From positions 1-50,886 of the forward strand of contig JAFTAP010000071.1 of the NCBI GenBank assembly GCA_017455525.1: a stretch of 50,886 nucleotides of DNA. Reading direction: 5' to 3'. Under the pieces are notes generated by a model. It did not search any database. It was not told the DNA's origin and saw nothing but the letters and a program-made list of their open reading frames with translations. The DNA comes from Lachnospiraceae bacterium. GTDB taxonomy: Bacteria > Bacillota > Clostridia > Lachnospirales > Lachnospiraceae. The position numbers and the translations under genes are program-made. Shown one piece after another: positions 1 through 50,886 of the stretch (position 1 is the stretch's first letter; each line of letters starts with the position of its first letter).

Positions 1-1781
1 GGCTCTGGGGAGCCTGCGCCGGCTTTGAGGCGCTTCAAAGATTCTCCGTCAGGAGAATCTCCCTTGCTCATCTGGGATTCCACTATCTCCCTGTAAACCT
101 CGCAGGACTTAACAAGCTCGTCGTGCTTACCCATGCCTACTACCTTGCCCTGATCCACTACTATGATGCGGTCCGCCTCTGCGATAGTCGATACTCTCTG
201 TGCGACGATCACGACCGTAGCGTCACCTGTCTCTTTACCCAAAGCAGTCCGTAAAGCTTTGTCCGTCTTGAAGTCAAGCGCAGAGAAGCTGTCGTCGAAC
301 ACATATATCTCAGGCTTCCTGACTATAGCCCTTGCAATGGCAAGCCTCTGTCTCTGACCGCCGGATACATTCGTACCGCCCTGTGAAATAGGAGAATTGA
401 AACCCTTCTCCTTCTTCATTATGAAGTCGGTTGACTGCGCTATCTCCGCCGCATGCTCTATGTCATCCTCCGTAGCGCCTTCCTTTCCGAATGCGATATT
501 GGAGTCTATCGTTCCCTCGAATAAAACCGCCTTCTGCGGGCAGAAGCCTATCTTGCTCCGAAGCGTCTCAAGATCATAATCTCTTACATCAATATCATCT
601 ACAAGCACCTGTCCCTCAGTCACATCATAGAGGCGGGGGATCAGGTTTACTATCGTGGATTTGCCCATTCCCGTGCCGCCTATGATAGCCGTGACCTCTC
701 CGGGCTTAGCCTCGAATGAAAGATGCGACATAGCGGGTACGCTCGCCCCCGGATAGGTAAAGGACACATCCTTGAAGGTAAGGTAGCCCTTCTTCTCGGT
801 ATTATTCTTCGTCTCGGACTTATTAGAAATCACAGGCTCGGTCGTAAGAACCTCCTCCGCCCTGCCCGCCGCCGTGAAAGCGCGGGGTGCCATGATGAAT
901 ACCATATTCAGCATGATAACGGCGATCATTATCTGCATGACATACTGGATTATAGCCATGACCTCGCCGGTCGTGTAATCAACGCCCCTGTTCACATCCT
1001 GCCCTGCAGCCATGAGCATTATGCCGCCCATCGTAGCCGCTACGACCAGCATGATAAAGGGCATCAGTGAATTTGTCGTGCGCTGAAGCTTCATATTGGC
1101 TTTCTTGTAGTCCGTATTTATTTCATCGAATTTATTGCTCTCGAACTCTACCGTGCCGAAAGCCCTGATGACGCGGACTCCTGTAAGCTTCTCACGCATC
1201 ACGAGGTTGATGCGGTCTATCTTATTCTGTATCTGCTGTGAAAGAGGGATTGCGATCTTGGCAATGATCAAAAGGATCACCGTCATCACGGGTATCGATA
1301 CGACGAGTATGCTTGAAAGGCTTGGACTGTAGTAAAGCGCAAGCACTATTCCGCATATCGCCATGATAGGTCCCTGTATGGCTATCCTCAGGCACTGGTT
1401 TAAGAAATTCTGTACCTGGGATATGTCGTTATTCGTCCTTGTGATAAGAGATGAAGCCGTGAAGCGGTCCATCTCCGTCTCCGAGAAATACTGCACCTTC
1501 TCGAAAACCTTGCTGCGCAGGTTTCTGCCTACTCCCATCGACACTATGGCGGCAAGGTAGCTCGTCGCTATGCCGCAGGCGAAGCCTATGATCACAAGCA
1601 CGATCATAAGTCCCCCTATGTGTATGACCATCTTGAAATCGCCCGTGGGTATCGCCTCGTCGATAAGCTTCGTCATAAGCGACGGAAGACCCAATATCGC
1701 AAGGGTCGTCACGGTGACGGTCAGCACGATAAGCAAGATCTGCCTGACATATCCGCCCAGTTCACGCATCACTAATTTCAT
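1..1781 (-). CDS. ABC exporter half-transporter (TMD-NBD), 3' end off window
   Basis: About 593 codons are present; the C-terminus runs off the left edge. The start ATG at 1781 follows AAAGGAGA. The N-terminal ~330 residues are hydrophobic, as in a type IV exporter membrane domain. The ATPase domain shows Walker A GGTGMGKST (~residues 366-374), signature VSGGQRQRLAIARA (~474) and Walker B YVFDDSFSALD (~495). The residue after the Walker B aspartate is Asp rather than the catalytic Glu, and the H-loop reads AQRVSTI with Gln in place of His. This pattern is typical of the degenerate-site partner in heterodimeric exporters of the BmrC/D or TM287/288 type, so the other half is expected just beyond the left edge. 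Substrate (drug, lipid or peptide) cannot be told. Confidence 0.9.
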   Translation of the reverse strand, partial: MKLVMRELGGYVRQILLIVLTVTVTTLAILGLPSLMTKLIDEAIPTGDFKMVIHIGGLMIVLVIIGFACGIATSYLAAIVSMGVGRNLRSKVFEKVQYFSETEMDRFTASSLITRTNNDISQVQNFLNQCLRIAIQGPIMAICGIVLALYYSPSLSSILVVSIPVMTVILLIIAKIAIPLSQQIQNKIDRINLVMREKLTGVRVIRAFGTVEFESNKFDEINTDYKKANMKLQRTTNSLMPFIMLVVAATMGGIMLMAAGQDVNRGVDYTTGEVMAIIQYVMQIMIAVIMLNMVFIMAPRAFTAAGRAEEVLTTEPVISNKSETKNNTEKKGYLTFKDVSFTYPGASVPAMSHLSFEAKPGEVTAIIGGTGMGKSTIVNLIPRLYDVTEGQVLVDDIDVRDYDLETLRSKIGFCPQKAVLFEGTIDSNIAFGKEGATEDDIEHAAEIAQSTDFIMKKEKGFNSPISQGGTNVSGGQRQRLAIARAIVRKPEIYVFDDSFSALDFKTDKALRTALGKETGDATVVIVAQRVSTIAEADRIIVVDQGKVVGMGKHDELVKSCEVYREIVESQMSKGDSPDGESLKRLKAGAGSPE

Positions 1782-1821
1782 TTAAGCAATTATCTCCTTT
1801 CCGTTCTGTTGTAATGCTTCA

Positions 1822-1986
1822 TTCTAGTGTAGCATTCGCAAAATAACTGGACTAATGCGAAGAATGCTTGCCTGAGAGTGCGTCTTCAAAAACGTAGGCG
1901 TAACGGGCTACGCCGAGGCTTTTGGAGACGTGCTATCAGGTAAGCAAGCATTGGTCTAGTTATTTAAGAAATGCTACACTAGCATT
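1822..1986. repeat. 165-bp imperfect palindrome between genes
   Basis: The left arm (from about 1822, CTAGTGTAGCATT) is matched in reverse complement by the right arm ending near 1986 (AATGCTACACTAG). Pairing continues inward through AAATAACT, AATGCTTGC, CCTGA and CAAAA blocks to a central hairpin GGCGTA/TACGCC around 1896-1913. It would fold as one very long hairpin. It fills most of the gap between the two-component system and the ABC exporter, and no coding potential is seen in it. It could be a MITE-like or REP-like element or a strong bidirectional terminator. Confidence 0.75.
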
Positions 1987-2096
1987 TCATTTAAGCTTGC
2001 AGATGTGCGAATTTGGTGAAAAACCATACAAAATCCGCTATTATCCGCAACACAGGCAATTCTAACATGTCACAATAGTAACAGGTCAACAATGCG

Positions 2097-3383
2097 TTAC
2101 CGTTCCACTATTCTCACTGAAAAACATCCATTCTGAATCTTGAAGTCATAATCGGCATCGTTCTTCTCGCAATAGTCCAGGATCGACCTGATGCCGATGC
2201 CGTGCCCTTCTTCATTTGTGACAGGGATTCCGTTATCATCTACCTGAATGCTCCCTTCATACGGATTGCTCACAGAAAACATAAGCTTCGGAAACTGAAC
2301 TGCCCGCACCCGTATGGTCTTCTTTTCATCAGGAAGCTCTCTGACCGCATGAATAGCGTTTTCTATCACATTGGCACAAAGAACCGACAGCATCGCAGCT
2401 TTGTCATTCGGAAGCTTCTTTATATCAATCCGGGCGTCAACCTTGATCCCTTGCTCTATTGCTCCGACAAAATATGCACTGAACATGGCGTTCAGCACAG
2501 GCTCCTCGCACCACTTCGTGTAGGTGACTTCCTCAATAGTGCCGATATGTTTTTTGATATATGCGATCGCCTCATCATATAATCCCTCCGAGACCATACC
2601 GGAGAGTGTCATCAGGATATGGCGGATGTCATGACGGTAGATGGAAACTGTTTTCTCAGCCTCAGCCATGTATTCGATCCTCTGCTGCATCATCTCCATC
2701 TGCTGCTCCTGATAACGTGAAAGCTCCTGCTGCCTGTAATGATCGCGAAGCTTAAGCTGCATCCTAAAATAATAGATGTTGGAAAGCACCATGACTATGA
2801 AGGTCATAATAAAAGCCGGTATGTCGTACGGACGTTCAGATAATGTGCCCGGAAAATTAAATTCCACAATAAGCAGCAATGTGAACATCGCCGAAATATA
2901 TGCAAACAGTCCCCATCCCTCACGCAGCTCTCTCATAGCTCTTCTATAGGGCTTTGAAAGCACCTTGTATAAAAATGCAAGGGCAGCAGGATAGCTGATA
3001 AGCCTCGAAAGGAACATCACGATATGATTATCATAGGGCGAATAATAATCCATCAGATTGGTTATCTGAATAATGAATATAAATATGCCGTTCACTAAGA
3101 AATAAGCGGAAAAAAGCCTCCCGTCCCGATAGCGTGAAAGAAAAAAATTCACTGCGAGCTGCGGTACGAGATAAAAAAGGAGTGCAAGCTGACCGCCTCT
3201 TTCAGATCCAAGAAGCATATACATCACAATCGTAATCGCAAGTATCGGCAAATTAAAAATGACAGTATATGCAGCCGCCTTCTTCCTCGGATAGCGGTAT
3301 TCATTCATAACAAAGAACATCGCTATATGAAACAGGATGGAATAAGGTGCCGAAAGGGCATTCCATAAGGTCACATGCTGCAT
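2097..3383 (-). CDS. GHKL (AgrC-like) sensor histidine kinase
   Basis: 428 residues. The N-terminal ~215 residues contain about six hydrophobic segments, followed by a Q/E-rich coiled-coil linker. The phosphoacceptor is His251 in RHDIRH. The ATPase domain has the N-box NVIENAIHA (~340) and the G-box GHGIGIRS (~394), the GHKL pattern of AgrC and other peptide-sensing kinases. The start ATG abuts the TAA of the upstream response regulator gene (TAAATG), so the two are translationally coupled and form one system. No AgrB or AgrD signal-peptide gene is nearby, so the ligand is unknown. Confidence 0.9.
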   Translation of the reverse strand: MQHVTLWNALSAPYSILFHIAMFFVMNEYRYPRKKAAAYTVIFNLPILAITIVMYMLLGSERGGQLALLFYLVPQLAVNFFLSRYRDGRLFSAYFLVNGIFIFIIQITNLMDYYSPYDNHIVMFLSRLISYPAALAFLYKVLSKPYRRAMRELREGWGLFAYISAMFTLLLIVEFNFPGTLSERPYDIPAFIMTFIVMVLSNIYYFRMQLKLRDHYRQQELSRYQEQQMEMMQQRIEYMAEAEKTVSIYRHDIRHILMTLSGMVSEGLYDEAIAYIKKHIGTIEEVTYTKWCEEPVLNAMFSAYFVGAIEQGIKVDARIDIKKLPNDKAAMLSVLCANVIENAIHAVRELPDEKKTIRVRAVQFPKLMFSVSNPYEGSIQVDDNGIPVTNEEGHGIGIRSILDYCEKNDADYDFKIQNGCFSVRIVER

Positions 3384-4124
3384 TTACGCATCCTCTCCTT
3401 CCAGCCAATAGTCGATCCACGCTTTATAAAGCTCCTTCGCAGAAGCTCTGGGCACCGGATATCCCTTATTGTCTGCAAACGTGACGATATTCTTATCAAC
3501 GGAACGGATAAGGGAAAGGTTCACGATAAGGCTCGCCCCGCACCTGAAAAACCTGCTGTCCTTGTCAAAAGCTGCTGTCGCATTCTTAAACGATTCCTGA
3601 GCAGTAAGGCTTCTGATCGTCTTTTCTTCGCATACATAATCTATCATTCGGTTTTGAAAGACGACACGGCATATCTTAGAACGCTTCAGGCAGTATTCAC
3701 CGTCAGCCGTTCGTACAATGAATGCGTCATCCGTTTCCTTCTGTATGCCGTCGTAAGCCAGTCCCAGCACTTCGTCCAGCTTTTCACGGCTCACGGGCTT
3801 AAGCAGGTAGTGAAACGCTCTCACCTCATAGCTTTCCACAGCAAACTCCTTTGCCGATGTCAGGAATATGATAGGCGTTCCTTCTGATACATATTCCAAG
3901 CTGCGAAGCTTCCTCGCAAGGCTTATTCCGTCCATCTTAGGCATAATGACATCAAGGATGAAGACGTCATATTTCCTGTTATCCAAAAGCGAGTTGCATA
4001 AAATCTCTCCATCAGAGAATTCCCGTACCCGCGCAATAATCCCGCTATGTTCAGCCCATCTGTCTATCATCTCATGAAGACGTGACAGCTCCGACGCATC
4101 ATCATCGCATATCGCTATATTCAT
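3384..4124 (-). CDS. LytTR-family response regulator (AgrA-like)
   Basis: 246 residues from the ATG at 4124; an in-frame TTG at 4139 is also possible, but the ATG is preceded by GGGG at good spacing. The receiver domain has the acidic pocket CDDD (7-9), phosphoacceptor Asp58 (ILDVIMPKMDG) and the LTSAKEF lysine. The C-terminal ~110 residues form a LytTR DNA-binding domain (YCLKRSKI to YKAWIDYW). It should be phosphorylated by the kinase encoded directly downstream. LytTR proteins bind paired direct repeats about two helical turns apart, and such a pair lies at 4274-4309 in the divergent promoter region. Confidence 0.92.
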   Translation of the reverse strand: MNIAICDDDASELSRLHEMIDRWAEHSGIIARVREFSDGEILCNSLLDNRKYDVFILDVIMPKMDGISLARKLRSLEYVSEGTPIIFLTSAKEFAVESYEVRAFHYLLKPVSREKLDEVLGLAYDGIQKETDDAFIVRTADGEYCLKRSKICRVVFQNRMIDYVCEEKTIRSLTAQESFKNATAAFDKDSRFFRCGASLIVNLSLIRSVDKNIVTFADNKGYPVPRASAKELYKAWIDYWLEGEDA

Positions 4125-4273
4125 ACAGATACCCCGCAATACTTATCAGCATATGCTGATTTCTCCCCAAACTCAATCCATTCAGGACTCATGATAATAA
4201 TAACATGTCACATAAGTGTCATGTCGAGTTATTTAAACATAATGATACACTCCCGACACCCTTAATAAGCGTG

Positions 4274-4309
4274 CCGATTTCACATAAAAACATACCGATT
4301 TCACATAAA
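4274..4309 (+). promoter_or_regulatory. two 15-bp direct repeats, 21-bp period (possible LytTR site)
   Basis: CCGATTTCACATAAA occurs at 4274-4288 and again, identically, at 4295-4309, a period of 21 bp. Downstream is a possible -10 TAAAAT (4335-4340) with no good -35, as expected for an activator-dependent promoter of the MerR-type gene at 4368. The layout fits LytTR-family sites (paired direct repeats two turns apart). The assignment to the neighbouring response regulator is inference. Confidence 0.55.
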
Positions 4310-4367
4310 TCCACAAAATAATCCAGTTTCTTTTTAAAATAATTATTTCAATATTGGAGGGAACGCC

Positions 4368-5225
4368 ATGAGAAATGAAGAAACAGCGATAGAAGATATG
4401 AGTCGTGACCCCGATATCAGGAGGGATCTTTTCTCTGTGAAGCAGGCCGTCAAGTCCACAGGCATGTCGAGAACCATGCTCTTAAAGCTTGAGGACGCCG
4501 GTTTTATCGTGCCAAAGGAAATAAATAAGAAGACCGGTTACAGATACTATGACACCTTCAATATCCATAAGCTCTTGGAATACAAGCGGCTGCGGTTCGC
4601 AGGGCTTTCACAGACGGAGATTTTTTCTTATTGCGACGCAAAGGATAACAATGATATAACATGCGTCCTTGACACGATGAGAAAGCGCGAATGCCTGCTT
4701 CATAGGAATATCGAGCTGCTCTCCCTTCGGCTTGAAAAAGATAAAAGAAACTTCAGCTTCTCTTATTACGACTATGATAAGACGCTCTGCCTTACCTATG
4801 AGGGCGACTTTATGCAGCCAATGGATATAATGACCGTAGCCTATAATCAGTCCGTGGAGATCATCTCCCGCGGACTTATGACCTCCGTCACGCAGAATAT
4901 ATTCACGATACGCCACGACACGAAACAGGCTCCGTCTCCCTATCACGTGAAGATATGCTTTCCCATAGACCCCGATGTGCCACCCGGCACCGACATGACG
5001 GGTATTGAATGGATACCCGGCTGCCGCACGTATTCGATGTTATTCTACGGCATAAAGGGATATGACGAAGCAAGAGCGCTCCTATGGGACAAAATCAAGG
5101 AATCAGGACTTACCCCCATCGGAAATGAGATGCGCACGGAAAGCATAGTAGCCCCCTATGTGAATATGCGCATATCCCCCGATGACCTCGTGACAAGATT
5201 CTCAATACCGATAGAACAGGAATAA
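4368..5225 (+). CDS. MerR-family transcriptional regulator
   Basis: 285 residues. The start ATG follows GGAGGGAACGCC. After an ~18-residue leader comes a MerR winged-helix domain: FSVKQAVKSTGMSRTMLLKLE (helix-turn-helix), then the wing with GYRYYDTFNIHKL and LRFAGLSQTEI. A coiled-coil helix follows (~95-125), then a C-terminal region resembling the GyrI/BmrR-like effector-binding fold (PYHVKICFPI). It is a sister of the MerR gene at 6910, with the same architecture and similar C-terminus (DDLVTRFSIPIE versus DDYVFRWAIPIE). It is transcribed divergently from the two-component system and its tail overlaps the truncated abiEii-like gene on the other strand. Confidence 0.85.
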   Translation: MRNEETAIEDMSRDPDIRRDLFSVKQAVKSTGMSRTMLLKLEDAGFIVPKEINKKTGYRYYDTFNIHKLLEYKRLRFAGLSQTEIFSYCDAKDNNDITCVLDTMRKRECLLHRNIELLSLRLEKDKRNFSFSYYDYDKTLCLTYEGDFMQPMDIMTVAYNQSVEIISRGLMTSVTQNIFTIRHDTKQAPSPYHVKICFPIDPDVPPGTDMTGIEWIPGCRTYSMLFYGIKGYDEARALLWDKIKESGLTPIGNEMRTESIVAPYVNMRISPDDLVTRFSIPIEQE

Positions 5226-5854
5226 TTCCTTTCGTCTCTTCGACGCTTCCCAAAAAGCCGATGGTTCATGATTGCAGAACGAAAGATGAAATGAGGTCTT
5301 GCTGCTGCTCTGCTTATGAGAGCGTTTGCCTTTGATGCAAATATCTCCATTGCCGCTACGGTCTTAATGGTCAGAGGCTCACCAAAAGCCTCGGTCACAA
5401 AGACCCTATACTCAGCCGGTAAAACATGTGTCCTAAGGGAATAATTAATCTCTATTTTGACCATATCCTTGTTTCTGACAGAATTAGTATAATTGTAATA
5501 AAATGCGTCTAAACTATGGCTGAACCTAGACGCATCAGACAGGATATAGCCTTGCTCCGTCATGTACTCTTTTATGATATCAGTAATCTTCTCTCTGACA
5601 CTCATCATATCTTCTCTGTTAAGATTCGGCACAAAGTCCAGATCGATATCTACCGAGAGTCTCGGTAGATTAAATACTGTCAGATTGATTGCGGTTCCAC
5701 CCTTAAGAAGAAGGTGCTCCTTCAAGTAATCATGTGAGCTCATATACTCCAAAATAAGCTTCAGTCTGAGTGCTTTTTCAAAGGTATCTCTGTTAAATCC
5801 ATACTCTTTCGACCTAATATCCAATTCCCTGCGGTTAAATTGCGGCATATTCAA
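5156..5854 (-). pseudogene. AbiEii-type nucleotidyltransferase toxin, C-terminally damaged
   Basis: 232 residues; the family is usually near 300. The N-terminal half is convincing: KGGTA (51-55) followed by LSVDIDLDF (66-74), the nucleotidyltransferase signature of AbiEii/AbiGii toxins of type IV toxin-antitoxin systems. The protein loses resemblance after SKANALISRAAAR: the expected RD-L-Y-D continuation is absent and the remaining ~45 residues are basic, out-of-family sequence running antisense into the end of the MerR gene. A small frameshift plus a deletion ending near 5225 would explain this. It overlaps the antitoxin gene by 20 bp. Toxin activity is probably lost. Confidence 0.75.
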
Positions 5855-6602
5855 ACTCTCCGTTCTTTATTCCTTTCATATTCCTAGGGTAGACCAGCTT
5901 CCAACTATCGGAATAGGCCACATTTGTAATGTCGTTCGTGATATAGCGTTTAGAATTTCCTATTTTTCTCCGGCATTCATTTATGAATGCATCGCTGATA
6001 TTCAAGTCCGTCTGGTACATCTCCATAATAAACCCCGTCTTCTGGTACAGGAATGCCATTTTAAAAGCTCCAAGGTATTTCAGCAATTTATGTTCATCAA
6101 TATTCCTTATCCCTGTTATCTCTGCAAGAACCTCCTCAATACCAGATATCATATTCATATCCTTTATGGAATCCAATAAAGTCCTCTCTTTATCCGTAAC
6201 CCTTACTCCTCCGCCAAACTGTGGCAAAACGACTCCATCCATTATCCTCGACCGTACATAATGATAAGTATAGCCATCAAAATCAAAATCATGGAATCTT
6301 GTTTCCGAACTCACATATACATTATAAACGACCTGATCCGTAACCCCATAATACTCAAAAGCAGAATGATGGGATACATAAGATGTAGGCGTTAACGCAC
6401 TGGCAATCTGAAACCTGTCCGCTACGGGGCCACCATTTTCTCCACTTACACAGGTATAAAGCCCTTTCCGTATTTTTAACACCATTTTTTCCTTTAACAG
6501 TTTTTCTAAAGCCGTCCTTGCCGTCTTTTCACTGCTATAAAATAAATTTACGTCTTTTATTGAGAAAACCGGATATTGCAGTAATTCATAATATAAATTC
6601 AT
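5835..6602 (-). CDS. AbiEi-type antitoxin / transcriptional repressor
   Basis: 255 residues. The N-terminal ~50 residues form a winged helix (FSIKDVNLFYSSEKTARTALEKLL, then the turn RKGLYTC), followed by the AbiEi C-terminal region with SALTPTSYVSHHSAFEYYG. AbiEi proteins autorepress the locus and neutralise the AbiEii nucleotidyltransferase. The gene precedes and overlaps the abiEii-like gene, the normal order. A clean sigma-A promoter lies upstream (6676-6704). The antitoxin appears intact although its partner is damaged. Confidence 0.85.
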   Translation of the reverse strand: MNLYYELLQYPVFSIKDVNLFYSSEKTARTALEKLLKEKMVLKIRKGLYTCVSGENGGPVADRFQIASALTPTSYVSHHSAFEYYGVTDQVVYNVYVSSETRFHDFDFDGYTYHYVRSRIMDGVVLPQFGGGVRVTDKERTLLDSIKDMNMISGIEEVLAEITGIRNIDEHKLLKYLGAFKMAFLYQKTGFIMEMYQTDLNISDAFINECRRKIGNSKRYITNDITNVAYSDSWKLVYPRNMKGIKNGEFEYAAI

Positions 6603-6675
6603 GGACTTGCCTCACTCATTGTTAGTTTTCTGTCTAATATTATTCTTATCAATAGTAATATCGGACATATTCTAA

Positions 6676-6704
6676 ACATTAGTGCCTGTCAGGATATTTG
6701 TCAA
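6676..6704 (-). promoter_or_regulatory. promoter of the AbiE-like operon
   Basis: On the minus strand, TTGACA (6699-6704) and TAATGT (6676-6681) are separated by exactly 17 bp, about 70 bp upstream of the antitoxin start. The remainder of the 6603-6909 gap is AT-rich with no gene. Confidence 0.7.
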
Positions 6705-6805
6705 GTTGAATTTATGTATGATTATGCTGCTTTTATTGGTATTTAAATACTTACTTTTAACTCAGCCTTTTTAGATAACAGTAATTTAAAATCATATGCT
6801 TCTTG

Positions 6806-6836
6806 TTGACTTGTCCCGTGGGGGACATGATATTGT
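6806..6836 (+). promoter_or_regulatory. MerR-type promoter: 19-bp spacer carrying a dyad
   Basis: TTGACT (-35, 6806-6811) and TATTGT (-10, 6831-6836) are separated by 19 bp, two more than normal. The spacer contains the inverted repeat TGTCCC-gtgg-GGGACA. An overlong spacer holding the operator is the hallmark of promoters that MerR proteins twist into an active form. A second inverted repeat TTGTTAAGC/GCTTAACAA (6833-6841, 6872-6880) surrounds the expected start site. The promoter drives the MerR gene at 6910, so autoregulation is likely. Confidence 0.75.
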
Positions 6837-6909
6837 TAAGCGTACCAATTAAATATGGCTGTTGATAACATGCTTAACAAATGATGCCTAACGCCTATGG
6901 AGGCAGCAC

Positions 6910-7737
6910 ATGAAAAAAGACTTTGAGATAGAAAATGAAAAGCTATATACAATACGGGAAGCAGCGGAGATCTGCGGTACCAGCAGGGCGACTCTCCTTC
7001 GGATGGAGGAGTCGGGCTTTGACGCTCCAAGATACGTCGATGAGAAAAGCGGGTATCGCTATTATGATGTGGTGAACATCCACCGTATCAAGCTGTACCA
7101 GATGCTTCAGCTTATGGGACTGACGAACAGCGAGATACATTCATATTTTGATAACAAGCTGGAACCGTCTGATTTTCTTGCTTTACTCAATGAACGTCTT
7201 GCCATAGCGAAGCGCTGCGTAGAGGAATTTGAGACAAGACTTATCGAAAGGGGCAGTATCAGGTATGAGGACGTTGATCTGCCTGATATTACATGCTATA
7301 TTTTTGAGACTCCCATGTCGAATCCCAAGAACCAGATTGAATACAACTACCGCAAGATACAGGAAATATACAATCAGGGATTTAAGCCGGCTGCGGCGAT
7401 TCCAATGTTCTCTGTGTCTCCCGGAGTGAATAAGATATATGAGAGACGAAGCAATACCAATCAAGGCATGACAATAGCCGTCGCGATCGATCCCTGCCAT
7501 ATACCTGATCCGCCAAAGGTCATAAGCTTTCATGCAAGGAAAGCCTTCTCCCTTATCTACAAGGGGAACGATGACGATATCATGCAGAACGGCGCGGATA
7601 TGCTGTTAGAAGAGATGGAGCAAAGAGGCCTGAAGCCAATGGGTCCTTGCTATGGGATATGCGTACTCGGACCTTTTTTCGGTACACGGGTAGATCCGGA
7701 TGATTATGTGTTTCGATGGGCTATACCGATAGAGTGA
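6910..7737 (+). CDS. MerR-family transcriptional regulator with effector-binding C-terminus
   Basis: 275 residues, start ATG after TGGAGGCAG. The MerR helix-turn-helix is IREAAEICGTSRATLLRMEESG (~16-37), with wing GYRYYDVVNIHRIKLY and LMGLTNSEI. A linker helix (LNERLAIAKRCVEEFETRL) leads to a C-terminal ~150-residue domain resembling BmrR/GyrI ligand-binding domains (IPMFSVSPG, AVAIDPCHIPD, FSLIYKGNDDD). It is a paralogue of the MerR gene at 4368. Its promoter has the 19-bp spacer typical of MerR control. A chemoreceptor remnant follows 33 bp downstream, perhaps the former target gene. Confidence 0.87.
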   Translation: MKKDFEIENEKLYTIREAAEICGTSRATLLRMEESGFDAPRYVDEKSGYRYYDVVNIHRIKLYQMLQLMGLTNSEIHSYFDNKLEPSDFLALLNERLAIAKRCVEEFETRLIERGSIRYEDVDLPDITCYIFETPMSNPKNQIEYNYRKIQEIYNQGFKPAAAIPMFSVSPGVNKIYERRSNTNQGMTIAVAIDPCHIPDPPKVISFHARKAFSLIYKGNDDDIMQNGADMLLEEMEQRGLKPMGPCYGICVLGPFFGTRVDPDDYVFRWAIPIE

Positions 7738-7770
7738 TCGGCAGCGTGATATAGAAAGGAGCAGCATTTT

Positions 7771-8723
7771 ATGAAGACAATACGGTTAAAGATCATCCTT
7801 GGAATTTTCTTTGTTCGCTGATTACGTCGATGATCGTCGGAGTACTTTCAATCCGGAGCACGATGCGGATCTCAGAGGCGGATTCCAGAGAGAACATGAT
7901 GGTCCAGACGAAGGCAATCGGAAATGAGGCAGACTCGATGATACTTCGCGTAGAGCAGTCCGTGAATATTCTGGCGGATATTGTATCGAGTGAGATCAGC
8001 GAGCGGAGATTTTTCGGAGACCGGAACTATGCGGATGCCTTTACGAGCGAGGTAATAGATGAGGTCTACCGCTTCTCGGAGCATACTGACGGTGCGATAA
8101 CCAGCTATATCCGCTATAATCCGGAGTATTCCAATCCCACCTCCGGCTGTTTTTTGACGAGGGATAAGCTGACTGATGATATCAAGAATATTTCCTCACA
8201 GACAAACCTGCTTGCGTTAAATGCGAGCATTGAGGCGGCGCGCGCAGGAGACGCAGGAAGAGGATTCGCAGTCGTCGCAGACGAGATTGGCTCGCTTGCG
8301 GCACAGACGCTCAAAACGGTCGAGAACATCAGCGGTATCGTTGATGAGGTTAGCGATGCGGCATCGCATATGAACGAGTGTATTTCGGAGCTTATGTCAT
8401 TCCTTGAGGACACGGTTTTAATTGATTACAGGATGTTCAAGGATTCCGGCGCGCGCTATCGTGAGGATGCGGATTTCTTTATCGAGGTAATGTCCCGTGT
8501 AAGAATAGGAACCGACTCGCTTGAGCATCATATAGAGGAGATCGTTTCCGCTGCGGACGATATCAACGACATGACGGAGAATTCCTCGAATCGCGTCAGC
8601 GATATAGCTTCAAGGTCAAGCGAGATGCGCTCCGCGAACGAACAGGGCTATCAGAAGCTGCAGGATGCGCGGGAAGCCGTAAAAGAGCTTGTACGGATCA
8701 CCGAGAAATTCCACTTGAGCTAA
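7771..8723 (+). pseudogene. methyl-accepting chemotaxis protein, frameshifted and internally deleted
   Basis: The natural start is the ATG at 7771 after AAAGGAG. It reads [16 protein letters not shown] and then stops; a one-base loss in the T-run near 7803-7814 would restore the TM helix ending [12 protein letters not shown]. Reading continues in the second frame through a Cache-like sensor region with [11 protein letters not shown]. It then jumps directly to the receptor signalling hairpin [20 protein letters not shown] and GFAVVADEI, so the second TM helix, HAMP and the first part of the signalling domain are missing. The tail is coiled coil. Two independent lesions make this a decayed gene. 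Confidence 0.8.
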
Positions 8724-8739
8724 TAAATAGTTAATAAGC

Positions 8740-8794
8740 ATTCCGGCACGGTATCTCCCAGATTAAATGTATCCCCATACAGCCGTGTCGGGAT
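8740..8794 (+). terminator. possible terminator hairpin after the chemoreceptor remnant
   Basis: ATTCCGGCACGG (8740-8751) pairs with CCGTGTCGGGAT (8783-8794) through 12 bp including G-T pairs, with a 31-nt loop, followed by GTTTATTATA. The loop is long and the U-tract weak, so this is a moderate call. Confidence 0.4.
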
Positions 8795-8885
8795 GTTTAT
8801 TATATAGATGTTATGGGATTTGTATGTATATCGTCCTTGTGTTTTAGTATTTCAACTTACGCCCGGAATATATCCTGTTCAGATC

Positions 8886-10025
8886 CTATATACCATTCTT
8901 CTCGGCAAGAGCCCTTCTTATCGTCGCCTTTAGCTTTTCCCTCACGAGTGGCTTTAGGAGATAGCCCTGCGGTATCATCGACAAAGCCTTGCTGACTTGC
9001 TTCCTGTCATTCACGCTCGTGAGAAAGATCACGGGCAGGGACGCAAGCTCATCCTTCGCCCTTATCATTTCAAGCGTCTGCCTCCCGTCGCAGACAGGCA
9101 TCTCATAATCAAGGAGTATTAAATCAGGACGCATCTTTTCCATGCTTGCCATCGCCTTTGCGCCGGAAGGCGCAAGATGTACCTCGTATTCGTCTTCAAT
9201 CATGGATTTTATCGTCCTAAGCATAGCCCCGTCATCATCTACGACCAGTATCTTCTTTTTTCCATTATCTGATGGCTTTACCGAAGCCTCAGGCATGCTC
9301 CCTCTTGCTTCCGCCTCATCCTCTTCTGCAATCCGGGCAAGCTGCTCCTTATATGCGCGCCATCTCTTTATAAAAATGGCGTGCAGGGTTGTGACAGTCG
9401 CAATGTCACGCTCGCCTGAAGCATCTTCCAGTATCTTCGCTAAGCCCGCGAGCGGTATTATTCCTATCGTCGCGGCAGTGGATTTCATTCCATGCACCTG
9501 TATGCGGTAGCCCTCCCATGCGTTTTCATTCGGCAGATCCTTGTACATATCAGAAAGCTTGTCCGCATTAAGGTCTATGACTCCATAGAAGTCCTTTACC
9601 GCACTCTTAAACAGCGCCTCGTCCGACAGATGAAGCATGGCGAATTCCTTATCGAGTCCGTTTACCGCCACGCCGTCAGAGGGTTCATCCGCCGTGTCGC
9701 TGCACCACGCATCCTCTGAAGCAGCGCCTATCTTATCATCAGGCAGATGCGTAAGCAGGGATTTCTCCAGTGATTTCGTGCTGACAGGCTTTGAAAGATA
9801 ATCGTCAAAACCGTAGTTCAGATATTCTTCCTTTGCGCCTGAAATGGCATTGGCGGTAAGCGCTATGACTGGCGTATCTTCGTTCAGATTGCCTTGAAGC
9901 TCCTCCATTCTCCGCCTCGTCTCAAGCCCGTCCATATCAGGCATGCGATGGTCGAGGTATATAAGGTCATATTTCTTTTTCGTGATAAGCTCAAGACATT
10001 TCTTTCCGCTCAGATTTTCTTGCAT
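8886..10025 (-). pseudogene. receiver-HPt-receiver remnant of a hybrid sensor kinase
   Basis: 379 residues. Residues 1-~95 are a receiver lacking its first strand and acidic pocket but keeping the phosphoacceptor site (YLDHRMPDMDG), ALTANA and YLSKPV. An HPt domain follows with QVHGMKSTAATIG, then a complete receiver (ILVVDDDGAML, ILLDYEMPVCDG, FLTS, LLKPL). An in-frame TAG stands six codons before the first Met, and no kinase core lies upstream; only ~98 bp separate it from carB. The best reading is the 3' portion of a hybrid histidine kinase whose sensor and catalytic domains were deleted. A short stand-alone phosphorelay protein is the alternative. Confidence 0.7.
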
Positions 10026-10123
10026 AAGCAGATTATATCTCTAGTGTAATATATCAGCCAAAAGTAAATTCTATTGTCAGGACTATGTTAAATCCATGTT
10101 AAATATTTCCGTCATTTTGCCCG

Positions 10124-13100
10124 TCAGTCCGCATCTATCGTGGATACGCCGAGCGTCATCTCCTCTAATACATCAAGGAGCATCCTTACAGTGTCGAGAG
10201 ATGTAAGCATCGCCACATTATGCTCTGCGGCGCAGCAGCGTATCGCAACTCCGTCTCCGTAATGCACGCCCGAGAGTATCGCACGGGTATTTATTACATA
10301 GCTCACGTAACCCGCCTTTATGGAATCAAGTATCTCTCCGCTCCCCTCGCTGGGCTTATGCCTGATCCTCGTGCGTATGCCGGCCGACTTAAGATATTCG
10401 CCCGTGAGCGTCGTGGCTTCTATATTGAAGCCCATCTCATAGAACCTGCGTATAAGCGGTATCGTCTCCGTCTTATCCTCATCGGCAACGCTCACGACCA
10501 CGGTTCCGTAATTTTTTAATTTAAGCCCCGACGCCGTCATAGCCTTATATACCGCCCTGTGAAGCTTCCTGTCATAGCCTATCGCCTCTCCGGTTGACTT
10601 CATCTCAGGAGAAAGATATGCGTCCATGCCGTGAAGCTTTGAGAATGAAAACACCGGCACCTTCACATAGTACCTCTCCTTCTCCTTCGCACGTTTCTCC
10701 TTTATTCCCTGTGCCTCAAGCGATACTCCGAGGCTCACCAATGTTGCAATGTCCGCAAGGCTGTATCCCGTAGCCTTTGATAAGAAGGGAACTGTCCTCG
10801 AAGACCTCGGATTCACTTCTATGATATAGACCTGCTCCGTCTCATCCACTATGAACTGGATATTGAAAAGCCCCCTTATGCCTATACCTAATCCGAGTTT
10901 TTCCGTATAATCCGCTATCGTCTCCTTAACTTTATCCGATATGCTGTATGGCGGATAGACGCTTATGGAATCTCCTGAATGAACACCCGTCCTCTCGACA
11001 AGCTCCATTATTCCGGGAATAAATACGCTCTCCCCGTCGCAGACAGCATCAACCTCCACTTCCTTACCCCTGATATACTTATCGACTAATACCGGCTTGT
11101 CCTCGTTAACCTCCACGGCGTTCCTAAGATACTCCGTAAGCTCCTCTTCCTTTCCGACTATCTGCATCGCCCTCCCGCCAAGTACGAAGCTTGGACGCAC
11201 AAGCACCGGATACCCTATATCTCCCGCTGCTTTTATTCCCGCCTCAATAGATGTGACAGCATGTCCCTTAGGCTGCGGTATGCCAAGCGATTCAAGAAGT
11301 CTCTCAAACTGCTCCCTGTCCTCTGCCCTGTCTATCGCGTCACAATCCGTACCAATTATACGCACTCCCCGCTTACGCAGAGGCTCCGCAAGATTTATCG
11401 CCGTCTGCCCGCCAAGCGTCGCTATCACTCCCTCCGGCTTTTCCATCTCTATGACGTTCATCACGTCCTCTACCGTCAAAGGCTCGAAGTAAAGCTTGTC
11501 CGAACAGGTATAATCCGTTGAAACCGTCTCAGGGTTATTATTTATAATGATAGCTTCATATCCTGCTTCCTTTATTGTCTGAACCGCATGAACCGTGGAA
11601 TAATCAAACTCCACGCCCTGTCCGATACGTATAGGTCCTGCACCAAGCACGACCACTTTTTTACTGTCCGATATTACGGACTCGTTTTCATCTTCATAAG
11701 TTGAGTAGAAATACGGCACATAGCTTTCAAACTCTGATGCGCAGGTATCTATCATTTTATATACAGGAGTTATCCGTAAATCCTGCCTTAGTTTATATAC
11801 CTCATCTTCTCTCATATCCCAAAGGCTTGCTATCTCCCTGTCCGAGAAGCCCATGCGCTTTGCCTTATAGAGTTCATCTGTATCACCTTGCTTTGCAATT
11901 AAAGCTTTTTCTTCTATGACTATGTTATTTATCTTTCTGATAAAGAACGCATCTATTCCTGTAGCTTCCTGTATCTTATCTTCGCCCATGCCATGCCTTA
12001 TAAGCTCCGCTATGGCAAAGATACGGTCATCCCTGCCTGATACTATATAGTCCAGAAGCTCATCATCTTTCATACAATCAAACTTCTTATCGTATATATG
12101 CGCATGCCCTGTCTCAAGCGAGCGTACTGACTTTAAAAGGCTCTCCTCGAAGGTACGCCCCACGCTCATAACCTCGCCCGTTGCCTTCATCTGCGTGGAG
12201 AGGGAATTATCCGCTTCCGTGAATTTATCAAAAGGAAATCTCGGCATCTTGGTAACGACATAATCAAGAGCAGGCTCAAAGGATGCCGGCGTGTTCGCAA
12301 GCATTATCTCATCCAAGGTCATGCCTATGCCGATCTTCGCAGATACCCTCGCTATAGGATAACCGCTCGCCTTTGACGCAAGAGCAGACGATCTTGAAAC
12401 TCTTGGATTTACCTCTATCAGATAATACTGAAATGATCTCGGATCAAGCGCAAACTGCACGTTGCACCCGCCCTCTATCTTCAATGCCCTGATGACCTTT
12501 AAGGCACTGTCCCGAAGCATATGGTATTCCTTATTGGTTAATGTCTGTGATGGACAGACGACAATGGAATCTCCGGTATGTATTCCTACGGGATCAAGGT
12601 TTTCCATGTTGCAGATGGTTATCGCCGTATCATTGCTGTCCCTCATCACCTCATACTCTATCTCCTTATAGCCCTTTATGCTCTTTTCAATAAGCACCTC
12701 GTTCACAGGAGATAAGTCGAGAGCATTCTCCATAAGCGGTATGAACTCTTCCTCCGTAGAAGCAAAGCCTCCGCCCGTTCCGCCTAAGGTAAAGGCAGGT
12801 CTTAATACCAAAGGATAACCTATCTCCTCCGCTATCTTAAGCCCCTCTTCAACTGTCGAAGCTGTCTCTGAGGGAAGCACAGGCTCATTAAGCTCCTCAC
12901 AAAGCTCCTTGAATAATTTCCTGTCCTCCGCCCTCTCTATGGATTCACTCTTAGTTCCTAAAAGCTCTGCCCGGCACTCCGCAAGTATTCCCTTCTTTTC
13001 AAGCTGCATTGCAAGGTTGAGTCCCGTCTGACCTCCGATTCCCGGAAGGATCGCATCGGGCCGCTCATGACGGATGATCTTCGCTATATATTCAAGCGTG

Positions 13101-13306
13101 AGAGGCTCCATGTAAACCTTATCCGCTATCTTTGTATCGGTCATTATAGTTGCAGGGTTCGAGTTGCATAAGATTACCTCATAGCCTTCTTCCTTTAAGG
13201 CAAGACAGGCCTGAGTGCCCGCATAATCAAACTCCGCGGCCTGACCTATGACTATAGGTCCCGAACCTATAACTAATATTTTTTTAATATTATCTCTTTT
13301 GGGCAT
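10124..13306 (-). CDS. carB: carbamoyl-phosphate synthase large subunit
   Basis: 1060 residues, full length. It has the two homologous ATP-grasp halves of CarB: the first opens [23 protein letters not shown], the second [21 protein letters not shown] near residue 555. The C-terminal ~130 residues are the MGS-like allosteric domain. It uses ammonia channelled from CarA plus bicarbonate and 2 ATP to make carbamoyl phosphate for arginine and pyrimidines. Its start overlaps the end of carA by 17 bp, so the subunits are translationally coupled and share the carA leader control. Confidence 0.98.
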
Positions 13307-14393
13307 CTGAATAATCCTCCATCATATCCACGAACTCATCAAAAAGGTATGCGCTGTCCTGTGGTCCGGGCGCACTCTCAGGATGATACTGCACCGAAAA
13401 CGCCCTGTCCCTCATACAGCTGACTCCCTCTATCGTATTATCAAGCAGATTTATATGAGTCGCCTCAAGCGGAGTATTTTCAATACTTTCCGTATCCACC
13501 GCATAGGAATGATTCTGTGATGTGATCTCTATCTTATTATTCCTTAGATTCCTTACAGGGTGATTACCGCCCCTGTGTCCGAACTTCAGCTTATAGGTCT
13601 TTGCGCCGTAGGCAAGAGACAATATCTGATGCCCCAGACATATCCCGAATATCGGATAATTCCCTATTAACTCTCTGACTGTATTTATCGTTTCGGGCAC
13701 ATCTTCCGGATCTCCGGGACCGTTTGAAATAAACACGCCATCCGGCTTCATGCTCCTTATCTCATCACACTTTGTATCATACGGAACTACCGTGACCCTG
13801 CACCCTATTTTATTCAATGAACGGACTATATTCGCCTTCATGCCGCAGTCTATCGCAACTACATGATATCTTTCTTCATCAGGCTCAAACTCATTAACCT
13901 TCTTCGTACTCACAAGAGAAACCGCGTCTTTTGGAATTTCTCTACTTTTTAATATCTCAAGTCCTTTACTCAATGAGGTTTCCGCATCGGTAATAAGCGC
14001 CTTCCTGCTGCCAAAATCCCTGATAGAGCGTGTGAGCTTCCTCGTGTCAATCCCCGATATGCCCGGTATTCCATGCTTTTTCATTACTTCATCAAGTGTC
14101 ATCACGCATCTGAAATTCGACGGCTCATCATTATATTCCCTGACGATAAGCGCCCCCATAGATGGCTTATCCGATTCATAATCATCATTTGCCATCCCGT
14201 AATTACCTATAAGCGGATAGGTCATGACCACAGCCTGATAGGTGTACGAAGGATCGGACAGTATCTCCTGATACCCTGCCATAGAGGTATTGAATACTAT
14301 CTCGCAAACCCTCTCACCGCTTCCTCCGAAGCCATAGCCATAATACTCCTGCCCGTCCTCCAGTATTACCTTCCTGTCATAATTCCTAAGCAT
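13290..14393 (-). CDS. carA: carbamoyl-phosphate synthase small (glutaminase) subunit
   Basis: 367 residues from ATG 14393, which follows AGGGAGA at suitable spacing; the upstream GTG at 14420 is less likely. The N-terminal domain ([31 protein letters not shown]) is typical of CarA. The class I amidotransferase domain has the nucleophile in GICLGHQ and the His-Glu in [10 protein letters not shown]. It hydrolyses glutamine and passes ammonia to CarB. The gene lies behind one of four shared promoter-hairpin modules (14428-14503), linking it to the nitrogen regulon. Confidence 0.98.
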
Positions 14394-14427
14394 TATAAAA
14401 CCGTCTCCCTTTTCTATCACAAAAGAA

Positions 14428-14503
14428 AAAGACGCTTAGGAATCCCCAAGCGCCTTTGCTTTTCATCACCAAAGATTTTAATCCATAATAACGGATTTTG
14501 CAA
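14428..14503 (-). promoter_or_regulatory. nitrogen-type promoter plus attenuator hairpin, carA copy
   Basis: Minus strand: -35 TTGCAA (14498-14503, directly after the paaI-like stop codon), 17-bp spacer, -10 TAAAAT (14475-14480). The expected start is near 14467. The transcript then carries GAAAAGCAAAGGCGCUUGG. Its AAAGGCGCUUGG arm pairs with the UAAGCGUCUUU arm (14428-14457, about 12 bp), followed by a U-rich run: a rho-independent terminator shape in the leader. The competing fold AAGC-[AAAGGC]-GCUU (14448-14461) has A1 and G4 in a six-base loop, as in ANTAR-protein targets. Confidence 0.8.
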
Positions 14504-14902
14504 CTACAGCTTAAATCCGCTCGCGGCTAATTGGGCTATATCCCGCCCTGTGTCATCGGTGACAGCAATATTTACGACGATAGTCCTGGCACCGTTCTTC
14601 TTGCACTCTGCTCTGGCTGTAAGCGTATTTCCTTTAGGAGCGCTGAGATAATTGATGCTGACCTGCTGAGCTACTGTCGGCATGTGAATATTATTTGACA
14701 GCGCCGCAAAAGCGAGATCTGCCAGAGTAAACATCACGCCGCCCATGATCCCGCCGTTTGCATTCTTATGATCATCGTTTAATATCAGACTGCATACTGA
14801 ATGATCTTCCGTAAGCTCCTCCAGTACAGCGCCGGTCATAGCGGCATATCTGTCTCCCTTAAAATATTCTCTTGCTTCATCAAGCGATTTAAATACAGCC
14901 AT
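14504..14902 (-). CDS. PaaI-family hotdog thioesterase
   Basis: 132 residues. The hotdog fold is recognised by NANGGIMGGVMFTLADLAFAAL (~48-69), with HKNANGG as the PaaI catalytic-helix lead-in and the Asp at ~63. Members hydrolyse acyl- or phenylacetyl-CoA type thioesters in the cytoplasm; the substrate here is unknown. It sits between purF and carA on the same strand. Its TAG stop abuts the -35 of the carA promoter, so carA has its own promoter inside this intergenic point. About 240 bp separate it from purF, with no gene seen there. Confidence 0.85.
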   Translation of the reverse strand: MAVFKSLDEAREYFKGDRYAAMTGAVLEELTEDHSVCSLILNDDHKNANGGIMGGVMFTLADLAFAALSNNIHMPTVAQQVSINYLSAPKGNTLTARAECKKNGARTIVVNIAVTDDTGRDIAQLAASGFKL

Positions 14903-15142
14903 AATAATTACCTTTCAGCGAACCATATGCCAATATATGTACTGCCTTCATGTACGCATTTCCTTTAAGTAAATCAAAGAATAGAGTACATGCATTTTAT
15001 ACTATCACGAAAAGGCGTCTTTGTCATATGAATTTCTTCATCAGTATGTGCCAAGTACTCGTTGATTCTTTTCCTTTGATGCTTGTGATTGCAATTCTAC
15101 AAACCTGGATTTTATCCTGGCTGGATAAAGGATATCCTCCGA

Positions 15143-16501
15143 CTATGCAGTTGGATAGAAGCCGTCGAAGCAGGCGGCGCAATAGTCATCTTTTCCGGTT
15201 ATCTTCCTTAAGGCTTCGACCGTAAGATATGCAAGACTGTCCGCACCTATCATCTTGCATATTTCAGAAATGGAATAATGACATGCTATCAGATTTTCCT
15301 CTGAATCAATGTCAGTGCCATAGTAGCAGGGATGCTGGAAAGGCGGCGCTGAGATCCTTACATGGACTTCCTTCGCTCCGGCATCTCTTAGCATATTTAC
15401 TATCTGTCCCATAGTCGTGCCTCTGACTATAGAATCATCTATAAGCACTACTCTCCTTCCCTCAATCTCCGAGCGAACAGGAGAAAGCTTTATCCTCACC
15501 TTATCCATCCTGTTCTCCTGCTCCGGTGATATGAAGGTTCGTCCTATGTATTTATTCTTGATAAGACCTATGCCATAGGGTATTCCCGCAGCATTGGCAT
15601 ACCCCATAGCCGCATCCAGTCCGCTGTCGGGTACTCCTATCACTATGTCCGCTTCTACAGACGATGCATTAGCAAGCATTTTTCCTAAAAGAAGCCTTGA
15701 CCTGTGTACTGATATACCGTCAATCATGGAATCAGGGCGGGCAAAGTAAATATACTCGAATATACAGATTTTCTTATTTGCCTTACCGCAATGCTCCTTG
15801 CGTGATGTCACGCCGTTTTCATCAAATACGAGCATCTCTCCCGGCTCCAGATCCTTTACCCATTCCGCTCCGACTGAATATAAAGCACAGGTCTCCGACG
15901 CAACTACATGATCTCCGTCCTTCGTAATACCATAGCAAAGAGGTCTGAAGCCATAAGGATCTCTCACGGCTATCATCTTGGCAGGTGATGTTATCACAAG
16001 AGAATAAGCCCCTTCGATATCATTCATAGCCTTGGATACTGCGTCTTCTATGCTTTTCTCATGAAGCCTGTGCCTCGTTATAAGATAGGCTATTATCTCC
16101 GTATCACTCGTCGTGTGAAATATCGCCCCCGATTCCTCTAACTCCTTATGAAGCTTCGCCGCATTGGAAAGATTGCCGTTATGCGCAAGAGCAAGATTCC
16201 CCTTATGATGATGCACTTCTATAGGCTGACAGTTAACCCTGAGCGTCCCACCTGTCGTGCCGTACCGCACATGACCTATGGCTATATTTCCTTTAGGAAG
16301 CTTATCCAATATCTCCTTTGAAAACACGTCACTTACAAGCCCTAAATCCTTATGGGAATAAAACTCCCTGTCATGATTTACGACTATCCCTGCGCTCTCC
16401 TGTCCCCGATGCTGCAATGCGTATAGACCGTAATACACGGTATTAGCCAAAGCTTTTTCCGCCCTGCTTTTAATCCCGAAAACTCCGCATTTTTCTTCCA
16501 T
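15143..16501 (-). CDS. purF: amidophosphoribosyltransferase
   Basis: 452 residues from ATG 16501 (GGAAGAG upstream). The sequence begins MEEKCGVFGI, so Cys5 would become the N-terminal nucleophile after removal of a four-residue propeptide, as in the B. subtilis-type enzyme. The glutaminase domain (LQHRGQESAG, GHVRYGTTG) is followed by the PRTase domain with the PRPP loop VVLIDDSIVRGTT. C-terminal cysteines (CHYS near 395, CAAC near 440) fit the 4Fe-4S cluster of this class. It makes phosphoribosylamine from PRPP and glutamine, the first purine step. It is the last gene of the amt-led run. Confidence 0.96.
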   Translation of the reverse strand: MEEKCGVFGIKSRAEKALANTVYYGLYALQHRGQESAGIVVNHDREFYSHKDLGLVSDVFSKEILDKLPKGNIAIGHVRYGTTGGTLRVNCQPIEVHHHKGNLALAHNGNLSNAAKLHKELEESGAIFHTTSDTEIIAYLITRHRLHEKSIEDAVSKAMNDIEGAYSLVITSPAKMIAVRDPYGFRPLCYGITKDGDHVVASETCALYSVGAEWVKDLEPGEMLVFDENGVTSRKEHCGKANKKICIFEYIYFARPDSMIDGISVHRSRLLLGKMLANASSVEADIVIGVPDSGLDAAMGYANAAGIPYGIGLIKNKYIGRTFISPEQENRMDKVRIKLSPVRSEIEGRRVVLIDDSIVRGTTMGQIVNMLRDAGAKEVHVRISAPPFQHPCYYGTDIDSEENLIACHYSISEICKMIGADSLAYLTVEALRKITGKDDYCAACFDGFYPTA

Positions 16502-16527
16502 AGTCTCTTCCTCTTTCCAGTCTAAAC

Positions 16528-16590
16528 AAAAAGCGCCTCGAAACCCCTTCGATATTATCCGGTATGATACAAGCAATATCCTGCCGCGCT
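16528..16590 (-). terminator. possible attenuator/terminator just upstream of purF
   Basis: Minus strand: AGCGC (16586-16590) can pair with GCGCU (16532-16536), enclosing an inner hairpin UCGAA-GGGG-UUUCGA (16538-16552) and followed by UUUUU and GUUU. It lies in the 91-nt gap between the FUSC/HAD gene and purF. Its GGCGCUUUUUG end recalls the hairpins at the four nitrogen leaders, but the rest of that motif and its promoter are absent. Confidence 0.35.
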
Positions 16591-16592
16591 AT

Positions 16593-17870
16593 TCAGCTAT
16601 AATACAATTTACGCAAACGTCTGACGGCACGATCGCTATCGTAATCATTTCCTTCAGCTCTTTTCCAATTATTATCCTTATTAATGGTCACAACTTTTTT
16701 TAGCTTCGATCGCTCCTTCAGATAATCAAGCATATTGTCTATTCCCGCATTCTCATTATATATTTTCATGTAAGAATACCCTTTGTGATCATCCGACGGA
16801 TACATTGAGATTTTCAGATTCCATGTTTCAATTTCCTTATCAAGATGACTCTTAAGCTCCTGTATCCGCTCCGTCTTTTCAATCAGCATGAAATATACCA
16901 CAGGATGCATAGCCGGGCGGGGCTTATTCAGATAATTCCTGTAAGGGGATCGATGCAGCTGCTCGAATATCTTCTTTTCCGCTTCATTATGAAACTCGCC
17001 GTAATATATAAGCAGTACATCATCTATTATTACCGTCGTGAAAGCATGCACTCCTTCTTTTCGGAAGAAATCCTCAAGCCTGGCCGAATGATCCGCTGAA
17101 ATCACATATACATGCGGATAGGAATTCTCTGCTATATCATAGAGTATTGCCCCATCCATCGCTATTATAGGCATCGAAGGCCTTATACCCCCCATAGTCT
17201 CCAAATAAGTCGCAGGAGTGCGTGAGGTCACTATGGCAAGCTTTATCCCGTCTTCTATAAGATTCTGAAGGGTTACTCTGGCATACGGAGTGAGATGCCC
17301 TTCAGCGCTTCTCATAGAATTATCGAAGCTTACCGCAAAAAGAGTTTCCTGATTCCTGGTTTTGTGTATGGAAATCCCATTTATAAAAAGCCCTGCTCCT
17401 ATTCCTATAAGCGTATCAAGACTCCTGTCCCAGACGAATATAAAAGGATTTTCATCTGACAGATGATTCACTACTATACTAAGATAAACCACGCATGAAA
17501 AATAAGAGGTATTACCCCTGTGAAGCATTACGGTAACATATATCACAGGGATAATGAAGGCGGATAAGACAAGGTAATGGATAACCCCATATCCGAAATC
17601 CGCAATATAAGTCTTGCATAAAATAAAAAGCAGACCAAAAGCCGCTCCAACTGCAGTTCCCACAACCCGCTGCGCCGCATTCATAATGCTGTTTTTGGTA
17701 TGACTCTGGATGCACCACAGCACGGCAATAGCCGAATAAAACGGCATGCCCTGCCTTCCCCGCATCAGGTAGATCATAAAGCATCCTGCAACGCCCAAAG
17801 CGGACTTTATGATCCTCATTCCTATAGGGGGGAATTTTTGTGTTTTCTTTACTTCATTGCAAGGCTGCAT
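16593..17870 (-). CDS. FUSC-like membrane protein fused to a HAD (Cof-type) domain
   Basis: 425 residues. The N-terminal ~165 residues contain about four hydrophobic segments and end in DRSLDTLIGIGAGLFINGI, typical of FUSC/aromatic-acid-exporter family membrane domains. From ~178 a Cof/HAD IIB-like domain begins: VSFDNSMRS (183-185), LAIVTSRTPA (motif II), AIIAMDGAILYD. Motif I reads D-N-S where HAD phosphatases have D-x-D, so the acid/base aspartate is missing; the usual C-terminal GDxxND loop is also not evident. The HAD part may bind ligand rather than hydrolyse it. The start overlaps the upstream kinase-like gene by 22 bp. Transported substrate is unknown. Confidence 0.7.
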   Translation of the reverse strand: MQPCNEVKKTQKFPPIGMRIIKSALGVAGCFMIYLMRGRQGMPFYSAIAVLWCIQSHTKNSIMNAAQRVVGTAVGAAFGLLFILCKTYIADFGYGVIHYLVLSAFIIPVIYVTVMLHRGNTSYFSCVVYLSIVVNHLSDENPFIFVWDRSLDTLIGIGAGLFINGISIHKTRNQETLFAVSFDNSMRSAEGHLTPYARVTLQNLIEDGIKLAIVTSRTPATYLETMGGIRPSMPIIAMDGAILYDIAENSYPHVYVISADHSARLEDFFRKEGVHAFTTVIIDDVLLIYYGEFHNEAEKKIFEQLHRSPYRNYLNKPRPAMHPVVYFMLIEKTERIQELKSHLDKEIETWNLKISMYPSDDHKGYSYMKIYNENAGIDNMLDYLKERSKLKKVVTINKDNNWKRAEGNDYDSDRAVRRLRKLYYS

Positions 17871-18436
17871 ATGGTATCGACACAGGTCTCAATCCCCAAT
17901 GCGGAGCTTTTAAGGCAAAGATCATAATAATCGGCATTTCCGAACTCAGTATTCGTATAATACGTGCAATACTTCTTTCGCCTCTTATCCACGGAATGCA
18001 TTTCTTTTAATATTTTCTCCTCAGGATAATCAGGCATTTTCTCTTTTAAATTAGCTATCCTGAAATGCTCTGACGCAGAGATGAACACATGCAGGGAATG
18101 GTCATATTCCTTCAGTACCACATTCGCATTGCGTCCTACTATGACGCAGTTTCCTTTTTCCGCCTCTCTGCAGATTGCATCCCTCTGTGCCTTAAAGAGC
18201 CTTTCGTCAAGCGGTCTTCTATAGAAATCAAAAAGGCTCTGTCCAAAGCCGAAATCCATCGGCACCGTCTCATCATAATGCCTTATCTCATCAGGCGTCA
18301 GTCCGTCGGATGCGGTCGCAGCCCTTAGTATCACGTCTTTATCCATATAATAATATCCAAGCCTGTCTGCAACCGCTCTGCCTATCTGACCGCCGCCGGC
18401 ACCGAATTCACGACTTATAGTTATTATCTTCTTCAT
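17849..18436 (-). CDS. cytidylate kinase-like family protein
   Basis: 195 residues. The P-loop region is ITISREFGAGGGQIGRAVADRLG (~5-27), the variant found in the cytidylate kinase-like family, followed by YYMDKDVI and VIVGRNANVVL. It lacks the standard Cmk NMP-binding insert, and members of this family have no settled substrate. It starts 12 bp after the ABC transporter ATPase gene and overlaps the FUSC/HAD gene, so it sits inside the amt-led operon. Confidence 0.85.
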   Translation of the reverse strand: MKKIITISREFGAGGGQIGRAVADRLGYYYMDKDVILRAATASDGLTPDEIRHYDETVPMDFGFGQSLFDFYRRPLDERLFKAQRDAICREAEKGNCVIVGRNANVVLKEYDHSLHVFISASEHFRIANLKEKMPDYPEEKILKEMHSVDKRRKKYCTYYTNTEFGNADYYDLCLKSSALGIETCVDTICSLAMK

Positions 18437-18448
18437 AAAAATATTCCC

Positions 18449-19198
18449 CTACAGAACCTTATCGAGAAAGGACTTTGTCCTTTCCTCTTTAGGATTACTC
18501 AAAAGCTCGTCCGGCGTACCTTCTTCAATGATATATCCGCCATCCATAAATATCACTCTGTCCGCCACCTCTCTCGCAAATCCCATTTCGTGAGTCACGA
18601 TCACCATAGTCATGCCCTCGGACGCAAGCTCTTTCATTACTGCCAAAACCTCCCCTACCATCTCCGGGTCAAGGGCAGAGGTCGGTTCGTCGAAAAGCAT
18701 AATACGCGGCTGCATACAAAGCGCCCTCGCTATAGCCACCCTTTGCTTCTGTCCGCCCGATAACTGACTGGGGTATGCCGCAGACTTTTCGGATAGTCCA
18801 ACCTTTTCAAGCATTTCATATGCTCTGTTCTTAGCCTCGGCCTGTGAGCATTTCTTAAGCTGAACCGGTGCGAGCGTCATATTTTCCATGACATTAAGAT
18901 TATTGAATAAGTTAAAATGCTGGAAGACCATTCCTATATTCTCCCGCACCTTATTCAGATCAACCTTCCTTGCGGTAATATCACAGCCGTCAACTATTAT
19001 CTTCCCTCCGCTTGCCTCTTCAAGACGGTTCAGGCATCTTAAAAACGTGGATTTTCCGGAGCCTGAAGGACCGATGACGACAACAACCTCGCCCTCTTTA
19101 ACATCAACTGAGATTTCCTTAAGCACCTCTAAATCGCCGAATGATTTCTTCAGTCCGACAGTCTTTATCTTTATTTCTCTTTCATCACTGACGCCCAA
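18449..19198 (-). CDS. polar amino acid ABC transporter ATPase
   Basis: 249 residues from the TTG at 19198, 7 bp after AAAGGAGG; an earlier TTG at 19216 lies before that site and is unlikely. Walker A is [10 protein letters not shown]-loop FQHFNLF, signature [15 protein letters not shown], Walker [16 protein letters not shown]-loop VTHEM: a GlnQ/HisP-type ATPase with all catalytic residues. It overlaps the permease gene by 14 bp. It forms a complete importer with the permease and binding lipoprotein upstream. The nitrogen-type leader at amt suggests glutamine or a related amino acid as substrate. Confidence 0.95.
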
Positions 19199-19859
19199 CG
19201 TTAAGCCTCCTTTCAACCAGCTTCGCTGTACGTGAAAGTATCGTTATAACAATAAGATACATAATCCCGACTATAGCCCATGTCTGAAAAGCCATGAATG
19301 TATTAGCCTGTACATTCTTTGCGGTATTGACAAGCTCAGGGAAGCCTATTACAGAAAGAATGGATGTGTCCTTCAGCGTTATTATGAATTGATTAATAAT
19401 GCTCGGTATCATAGTACGTATAGCCTGCGGTAGCACGACTTTTCTCATTGATGTAGAATATGAAAGTCCCAGCGATCTCGCCGCCTCCATCTGCCCTGCG
19501 TCTACCGACTGGATGCCGGCCCTTATGATTTCAGACATATATGCGCCGCAGTTAAGCGCCAGACAAGCCGTTCCTGCCTGCAGGGCGCTAAGCGTCATAT
19601 TGAATCCGCCTATTATAGTGTTAAAAAGATATGGTATGCCAAAGTAAACAAAAAAAGCAAGCACTATCATCGGCACTCCCCTGATCACATCAACAAAAAT
19701 CTGCGACACGACATTGCAGATCCTGTTTTTTACCACGCTTAGTATGCCGAATAAAAGCCCTATTATACAGGCGAAAAACAAGCCGAGGAGAGCAAGCAGG
19801 AGCGTCCTCCCCATAGCCTGAACCAGCATTCCGCCATAAGTACCTATGATACGTACCAT
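19185..19859 (-). CDS. polar amino acid ABC transporter permease
   Basis: 224 residues from ATG 19859, preceded by AAGGGGTGG. About five membrane helices; the HisM/GlnP-family coupling signature is present as [27 protein letters not shown] (split over ~105-131). It partners the ATPase downstream and the lipoprotein upstream. A single permease gene suggests a homodimeric channel. Confidence 0.94.
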
Positions 19860-19929
19860 TATTCCACCCCTTCTTAATAATTGCAGCCGACATATCAATG
19901 CCTTAATATGCCGACCGCATGTACCGCCA

Positions 19930-20739
19930 TTATCCCAGATATTTCTTAATTATTTCATCATACTTTCCGTTTGCCTTTATATTGGCAAGCCCTGCATTAA
20001 ACATATCTATCAGCTCCTGATTATCTGCATTAAATACTGCAAACCCATACGCCGCAGGCTCATTGCCCGTATCATGAAGAAGCTTCATTCCAAGGTTTCC
20101 CTCTTTTATATTTGCAGCCATTATAGGGGTGTCGTCTATTACTGCCGCAACCTGACCGCCCTCTACCGCCTGATACATGGTAGGCGAGTCCTCAAAATAT
20201 GTGATGGTAAAGTCATATTTGTCTGCCATGCTCTCCGCATATTCAGCGCTCATGGTGCCTGTTTTTACAGCGATAGCTCCTCCGTTTAAATCTTCAAAAC
20301 CCGCTATGGATGAATCCTTCGCTACAGCCATGCACTGATTCGCATCATAATAGCCATCCGAGAAGATCCATCCTGATTCCTTTCTCTCATCAGTAATGGA
20401 AGCCCCTGCTATCATGCCGTCTGCCTGCCCGGCCTGGCATGCTGCTATTGACGCATCCCAGCCTAATATCTGAAGATCATACTTAAATCCCTGATCCTCT
20501 GCGACAGCAGCCAGAATATCCATATCTATCCCTACGAACTCTCCGTTATCAGCCGTATACTCAAAGGGCTTAAAAGCTGAATCCGTGGCTATCACCCATA
20601 CCTTGTCAGATGATGATCCTTTTGCGGGAGCCTCTGCAGTCGTCTCCTGCTCTACGCTTCCCGTCTGCTCAGACGCCCCGCATCCGATTGCCGAAAACAC
20701 CATCAGCATAGCCAAAAAAGTGGTAATTATCTTCTTCAT
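19930..20739 (-). CDS. amino acid ABC transporter substrate-binding lipoprotein
   Basis: 269 residues from the ATG at 20739, 8 bp after GAGGAGG; ATG 20745 is also possible. The signal peptide KKIITTFLAMLMVFSAIGC ends in a lipobox Cys, so the protein is a membrane-anchored lipoprotein. The family 3 solute-binding fold is shown by FKPFEYTADNGEFVGIDMDILAAVAE and GAIAVKTGTMSAEYAE. It delivers a polar amino acid to the permease. It starts 9 bp after the peptidase C26 gene. Confidence 0.94.
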   Translation of the reverse strand: MKKIITTFLAMLMVFSAIGCGASEQTGSVEQETTAEAPAKGSSSDKVWVIATDSAFKPFEYTADNGEFVGIDMDILAAVAEDQGFKYDLQILGWDASIAACQAGQADGMIAGASITDERKESGWIFSDGYYDANQCMAVAKDSSIAGFEDLNGGAIAVKTGTMSAEYAESMADKYDFTITYFEDSPTMYQAVEGGQVAAVIDDTPIMAANIKEGNLGMKLLHDTGNEPAAYGFAVFNADNQELIDMFNAGLANIKANGKYDEIIKKYLG

Positions 20740-20754
20740 GCTCATTTCCTCCTC

Positions 20755-21468
20755 TTAAACCTTTTCTTTACTTATACAGGCATCTATGAATGCCCGGACT
20801 ATCCTCCTGCTATCCTCATCCTTCTCATAGGAAAATTCAGGATGCCATTGTACGCCGACTGCAAAGCTTTTTTCCTTTACTGCTATTGACTCTACGATGC
20901 CATCCTCCGATACAGCCATGATTTCAATGCGATCAGGCACATTCTTAACCGCCTGATGATGATAGCTGTTTACTTCATGCCCCCCCGCTCCTATTATGTC
21001 CGATAGAAGAGTATCCTTCATAACCTCTATCCGGTGAGCCGTCCTGTCATAAGGCGGGCTCATATGATGCTCCACGCTCGTCCCGTGCTCACTCGGAATA
21101 TCCTGATACAAGGTGCCGCCGAGGAATGCGTTTATGAACTGTATGCCCCTGCATATACCAAGCACAGGCATATCGTCATCGAGCGCCCAGCCTAAAAGGA
21201 TGCTCTCCATCTTATCTCTTAAAGGACATATCACCCCGCATTTATCTGCAGGCTTCTCCCCGTATAATGACGGTGAGATGTCATGTCCGCCGGTAAGAAG
21301 CAGTCCGTCACACAGTTCATATGCCTTGCGCAGCTCTTCCTCATTATCCGTTAAAGGAAGCATGATAGGAAGAGCTCCGCTATCTTCTATTGCCTTCATA
21401 TATCCCGGAAGCATCCAATAGCTTTCCTTCTCATCATCATATAAAGGAATAAGCCCTATCACTACCAT
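20755..21468 (-). CDS. peptidase C26 / gamma-glutamyl hydrolase-like class I amidotransferase
   Basis: 237 residues, start ATG 21468 after AAGGAGA. The class I glutaminase fold is seen with TGGHDISPSLYGE (~59-71), nucleophile Cys106 in GICRGIQ and His-Glu in VQWHPEF (~213). This is the PuuD-like family that releases glutamate from gamma-glutamyl compounds. It lies directly between amt and the amino acid importer and should be co-transcribed, so it may free nitrogen or glutamate from an imported or internal gamma-glutamyl compound. The actual substrate is not shown. Confidence 0.88.
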   Translation of the reverse strand: MVVIGLIPLYDDEKESYWMLPGYMKAIEDSGALPIMLPLTDNEEELRKAYELCDGLLLTGGHDISPSLYGEKPADKCGVICPLRDKMESILLGWALDDDMPVLGICRGIQFINAFLGGTLYQDIPSEHGTSVEHHMSPPYDRTAHRIEVMKDTLLSDIIGAGGHEVNSYHHQAVKNVPDRIEIMAVSEDGIVESIAVKEKSFAVGVQWHPEFSYEKDEDSRRIVRAFIDACISKEKV

Positions 21469-21486
21469 GCCATTGTCTCCTTGTTT

Positions 21487-23277
21487 TTATTCCACGTCCT
21501 GCAAAGCCGCGTAGTTCTCTTCGCCTGTTCTTATCTTCACTACCCTCGTCACGTTGTACACGAATATCTTGCCATCGCCTATATGTCCGGTATAAAGGGC
21601 TTTCTTCGACGCCTCTATCACAGCGTCTACAGGTATGCCGCTGACTATTACCTCGACCTTTATCTTAGGCAGGAGCGTAGCGTCAAGCTCAACCCCTCTG
21701 TAATACTCGCCTGCGCCCTTCTGTATGCCGCAGCCCATGACCTGAGTCACAGTCATACCGGTAACACCGAGTTCATTCAGTGCTCGCTTTAATGCGTCGA
21801 ATCTCGCAAGCTTGGCGATGATCGATACCTTATGCATGCCTGTGTCATAGAAAGCGCTTCCCTCGGCAGGGATAGTGACTTCCTTTATCACCTTGACGGA
21901 AGCATTCTTCTGTGCTTCGGTTGCCTTGTCATAAGAATCTTCACCGAGATTAGTGTTCTCATTCACATCCATCACGGTGCCCGTCATATCCTGGATCGCA
22001 AAGCCCGAATATGCGCTCGGAAGACCGTGCTCCGTAATATCAAGTCCCTCTATCTCTTCCTCAGCAGAGGCACGAAGCCCAAGTGCCTTTTTGATTATTG
22101 CGAAGGTTATGAAGATCGTGACTGCTGTCCATATTATCGTACAGATCATACCGATGAACTGTATGCCAAGCAGCTTTGCTCCTCCACCGTAGAAAAGTCC
22201 AAGCAGCTTATCACCATTTGAATCAGCGAGCGAATAAGTAGGGGCAGTATCCGTTGCAAAAAGTCCCACCGCAAGGGTTCCCCATACGCCGTTTACAAGA
22301 TGCACCGCGCATGCTCCTACAGGATCGTCAACTCTTGCAACATAATCAAAGAACCATACACCGAATACGACAAGCACCCCTGCCACGCCGCCTATTATCA
22401 TAGCCCCCGGTACGTCCACCACGTCACAGGGAGCGGTGATCGCTACAAGTCCTGCGAGCGCGGCGTTAAGGCACATAGACACATCAGGCTTCCCGTACTT
22501 AACCCATGTGAATATCATGCACACCACGGTAGCGACTGACGGTGCTATGGTAGTCGTAACAAAGATCGAGCCAAGCTGTCCTACGGTCGTAGCCGCCGCT
22601 CCGTTGAAGCCATACCAGCCAAGCCAGAGAATAAATACGCCAAGTGCCGCTATCGGAATATTATGACCGGGAAAAGCGTTTACCTTCGTTATCTTCCCGC
22701 TCTCGTCCTTCTCATACTTGCCGATACGGGGACCTAGCATAGCCGCCCCGATGAGCGCGCAGATACCGCCTACCATATGTATGCAGTTAGAGCCTGCGAA
22801 ATCATGGAAGCCCATCTGCGCAAGCCAGCCTCCTCCCCAGGTCCAATGCGCCTCTATCGGATATATGATCGCCGATATGACAGCTGAATAGACGCAATAG
22901 GATATGAACCTTGTCCTCTCCGCCATAGCTCCCGACACTATAGTCGCTGTCGTAGCGCAGAAGACCAGATTAAACACGAAATTCGACCAGTCGAACTCGG
23001 CATAGTTTGTAAATATATCCAGATTAGGCAGTCCTGCCAATCCGCCTAAGGCGTCCTCTCCCAAAAACAGCCCGAAACCTATGAATATGAACATAACCGT
23101 TCCTATACAGAAGTCCATAAGGTTCTTCATCAGGATATTTCCGGCATTCTTAGCCCTTGAAAATCCCGTCTCGCACATAGCGAAGCCCGCCTGCATCCAG
23201 AACACCAATGCAGCACCGATAAGGAACCATACACCATACACTTCGGAGCTCACATACTCCATGATCTCTTTACTCAT
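21487..23277 (-). CDS. amt: ammonium transporter fused to a C-terminal PII (GlnK) domain
   Basis: 596 residues from ATG 23277, preceded by AGGAAGGGAGAG; longer in-frame starts lie in the leader. Residues ~1-430 are an Amt/Rh channel (FWMQAGFAMCETGFSRAKN, DFAGSNCIHMVGG, GWYGFNGAA) with about eleven TM helices. After a ~60-residue linker, residues ~475-590 form a PII domain: ALKRALNELGVTGMTVTQVMG, T-loop region with EYYRG, then KIKVEVIV and GDGKIFVYNVTRVVKIRTGE. Free GlnK normally plugs AmtB when nitrogen is ample; here the regulator is tethered. It is first in a run ending at purF and has a nitrogen-type leader (23409-23482). Confidence 0.95.
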   Translation of the reverse strand: MSKEIMEYVSSEVYGVWFLIGAALVFWMQAGFAMCETGFSRAKNAGNILMKNLMDFCIGTVMFIFIGFGLFLGEDALGGLAGLPNLDIFTNYAEFDWSNFVFNLVFCATTATIVSGAMAERTRFISYCVYSAVISAIIYPIEAHWTWGGGWLAQMGFHDFAGSNCIHMVGGICALIGAAMLGPRIGKYEKDESGKITKVNAFPGHNIPIAALGVFILWLGWYGFNGAAATTVGQLGSIFVTTTIAPSVATVVCMIFTWVKYGKPDVSMCLNAALAGLVAITAPCDVVDVPGAMIIGGVAGVLVVFGVWFFDYVARVDDPVGACAVHLVNGVWGTLAVGLFATDTAPTYSLADSNGDKLLGLFYGGGAKLLGIQFIGMICTIIWTAVTIFITFAIIKKALGLRASAEEEIEGLDITEHGLPSAYSGFAIQDMTGTVMDVNENTNLGEDSYDKATEAQKNASVKVIKEVTIPAEGSAFYDTGMHKVSIIAKLARFDALKRALNELGVTGMTVTQVMGCGIQKGAGEYYRGVELDATLLPKIKVEVIVSGIPVDAVIEASKKALYTGHIGDGKIFVYNVTRVVKIRTGEENYAALQDVE

Positions 23278-23408
23278 AATCTCTCCCTTCCTCCACCTAA
23301 CAAAAAAGCCACATCCGGCACTATGCCTTAGCGACTCCTTTGTCAAATGAAACATATATTATCTTCGACGAAGATCAGACAAATAACTCCCATCCCCGCC
23401 TAAAAGTA

Positions 23409-23482
23409 AAAGGCGCCTGAGAATCTTCCCAAGCGCCTTTGCTTCATGCTATGATTTTAACCTAGCCCCTATAATTTTACAA
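23409..23482 (-). promoter_or_regulatory. nitrogen-type promoter plus attenuator hairpin, amt copy
   Basis: Minus strand: -35 TTGTAA (23477-23482), 17-bp spacer, -10 TAAAAT (23454-23459). The leader carries GAAGCAAAGGCGCUUGGG. AAAGGCGCUUGGG pairs with the CUCAGGCGCCUUU arm (23409-23440, about 13 bp), followed by UACUUUUA. The alternative AAGC-[AAAGGC]-GCUU hexaloop is present. The start codon of amt is ~170 nt downstream. Confidence 0.8.
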
Positions 23483-23596
23483 TATCCCAATCCTGCACAA
23501 AATGAATGTTAAAATTCAAAAATATTTGTAAAAAATATCCAATCAACTGATCCATCATGATCTCCGTCACACTGACAATTTTGATACCAACCTACG

Positions 23597-23629
23597 ATGA
23601 ATACCCCTATGTCCTTTAGGGGTATTCAT
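23597..23629. repeat. 13-bp perfect inverted repeat hairpin
   Basis: ATGAATACCCCTA (23597-23609) and TAGGGGTATTCAT (23617-23629) form a perfect 13-bp stem with a 7-nt loop. A related ACCCC/GGGGT hairpin lies at 27019-27038. There is no U-tract on either side, so it is not a clear terminator. The rest of 23483-23807 holds no gene I can support; 23640-23760 is weakly coding-like on the minus strand. Confidence 0.6.
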
Positions 23630-23807
23630 AAGCCCATCCCTGCTCCCAGTCCTTATATCCACAGCCTTCATTTCTTCAACAGTCCTATGGCATCCCCCAT
23701 CACGTTCTCGGAGGCAGAGCCATAAAAAACGGATCCACTCTGCCGGATGTGGCTCTTCCTCTCACATCCCAGTCAAAGAAAATCCGTGGTTTTAAACCCC
23801 TATAAAT

Positions 23808-23838
23808 AAAAAAGACGGCTGACACATTGCCAACCGCC
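23808..23838 (-). terminator. rho-independent terminator after the cupin gene
   Basis: Minus strand: GGCGGTTG (23831-23838) pairs with CAGCCGTC (23814-23821), followed by TTTTTT and ATTT. It lies ~20 bp after the cupin stop codon. Confidence 0.7.
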
Positions 23839-23859
23839 ATAAAAGCAATTTTATCATTC

Positions 23860-24354
23860 TTATTTCAATTTCTCATATTCCTCATTTGATACCGCTTCAC
23901 ACCATTCCGTAGAATCCTCTTCACCCGGAATCTCCAGTGCCAGATGCGAAAACCAGGAATCAACTGCCGCGCCGTGCCAGTGCTTAACCTCGGCAGGGAT
24001 ATTGATTACCGTTCCGGGCGTCATCTCCACAGGATCCTTGCCCCATTCCTGATAATAACCTCTTCCCCCTACACAGATCAGCATCTGTCCGCCGCCGTTC
24101 TTTGCATGATGGATATGCCAGTTATTTCTGCAGCCCGGCTCAAAAGTCACATGAAATACCGGTATCTGCTCCTTTGACACAGGCGCAAGGTAGCTCTGCC
24201 CTACAAAATATTCTCCGTAAGGGTTCGGCTCACCGATTGGGAAGAATATACTGTTCTGATATCTGTCCTTTTCTGTCAGTTCAGCATTTCCTTCATTCCA
24301 CACTTCTTTTGCAAGCCGGAACACAGCCCAGCCCTTTGGCCAGCCCACATACAT
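23860..24354 (-). CDS. cupin protein, truncated at its 5' end (CMD-cupin fusion remnant)
   Basis: 164 residues from the first available ATG. Residues ~50-145 are a cupin: NNWHIHHAKNGGGQMLICVGGRGYYQ supplies metal ligands, then INIPAEVKHWHGAAVDSWFSHLA. The first ~20 residues, MYVGWPKGWAVFRLAKEVW, match the C-terminal end of a carboxymuconolactone decarboxylase (CMD) domain. Just upstream in this frame, ITHAA still reads as CMD but runs into the hydrolase gene. So the parent was a CMD-cupin fusion whose CMD part was deleted. No start codon with a good ribosome site is visible, so expression is uncertain. Confidence 0.7.
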   Translation of the reverse strand: MYVGWPKGWAVFRLAKEVWNEGNAELTEKDRYQNSIFFPIGEPNPYGEYFVGQSYLAPVSKEQIPVFHVTFEPGCRNNWHIHHAKNGGGQMLICVGGRGYYQEWGKDPVEMTPGTVINIPAEVKHWHGAAVDSWFSHLALEIPGEEDSTEWCEAVSNEEYEKLK

Positions 24355-25372
24355 GGCTGCATGTGTAATGATATTTCAGATATTCCTTGAAAAAGGTCTC
24401 CAGCTTATCAAACGGTATCGCATCCTTGCCCCCGCCATCATACAGATCCGTATGAACTGCCCCCGGAATGATAAGAAGTTCCTTGTTGCCGGTATATTTG
24501 CTGTCCGTTATCATGTCTGCATAGGCATCCTTGCTGAAGTAACAGGAATGAGCCTTTTCTCCATGGATCAAAAGAACCGCGCTTCTGATTTCATTGCTGT
24601 ACTTGAGGATAGGTTGGTTCATAAAGGACTCGCACCCGATCACGTTCCATCCCTCATTGGAGTTGAGGGATCTTTCGTGATAACCTCTGTCCGTCTTATA
24701 ATAATCATAGTAGTCTTTAACAAAGAATGGAGCATCCGAAGGCAAGGGATCCACCACTCCGCCGGCACGCTTATATTCGCCTGCTTTCAGGTCTTCCAGT
24801 CTCTGAGCGCACATGCTTTTTCTGTTCTGATACCTTGCCTCTTCATTATCATCTGCATCAAAGTACCCCTTGGCATTGACCCTTGTCATATCATACATAG
24901 TTGACGCTGCGGTAGCTTTGACCCTGGTATCCAAAATAGCAGTATTAATAGCCATGTCTCCCCAGCCGCATATTCCAATGATGCCGATACGTTCCGGATC
25001 GACCTTGTCATTCAAAGAAAGGAAATCTACTGCTGCCATGAAATCTTCTGTATTGATATCAGGCGAAGCCATATAGCGAGGTTGCCCGCCGCTCTCACCT
25101 GTGAAGGACGGATCGAATGCAATCGTAAGAAAGCCTCTTTCAGCCATCGTCTGCGCATACAGTCCGGAGCTCTGTTCCTTAACTGCTCCGAATGGTCCGC
25201 TCACAGCGATAGCCGGGAGTTTTCCTTCTGCCCCCTTCGGTACGTACATATCAGCCGCAAGGGTAATTCCGTAACGATTGACAAATGTTACCTTGCTGTG
25301 ATCTGCCTTTTCGCTCTTCGGGAATGTCTTATCCCACTCTGCTCCTAAGTTCAGTTCTTCTTTTCTGATCAT
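24293..25372 (-). CDS. alpha/beta hydrolase (dienelactone hydrolase-like), altered C-terminus
   Basis: 359 residues from ATG 25372, 7 bp after GGAGGT; ATG 25393 is a poorer choice. The nucleophile elbow is GICGWG (around 130-140), with Cys in place of Ser as in dienelactone hydrolases. An acid/His region follows (IHGEKAHS, PGAVHTDLYD). The family end is expected at about FFKEYLK; the last ~22 residues (from YHYTCSHVCG) are frame-shifted CMD-domain sequence, so the native stop was lost in the deletion that fused it to the cupin gene. Substrate unknown. Confidence 0.8.
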   Translation of the reverse strand: MIRKEELNLGAEWDKTFPKSEKADHSKVTFVNRYGITLAADMYVPKGAEGKLPAIAVSGPFGAVKEQSSGLYAQTMAERGFLTIAFDPSFTGESGGQPRYMASPDINTEDFMAAVDFLSLNDKVDPERIGIIGICGWGDMAINTAILDTRVKATAASTMYDMTRVNAKGYFDADDNEEARYQNRKSMCAQRLEDLKAGEYKRAGGVVDPLPSDAPFFVKDYYDYYKTDRGYHERSLNSNEGWNVIGCESFMNQPILKYSNEIRSAVLLIHGEKAHSCYFSKDAYADMITDSKYTGNKELLIIPGAVHTDLYDGGGKDAIPFDKLETFFKEYLKYHYTCSHVCGLAKGLGCVPACKRSVE

Positions 25373-25373
25373 T

Positions 25374-25619
25374 TCAGATACCTCCGTTTTCATTGTCTGC
25401 CTGCTTCATTTCTTTTTCCATCCGGCGGATCAGAAGATTCAGGCAATCGACCTTCCTTCCGCTTTCGTGCAGCTCATCCATGAGCACACACCGGTTTTTT
25501 CTCATCATATGCAGCGCATTTTTCATACTGCCGGTTTCATACATGCGGATGATCTCACTGACATCTGAAACACTGCATCCAGCATCCGCAAGGGATACTT
25601 TCATCTGTTCAATATTCAT
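25374..25619 (-). CDS. small helical protein of unknown function
   Basis: 81 residues, predicted largely helical, with CSVSDVSEIIRMYETG, then RKNRCVLMDELHESGRKVDCLNLLIRRMEKE. It resembles small conserved proteins found near oxidoreductase and hydrolase genes in Lachnospiraceae, but no function is known to me. Its TGA stop is one base before the hydrolase ATG, so they are co-translated. It is divergent from the LysR gene, which may control both. Confidence 0.7.
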   Translation of the reverse strand: MNIEQMKVSLADAGCSVSDVSEIIRMYETGSMKNALHMMRKNRCVLMDELHESGRKVDCLNLLIRRMEKEMKQADNENGGI

Positions 25620-25749
25620 ATCCTGTTATTCCTGCATTCACATCATCAACTCTTCTTTACAGGCTATATCATAACAGCTTGCAATCTTCCTCGCTAATGG
25701 CTATAATGAATATCATATTATTCCATTTCGGAATATCACAAAGCAATGA

Positions 25750-25871
25750 GCAGTGCATGGTAATATGGGATATGCGTGTTGTAAGCTTGCTTACATAAAC
25801 GCATTATCACATATTGCCATATTCGGCAAATGCCGAAGAACGAGTAATGCGCAGCATTACGAGTGCACTGC
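25750..25871. repeat. cloverleaf-like set of nested inverted repeats upstream of lysR-type gene
   Basis: GCAGTGCA (25750-25757) pairs with TGCACTGC (25864-25871) as an outer stem. Inside are three arms: a ~64-bp imperfect palindrome (25757-25820) centred on GTAAGCTTGCTTAC; TTCGGCA-aa-TGCCGAA (25822-25837); and GTAATGC-gca-GCATTAC (25844-25860). The structure ends right before the AAAGGGG site of the LysR-type gene. It could be a structured leader or a palindromic mobile element. Confidence 0.7.
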
Positions 25872-25885
25872 AGAAAGGGGATATT

Positions 25886-26806
25886 ATGGAGATCAGAACC
25901 CTAAGATATTTCCTTGCGGTAGCAAGGGAGGAAAACATGACCCGCGCCGCTGAAACGCTTCATGTTACACAGCCTACGCTTTCCAAGCAGCTTAAATCTC
26001 TCGAAGAGGAACTCGGACAGAAGCTGTTTACCAGGCATAGCTTCAATATCCGCCTTACCGATGAGGGAATACTTCTGCGGAACCGCGCTGAAGATCTTGT
26101 CCGCATGGCAGACAAGATAGAGCAGGAATTCGTGTCTCTGGATGATATAACAGGCGGTGAGTTATATTTAGGGCTGGCAGAGTCCTATCAGATCAAGTTT
26201 CTGGCACAAACCATCCGTGAATTTAAGAAGCTTTATCCGAACCTCCATTACCACATCACAAGCGGAGATACCGAACAGATTGCAGATAAGCTGGATAAAG
26301 GACTTCTTGACTTTTTGGTTCTTGCAGAGCTGCCCGACAGCCGCAGATATGAATATATCGAATTTCCGGAAAGTGACATGTGGGGGCTTATCGTTCCTGC
26401 AGACGATCCCCTTTCAGCGAAAAAACATATCCGCATAAAGGATCTGAAGAACATTCCCCTGTTCTGCTCTGATCAGGCATGGAATAACGATATAAAGATA
26501 TGGGCAGGAAATGACTTTTCTGATTTATGTCTTGAAGGCTCCTTCAGACTGGCTTACAACGGTTCCATTTTTGCAAGGGAAGGTCTCGGATATCTGCTGA
26601 CCTTTGACAAACTGGTAGACACCTCAACTGAAAGCGGGCTCGTATTCCTTCCCTTATATCCAAAACTCGAAACTCGTCTGTATATAGCCTGGAACAGGCA
26701 TCAGGCATTTACACCTATTGCGGAACGCTTTTTGAGCCTTCTTAAATCATCCTTTGAAATCAAAACTCAGCCATCCGATCCCACTCTTCAGCTTTCCCCA
26801 AAGTGA
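25886..26806 (+). CDS. LysR-family transcriptional regulator
   Basis: 306 residues from ATG 25886, preceded by AAAGGGGATATT; longer starts fall inside the palindrome. The N-terminal winged helix is MEIRTLRYFLAVAREENMTRAAETLHVTQPTLSKQ (in segments over 1-35), followed by a periplasmic-binding-type effector domain (~90-295). The last ~18 residues (after ERFLSLLKSSFE) run antisense through the end of a lysin gene remnant and are probably not native. It is divergent from the small-protein/hydrolase/cupin genes and is the likely regulator of them. Confidence 0.9.
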   Translation: MEIRTLRYFLAVAREENMTRAAETLHVTQPTLSKQLKSLEEELGQKLFTRHSFNIRLTDEGILLRNRAEDLVRMADKIEQEFVSLDDITGGELYLGLAESYQIKFLAQTIREFKKLYPNLHYHITSGDTEQIADKLDKGLLDFLVLAELPDSRRYEYIEFPESDMWGLIVPADDPLSAKKHIRIKDLKNIPLFCSDQAWNNDIKIWAGNDFSDLCLEGSFRLAYNGSIFAREGLGYLLTFDKLVDTSTESGLVFLPLYPKLETRLYIAWNRHQAFTPIAERFLSLLKSSFEIKTQPSDPTLQLSPK

Positions 26807-26982
26807 AGCCCCGGCTTCTTTGGACGTAGCGACCACCGTATACACCCCCCGGAGGGCAAAACTGAATACCTTATATCCCAGATTCTGATCTGCGCACTTC
26901 TTCGCATTGGCCATAACCTTGTAAGCACTCTTCTCCTTCCATCCTCCGCAGAGTATCCCATTGCTCCCGCGATAGGTGCGAC
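26747..26982 (-). pseudogene. 3' remnant of a cell-wall lysin/amidase with SH3-like domain
   Basis: Read on the minus strand this gives an open frame of ~78 codons: YRGSNGILCGGWKEKSAYK, then VMANAKKCADQNLGYKVF, then VYTVVATSKEAGASLWGKLK, then SGIGWLSFDFKG and a TGA at 26747-26749. The WGKLKSG-GW-S-DF ending is the usual end of bacterial SH3-like repeats in N-acetylmuramoyl-L-alanine amidases and phage lysins. There is no start and no catalytic domain. The last 60 bp overlap the 3' end of the LysR gene on the other strand. Confidence 0.55.
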
Positions 26983-27018
26983 ATGGCCGAACGGCCGTGA
27001 TGTGATAAAAAATTAGTG

Positions 27019-27038
27019 AATACCCCTCTTGGGGTTAT
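27019..27038 (-). terminator. ACCCC/GGGGT hairpin with downstream T-run
   Basis: Minus strand: ATAACCCC-aaga-GGGGTATT, followed after seven bases by TTTTTT. It lies ~160 bp after the PIN gene and could end that operon. The distance from stem to T-run makes it a weak terminator. Confidence 0.35.
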
Positions 27039-27198
27039 AATTTGGAATATGATATTCTATCTCCGTTCCGTCAAGGAATGTGACCACCGCCCGGTAATCA
27101 TGAAAGACAGTCAATTGCTTGTCTATAATTTTTTCTGTGCTGCAATCAGGGGGATGTTCAAGAAAGAAGAGGAATCCGAATGGATGAAAAAATTATCG

Positions 27199-27615
27199 TT
27201 ACTCATTTTCTTCGATTATCACCATCATTTCCGCCGGGGTTACGATAAAATCCCTTTCCGGAAAATGTTTTATGTTCCCTGTAATCAGATATGCATTGTC
27301 TTCTCGCTTTTCCATCACTATCTCATAGAATACCAGATCATCCCCATCCGGTAGAATCTCACCGATAGGACTCGGTTCTACAATCATCCCAAATTGACGG
27401 ATCATTTCGAGAATTCCATTTATCCTTTCATCTGTAAACGGAAACTTTGCTCTATGAAGGACTTCACCATATTCTTCAAAAATCTCCTCGCTGTAAAGCG
27501 GTATTATTTTTTGTTCGGCTATCGCATTAACCACCTTCACAGTGGAAGTATCCGTCTTCTTGGTCAGAAGCGAAGAAATAAGCACATTTGTGTCAAAAAC
27601 CGCATAATACTTCAT
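27199..27615 (-). CDS. PIN-domain toxin (type II toxin-antitoxin)
   Basis: 138 residues. The PIN RNase fold begins YAVFDTNVLISSLL (Asp8 as first metal ligand), with SEEIFEEYGEVL (acidic residue ~45) and a late DNAYLITGN-KHF acidic/lysine region typical of the family of PIN toxins annotated as putative TA components. It overlaps the antitoxin gene by 4 bp (ATGA). As an endoribonuclease it would cut cellular RNA when not bound by the antitoxin. Confidence 0.88.
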   Translation of the reverse strand: MKYYAVFDTNVLISSLLTKKTDTSTVKVVNAIAEQKIIPLYSEEIFEEYGEVLHRAKFPFTDERINGILEMIRQFGMIVEPSPIGEILPDGDDLVFYEIVMEKREDNAYLITGNIKHFPERDFIVTPAEMMVIIEENE

Positions 27616-27923
27616 TTCTTTGTTTTTCTTTTCCTTCTTTCAGCACGAGCCGCTCTGATTTCGTCATTTATCTCCTCCAATGACATTTCCGGAAAGCTTT
27701 CAGCCTCAGAACGAATATCATCTATTGCTTTTCTGGCCTCTGCTTTTGTCATCTGTTTTTGCGGAAGCACCGCCGGAAACGGCAAACCGCGAACCATTCG
27801 GGTACGCTCCATAAACATACGAAATGCCGTATTTAAATCCATTCCCATTGCCTCATAGATCGCCACGCAATCCTCTCGAAGAGTTTTATCCGACCTGAAT
27901 TGATTTAATACCTGCTCTGCCAT
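27612..27923 (-). CDS. RelB/DinJ-family antitoxin
   Basis: 103 residues from ATG 27923, 5-6 bp after GGAGGTG; a longer start at 27995 adds a non-family tail. The N-terminal ribbon-helix-helix type region shows FRSDKTLREDCVAIYEAMGMDLNTAFRMF, the RelB/DinJ signature. The C-terminal half is charged and helical (KAEARKAIDDIRSEAESF), fitting a toxin-binding tail. It is paired with the PIN gene rather than the more usual RelE toxin. Confidence 0.85.
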   Translation of the reverse strand: MAEQVLNQFRSDKTLREDCVAIYEAMGMDLNTAFRMFMERTRMVRGLPFPAVLPQKQMTKAEARKAIDDIRSEAESFPEMSLEEINDEIRAARAERRKRKTKK

Positions 27924-28056
27924 AAGAACACCTCCATACATCAAATACAATACAATTACTTTTTTATGTATTCTGTATGTATAGTTTAACTCCAATCTTA
28001 ATCAGAATCAATACCAAATCATAATCTTTCTACGCCCCTACGCTCCGATCCTCCAA

Positions 28057-29568
28057 TCACGACACCCTTATATTAGTAAATCCCATAAGATACTCGTCTG
28101 CCTCTGCGGCACAGGCTCTGCCCTCGGCTATTGCCCAGACGACGAGGGACTGCCCTCTGTGCATGTCTCCTGCCGTAAATATACGCTCCTTTGAGGTGTG
28201 GTAGCTGTCCTGAGTTGTCTTTATCACATTTCTCTCCGTAAGCTCCACGCCAAAGGCTTCCGCTGTATAGCTCTCACAGCCTGTGAAACCGGCAGCTATA
28301 AGAAGCAGATCACATGGTATCTCCTGCTCACTGCCTTCCACAAGCTTCATGTTACGACCTTCAAATGCGACCTTCGAGGTAACTATCTTTTTAAGATTTC
28401 CCTTCTTGTCGGTGATATAATCCTTCACCGTAGTCTCATATATCCTCGGATCATGTCCGAAAAGCTCTATGGCTTCCTCATGCCCGTAGTCTGTCTTTAA
28501 GACCTTCGGCCACTCCGGCCAGGGATTGCCCTCTGTCCTGTCTTTCGGCGGTTCAGGCATCATCTCTAAAGCAGTGACAGACTTGCAGCCATGCCTTATC
28601 ACTGTGCCTATACAGTCATTTCCGGTATCTCCGCCGCCGACTACGACCACATTCTTACCCTTTGCGGAAATAAAATCCTTCCCGCTCATGAAATCAGAAA
28701 CGCTCCGATCACCTATCCCATCCTCTCTGTCAATAAGAGATTTAGTAGTGCTCTTTAAGAAATCAACGGCATAATAAATCCCGCTTATCTTATCCAAATC
28801 CGCGCCCTTAAGAGACCTCGCCTGCTTCGCTCCACAGGCAAGAATCACAGCGTCGTAATCACGCATAAGTTCATCAGCCGGTATGTCCCTGCCGACATTC
28901 ACTCCGGTAATAAAGGAAACTCCCTCGTCCTCCATAAGCTTCCTTCTCCGCTTAATGACAGATTTATCAAGCTTCATATTAGGTATGCCGTACATGAGAA
29001 GCCCTCCGATGCGGTCGTCCCTCTCATAGACGGTAACACTGTGTCCTCTGTGATTCAGCTCATCCGCCGCGGCAAGCCCGGCAGGACCGGAGCCAACGAC
29101 AGCTACCCTCTTACCGCTCCTGACCATAGGTATCCTGGGCTTGATATATCCCTGCTCAAAGGCTTTCTCTATGATATAAAGCTCATTGTCATGCACTGTC
29201 ACGGCATCCCCGTGCTCGCCGTTTATACACGCCTTCTCGCAGAGCGCAGGACAAACCCTTCCCGTAAACTCAGGGAAGTTACTGGTCTTTATAAGTCTTG
29301 ATAAAGCATGCTCCGCATGACCGTGATACAGCGCATCGTTCCACTCAGGGATAAGATTATGCAAGGGACAGCCCGTCACCATGCCCTTAAGTCTCATAGC
29401 CGACTGGCAAAAAGGCACACCGCAGTCCATGCATCTCGCTCCCTGCTCCATCCTCTCCTTATCAGAAAGCGGAAGATGAAATTCCTTAAAATTCTTCACC
29501 CTTTCCTTTACTGGAACGTCGATATTATTCATTCTCTCATATTCTAAAAATCCCGTAGCCTTACCCAT
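28057..29568 (-). CDS. gltD: glutamate synthase small subunit (NADPH)
   Basis: 503 residues. The N-terminal cysteine motif ARCMDCGVPFCQ and CPLHNLIPEWN, with FTGRVCPALCEKACINGEHG, binds 4Fe-4S clusters. FAD-binding VAVVGSGPAGLAAADEL (~150) and NADPH-binding VVVVGGGDTGNDC (~300) domains follow. It supplies electrons to GltB for making glutamate from glutamine and 2-oxoglutarate. It sits 250 bp after gltB, with a large palindrome between the two. Confidence 0.97.
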   Translation of the reverse strand: MGKATGFLEYERMNNIDVPVKERVKNFKEFHLPLSDKERMEQGARCMDCGVPFCQSAMRLKGMVTGCPLHNLIPEWNDALYHGHAEHALSRLIKTSNFPEFTGRVCPALCEKACINGEHGDAVTVHDNELYIIEKAFEQGYIKPRIPMVRSGKRVAVVGSGPAGLAAADELNHRGHSVTVYERDDRIGGLLMYGIPNMKLDKSVIKRRRKLMEDEGVSFITGVNVGRDIPADELMRDYDAVILACGAKQARSLKGADLDKISGIYYAVDFLKSTTKSLIDREDGIGDRSVSDFMSGKDFISAKGKNVVVVGGGDTGNDCIGTVIRHGCKSVTALEMMPEPPKDRTEGNPWPEWPKVLKTDYGHEEAIELFGHDPRIYETTVKDYITDKKGNLKKIVTSKVAFEGRNMKLVEGSEQEIPCDLLLIAAGFTGCESYTAEAFGVELTERNVIKTTQDSYHTSKERIFTAGDMHRGQSLVVWAIAEGRACAAEADEYLMGFTNIRVS

Positions 29569-29608
29569 AACCTATCTTCCTTTCTTAGTATTATAAATAC
29601 AACGTACC

Positions 29609-29814
29609 AAGCTTCCGTGTGAATGTATATTTACTGAAGGAATTTGGGAGCCGTTTTTAGCTTGAACGAAATCCACTCCCCGTAAGCACTTAGTTTGAGC
29701 GTTAAGATATGCGAGATTTATCGAGCATATTAGCTCAAGCTTAGTGCGTCGCGGGAGTTAGTTCGGGCAAGCGTTGGCTCTGACTGAAGTAAATATACAT
29801 TCACACGGAAGCTT
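29609..29814. repeat. 206-bp palindrome with perfect 27-bp ends between gltB and gltD
   Basis: The 27 bases at 29609-29635 (starting AAGCTTCCGTGTGAATG) are exactly the reverse complement of 29788-29814. Inside, partial pairing continues (ACTCCC / GGGAGT, GCACTTAG / CTTAGTGC, TTTGAGC / GCTCAAG) to the centre ATATGC..GCATAT near 29712. It would fold as a long hairpin in the gltB-gltD transcript and ends 4 bp from the gltB stop. No coding seen. Confidence 0.8.
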
Positions 29815-29818
29815 TCAC

Positions 29819-32800
29819 TTACTTAGCTATCGCATTAAACGCCTCGATCTCCGCGTTTTCCCTGGATAATCCCTGCTCCTCAAACCGCCCTATCGCCGTA
29901 AGCATCATCTGATAATCCCTCGGTATTATCTTTTTAAAGTCCGATATATAGGACTTAAAATTCTTAAGTATCTCTCCTGCAAGCTTAGATCCTGTCTCCT
30001 TCTCATAGTCTGAAAGAATACCTTTCAGCTCCTCTATATCATACTTATCCCGAAGCTCCTCCATGTTCACCATGTCTTTATTTATCCTTCGATACAGCGA
30101 ATGATCCTTGTCGAGCACATAAGCTATTCCGCCGCTCATGCCCGCCGCGAAATTCTTGCCGGTAGAACCTAGTATCACAGCCCTGCCCCCTGTCATGTAT
30201 TCAAGACCGTGATCTCCCACGCCCTCGCATACGGCAGTCGCTCCCGAATTTCTCACGCAGAACCTTTCACCCGCTACCCCGCAGATGTAAGCCTTCCCGG
30301 AGGTAGCGCCATAGAGCGCAACGTTTCCAATGATGATGTTCTCGGAAGCATTAAATATTGATTCTTTAGGAGGAATCACTATGAGCTTTCCCCCGGAAAG
30401 GCCCTTGCCAAAGCCGTCGTTCGCATCCCCGTAAAGGCGTACGGTTACGCCCTTAGGAATAAACGCCCCGAACGACTGTCCGCCGCCGCCTGCGGCTTCT
30501 ATCAGATAGCTGTCATCATCAAGCTTATCCTGCCCGTATCTTCTTGTTATCTCAGAGCCGAATATAGTCCCGAAAGCCCTGTCGGTACTGGATACATCAA
30601 GCCTGACGCTTCTCTCATTCTTATCAAGCATGGGAAGCAGCACCCTCTCATCAGGCGTGCGCTCCGTATGGAAATCATAGAGGCTGTCCTTATCAAAATG
30701 TCTCCTGTCATATCCCGCAAAGGCAGGATTTAATATGTATGACATATCAACCCGCTCAGCCCTTGATAAAGCAAGCTTGTCCTTAATCTTAAGACAATCA
30801 GAACGTCCGACCATCTCATCTATAGTCCTGAATCCAAGCTTCGCCATTATCTCTCTCAGCTCTTCTGCTATGAACCTCATGAAGTTCATTATATATTCAG
30901 GCTTGCCCGTGAATCTTTTCCTGAGTTTTTCATTCTGCGTTGCTATCCCTACGGGGCAGGTGTCCTTAGAGCAAACCCTCATCATCATACAGCCCATGCA
31001 TACGAGAGGCGCCGTAGCGAATCCGAATTCCTCCGCCCCAAGCAGTGCGGCTATAGCGACATCCCGTCCCGACATAAGCTTACCGTCGGTTTCAAGCACT
31101 ACCCTGTCCCTAAGCCCGTTCTCTATAAGGCTGTGATGCGCCTCAGCGACTCCAAGCTCCCACGGAAGCCCCGCCCCATGCACCGATGAAAAGGGAGCAG
31201 CCCCCGTGCCGCCGTCATAGCCTGATATTAGAATAAGACCTGCCCCCGCCTTAGCAACGCCGGACGCTATAGTGCCTACTCCCGACTCCGACACGAGCTT
31301 CACGGATATCCTTGCGTCACGGTTAGCATTCTTAAGGTCGTAAATAAGCTCCGCCAGATCCTCTATCGAATAAATATCATGGTGTGGCGGTGGCGAGATA
31401 AGAGAAACTCCCGGAGTAGAGCATCTTATCTTTGCTACCCACGGATAGACCTTCTTTCCCGGCAGATGTCCGCCCTCGCCGGGCTTTGCTCCCTGAGCCA
31501 TCTTTATCTGTATCTCCTTAGCGGAATTTAAGTAAGCAGACGTCACTCCGAATCTCCCCGATGCTACCTGCTTTACTGCCGAGTTCCTGATAGTACCGAA
31601 ACGCTCCGGATCCTCGCCTCCCTCGCCCGTATTTGATTTACCGCCAAGTGTGTTCATTGCTATCGCTATAGTCTCATGCGCTTCTTTGGATAACGAGCCG
31701 TAGGACATAGCCCCGACCTGAAAACGCTTTACTATGTCATCGACGCTTTCAACCTCATCTATAGACACGCCATCTCCCACCGGAGCAAAGTCAAGCAACC
31801 CCCTTAAAGTATGCGGTCTTGATTCATCATCAACCATTCCCGAATATACCTTGAACTGCTCATAGTCATTATTCCTCACAGCCTGCTGTAAATTAACGAT
31901 AGTCTCAGGATTATAGAGATGATCCTCCTTATCCTTACCGCTCCTTAAGCTGTGAAAGCCTGTAGAATCCAGCGTAGTATCTACGGTAAGTCCCAGCGGA
32001 TCAAAGGCGTGGTCATGCCTGAAGGCTGTCTCCTGCTCGATCTCCGCTATGCCTATGCCACCTACACGGCTCACTGTGCCCGTGAAGTATTTATCGATAA
32101 CTTCCCTTGAAAGCCCTATAGCCTCGAATATCCTTGCCGACTGATAAGACTGTATAGTGGATATCCCCATCTTCGCAGCTATCTTCACTACGCCGCCAAG
32201 CAAGGCTTTATTATAGTCGTCTATTGCAGTATGGTAATCCTTATCGAGTATCCCCTTGTCTATAAGCTCCGCTATGCATTCATGCGCAAGATACGGATTT
32301 ATAGCCCTCGCGCCGAAGCCCAAAAGCGCGGCCATCTGATGCACGTCTCTCGGCTCACCGCTCTCTAAAATCAAAGACACCGCGGTCCTTTTCTTCGTCC
32401 TGACTAAATGCTGCTCAACAGACGATACGGCAAGTAATGAAGGAATAGGAACATGATTCTCATCAACTCCCCTGTCAGATAAGATGATTATATTGCACCC
32501 GTCAGCCGCAGCCCTGTCAACCGCTATATCGAGCTGCTCCAAAGCTTTTTCAAGCGAGGTATTCTTATAGTAGAGCATAGAGATAACTCTTGCCTTATAG
32601 CCCGGTCTGTCAAGCGACCTTATCTTAAGCAGGTCAACGCCTGTAAGTATCGGGTGGTTTACTTCAAGCACCGCACAGTTTCCGCTCTTTTCATTCAGAA
32701 GATCGCCGTCAGAGCCTATATATACGGTAGTGTCGGTTACGACCTTCTCCCTTAAGGAATCTATAGGCGGATTCGTAACCTGAGCGAAAAGCTGCTTGAA

Positions 32801-34381
32801 ATAATTAAATAAAAGCTGATGATCTTTAGACAGCACCGCAAGAGGCACGTCATGCCCCATAGATACGGTAGGCTCCACGGCATTCTCCGCCATCGGAAGT
32901 ATCTGCTTCATCACGTCCTCATAGGTATAGCCGAACGCCTTATACAGTTTATCCCGCATAGCCTGGTCATGTGTTTCGATCTTTTTATTCGGTATAGGAA
33001 GCGTAGCAAGGTGCAGCAGATTACTGTCTATCCACTCCCCGTAAGGCATACGCTTTGAATACCTTTCCTTACATTCTTCGTCTGATATGATCCTCTGCTG
33101 CTTAGTATCGACAAGGAGCATCTTCCCCGGTTCAAGCCTTGATTTCTTTACGATATGCTCCGCCGGAATGTCCAGTACGCCAACCTCGGACGATAGTATA
33201 AGCCTTCCGTCGTCCGTCACATAATATCTTGAAGGCCTTAATCCGTTGCGGTCAAGCGTTGCTCCGAGTACCTCACCGTCAGAGAATATGATAGCCGCGG
33301 GACCGTCCCAGGGCTCCATCATCGTCGCATAGTAGTGATAGAAATCCTGCTTCTCCCTGTCCATGTATTCCCCGTGCTTCCAGGGCTCAGGAATCGTCAC
33401 CATCATGGCAAGCGGAAGCTCCATCCCGTTCATGTATAAGAATTCAAGAGTATTATCAAGCATCGCAGAATCAGAACCCGACGATGATATGACAGGATAT
33501 ATCTTGTCGATATCATCCTTAAGGAGATTAGGACGCATGGTTTCCTCTCTAGCAAGCATCCTGTCCGCATTGCCCCTTATCGTATTTATCTCGCCATTAT
33601 GCGCTATCATACGGTAAGGATGAGCCCTGTTCCATGACGGCGTAGTGTTAGTGGAAAACCTCGAATGAACTATCGCTATCGCAGTCTCATAATCAGGATC
33701 TCTTAAGTCATCATAAAATTCTCTTAACTGTCCCACAAGGAACATGCCTTTATATACGATAGTACGTGACGACAAGGAGCAGATATACGTGTCCTCCGAA
33801 GACTGCTCAAACTCACGCCTTACGACATAAAGCCTTCTGTCAAAATCTATGCCCTTACCAACTCCAGCCGGACGCTCTATTACGCACTGTTCTATTGCGG
33901 GCATGCAGTCTACGGCGACCTGCCCTAAAATCTCCGGCTTAGTAGGCACCCTTCGCCAGCCTAAGAGCTTCATTCCCTCCTTCTCTGCTATAAGCTGCAG
34001 CATTCTCTTTGCGAAGGTCCTCTTAAGACTGTCAGACGGAAGGAAGAACATGCCTACGCCATAGTCGCCCTCATCTCCTATATCAATCCCTGCATCGGGC
34101 AGAGCCTTAGAGAAGAACTTATGAGATATCTGAAGCAGTATCCCTACTCCGTCTCCGACCTTTCCCGTAGCGTCCTTTCCCGCCCTGTGCTCAAGCTTCT
34201 CTACTATTGACAGCGCATCGGAAAGCACCTTAGAGTCCTTATGTCCGTCGATATTTACGATTGTCCCTATGCCGCAGGCGTCATGCTCAAAGTTTTCCCA
34301 AGGCATAGCTGGGTCTCGCCTGAGGCTTGCCGGTACCTTTCTGATTTTGCTAATATTATTGTAATATTTTTCATTTCCCAT
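29819..34381 (-). CDS. gltB: glutamate synthase large subunit
   Basis: 1520 residues, full length. A 35-residue propeptide precedes Cys36 (HDACGIG), the N-terminal nucleophile after processing. The class II glutaminase domain is followed by the central domain, the FMN-binding synthase domain (GGKSNTGEGGEDPERF, KPGEGGHLPG) with cysteines CMGCMMMRVCSKDTCPVG for the 3Fe-4S cluster, and the C-terminal beta-helix (GLSGGKLIV, GMSGGIAYV). With GltD it recycles glutamine from GlnA to glutamate. It starts 33 bp after pyrG, so it is probably in one transcript with it. Confidence 0.98.
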   Translation of the reverse strand: MGNEKYYNNISKIRKVPASLRRDPAMPWENFEHDACGIGTIVNIDGHKDSKVLSDALSIVEKLEHRAGKDATGKVGDGVGILLQISHKFFSKALPDAGIDIGDEGDYGVGMFFLPSDSLKRTFAKRMLQLIAEKEGMKLLGWRRVPTKPEILGQVAVDCMPAIEQCVIERPAGVGKGIDFDRRLYVVRREFEQSSEDTYICSLSSRTIVYKGMFLVGQLREFYDDLRDPDYETAIAIVHSRFSTNTTPSWNRAHPYRMIAHNGEINTIRGNADRMLAREETMRPNLLKDDIDKIYPVISSSGSDSAMLDNTLEFLYMNGMELPLAMMVTIPEPWKHGEYMDREKQDFYHYYATMMEPWDGPAAIIFSDGEVLGATLDRNGLRPSRYYVTDDGRLILSSEVGVLDIPAEHIVKKSRLEPGKMLLVDTKQQRIISDEECKERYSKRMPYGEWIDSNLLHLATLPIPNKKIETHDQAMRDKLYKAFGYTYEDVMKQILPMAENAVEPTVSMGHDVPLAVLSKDHQLLFNYFKQLFAQVTNPPIDSLREKVVTDTTVYIGSDGDLLNEKSGNCAVLEVNHPILTGVDLLKIRSLDRPGYKARVISMLYYKNTSLEKALEQLDIAVDRAAADGCNIIILSDRGVDENHVPIPSLLAVSSVEQHLVRTKKRTAVSLILESGEPRDVHQMAALLGFGARAINPYLAHECIAELIDKGILDKDYHTAIDDYNKALLGGVVKIAAKMGISTIQSYQSARIFEAIGLSREVIDKYFTGTVSRVGGIGIAEIEQETAFRHDHAFDPLGLTVDTTLDSTGFHSLRSGKDKEDHLYNPETIVNLQQAVRNNDYEQFKVYSGMVDDESRPHTLRGLLDFAPVGDGVSIDEVESVDDIVKRFQVGAMSYGSLSKEAHETIAIAMNTLGGKSNTGEGGEDPERFGTIRNSAVKQVASGRFGVTSAYLNSAKEIQIKMAQGAKPGEGGHLPGKKVYPWVAKIRCSTPGVSLISPPPHHDIYSIEDLAELIYDLKNANRDARISVKLVSESGVGTIASGVAKAGAGLILISGYDGGTGAAPFSSVHGAGLPWELGVAEAHHSLIENGLRDRVVLETDGKLMSGRDVAIAALLGAEEFGFATAPLVCMGCMMMRVCSKDTCPVGIATQNEKLRKRFTGKPEYIMNFMRFIAEELREIMAKLGFRTIDEMVGRSDCLKIKDKLALSRAERVDMSYILNPAFAGYDRRHFDKDSLYDFHTERTPDERVLLPMLDKNERSVRLDVSSTDRAFGTIFGSEITRRYGQDKLDDDSYLIEAAGGGGQSFGAFIPKGVTVRLYGDANDGFGKGLSGGKLIVIPPKESIFNASENIIIGNVALYGATSGKAYICGVAGERFCVRNSGATAVCEGVGDHGLEYMTGGRAVILGSTGKNFAAGMSGGIAYVLDKDHSLYRRINKDMVNMEELRDKYDIEELKGILSDYEKETGSKLAGEILKNFKSYISDFKKIIPRDYQMMLTAIGRFEEQGLSRENAEIEAFNAIAK

Positions 34382-34414
34382 AGCTATGATTCCTCCTAAA
34401 AATGCTTAGCTATT

Positions 34415-36019
34415 CTATTTCTGTCCTTTTATCGATGCCTCTATGAGCCCCTTAAAGAGTGGGTGCGGCCTGTTAGGGCGGCTCTTGAATTCAGGATGCG
34501 CCTGAGTCCCTATAAAGAAAGGATGCTCCGGCAGCTCGCACATCTCAACTATATGACCATCGGGAGAAGTCCCGGAAAGCTTCAAGCCATGAGCGGTGAG
34601 CATCTCACGATAATCATTATTGACCTCATATCTGTGACGATGTCTCTCATTTATAATGCTCTGATTATATAGCCCGTAAGCTCTCGAATCCTCAGCCAGC
34701 ACGCAAGTGTATGAGCCAAGCCTTAAAGTTCCGCCTATCTCCGTCACTCCCTTCTGATCCGGCATCAGATCTATCACGGGATACTTCGTCTCAGGATCAA
34801 GCTCGGTCGAGTGAGCCCCGTCAAGACCGCAGATATGCCTTGCGTATTCCACTATCACAAGCTGCATGCCAAGACAGATTCCAAGATACGGCAGCTTATT
34901 CTCCCTCGCATATCTTATTGCGCTTATCATTCCCTCGACTCCCCTGTCTCCAAAGCCTCCGGGCACTATTAACCCGTCCGCATCCTTAAGAACGCTTGCC
35001 GCTCCCTCATCGGTTACCTGCTCGGAATCGATCCATTTGATATCAACAACCGCATGATTATCGATCCCGCCATGCTTTAATGCCTCAACCACGGAAATAT
35101 ACGCATCATGAAGAGACGTATATTTGCCGCAAAGGGCTATGGTGACATGCTTCGTCGGGTTCTTGATCTTCCGTATCATATCGTTCCAATCCGAAAGATC
35201 AGGCGTGCGATTTTCGATTTTTAGGGCATTACAGACTGCTCCCGCAAGATTTTCTTCCTCCATTGCTACAGGAACCTCATACAGATATTCCTGATCGAGA
35301 TTATTCAGCACGCATTCTTTTGGCACATTGCAGAAGAGAGCTATCTTATCCTTCAGATTATCATCAAGCGGATACTCCGAGCGGCACACTATTACATTCG
35401 CATGAAGCCCAAGCCCCTGCAGCTCTCTTACCGACGCCTGCGTTGGCTTCGTCTTCATCTCCTGAGAAGCCTTTAAGTAAGGTATGAGCGTCACGTGAAC
35501 CAAGATGACATTATCCTGCCCCATTTCATTCTGAAACTGCCTGATCGCCTCAAGGAAAGGCTGGCTTTCTATATCGCCTACTGTTCCGCCTATTTCTATT
35601 ATCGCAATATGCGTGTCATTATCGCTTGTATTCCTGTAGAACCGGCTCTTTATCTCATTAGTGATATGCGGTATGACCTGCACCGTGCCTCCGCCGTAAT
35701 CACCGTGACGCTCCTTGTTAAGCACCGACCAGTATATCTTGCCTGTCGTCACGTTGGAGTTAAAATTAAGGCTCTCATCTATGAAGCGTTCGTAATGACC
35801 GAGATCTAAGTCCGTCTCCGTGCCGTCGTCTGTCACGAAGACCTCCCCGTGCTGCAAAGGGTTCATAGTGCCGGGGTCGATATTTATATAAGGGTCGAAT
35901 TTCTGCATCGTCACCTTATATCCCCTTGCCTTCATGAGCCTGCCAAGCGATGCCGCCGTGATCCCTTTGCCAAGTCCTGACACGACTCCCCCTGTTACGA
36001 ACACATATTTAACGCACAT
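34415..36019 (-). CDS. pyrG: CTP synthase
   Basis: 534 residues, start ATG after GGAGGCAGAT. The synthase domain opens [22 protein letters not shown] with [16 protein letters not shown]-type sequence, and the C-terminal glutaminase domain has nucleophile Cys in YLGICLGMQ and a final HPEFKSRP. It converts UTP and glutamine to CTP. It follows asnB by 80 bp and precedes gltB by 33 bp; all are glutamine-linked enzymes. Confidence 0.98.
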
Positions 36020-36099
36020 ATCTGCCTCCCTGCCCCATGTTCACTTTTGCATGTGACCGACTCCAACTGCCTATCGGTATATCCGTCCGTTATGATCAT

Positions 36100-37692
36100 C
36101 TAAATCGCGTCTCCTGACTTTCCGTAATTTGAAAGCACCCTAGCGGAAGGGTCGTTCACATTGCAGCCCTCCCACTCCTTATTAGGCATCCAGAAATCCT
36201 GTATCATCCCGGCATTGCCAGGATAATATTCTTCAAATATCTCCCTATACAGCAGGCTTTCTTTCGTAAACGGCGTGCAATACGGATACTTATCTGCCGC
36301 ATCACTAAGATCGGTGTCGCTGTATCTGCCCTCTGCATATTCCTTTAAGTCATCTACGAGCGAGTGTCCTACCGCATCGGAAAACGCCGCCTTATCTCGC
36401 CATAAGATGCTGTCAGGTAATATTCCGTCCTTTTCAAAAGCATGGCGAAGAAGAAATTTTCCGCACCCGTATGTATTCATCTTAATTGCGGGATCTATGC
36501 TCATCACATACTTTACAAACTCCGTATCCCCGAAGGGCACTCTCGCTTCTAAGGAGTTAACGGATATGCTCCTGTCGGCCCTGAGCACATCATACATATG
36601 TATCTCATCTATCCTTTTCTTAGACTCCGCCTGAAAAGCCGAAGCGTCAGGGGCAAAGTCCGTGTACTTATAGCCGAAAAGCTCATCCGATATCTCCCCC
36701 GTAAGCAGGACTCTCACATCCGTATTCTCATGTATCGCCTTACAGCAAAGATACATTCCCATAGACGCCCTAATGGTCGTGATATCCCAAGTGCCTAAAA
36801 GCTTTATAAGCTCAGGCAGCGTGTTTATTATTTCCTCCTTCGTCATATAAAACGGAGTATGCTCCGCTCCGATATAGTCGGCGGCTTCCTTTGCGAAGCC
36901 TAAATCTATCGGATCCAAATCCATGCCTATAGCAAAGGTCCTTATCTTCTTCCCAAGTATCTTCGCTGATATGGCGCATACAAGCGAGGAATCAAGCCCT
37001 CCAGACAGCAAAAAACCTAGCGGAGCATCAGCGTCAAGCCTGTCCTCTACTGCCTTGATAAGTCTCTCCCTTATTCCCTCGCATATCTCATCGACATCAC
37101 CCTTAATAAATTCCTTAACCTCCGTGAGATTCTCAAACCTGTGAAATGAACCGTCAGCATAATAATGTCCCGGCGGAAAAGGCATGACCTTGTCACATAG
37201 CTTCACGAGGTTCTTTGGCTCGGATGCGAAGGCTATGCTGCCCGATACCTTAAGATAACCAAAATAGAGCGGTCTTATCCCTATCGGATCTCTTGCGGCT
37301 ATATAGCTGTCCTTTGCGGAATCATAGATCACAAGAGCAAATTCCGAACCAAGCATAGGAAACATCGATAAACCGTATTCATGATACAAGGGAAGCAGTA
37401 TCTCGCAGTCAGAATCGCTTGCGAAATCATATCCCTTTGTCTTCAATTCCTCTCTGATCTTACGAAATCCATATATCTCGCCGTTGCACACGACCTTATC
37501 CGATCCCAGCGAGAAAGGCTGCATGCCCTCAGGAGTGAGTCCCATTATCGCAAGCCTGTGGAAGCACATATACCCCGAAGCCGTCTCCTCTATCCTGCTG
37601 TCGTCAGGTCCCCTTGATACCGTCTCGTTAAAGCTCTCTATGAAGTCCTCTCTCCTAAGGCTCTTATCCGTCAATGTCATTATCGAACACAT
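36100..37692 (-). CDS. asnB: asparagine synthase (glutamine-hydrolysing)
   Basis: 530 residues. It begins MCSIM, so Cys2 becomes the N-terminal nucleophile. The class II glutaminase domain (SRGPDDS, CFHRLAIMG, CNGEIYGFRKI) is followed by the synthetase domain with the pyrophosphate loop LLSGGLDSSLVCAI (~227) and LTGEISDELFGY. It makes asparagine from aspartate, glutamine and ATP. Its leader carries a nitrogen-type promoter and hairpin (37723-37797), giving it a promoter separate from glnA. Confidence 0.96.
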   Translation of the reverse strand: MCSIMTLTDKSLRREDFIESFNETVSRGPDDSRIEETASGYMCFHRLAIMGLTPEGMQPFSLGSDKVVCNGEIYGFRKIREELKTKGYDFASDSDCEILLPLYHEYGLSMFPMLGSEFALVIYDSAKDSYIAARDPIGIRPLYFGYLKVSGSIAFASEPKNLVKLCDKVMPFPPGHYYADGSFHRFENLTEVKEFIKGDVDEICEGIRERLIKAVEDRLDADAPLGFLLSGGLDSSLVCAISAKILGKKIRTFAIGMDLDPIDLGFAKEAADYIGAEHTPFYMTKEEIINTLPELIKLLGTWDITTIRASMGMYLCCKAIHENTDVRVLLTGEISDELFGYKYTDFAPDASAFQAESKKRIDEIHMYDVLRADRSISVNSLEARVPFGDTEFVKYVMSIDPAIKMNTYGCGKFLLRHAFEKDGILPDSILWRDKAAFSDAVGHSLVDDLKEYAEGRYSDTDLSDAADKYPYCTPFTKESLLYREIFEEYYPGNAGMIQDFWMPNKEWEGCNVNDPSARVLSNYGKSGDAI

Positions 37693-37722
37693 AACCGCTC
37701 TCCCTCTTCTGCAAATAACGAC

Positions 37723-37797
37723 AAAGGCGCCCGGATTTCTCCAAGCGCCTTTGCTTTCATATTTAGAAATTCTAATTCATCATCCCGATTTTTGCAA
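37723..37797 (-). promoter_or_regulatory. nitrogen-type promoter plus attenuator hairpin, asnB copy
   Basis: Minus strand: -35 TTGCAA (37792-37797), 17-bp spacer, -10 TAGAAT (37769-37774). The leader carries GAAAGCAAAGGCGCUUGG. AAAGGCGC pairs with GCGCCUUU (37723-37752) with an inner GGA-GAAA-UCC hairpin, followed by GUCGUUAUUU. The alternative AAGC-[AAAGGC]-GCUU hexaloop is at 37743-37756. The asnB ATG is ~30 nt further. Confidence 0.8.
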
Positions 37798-37832
37798 CAA
37801 TGAATTTTAATTTTACTTTAACCTCTTTTATA

Positions 37833-39932
37833 TCACCTAAGCGAGAACAGTATCTGTCCGTAGGTCGGGTAAGGCAGATAACCGTCGGGGATTATCTTCT
37901 CCGCCTTATCTACGAAGGTGCGGAGCTCATCCATGTCCTTAAGTATCACATCATGATAGAATCTCGCCGCCTCAAGCGGATCCTCTATCTTCTCCGCCCT
38001 CTCCGTATCGTCACGGAGCTGATGTATCTTATTGCCTATTATCTCGCTCGTATCATCCAGAGTATTTATTATATCCGACTCATATGAAATCGGGAGCGAA
38101 GGAAGAAGCTGTTTCTTCTTAAGCGCCTCATTCGTCACGTCCTTCATGTAGGAGACAAGCCCCTGCGTGAAGTCCTTCCTTATCATCTCCTGCAAAGTAA
38201 GCGCCTCTATATGGATTTCCTTATTGTAATTCTCAAGGAAGATCTCATATCTCGACTCTATCTCCACATCGGATAACACCTCATGCTTCTTAAAAAGCTC
38301 TCTGTTCTTCTCGGACAATAAGTGCGGCATCGCATCGGGAACTGATTTCAGATTGTAAAGCCCTCTCTTCTCCGCCTCCTCAAGCCATTCATCAGAATAA
38401 CCGTTGCCGTTGAATATTATCCTCTTATGCTCTTTTAACATATCCTTTAAAAGTTCATCTATTGCCTCGTCTAGCTTATCTGCAGGAACGTCCTTAAGCC
38501 TGTCGTATATCTTGTCCAGCTCCTCTGCCACAGCCGTATTAAGGGCTATATTCGGCTGTGCGACAGACAGCGCCGATCCCGGCATCCTGAACTCGAACTT
38601 ATTCCCTGTAAAGGCAAATGGAGAAGTCCTGTTCCTGTCCGTAGTATCCTGCGTGATATGCGGAAGCACATGTGCCCAGCTCATCTTCGTGGCTCCGGCT
38701 CCGTCGAACTTCGTGCCCTCTTCTATAGACTTGAGCACGCCCGCAAGCTCATCACCTACGAATACCGAAATGACTGCAGGCGGAGCCTCATTCGCACCAA
38801 GTCTGTGATCATTTCCCGCAGTAGCGACAGAAAGCCTTAACAGATCAGCATATTCATCAACTGCTGATATGACCGCCATAAGGAAAATAAGGAACTGCTT
38901 ATTATCCTGAGGTGTCTTGCCGGGATCTAGCAGGTTCTCTCCCTGATTCGTGCTTATCGACCAGTTATTGTGTTTACCTGAACCATTTATGCCGTCAAAA
39001 GGCTTCTCATGCAGAAGGCATGCATATCCGCATTTATCAGCCACCTTCTTCATTATCTCCATAGTAAGCTGGTTGTGGTCTACCGATACATTCGCAGTCT
39101 CGAATACAGGAGCCAGCTCATGCTGCGCAGGCGCAACCTCATTGTGCTTCGTCTTTGCGGGCACGCCAAGCTTCCACAGCTCTCTGTCAAGCTCATGCAT
39201 GAACTCAGCGACCTTTGGCTTAAGCACTCCGAAGTAATGATCCTCCATCTCCTGTCCCTTAGGCGCAGGCGCTCCTATAAGCGTCCTTCCGCACATGACA
39301 AGATCCTTTCTCTTAAGATATTTCTCTTTATCAATAAGGAAATACTCCTGTTCCGAGCCTATGGTCGTGTTAACCCTCTTAACGTCCTTTCCGAGAAGCT
39401 TCAAGACCTTCACTGCGGCATCAGAGAGCGCATCCATAGACCTTAAAAGCGGAGTCTTCTTATCAAGCGCCTCTCCGCCGTAAGAACAGAATGCAGTAGG
39501 TATATACAGCGTCCCGTCCTTTACGAAGCAGGGTGAAGAAGGATCCCATGCCGTATAGCCTCTAGCCTCAAAGGTTGCCCTAAGTCCTCCCGACGGAAAG
39601 CTTGATGCATCAGGCTCGCCCTTTACAAGCTCCTTACCCGAGAACTCAAGCAGCACCTCGCCGCTTCCCGCAGGATATATGAAGCTGTCATGCTTTTCCG
39701 CAGTAAGTCCCGTCATAGGCTGGAACCAATGCGTGAAATGCGTCGCTCCGTTTTCAAGCGCCCACTCCTTCATTGCAGCAGCAACCGTATTGGCCACGTC
39801 AAGCGCCAAGTGCGTGCCGTTCTCCGCTGTCTCCTTTACAGCCTTGTAGACCTCCTTGGGAAGCCTCTCCTGCATCACCCTGTCTCCGAATACGAGACTT
39901 CCGTAGATTTCCTTGATCGATTCCTGTGCCAT
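37833..39932 (-). CDS. glnA: type III glutamine synthetase
   Basis: 699 residues, much longer than GSI (~450) and typical of GSIII. The family markers are FTHWFQPMTG near 80, the GSIII-type EQEYFLIDKE, KTKHNEVAPAQHELAP, and the ATP-site region NGSGKHNNWSIST, with a long C-terminal helical extension. It condenses ammonia and glutamate to glutamine as a dodecamer. It leads the minus-strand run glnA-asnB-pyrG-gltB-gltD and has the nitrogen-type leader at 40078-40152. Confidence 0.98.
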   Translation of the reverse strand: MAQESIKEIYGSLVFGDRVMQERLPKEVYKAVKETAENGTHLALDVANTVAAAMKEWALENGATHFTHWFQPMTGLTAEKHDSFIYPAGSGEVLLEFSGKELVKGEPDASSFPSGGLRATFEARGYTAWDPSSPCFVKDGTLYIPTAFCSYGGEALDKKTPLLRSMDALSDAAVKVLKLLGKDVKRVNTTIGSEQEYFLIDKEKYLKRKDLVMCGRTLIGAPAPKGQEMEDHYFGVLKPKVAEFMHELDRELWKLGVPAKTKHNEVAPAQHELAPVFETANVSVDHNQLTMEIMKKVADKCGYACLLHEKPFDGINGSGKHNNWSISTNQGENLLDPGKTPQDNKQFLIFLMAVISAVDEYADLLRLSVATAGNDHRLGANEAPPAVISVFVGDELAGVLKSIEEGTKFDGAGATKMSWAHVLPHITQDTTDRNRTSPFAFTGNKFEFRMPGSALSVAQPNIALNTAVAEELDKIYDRLKDVPADKLDEAIDELLKDMLKEHKRIIFNGNGYSDEWLEEAEKRGLYNLKSVPDAMPHLLSEKNRELFKKHEVLSDVEIESRYEIFLENYNKEIHIEALTLQEMIRKDFTQGLVSYMKDVTNEALKKKQLLPSLPISYESDIINTLDDTSEIIGNKIHQLRDDTERAEKIEDPLEAARFYHDVILKDMDELRTFVDKAEKIIPDGYLPYPTYGQILFSLR

Positions 39933-40077
39933 AAATAATGCCCTCCCTCTTTTGTGAGACGCTTAAGCGCCTTGCCTGCTTGCCACTGCGCCACGATGTG
40001 GTGTCTCCTCGGTGACAAGCCTTGTACTGAATAGCCACTATCGGCTATTACCTGCGGAATTTTCTTATCATAAAGAT

Positions 40078-40152
40078 AAAGGCGCCGGGATCACTCCAAG
40101 CGCCTTTGCCTTTCACGAAAAAGATTGTATACCTATATCAAGGATTTTGCAA
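40078..40152 (-). promoter_or_regulatory. nitrogen-type promoter plus attenuator hairpin, glnA copy
   Basis: Minus strand: -35 TTGCAA (40147-40152), 17-bp spacer, -10 TACAAT (40124-40129). The leader carries GAAAGGCAAAGGCGCUUGG. AAAGGCGC pairs with GCGCCUUU (40078-40107) with inner GGA-GUGA-UCC, followed by AUCUUUAUG. The hexaloop AAAGGC is retained; its stem is AGGC/GCUU with one G-U pair. The glnA ATG is ~145 nt downstream. Confidence 0.8.
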
Positions 40153-40173
40153 CAATTATTTTTCATTCGGTGT

Positions 40174-40179
40174 TATACT
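40174..40179 (+). promoter_or_regulatory. extended -10 promoter for a possibly leaderless gene
   Basis: TGTTATACT is an extended -10 (TG-n-TATACT). The -10 ends six bases before the ATG at 40186, which is where transcription would start, and there is no ribosome binding site. The TTGCAA at 40147 is the glnA -35 on the other strand and is too far (21 bp) to serve here. Confidence 0.45.
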
Positions 40180-40185
40180 AATGAA

Positions 40186-41061
40186 ATGAACAATAAAAAC
40201 GCACGTAAACTCATAATACTGATTGCCGCAATCTGCCTGATTGCCGGTATTATTTCATACGGTCTTTACCGCTGCAATGCGAAAAAATCTAATACGGATC
40301 CTCAAGATAAGCTTGTCATCACAAATCTTAATGTAGGCAAAGCGGACGCAGCAGTTATTCAATATAATGATATTGTAGGAATCATAGACACGGGCACGGA
40401 GGAAGCCTACGATACGATAGACGCATATCTTAAAAAGCATGAAATATCAGACATTAGTTTTCTGCTCCTTACGCACTACGATCAGGATCATATCGGAAGC
40501 GCCGTGGAGATAATAAATAATTACAGCATAGGCACTGTCTATCTTCCTGATTATGAAAGTGAGAAGGAATACTATCCGGCACTCATGGACTGCATATCAG
40601 GCAAGGATAACGCCATATTCGCAGACAATATGCAGTCTATGGATTTTGCTGATAATATTTCTATGGACATACTTCCCGCCGAGGATCCTGGTCCTCTGCT
40701 TGAAAGTGATAAGAATAGGGATAACGATATGTCCTTATGCCTGATGATAAAATACGGAAGCTGTAAGTTCTTATTCACCGGCGATATCGAAAACGACCGC
40801 ATATCACAAATGGCAGACGGCTCTTATGACTTATCCTGCGACTGGATAAAGATCCCTCATCACGGAGTTTATGATAAGAAAGAAAAGAAGCTTATAGAAA
40901 AAGCCTCTCCGGCCTATGCCGTGATCAGCACTTCACTTGAAAAAGCTCCGGATGACAAGCTAAAAGAGCTTATAAAAGAAAATGACATCAAAGCCTATGT
41001 AACAATGAATGGAGATATTACTACAATCTGCGACGGAAACAAGATAACCGTCAACCAATAA
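40186..41061 (+). CDS. ComEC-like metallo-beta-lactamase-fold hydrolase, membrane-anchored
   Basis: 291 residues from ATG 40186. An N-terminal TM helix (LIILIAAICLIAGIISYGLY, ~8-27) anchors an MBL domain. The metal motif is LLLTHYDQDHIGSA, the ComEC/Rec2-type THxDxDH form, followed by KFLFTGDIE and IPHHGVYDK. The domain faces outside if the helix is a signal anchor. Members cleave phosphodiesters, but substrates are mostly unknown. It is divergent from glnA and ends 4 bp from the convergent permease gene. Confidence 0.85.
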   Translation: MNNKNARKLIILIAAICLIAGIISYGLYRCNAKKSNTDPQDKLVITNLNVGKADAAVIQYNDIVGIIDTGTEEAYDTIDAYLKKHEISDISFLLLTHYDQDHIGSAVEIINNYSIGTVYLPDYESEKEYYPALMDCISGKDNAIFADNMQSMDFADNISMDILPAEDPGPLLESDKNRDNDMSLCLMIKYGSCKFLFTGDIENDRISQMADGSYDLSCDWIKIPHHGVYDKKEKKLIEKASPAYAVISTSLEKAPDDKLKELIKENDIKAYVTMNGDITTICDGNKITVNQ

Positions 41062-41065
41062 TTTA

Positions 41066-42334
41066 TTATCTCCAGAATATCCATAAATAAATATAAGCCG
41101 TAAGCGTCGCCGCAAGCGTAAAGGGCACCCCTATCCTCATGAAATCCTTGAAGCTTACCTCATGCCCCTCTTTGCGAAGCATTCCCACTCCCGCTATATT
41201 GCAGCTTGCCCCCACAGGGGTTATATTCCCTCCGAGCGTTGCGCCACAAAGCAAGCCGAAGTAGAGCAGATAAGGTTCTATTCCCATAGCAAGCGTCACC
41301 CCCTGCAGCACGGGGAGCATAGTCGCAACATAAGGTATATTATCAATAAAGGCAGATATCAGCATAGAACCCCATACGACTATCGTATATAGCAATAATA
41401 TATTCGTGCCTCCGACGGAAGCTATAAAGCTTGCAAGGTCATCTATCACTCCAACCTCTGTAATACCTGCGATTACAGCAAAAAGCCCTGTAAGAAGAAG
41501 TAAAGTATCATAATCAAGATTCTTTATGACATTCACCGCCCTGTCCTTGTCCTTATCCTTCGCATATTCCCATATTATGCCTATGATCCCGCAAGCCATA
41601 CATATAACGCCGTTAGTGATCTCCGGCTTATCGGGGATGAATGAAGCTATTACAAGCAATACCACATGAGCGATCATCATAATGGACGGCACATAATCGG
41701 TAACTACGGTCTTCTCCGTCGATTCGACCTTCTCCTTGTCCTTCCTGAAAAGTATCATCATTATGGGAACCGTGACAATCGCCCCAAGCTCCACTGCGAA
41801 GAATATCCCCGGCTTACCGTTCATCCAGAAGAAATCATTGAAATCCATACCCGCATACGAGGCAAGCATGATAGAGGTCGTATCTCCGACCAGCGTCGCC
41901 GCCCCCTGCAGATTTGACGACACGGCTATGGATATTATCATAGGCACAGGATTTATCTTAAGCTTCTTGCACACGGCAAGCCCTACCGGAGCCACCATGA
42001 GAAGCGTCGCCACGTTATCTATAAAAGCCGAGATTATCCCGGAGAATAAGGACATAAGTATAGTTACCCACATCACGTTAGGAGCGATATCCAGCAGCTT
42101 ATCCGCTATGAAATTAGGCATCTTCGACTCAGTGAAGTAATCCACAAGAAGCAGCGTGCCCAGTATCATAAGAAGCACGTTCCAGTCAATAGCCGTCGGC
42201 AGTTCCTTAAAAGGAAGTATTCCTAAAATAAGGAATATCCCCGCCGTGATAAGAGCCACGTAAGCCCTCCGCTTAGGCAAGGCTATAAGACACATATACA
42301 TCAATACGAATAAAACAATGGCGACTATCTTCAT
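41066..42334 (-). CDS. SLC13/ArsB-NhaD superfamily permease
   Basis: 422 residues, about eleven membrane helices. The two inverted halves each carry the re-entrant-type motif: ISAFIDNVATLLMVAP (~103) and ISAFIDNIPYVATMLP (~325), with SNLQGAATLVGDTTSIM and LGGNITPVGASCN. This pattern is typical of ion-coupled anion or cation permeases such as ArsB, NhaD and CitM. It lies directly behind a yybP-ykoY-type riboswitch, so its level probably depends on manganese; export of Mn or an Mn complex is a reasonable inference but is not shown. Confidence 0.85.
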   Translation of the reverse strand: MKIVAIVLFVLMYMCLIALPKRRAYVALITAGIFLILGILPFKELPTAIDWNVLLMILGTLLLVDYFTESKMPNFIADKLLDIAPNVMWVTILMSLFSGIISAFIDNVATLLMVAPVGLAVCKKLKINPVPMIISIAVSSNLQGAATLVGDTTSIMLASYAGMDFNDFFWMNGKPGIFFAVELGAIVTVPIMMILFRKDKEKVESTEKTVVTDYVPSIMMIAHVVLLVIASFIPDKPEITNGVICMACGIIGIIWEYAKDKDKDRAVNVIKNLDYDTLLLLTGLFAVIAGITEVGVIDDLASFIASVGGTNILLLYTIVVWGSMLISAFIDNIPYVATMLPVLQGVTLAMGIEPYLLYFGLLCGATLGGNITPVGASCNIAGVGMLRKEGHEVSFKDFMRIGVPFTLAATLTAYIYLWIFWR

Positions 42335-42376
42335 AATGCGAATCTCCTTAGTTATAATACCCTGTAGTAATAAAAA

Positions 42377-42541
42377 GCAAGGCTTCCATCACAGTGTACC
42401 AACACTACGTGATAAAAGTCTTGCCGTCAGTCTCCCTTATGCCGGACCCGGATACCTTATGCCCGTATAATGCCTTCAAGTATCGTGATGACGTCCCCGG
42501 CTGCCGCATATATTACATACGACCGGCTACTCCCTTAAATC
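42377..42541 (-). ncRNA. yybP-ykoY-type (manganese) riboswitch with terminator
   Basis: Minus strand: the aptamer (42541 to about 42411) has AAGGGAGUAGCCGG at its 5' end, the conserved-looking GGGGACGUCAUCACGAU and, at its 3' end, GACUGACGGCAAGACUUUU. These are the signature blocks of yybP-ykoY RNA, with P1 formed by AAG/CUU ends. The 3' block GCAAGACUUUUAUCAC also pairs with GUGAUGGAAGCCUUGC around an AGUGU/ACACU stem (42377-42424), followed by UUUUU: a terminator mutually exclusive with P1. Ligand binding would therefore switch expression on. The permease start is ~40 nt downstream. Confidence 0.85.
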
Positions 42542-42547
42542 CTCTAC

Positions 42548-42576
42548 ATAATAAAGAAATGCATTGATTTTGTCAA
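42548..42576 (-). promoter_or_regulatory. sigma-A promoter of the riboswitch-permease unit
   Basis: Minus strand: TTGACA (42571-42576), 17 bp, TATTAT (42548-42553). The aptamer begins within ~10 bases of the -10. Confidence 0.85.
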
Positions 42577-42588
42577 ACGAAAAAAAAT

Positions 42589-42641
42589 AATTCCAATTAT
42601 CCATTTTTGGAATTGACTATCCATATTGGGCGTGTCATAAT
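42589..42641 (+). promoter_or_regulatory. promoter and inverted-repeat operator of the HTH-Uma2 gene
   Basis: TTGACT (42613-42618), 17 bp, CATAAT (42636-42641). The inverted repeat AATTCCAA (42589-42596) / TTGGAATT (42607-42614) overlaps the -35, and ATCCAT-TTGG is repeated 20 bp further on. The downstream gene encodes its own HTH, so autoregulation is plausible. Confidence 0.6.
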
Positions 42642-42686
42642 ATATATGTTTCCATTATTTGATATTCACTATAAGGAGCAAGCATT

Positions 42687-43460
42687 ATGACTACGGAAGA
42701 AATGCGAAAAAGAAAGGAAGAACTTAATCTTACGTATCGGCAGCTGGCTGACATGTGTGATGTACCTTTAGGCACTGTTCAGAAAGTGATAAGCGGTATC
42801 ACGAAAAATCCAAGGCATGATACCATGATAGCATTGGAAGAAGCGTTGAGCATAGATGAGTATCTTGGTCATGACAGCCATCCTCTTCCAAAGGGAAAGA
42901 AGCAGGGAGAATATACCATAGCCGACTATCTCGCTCTGCCCGATGACGACAGATATGAGCTCATCGACGGATATTTATATTATATGGAAGCGCCCAATTA
43001 TATACATCAGCTAATAGCTAATCAAATCAATATCAAAGTAGCAAATTACATATCCTCGCATAAGGGCAAGTGCGTTCCTGTAATGTCTCCTGCCGACGTG
43101 CAGCTTGACGGAGCAGATGATGACTTGACTATGGTGGAGCCGGATTTTTTCATCATAAGTGACCGCAACAAAATGAATAAAAAAAGAGTTTTCGGTGCCC
43201 CTGATTTCGTGCTTGAAGTACTCTCTCCTTCTACTCGCAAGAAAGACATCAATATAAAAACTGCAAAATACGAAGCGGCAGGAGTCAAAGAATACTGGAT
43301 AGTCGATCCTGATAAGCAAAAGGTCATAGTCCATATATTCGGAGAGGAGCCGGATGTCTATGTCTACGGCTTCGATGCAAAGGTCCCGATATACATATAT
43401 GACAATGACTGCGTGATAGATTTTAACGAAATATATGATTACATTAGCTTCCTGTTATGA
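42687..43460 (+). CDS. XRE-type HTH fused to a Uma2-family PD-(D/E)XK domain
   Basis: 257 residues, start ATG after AAGGAG. Residues ~1-55 are a Cro/XRE helix-turn-helix (LTYRQLADMCDVPLGTVQKVISG). Residues ~70-250 are Uma2-like: DRYELIDGYLYYMEAPN, MVEPDFFIIS, then the nuclease core PDFVLEVLSPSTRKKD and KYEAAGVKEYWIVDP. Uma2 proteins have the restriction-endonuclease-like fold, but their biological role is unclear. The HTH fusion suggests DNA targeting or self-regulation. Confidence 0.85.
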   Translation: MTTEEMRKRKEELNLTYRQLADMCDVPLGTVQKVISGITKNPRHDTMIALEEALSIDEYLGHDSHPLPKGKKQGEYTIADYLALPDDDRYELIDGYLYYMEAPNYIHQLIANQINIKVANYISSHKGKCVPVMSPADVQLDGADDDLTMVEPDFFIISDRNKMNKKRVFGAPDFVLEVLSPSTRKKDINIKTAKYEAAGVKEYWIVDPDKQKVIVHIFGEEPDVYVYGFDAKVPIYIYDNDCVIDFNEIYDYISFLL

Positions 43461-43489
43461 GTTTCTTCATGAACTAAAGAGATAGAATT

Positions 43490-44416
43490 ATGATAATAAA
43501 CACAGGTCAGAGGACGGACATACCGGCTTTTTATTCTAAATGGTTTGCTAACAGGCTTGATGAGGGATATGTGCTTGTGAGGAATCCTTACGACAGGGAT
43601 AAGATAAGCAGATACGCACTTGATCCGTCCGTCGTGGATCTGATCGGCTTCTGCACGAAGAATCCTGCTCCGATGATACCCTATATGGATAAGCTTGAGG
43701 AATACGGACAGTTCTGGTATGTGACGATTACCTGCTACGGAAGGGATATAGAACCGAACGTTCCTGATATTGACGATGTCATAGACAGCTTTATTACGAT
43801 AGCTGATATGGTAGGAGCAGGCAGCACGGGATGGCGTTACGATCCTATATTGCTAAACGAGGAATACGATGCGAAGCATCATCTTGAGGCTTTCCATCAC
43901 ATAGCGTCACGGCTTGCAGGACATACGAGGATATGCGTCATAAGCTTTATCGACATATATGGGAAGGTACGCCGTAATTTTCCCGAAGCTGTTGCGGTAT
44001 CCATGGAAAACAGAGAACTTCTGGGATCGAAGATGACGGAGATTGCAAGGGAATTCGGAATGGAGCTGCGTCCTTGTCACGAAGGAAACTATCTTGCAAA
44101 ATATGGCGCAGACTGTTCAGGTTGCATGACTATACCCGTATATGAAAGAGCGGTCGGAGCGAGGCTTGATGTGCCGAAAAGGAAGCCTTCAAGAGAGGGC
44201 TGCGCCTGCTATCTATCGTGTGATATAGGTGAATACGACACCTGCGGTCATCTATGCCGATACTGCTATGCGAATAATGATCCTGTTAAAGTAAAGCAAA
44301 ACATGGCAGATCACGATCCTGACTCTCCGCTGCTTGTCGGTCATCCTCCCGATAATGCGAAAACCCATGAAGTTTCCCAGAAATCATGGATAGACAGACA
44401 GTTAAGGTTTATATGA
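43490..44416 (+). CDS. DUF1848 family protein
   Basis: 308 residues, 29 bp after the HTH-Uma2 gene and likely co-transcribed. It opens MIINTGQRTDIPAFYSKWF and has VLVRNP, GFCTKNPAP and a cysteine-rich C-terminus (CSGC near 208, GCACYLSCDIGEYDTCGHLCRYCYANN near 240-265). The cysteine spacing resembles iron-sulfur sites; the CxxCYAN ending recalls radical SAM-linked proteins. The function is unknown to me beyond the family name. Confidence 0.85.
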   Translation: MIINTGQRTDIPAFYSKWFANRLDEGYVLVRNPYDRDKISRYALDPSVVDLIGFCTKNPAPMIPYMDKLEEYGQFWYVTITCYGRDIEPNVPDIDDVIDSFITIADMVGAGSTGWRYDPILLNEEYDAKHHLEAFHHIASRLAGHTRICVISFIDIYGKVRRNFPEAVAVSMENRELLGSKMTEIAREFGMELRPCHEGNYLAKYGADCSGCMTIPVYERAVGARLDVPKRKPSREGCACYLSCDIGEYDTCGHLCRYCYANNDPVKVKQNMADHDPDSPLLVGHPPDNAKTHEVSQKSWIDRQLRFI

Positions 44417-44554
44417 TAAGCTTCATTTGCTATTTTACAGACTTCGGTAATTTAAATCTTAATACAAAACCTTTCACAACTTTTCACATCTTAACGCACG
44501 TATTCAATCTAACAGAGGCTGTACTGATCGTACAGCACAGCCCCGAATTTATTA

Positions 44555-44686
44555 CTAAAAATCCTCTGGTTCCGGAAGCATCTTATCCGTGAATATAGAT
44601 AAGATTTTTGAAAGCCCCCATATTATTCCGAAAAGTCCTACTGTCATAACACCGCAAAAAATATATCCTAGCACTTCACTTTCCAT
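44555..44686 (-). CDS. 43-residue single-pass membrane protein
   Basis: Begins MESEVLGYIFCGVMTVG, one TM helix (~6-30), ends TDKMLPEPEDF. ATG 44686 is six bases after GGGGGG; ATG 44692 overlaps that site. It is the third of three tandem tiny membrane genes. A GCTGTAC/GTACAGC hairpin lies just beyond it (~44518-44536). The rest of 44417-44554 shows nothing. Confidence 0.6.
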   Translation of the reverse strand: MESEVLGYIFCGVMTVGLFGIIWGLSKILSIFTDKMLPEPEDF

Positions 44687-44697
44687 CGCCATCCCCC

Positions 44698-44772
44698 CTA
44701 TTTTAATATGAAGGTCAGTATGACCGGAAGAGCCAGTACTATTACCAGAAAAGTTATTGATATTATCTGCAT
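44698..44772 (-). CDS. 24-residue hydrophobic peptide
   Basis: MQIISITFLVIVLALPVILT plus FILK, nearly all one TM helix, preceded by GAGGTAAAAT. It is similar in size to KdpF-like accessory peptides but I cannot assign it. It sits 8 bp after the 41-residue gene and 11 bp before the 43-residue gene. Confidence 0.55.
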   Translation of the reverse strand: MQIISITFLVIVLALPVILTFILK

Positions 44773-44780
44773 ATTTTACC

Positions 44781-44906
44781 TCATTTCTCAGTTTTATCAC
44801 TGTTCTCACTTGCTTCGCCGCCCTTGCCGTTTTCCATCCAGAGACAATAAGCGAAGCCCGCCAAAGCTAAGATAGCCATAATAGCCACCAAAATATTTGA
44901 AATCAT
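44781..44906 (-). CDS. 41-residue single-pass membrane protein
   Basis: MISNILVAIMAILALAGFAY starts a single TM helix followed by a charged tail (ENGKGGEASENSDKTEK). AAGGAGTGCTGACC precedes the ATG. It is the first of three tandem small membrane genes. A GACGTA/TACGTC hairpin lies ~40 bp upstream (44940-44965). Confidence 0.6.
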   Translation of the reverse strand: MISNILVAIMAILALAGFAYCLWMENGKGGEASENSDKTEK

Positions 44907-45030
44907 GGTCAGCACTCCTTAGATGTATGTACAGCATAAGACGTACGCCAGTAAGGCATACGTCATAATGCCCGCATACCTTCTGCTATTTACTGTTTCC
45001 TATTTTTAAATATGTGAGATAAAAAGATAA

Positions 45031-45426
45031 CTACTTCTTGCCGTCCTGATTCATTATATAATTTAGGATTCTTGAATTTCCGCATTCGGCAGGAAGTTCA
45101 TATAGAAAGAAACTTCCCGTATTTATTAAAATAAAAAGATAAGCAATAGCAAGCAGGATTATTATTTCGTAATACCGTCCCATGCGTTGATTCTGCTTCT
45201 TTGCAGTTTTTACTTCTGCAGTATGAGTTGATACCTCTTTTATCTCATTCGAAAAATCAGAATTAGTCTTCGATGCAAACTGAAAAGCCGATAAAGCCGG
45301 AAATGCCTCATCGCTTTCTCTTATAGAGCGTACGATCCTGCCTTGTTCAGAGTATTCTCCGTCACAGACAAAGGAAAACACAAGAAAAGCCAGCATGAAG
45401 CATATAAGGCGTTTCCCAATATTCAA
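45031..45426 (-). CDS. small membrane/secreted protein of unknown function
   Basis: 131 residues. An N-terminal hydrophobic stretch (LICFMLAFLVFSFVCDG) looks like a signal peptide with a Cys at its end, and a TM helix follows near 87-107 (IIILLAIAYLFILINTGSFFLY). The middle is polar. It precedes the three tiny membrane genes on the same strand. Not recognised. Confidence 0.6.
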   Translation of the reverse strand: MNIGKRLICFMLAFLVFSFVCDGEYSEQGRIVRSIRESDEAFPALSAFQFASKTNSDFSNEIKEVSTHTAEVKTAKKQNQRMGRYYEIIILLAIAYLFILINTGSFFLYELPAECGNSRILNYIMNQDGKK

Positions 45427-45484
45427 GCCGCTTTTCCTCCTCTAATAACGCCAGTTTATTATCTGACTTAGTCCGTTCGGGGCT

Positions 45485-45665
45485 GATACCGTAACCGCCT
45501 AAAATACAGGCGTTAACGGTATCATGCTCCTTTATCTTAATGTATATAGTTTATCAAAACAGCTATTTTAATACAATATCGTATCTATTCAGAACCCCTC
45601 GGGTTCTTCATGGATACGGGCATCCGGCTCATTAAAATTTGCCCTACGGGCAAGGAGCCAGATGC
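45485..45665. repeat. series of hairpins in the YitT downstream gap
   Basis: Three inverted repeats: GATACCGTAACCGCCT / AGGCGTTAACGGTATC (45485-45523, two mismatches); AGAACCC-ctc-GGGTTCT (45591-45607); and GCATCCGGCTC / GAGCCAGATGC (45620-45665) enclosing TTGCCC-tac-GGGCAA. A further GCAATCC..GTATTGC pair follows near 45695-45713. The 308-bp gap 45427-45734 holds no gene. Confidence 0.65.
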
Positions 45666-45734
45666 TGCCAATCCAATGTTTTCGCACGCAATCCGCGGCA
45701 AGCGCGTATTGCTGCCCTGAACAGTTACACAATA

Positions 45735-46604
45735 TCAACTATCTGTCCTCTTGATATGGTTTCCCACTATCTCCGTTATTTCGGAGATAGTAGTGAATGA
45801 GCTTCTGGGAAATTCGTGAAGGATTTCCTTGAGAGTGAATATCTCCGTGCGCGTTACAACACAATAAAGCACGTCCATCTCATTCTTGCTCACCATACCC
45901 TCGCCACGCATGAAGGTCACGGTCCTGCCCAGTCGCTTGTATATTTCCTCGGCTACCTCTTTACCCTCTTCCGTAATTATCATCACAGACTTTGCATTGT
46001 TCATGCCAACATCGACGATATCAATTACCCTTGATGTTATGAAATACATGAGCAGCGAATACATACCGTTATCAAGCCCGAAAAGCAAACCTGCTATGGT
46101 GTATATCACGATATTAATATAGAGCACAGTGTTTCCCACAGAAAAACCGTTCCTTCGATACAGCAGGAGAGCTACTATCTCTGTCCCGTCTAGGCAGCCA
46201 CCGCCCCTTAGCACGAGTCCTACTCCTGCACCAAGCAAAACCCCTCCGAAAGCAGTCGCAAGTATCTTATCTTGCGTGGCATTTACTAAAGGAGCAAAGA
46301 TTGATGTCAGCACGGAAAACAGGACCATAGAATAAACCGCCTTTATCACGAAAGAATTTCCCATTTCTTTCCGTCCGAGTATGATGAATGGAATGTTTAT
46401 AAGCACAACCAGTATTCCAATGTCCGGCGGTATGAGCCTTGCTATGATCATGGCTATACCAACTACTCCACCGTCAAAGATATCATTAGGAGCAAGGAAC
46501 TCTTCCAAGGCAAATGCCGCCAATGCCGCACCGCAGGTCATCATTATGAAAGACCATACTTCCTGCCTTATATGCCCTAATTTATGTGTGTTGATTTTCT
46601 TCAT
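45735..46604 (-). CDS. YitT family membrane protein (DUF161/DUF2179)
   Basis: 289 residues. About five TM helices with the family motifs APNDIFDGGVVGIAMI and GLVLRGGGCLDGTEIVALLL, then a soluble C-terminal DUF2179 domain (~210-285) with GRTVTFMRGEGM. YitT proteins are widespread in Firmicutes; their transport role is unproven. Confidence 0.9.
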   Translation of the reverse strand: MKKINTHKLGHIRQEVWSFIMMTCGAALAAFALEEFLAPNDIFDGGVVGIAMIIARLIPPDIGILVVLINIPFIILGRKEMGNSFVIKAVYSMVLFSVLTSIFAPLVNATQDKILATAFGGVLLGAGVGLVLRGGGCLDGTEIVALLLYRRNGFSVGNTVLYINIVIYTIAGLLFGLDNGMYSLLMYFITSRVIDIVDVGMNNAKSVMIITEEGKEVAEEIYKRLGRTVTFMRGEGMVSKNEMDVLYCVVTRTEIFTLKEILHEFPRSSFTTISEITEIVGNHIKRTDS

Positions 46605-46761
46605 TCCCAGTATCCTTTATTCTGTCGTCCAACTTTTTATGTTTTATTTTAACAAGGAATGACTGAACATGCTATTATTTTTTCCTAAAGCATCTGCTTG
46701 ATCCGCCATTTTGAGAAGTTGAAGCGCCTTATTCCGAGCTTGCTGTCACGATAGGTATATT

Positions 46762-47403
46762 TTGATGCATATTTCGTTAAAATCTATCACGCAGTCATTG
46801 GCCCTGTCTTCATATTCTAATGCCGATTATGACATTTATGTCCTCATGACAGGTCTTAATGAAAATATAAAGAATATAAAAAATAAGAAATCCTTAACCT
46901 TTTTATATAGGGCAAAGGTCAAAGAGCTTGACATGCTGAACATCACGGCAATAAGAGAAGATTATCAAAAGACACTTGGAATAGACAGGGAATGGGCAGA
47001 GGCCCTTGCGTATGAAACAAAAGGTTATTCGCTTGCCTTCCAAGCCGTAGGATATCATTATTGGAACGAGCTATGCAGACATGACAGTTATGAGGATATA
47101 GACAGAGCAGCAATAGATAGTGACCTTGATATTACACTTGCCGAGCTTGCTTATGATAAAATATGGGAAGAATTTTCGGCTTCTGACATCAAAGTAATCG
47201 AAGCTATGCTAGAGGTTATGGAGCAGAGCGAATCTGATTATGTCAAAGTGGAGGATATCAGAAATAAGGCGAATATGACCTCTGATACTTTTACAAAGTA
47301 CCGTTCGAGGCTATTGGATAGCGGAGTGGTGGACGGAACTCAATATGGATACTTAAGATTTAAATTACCGAGGTTTGAGCAGTATATTCATACCGTAAGA
47401 TAA
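46762..47403 (+). pseudogene. 3' remnant of an AAA-type ATPase gene
   Basis: 213 residues from a TTG. It resembles the C-terminal half of archaeal/bacterial AAA ATPases (MTGLNENIKNIKNKKSLTFL, YRAKVKELDMLNI, ETKGYSLAFQAVGYHYW) ending in a winged-helix region. Walker A and B are absent, and no upstream coding continues in frame. It is most likely the tail of a deleted gene. Confidence 0.65.
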
Positions 47404-47435
47404 TGACCTGCTATTTTTTGAATAGGCTATTTATC

Positions 47436-48656
47436 TCATGAACAATCAGGCTCCAATAGCTTCATCCCTATGTCATACGGATTGCCGTCTGCCTGATCCA
47501 TTAGCCAGTTCGCCATGGTCTTGTCCTCGCTCTTCTTTGAAGCGAAGGTGATCTCCTTCAATGCGGTATGGACTGTTCCGCCCCTGCCTACCGCAAGAGG
47601 GAGCATCGACCAGTCGAATATATAGAAATGAAAATCCTCGGTTATATCCTTAAGCTGCCTCACCATTACCTTTAACTGCTCATAGAAAGCCTGCTGCACG
47701 TCTGAGTCCGTCTTGTACTGCTTTGTGATGATATCATTATAATAAGAGCTTAATAAGTAATCCCTCGTGCTTGAAGCATACAGATACTTAAACCTCTTCC
47801 CATACTTCGCATAAAGCGACTCATACCAATCCACGGTAGGGTTATCCGAATGAAGCCTTGATACGAATGCCTCATCCGCCTCCCACACATCCGATGCCGT
47901 CCTCTTCCAGTCCTTATATAATAAAAGCCCGCTGTCGGAAAGCAGGGTTATGTCCCCGCAATCAGGATAATATTTATCTGATATTTCTCCCGCAAGCGCC
48001 GGTACTGCGAAAGCCCCTGCGGAATTTCCCGCAACCAATAATTTGTCAGGCGACGGGAACAGCTTTTTAGCTACCCTCATAGTCTCCTGAAAATTTCCAT
48101 GCCCCGCAAAATGCAGTATCGCATCCTCTCCGTCCTCTGTCTTATAATGAAACTCGCTGTTTCCTATATGGAAATCACCGGTTGCATAGGTAATTACTAC
48201 GAAGCTCCACTCCGCAAAGGGATTAGACGAATTCTTCGTATTGGTGATGCCTATGTTTATATTCATAAGCTGTGTGAAAGGTCTGAGATTATTCCAATAA
48301 AAATTGGGAAGCCCCGCCGCTACCTTGCCTCCGGTAACAGGACGGGCCGCCGTGTATTCATTCCATGCGACCCCGCCCCCGGAGATTATGATGCAGAGAT
48401 TATTGCACTTGCCCTTGCTGACATAGGTATGATAGCTGCTTCCGTCTCCCGATATGCCATTTTCAAGCGGAACTCTGTACCATGTCATTTCTTCGGGGAT
48501 AATAGAGGAATCATCGTCACCCATTAGTACATTGATATCAAGGTCTGAAACCTCAAGCCTGCTCTGCACGGTCTTTCCTATCGTATTCTCTATGCCGTCC
48601 CCCATCCTTGAGACAAGCTCCCTGCCTTTATCCTTGGAGATTATTCCCTTTATCAT
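47436..48656 (-). CDS. pectinacetylesterase-family serine hydrolase
   Basis: 406 residues. Family markers are IIISGGGVAWNEYTAARP (~88), the Ser nucleophile in VAGNSAGAFAVP (~211) and a late His in GGTVHTAL. There is no signal peptide, so unlike plant PAEs it should act in the cytoplasm or at the inner face. Its ATG overlaps the previous stop (TGATG) and AGGAGG lies in that gene, so the three genes here form one operon. A role in acyl or acetyl removal is inferred from the acyltransferase partner. Confidence 0.8.
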   Translation of the reverse strand: MIKGIISKDKGRELVSRMGDGIENTIGKTVQSRLEVSDLDINVLMGDDDSSIIPEEMTWYRVPLENGISGDGSSYHTYVSKGKCNNLCIIISGGGVAWNEYTAARPVTGGKVAAGLPNFYWNNLRPFTQLMNINIGITNTKNSSNPFAEWSFVVITYATGDFHIGNSEFHYKTEDGEDAILHFAGHGNFQETMRVAKKLFPSPDKLLVAGNSAGAFAVPALAGEISDKYYPDCGDITLLSDSGLLLYKDWKRTASDVWEADEAFVSRLHSDNPTVDWYESLYAKYGKRFKYLYASSTRDYLLSSYYNDIITKQYKTDSDVQQAFYEQLKVMVRQLKDITEDFHFYIFDWSMLPLAVGRGGTVHTALKEITFASKKSEDKTMANWLMDQADGNPYDIGMKLLEPDCS

Positions 48657-49339
48657 CAGAAGGTGAACCTCCTGCTTAAGGCCGTCTTTAAGTCTTTGGA
48701 AAGAAATACGACAACGGCAGCCATGTACACGAGGTAACAGGCTATGCAGAACACCGCAGGTATAATGACCGGATTAATCCCCAGCCTGATAGGTATGATC
48801 TGAAGCAAAGAAACCAGCGCATTCAATGCAATATACTGCACATATTCACTCGGCCTTAGTCCCGTAACTAATGCGATTATTGCCGTCGCAATTCCAAGCC
48901 CTATAAGTGCGAATGGCATAACCCATGCAAGCGCCCAACCATGCATATGCGTCATATAGTCCACATAGATATCAATGACTATCGCAACATACACTTCCAC
49001 AGTCAGAAGCTTTATTATATTGCTTCTTAGGTACATCACTATGAGCACGTCTACCCATCCGACAAGGATGCCCAGCATCACAAGATGAACCCATGTCTTA
49101 TCCCAGCCAATAAGTCCCCTCACCGCTCCGAAGCATATTTCAAGCGTAAGAAATAAAAAAGTCGCAAGCTTCATAAATGTAACCGAGCTTATCTTCCGCT
49201 CGACCACCGGAAATGCCTCTGCCTTAGCGCTCTCCCATAGCTCCATGTCTTCAGGAGCCGTCCCAAGCTTTCCCTGACATAAGGGACAGCAGGCTTTATT
49301 ACCCCTTATCACTATATCGCACTTAGGGCAGTAATTCAT
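48656..49339 (-). CDS. DUF6320 zinc-ribbon membrane protein
   Basis: 227 residues. It opens with a zinc ribbon (YCPKCDIVIRGNKACCPLCQG, two CxxC pairs), followed by about six TM helices. It overlaps the acyltransferase gene by 4 bp (ATGA) and the PAE gene by 1 bp. Function unknown; the constant neighbours suggest a joint role in lipid or envelope acylation. Confidence 0.8.
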   Translation of the reverse strand: MNYCPKCDIVIRGNKACCPLCQGKLGTAPEDMELWESAKAEAFPVVERKISSVTFMKLATFLFLTLEICFGAVRGLIGWDKTWVHLVMLGILVGWVDVLIVMYLRSNIIKLLTVEVYVAIVIDIYVDYMTHMHGWALAWVMPFALIGLGIATAIIALVTGLRPSEYVQYIALNALVSLLQIIPIRLGINPVIIPAVFCIACYLVYMAAVVVFLSKDLKTALSRRFTF

Positions 49340-50727
49340 TTTTTCTTCCTCCGAGTCTTTTTGGTCTTAGCATCTTTCGTCCTTTTGCCCTTCTCCTTTT
49401 TGCTGTCTCTATCCTCATTGTCCTTCGTGCTGCCCCTGCCTGCTCTCTCATCATGGTCATTGCTTGCAAGCTCGACAGGAACTCCAAGCGAGACAAGCCT
49501 TCTGAAGAAATACATCATAACTTCATGCGTGGCATAGGGAGAGACTTCCCCGAATACCATCCTGTCTTCAAAAGAACTTATGCATACCTGCTGCGACGGA
49601 GCCGCCATAAATGCGGAAAATCTGTCAATATAGGGCGACAAAGTTTCCGGCATTCGTATCCTGCCAAGGTTAGATAAAGTCGTCGTGATGCCCTTCTTTG
49701 ATTTCCTGTTGAAGAAATCTATGACTATGTCCTTCACCCATATGGGAACCATCTTTATCGCAATATGATCCTCGAAGGAAGCATAGGTATTCATTATCCG
49801 CTCTACGCTCTCCTCCCTAAGCTGTTCCTCATAAGCGTCCTTCACGACACTTATTATCGAAGCTATGCTGCCGTCATAATCCTTGGGATAATACACGATA
49901 TTAATGACTCCGAAGAAATTCCTCGTCGTATCGGAATCAAAGAACTGCCTAAGGTTCACAGGCACGGAAACAACTATCGGTCTTTGTTTCTCTCTTCTGC
50001 TCATGGAATCGATCACTGCCTGTATGTATACCGAAGTCGTATATACTCCGACAGTAGTCTCATTTTCCTTTGCAAGTGCAACTATCTTTGAAGCAGAAAC
50101 CGTGCCCTCTATAAGATGCGGAAGCAGGTTCTCATCTATCTCACCTCTGATCTGATGAGCCTTGCCTACGGATATCTTCTTTAACTGCTTTAGCTGATTC
50201 CCAAGCTTCTGCTTACTGTAATACTGATCAAAAGCGTCTCCGCCCTTCTCGCTGACGGATGAAGTCTCCCCCTCATACTTGCCGCCTTGTATCCCATGCG
50301 CAAGCTCTAAGTACCTTGTGACGATCCTTTTTAAGAAAATAAAACCGCCTGTGCCATCCGCAAGTACATGAAACATCTCAAGATTTATCCTGCGCTTGAA
50401 ATAATTCAGACGATAAAGCAGATTAACCCTGCCCGGATAATAGATAGGAGCGCATGCGCTCAGATGGTCCTCCGTTACCTTAAGCTCAAGCCCGCTCTCC
50501 TCAAGATAGTACCAAAAAAAGCCCTTTTTCAGCACGCAGCGGAACATAGGAAAATCTTCTATCACTTCATCATGCGCCTGCTGCAATAGCTCAGGACGCA
50601 CCTCATCCTTAAGCTCACAGCATATCCTGAATACCCTTGTATCCGCACCCTTAGCGGATGAGGGTATTATCTTCGCCGCATTATCCAGCTTATACCATTT
50701 GCTGCTCTGCCTGTCTCTCTTCTGCAT
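49336..50727 (-). CDS. condensation-domain/WS-DGAT-like acyltransferase
   Basis: 463 residues. The acyltransferase fold shows the HxxxDG motif in MFHVLADGTGG (His ~118), with a C-terminal half containing SVPVNLRQFFDSDTTRNFFGV. The last ~45 residues are extremely Lys/Arg-rich (KEKGKRTKDAKTKKTRRKKK). It has no strong ribosome site; an extended -10 TGGTATGAT (50736-50744, minus strand) sits so close that the transcript may start at the ATG. It leads the operon with DUF6320 and the PAE gene. Confidence 0.8.
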   Translation of the reverse strand: MQKRDRQSSKWYKLDNAAKIIPSSAKGADTRVFRICCELKDEVRPELLQQAHDEVIEDFPMFRCVLKKGFFWYYLEESGLELKVTEDHLSACAPIYYPGRVNLLYRLNYFKRRINLEMFHVLADGTGGFIFLKRIVTRYLELAHGIQGGKYEGETSSVSEKGGDAFDQYYSKQKLGNQLKQLKKISVGKAHQIRGEIDENLLPHLIEGTVSASKIVALAKENETTVGVYTTSVYIQAVIDSMSRREKQRPIVVSVPVNLRQFFDSDTTRNFFGVINIVYYPKDYDGSIASIISVVKDAYEEQLREESVERIMNTYASFEDHIAIKMVPIWVKDIVIDFFNRKSKKGITTTLSNLGRIRMPETLSPYIDRFSAFMAAPSQQVCISSFEDRMVFGEVSPYATHEVMMYFFRRLVSLGVPVELASNDHDERAGRGSTKDNEDRDSKKEKGKRTKDAKTKKTRRKKK

Positions 50728-50746
50728 AATTTAATATCATACCAAT

Positions 50747-50886
50747 TTATAGTAAGCGAAATATGTAATTTCGCTTACTATAAAGCCTCCGGCGGATGCG
50801 CTCGGATTTTGTAAGGAAATATGCCGCTTTCAGCGGCCAAAATCCGACGCAGTAAACGCCAAAACGAAAAGAGTTTTGTCGTTTAC
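50747..50886. repeat. three adjacent strong hairpins at the right edge
   Basis: TTATAGTAAGCGAAAT (50747-50762) pairs perfectly with 50768-50783. TCGGATTTTG / CAAAATCCGA (50802-50811, 50838-50847) encloses GCCGCT-ttc-AGCGGC. GTAAACG..AAAAC / GTTTT..CGTTTAC spans 50852-50886. The element may continue beyond the window. Confidence 0.7.

Follow-up and report, generated by a model that had tools for sequence, protein, structure and literature searches.

Results

Four leaders ahead of nitrogen and glutamine genes

The window, that is, the whole 50,886-nucleotide stretch of Lachnospiraceae DNA that was analysed, carries four leaders at 14428-14503, 23409-23482, 37723-37797 and 40078-40152, all on the minus strand and all present where the original prediction had placed them. 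Each combines a predicted promoter, a small hexaloop hairpin (P2) and a terminator-like stem-loop, and the operons that they head are carAB, amt, asnB-pyrG-gltBD and glnA:

14475..14503, minus strand: carA promoter (-35 TTGCAA at 14503-14498, 17 bp, -10 TAAAAT at 14480-14475)
14448..14461, minus strand: carA leader hexaloop hairpin P2, AAGC[AAAGGC]GCTT
14428..14457, minus strand: carA leader terminator stem-loop, 5' arm common with P2, U-rich tail to about 14418
13290..14393, minus strand: carA, carbamoyl-phosphate synthase small subunit (profile match; the start codon is a chosen one)
10124-13306, minus strand: carB, downstream of carA (profile match)
23454..23482, minus strand: amt promoter (TTGTAA, 17 bp, TAAAAT)
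23431..23444, minus strand: amt leader P2, AAGC[AAAGGC]GCTT
23409..23440, minus strand: amt leader terminator stem-loop
21487..23355, minus strand: amt, ammonium transporter-PII domain fusion (profile match)
20755-21468, 19930-20745, 19185-19898 and 18449-19216: peptidase C26/GATase and amino-acid ABC transporter genes closely 3' of amt
37769..37797, minus strand: asnB promoter (TTGCAA, 17 bp, TAGAAT)
37743..37756, minus strand: asnB leader P2, AAGC[AAAGGC]GCTT
37723..37752, minus strand: asnB leader terminator stem-loop, U tail broken
36100..37692, minus strand: asnB (profile match)
34415-36019, 29819-34381 and 28057-29568, minus strand: pyrG, gltB and gltD, downstream of asnB (profile matches)
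40124..40152, minus strand: glnA promoter (TTGCAA, 17 bp, TACAAT)
40098..40111, minus strand: glnA leader P2, AGGC[AAAGGC]GCTT
40078..40107, minus strand: glnA leader terminator-like stem-loop, one mismatch, weak U tail
37833..39932, minus strand: glnA, 699-aa GSIII-like glutamine synthetase (weak NCBIfam matches)

The shared promoter, which is of the sigma-70 type with TTGYAA and TANAAT separated by 17 bp, occurs five times on the two strands of the window, and four of these copies are the leader sites. That nitrogen-assimilation or glutamine-using genes stand behind all four leaders was borne out by profile searches, which identified carA, the amt-PII fusion, asnB and a glutamine synthetase; in the last case NCBIfam models match the 699-aa product weakly, below their cut-offs, and from its length we take it to be of the GSIII-like type. 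Just upstream of the glnA start, at 39957-39976, lies an extra inverted repeat (minus strand, GGCAAGGCGCTTAAGCGTCT) that resembles the module arm.

Other parts of the original description needed adjustment. The hairpin had been placed about 10 nt past the predicted start; counting +1 as the 7th base past the -10 box, with both promoter and start being predictions, P2 begins at +8 in carA, +4 in amt and +7 in asnB and glnA. The repeated arm element is present at the four sites, in the exact form GAAAGC at asnB only, the three others reading GAAAAGC, TGAAGC and GAAAGGC. A terminator-like hairpin with a U-rich tail describes carA and amt, where the tail is fair, better than asnB and glnA, where it is broken, the glnA stem containing one mismatch as well.

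Exact copies of AAAGGCGCTTGG number five in the 2.72 Mb genome: the four leaders and one on contig C7 that has neither an adjacent promoter nor a pairing 3' arm. With up to one mismatch it occurs at 28 places, as against 6 for a reversed-pattern control, and a covariance model of the module (E ≤ 0.01) retrieves four sites from this genome, all within the window. A combined promoter and terminator scan of 36000-41000 called the asnB terminator and missed that of glnA; its totals there were close to chance (6 promoters vs 7.5, 4 terminators vs 3.7), so that the scan alone proves nothing.

Two mutually exclusive folds

P2 consists of 3-4 bp closing a six-base loop, AAGC[AAAGGC]GCUU, and overlaps the terminator fold at all four window sites. 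The two structures are mutually exclusive and both use the 5' arm, which would explain why this arm is invariant, a feature for which the earlier reading had offered no reason, just as it had lacked a likely agent. On its own P2 has a calculated energy of -1.8 to -2.0 kcal/mol, compared with -18.6 to -21.9 kcal/mol for the terminator hairpin counted from the loop onward (four sites), and P2 would therefore need a protein to win. A longer predicted fold of the carA leader also allows pairing between the A-rich 5' letters and the U tail; these letters of the carA P2 thus lie outside the modelled terminator stem while other pairing is still possible for them.

An A at the first and a G at the fourth loop position, over a stem of at least 3 bp, are found at the four window sites and at 88 of 90 sites from the family. 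The 5' part common to EutV-controlled terminators has been given as AGCAANGRRGCUY (PMC3369931), and AGCAAAGGCGCUU agrees with it at 12 of 13 positions, the glnA site at 11 of 13. Judged from its sequence, a hexaloop hairpin overlapping the 5' part of a terminator in this way looks like the P2 half of an ANTAR antiterminator. Rfam models for riboswitches, glutamine RNAs and the T-box gave no match, either in the window at gathering score or in 37600-40300 at E ≤ 1.

The module in the genus, the family and beyond

Allowing one mismatch, AAAAGCAAAGGYGCTTNG was found at 31 places in 22 of the 48 genomes of the genus (three of them window sites), compared with a single place for the reversed pattern. 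The genes behind these sites are a GSIII-like glnA in 14 cases, asnB and amt in four each, gltB in three, carA in one, dapF-dapL in four and a gene that we could not name in one. The dapF-dapL pair, for diaminopimelate synthesis, is headed by the module in four congeners (L075, L079, L090, L093), the identity of both genes being profile-confirmed at one locus, and is an unexpected member of a nitrogen regulon.

The covariance model, made from 31 sequences, matched 28 of 48 genus and 115 of 299 family genomes at E ≤ 0.01, and at E ≤ 0.001 it matched 18 of 291 genomes in a sample of the class, four of these from Lachnospiraceae; as 18 candidates were scored per genome in the family and class searches, absences carry little weight. 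From the family we took the sites with a locus or with E ≤ 5.3e-4, which are part of the sites in the 115 genomes. In these 88 family loci, cmsearch returned 92 matches, made up of two reverse-strand shadows, two loops with G first and 88 hexaloops with A1 and G4. The enrichment before nitrogen genes of Lachnospiraceae for which a covariance-model search had been proposed is indeed present: 83 of the 88 sites precede relatives of nitrogen or glutamine genes, and five have no match by blastx. These relatives are glnA (37), amt (17), purF-like genes (8), gltB (8), pyrG (5), carA (4) and asnB (4), each named after the best blastx match within 1.5 kb to 15 proteins of the own genome; the matches at L162, L176, L183 and L211 are weak or distant. 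Taken with the genus, where 30 of the 31 sites head nitrogen or glutamine genes if dapF-dapL is counted, a nitrogen regulon probably controlled by early transcription attenuation, as originally proposed, is still the best reading of the sequences.

A pattern scan retrieved at least 119 stretches. Among the 80 listed, 44 are labelled Lachnospiraceae and six more carry the names of genera belonging to it (Sellimonas, Blautia, Eisenbergiella, Roseburia); others come from Faecalibacterium, Gemmiger, Ruminococcus flavefaciens and Clostridium. Five proteobacterial stretches among those listed (L304, L310, L323, L324, L337) score 7-8.5 for the promoter and lack a reference gene downstream; they are probably chance matches.

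Covariation in relatives

The 3' arm had been described as varying while it keeps its pairing. In the four window copies by themselves it varies on one side of the pairs only, and it takes the sequences of relatives to reveal two-sided changes. The genus alignment holds 31 sequences, namely 30 pattern-picked sites and the window amt site (L084, with no terminator 3' arm and an unnamed gene, was omitted), and its conservation is thus partly the result of selection by pattern. In it 98.8% of the terminator cells are paired, with 16 two-sided changes against 5.4 in shuffled alignments, while the P2 stem, paired in 124 of 124 cells, has no two-sided change and does no better than shuffles, so that the genus set is uninformative on P2 pairing. 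In the family alignment the terminator has 97.9% of cells paired and 61 two-sided changes, compared with 10.7 after shuffling, and beats all slid versions.

The family sites were obtained with a model that leaves P2 unpaired yet carries its sequence. Counts on 90 rows omit the reverse-strand shadows L149 and L150 and include L200 and L218, which are not among the 88. The first loop position is A in 88 of 90 rows and the fourth G in all 90 (G4 was demanded by the P2 anchor, and no row failed it). Contrary to the A1 rule, L200 and L218 have the loop GAAGGC. Against shuffles, pairs 3 and 5 of P2 gave P values of 0.0015 and 0.0025 and pair 4 gave 0.13 in these 90 sites. A larger set of 105 sites added 12 from other families and three more from the family (L385-L387), with L401, L406 and L408 omitted for an anchor that was absent or far from the match. 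Here pair 4 is a standard pair in 92 sites (AU 76, CG 9, GU 5, GC 2; shuffled mean 76.3, maximum 86) and pair 5 in 78 (shuffled mean 67.6, maximum 77), both exceeding all 5000 shuffles; pair 6 is not above chance. Since the 5' letters of pairs 4 and 5 lie outside the modelled terminator stem, this covariation backs the alternative hairpin. Of the nine CG cases at pair 4, eight belong to other families, with three in a single genus, so that they do not represent independent events; relatedness inflates the covariation counts.

These data bear on three explanations that dispense with an RNA-binding regulatory protein. A trans-acting small RNA pairing with the invariant 5' arm, with no protein involved, would fit an arm that is far more conserved than its 3' partner; it is highly improbable when the third loop position varies (A 74, G 10, C 3 and U 3 in the 90 family sites), when seven of the 15 genomes with more than one site at hand contain different loops, and when P2 stem pairs covary and the motif tracks an ANTAR gene (below). 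A constitutive 5' hairpin, acting as an mRNA stabiliser or as a fixed early terminator with no regulator, agrees with the extreme 5' position and with U tails that are weak in the asnB and glnA leaders, but we consider it very unlikely, for it leaves unexplained the conservation of bases 5' to the terminator stem, the P2 covariation, the near-fixed A1 and G4, the co-occurrence with ANTAR genes and the set of genes involved.

The third is a DNA operator just past the start site, bound by a repressor or activator such as one of the GlnR type, whose box has the motif TGTNAN7TNACA. The fixed position relative to the promoter speaks for it, as does the number of one-mismatch GlnR-type boxes in the window (23 vs 14.8, with 3 of 100 shuffles as high); however, what the compensating changes maintain is base pairing in the RNA and not one particular DNA sequence, which makes such an operator hardly credible. 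A GlnR/TnrA box in particular was rejected, as there is no exact copy in the window and no one-mismatch copy in the four promoters, the nearest of the latter kind lying inside asnB at 37675-37691.

A single hexaloop close to the promoter

The accepted model of ANTAR antitermination involves two hairpins, the first of which recruits the protein while the second has yet to be transcribed. In our leaders the first, P1, is missing. P1-like hairpins upstream of P2 (stem of at least 3 bp, linker of 3-14 nt) occur in 4 of 88 family sites compared with 3.9 in shuffled sequences, and with linkers of 0-25 nt in 5 of 88 compared with 7.7; a second hexaloop downstream of P2 occurs in 8 of 90, compared with 9.3. 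The distance from the -10 box to P2 is 9-13 nt in the window and, measured from the end of the box, 9-12 nt in 61 of the 80 family sites (of 88) with a promoter score of at least 9; at 9-13 nt P1 cannot fit in the RNA. Two eut regions served as controls, and the P1 scan was positive in one of them. In the eutS leader of Acetoanaerobium noterae (L394) it finds P1 as CAC[ATAGGC]GTG, with a 23-nt linker that is seen when linkers up to 25 are allowed and is beyond the limit of 14, and P2 lies 48 or 62 nt past TAAAAT boxes; it saw no clear dual hexaloop in the eut region of congener G017 (L392). Scanning two 20-kb regions of G342 gave no hexaloop pair.

With P1 absent and no space left for it by the promoter, the dual-hexaloop class of ANTAR target was rejected for this module. 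A canonical target whose P1 was overlooked, either because transcription starts further upstream or because P1 is irregular, could be argued from the two stem-loops of the described ANTAR antiterminators (PMC3369931, PMC8164766), from the extra hexaloop or second module of some related leaders, and from P1-like hairpins with stems of at least 5 bp, which slightly exceed shuffles (1 vs 0.6 and 2 vs 1.1, n = 88). Against P1-like hairpins at shuffled levels on both sides of P2, and against a -10 box far closer to P2 than in the eutS control, it seems highly improbable.

An ANTAR protein encoded behind type I glnA

The genome encodes one protein with an ANTAR domain (PF03861), on another contig, scoring 56.4 bits against a curated cut-off of 27.3. 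One such protein is present in each of 40 of the 48 genus genomes (this one included) and in none of 14 control genomes. Its gene follows a type I glnA (PF00120, TIGR00653) at a distance of 2 nt, and the same gene lies directly upstream in 57 of 60 ANTAR ORFs from the genus and family loci. The protein matches EutV (6wsh) with E 1.5e-6 and, weakly, the nitrate regulatory protein 4akk, the putative antiterminator 1s8n and AmiR. Residues were counted in 58 ORFs found by HMM search, i.e. the 60 minus L061 and L244, which have a normal receiver. Those that contact G4 or form the plug in EutV (roles from PMC8934654) are kept in 58 of 58: K149, E160, an aromatic residue at 164 (H in 44, this protein among them, Y in 11, F in 3) and M172. 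Several other residues with which EutV makes contact differ in most ORFs (R168, N173, R175, R177) or vary (R142, K143, K147), with K143 replaced by D and K147 by E in our protein.

The column of the phospho-acceptor Asp holds another residue in 56 of the 58 ORFs (G in this protein), Asp in one (L249) and a gap in one (fragment L053). The Response_reg profile has no match in the protein at E ≤ 0.001, whereas two EutV-type controls match. A phospho-activated response regulator of the EutV type was rejected on these two grounds; since the receiver-like part cannot take phosphate, a partner probably governs the activity of the protein, in analogy to AmiC-AmiR. L249, the glnA-linked ANTAR gene with Asp at this column, is from G265, a genome that has the module (L158). 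Other ANTAR types exist among the congeners: G017 has a EutV-like protein encoded beside eut (L061/L392), and G022 and G023 have proteins with a different N-terminal type (L069, L071); the covariance model did not find the module in these three genomes at E ≤ 0.01.

Module and ANTAR gene occur together. At E ≤ 4e-4 the motif is found in 67 of the 265 family genomes with an ANTAR gene and in 0 of the 34 without; at E ≤ 0.01 the figures are 111 of 265 and 4 of 34 (Fisher p 5.6e-4). With 18 candidates scored per genome, the motif was not found at the latter threshold in 154 of the 265 ANTAR-bearing genomes. Two of the four ANTAR-less genomes with a match at that threshold, G300 (L385, L386) and G248 (L387), have a genuine-looking module at a promoter, and three incomplete congeners (61, 77 and 88% complete) have a strong motif with no ANTAR gene detected. 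Such genomes may hold an ANTAR gene that went undetected, or their modules may respond to a different factor. In the congener G010 the glnA-ANTAR operon is itself preceded by a weaker module (L128, E 0.0027), which would make a feedback loop; before the corresponding operon of our genome the covariance model detected none at E ≤ 0.01.

Discussion

With a probability of roughly four in five, we believe that each leader is a transcription attenuator operated by an ANTAR protein through a single hexaloop at the 5' end of the transcript. Polymerase would start at the promoter and complete the terminator hairpin within about 50 nt, so that by default transcription would tend to stop early, near +45 to +50. 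The first half of the terminator could instead refold as P2, whose loop offers A1 and G4, the bases that ANTAR proteins recognise. An active ANTAR protein would hold P2 and block the terminator, and carAB, amt, asnB-pyrG-gltBD and glnA would be transcribed together. The trigger, guessed from this set of genes, may be a shortage of glutamine or ammonium, and control of the protein probably lies with a partner or ligand, not with a kinase. Gene order makes type I GlnA the obvious candidate, and perhaps it is the partner.

The antiterminators already described for EutV at eut, NasR at nasF and AmiR at amiE (PMC3369931) resemble the present leaders in the A1/G4 hexaloop laid over the terminator 5' arm, in the nitrogen genes that they control and in the presence of an ANTAR gene in the genome, but they have two hexaloops where we find one, 4-8 nt from the predicted start. 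The Desulfotomaculum regulons (PMC3369931, Fig. 9) likewise place several nitrogen transcription units under ANTAR-type leaders; those were found with a dual-hairpin model, while our modules are single-hairpin and promoter-proximal. One hexaloop is already the unit in the extra hexaloop of EutX and in stem-loops of Mycobacterium tuberculosis, where the dual motif is not always obeyed (PMC8934654); EutX is however a sequestering RNA, and the M. tuberculosis sites lie at ribosome-binding sites or in 5'-UTRs, whereas here the hexaloop overlaps a terminator at the start. As for the protein, the N-terminal pseudo-receiver of AmiR is not phosphorylatable either (PMC8934654); the neighbour is AmiC in that system and type I glutamine synthetase, a putative partner, in ours.

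We lean slightly towards the broader view that one 5'-end hexaloop suffices in Lachnospiraceae and that a non-phosphorylated ANTAR protein, together with glutamine synthetase, acts as the master nitrogen control. In surface plasmon resonance the affinities of EutV for P1 and for P2, each on its own, are similar (PMC8934654). Published observations that count against action by a single hexaloop are the loss of EutV control in vivo on deletion of P1 and the clearly better binding of two stem-loops than of one (both PMC3369931), as well as the value of about 12 uM for NasR on P2 alone (PMC7496416). In the 2022 paper on the EutV-RNA structure the binding unit is a single hexaloop; its authors suggest that natural single sites may exist where the transcribing polymerase imposes no time limit, and they call for further bioinformatic and experimental work (PMC8934654). 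Targets in Actinobacteria were curated for dual stem-loops (PMC8164766), and since the searches described in PMC3369931 and PMC8164766 required two stem-loops, leaders with one would have been passed over.

Our module looks like a stripped-down, one-hairpin form of ANTAR antitermination that recurs in many relatives. Its numerous natural leaders couple a single hexaloop to a terminator, the setting in which timing is most critical, and offer a natural test of what single hexaloops can do. In clostridial glnA-glnR/nitR operons an ANTAR-type gene adjoins type I glnA. A literature search that lay mostly outside subscription journals found no earlier single-hexaloop terminator leader and no description of the element in Lachnospiraceae, nor did it yield a published RNA target for the glnA-glnR/nitR operons. 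If our reading is correct, a major gut family has an RNA-based nitrogen regulon; on the broader view, the pair made of an ANTAR protein and glutamine synthetase would be the master control of nitrogen in this dominant family of the gut and rumen.

Variants of the module were also seen. The -35 box is TTGCAA (TTGTAA at 23482) in the window and in many congeners, and TTGACA at most family sites; with a loose -10 box at 16-18 nt the window counts are 6 for TTGCAA and 3 for TTGACA, and TTGCAA may be a form of the promoter peculiar to the clade, or else an additional signal. An extra hexaloop or terminator-like hairpin lies upstream of the main module in L124, L125 and L126, before a gene that we could not name, and in the amt leaders L159, L281, L283, L299 and L336. 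Tandem hexaloop-terminator units precede a single gene in L385 (G300:C5:18732-21040) and L393 (G236:C56:23068-26000), and in the latter two full modules stand before a glnA-like gene, as if they were two gates in series.
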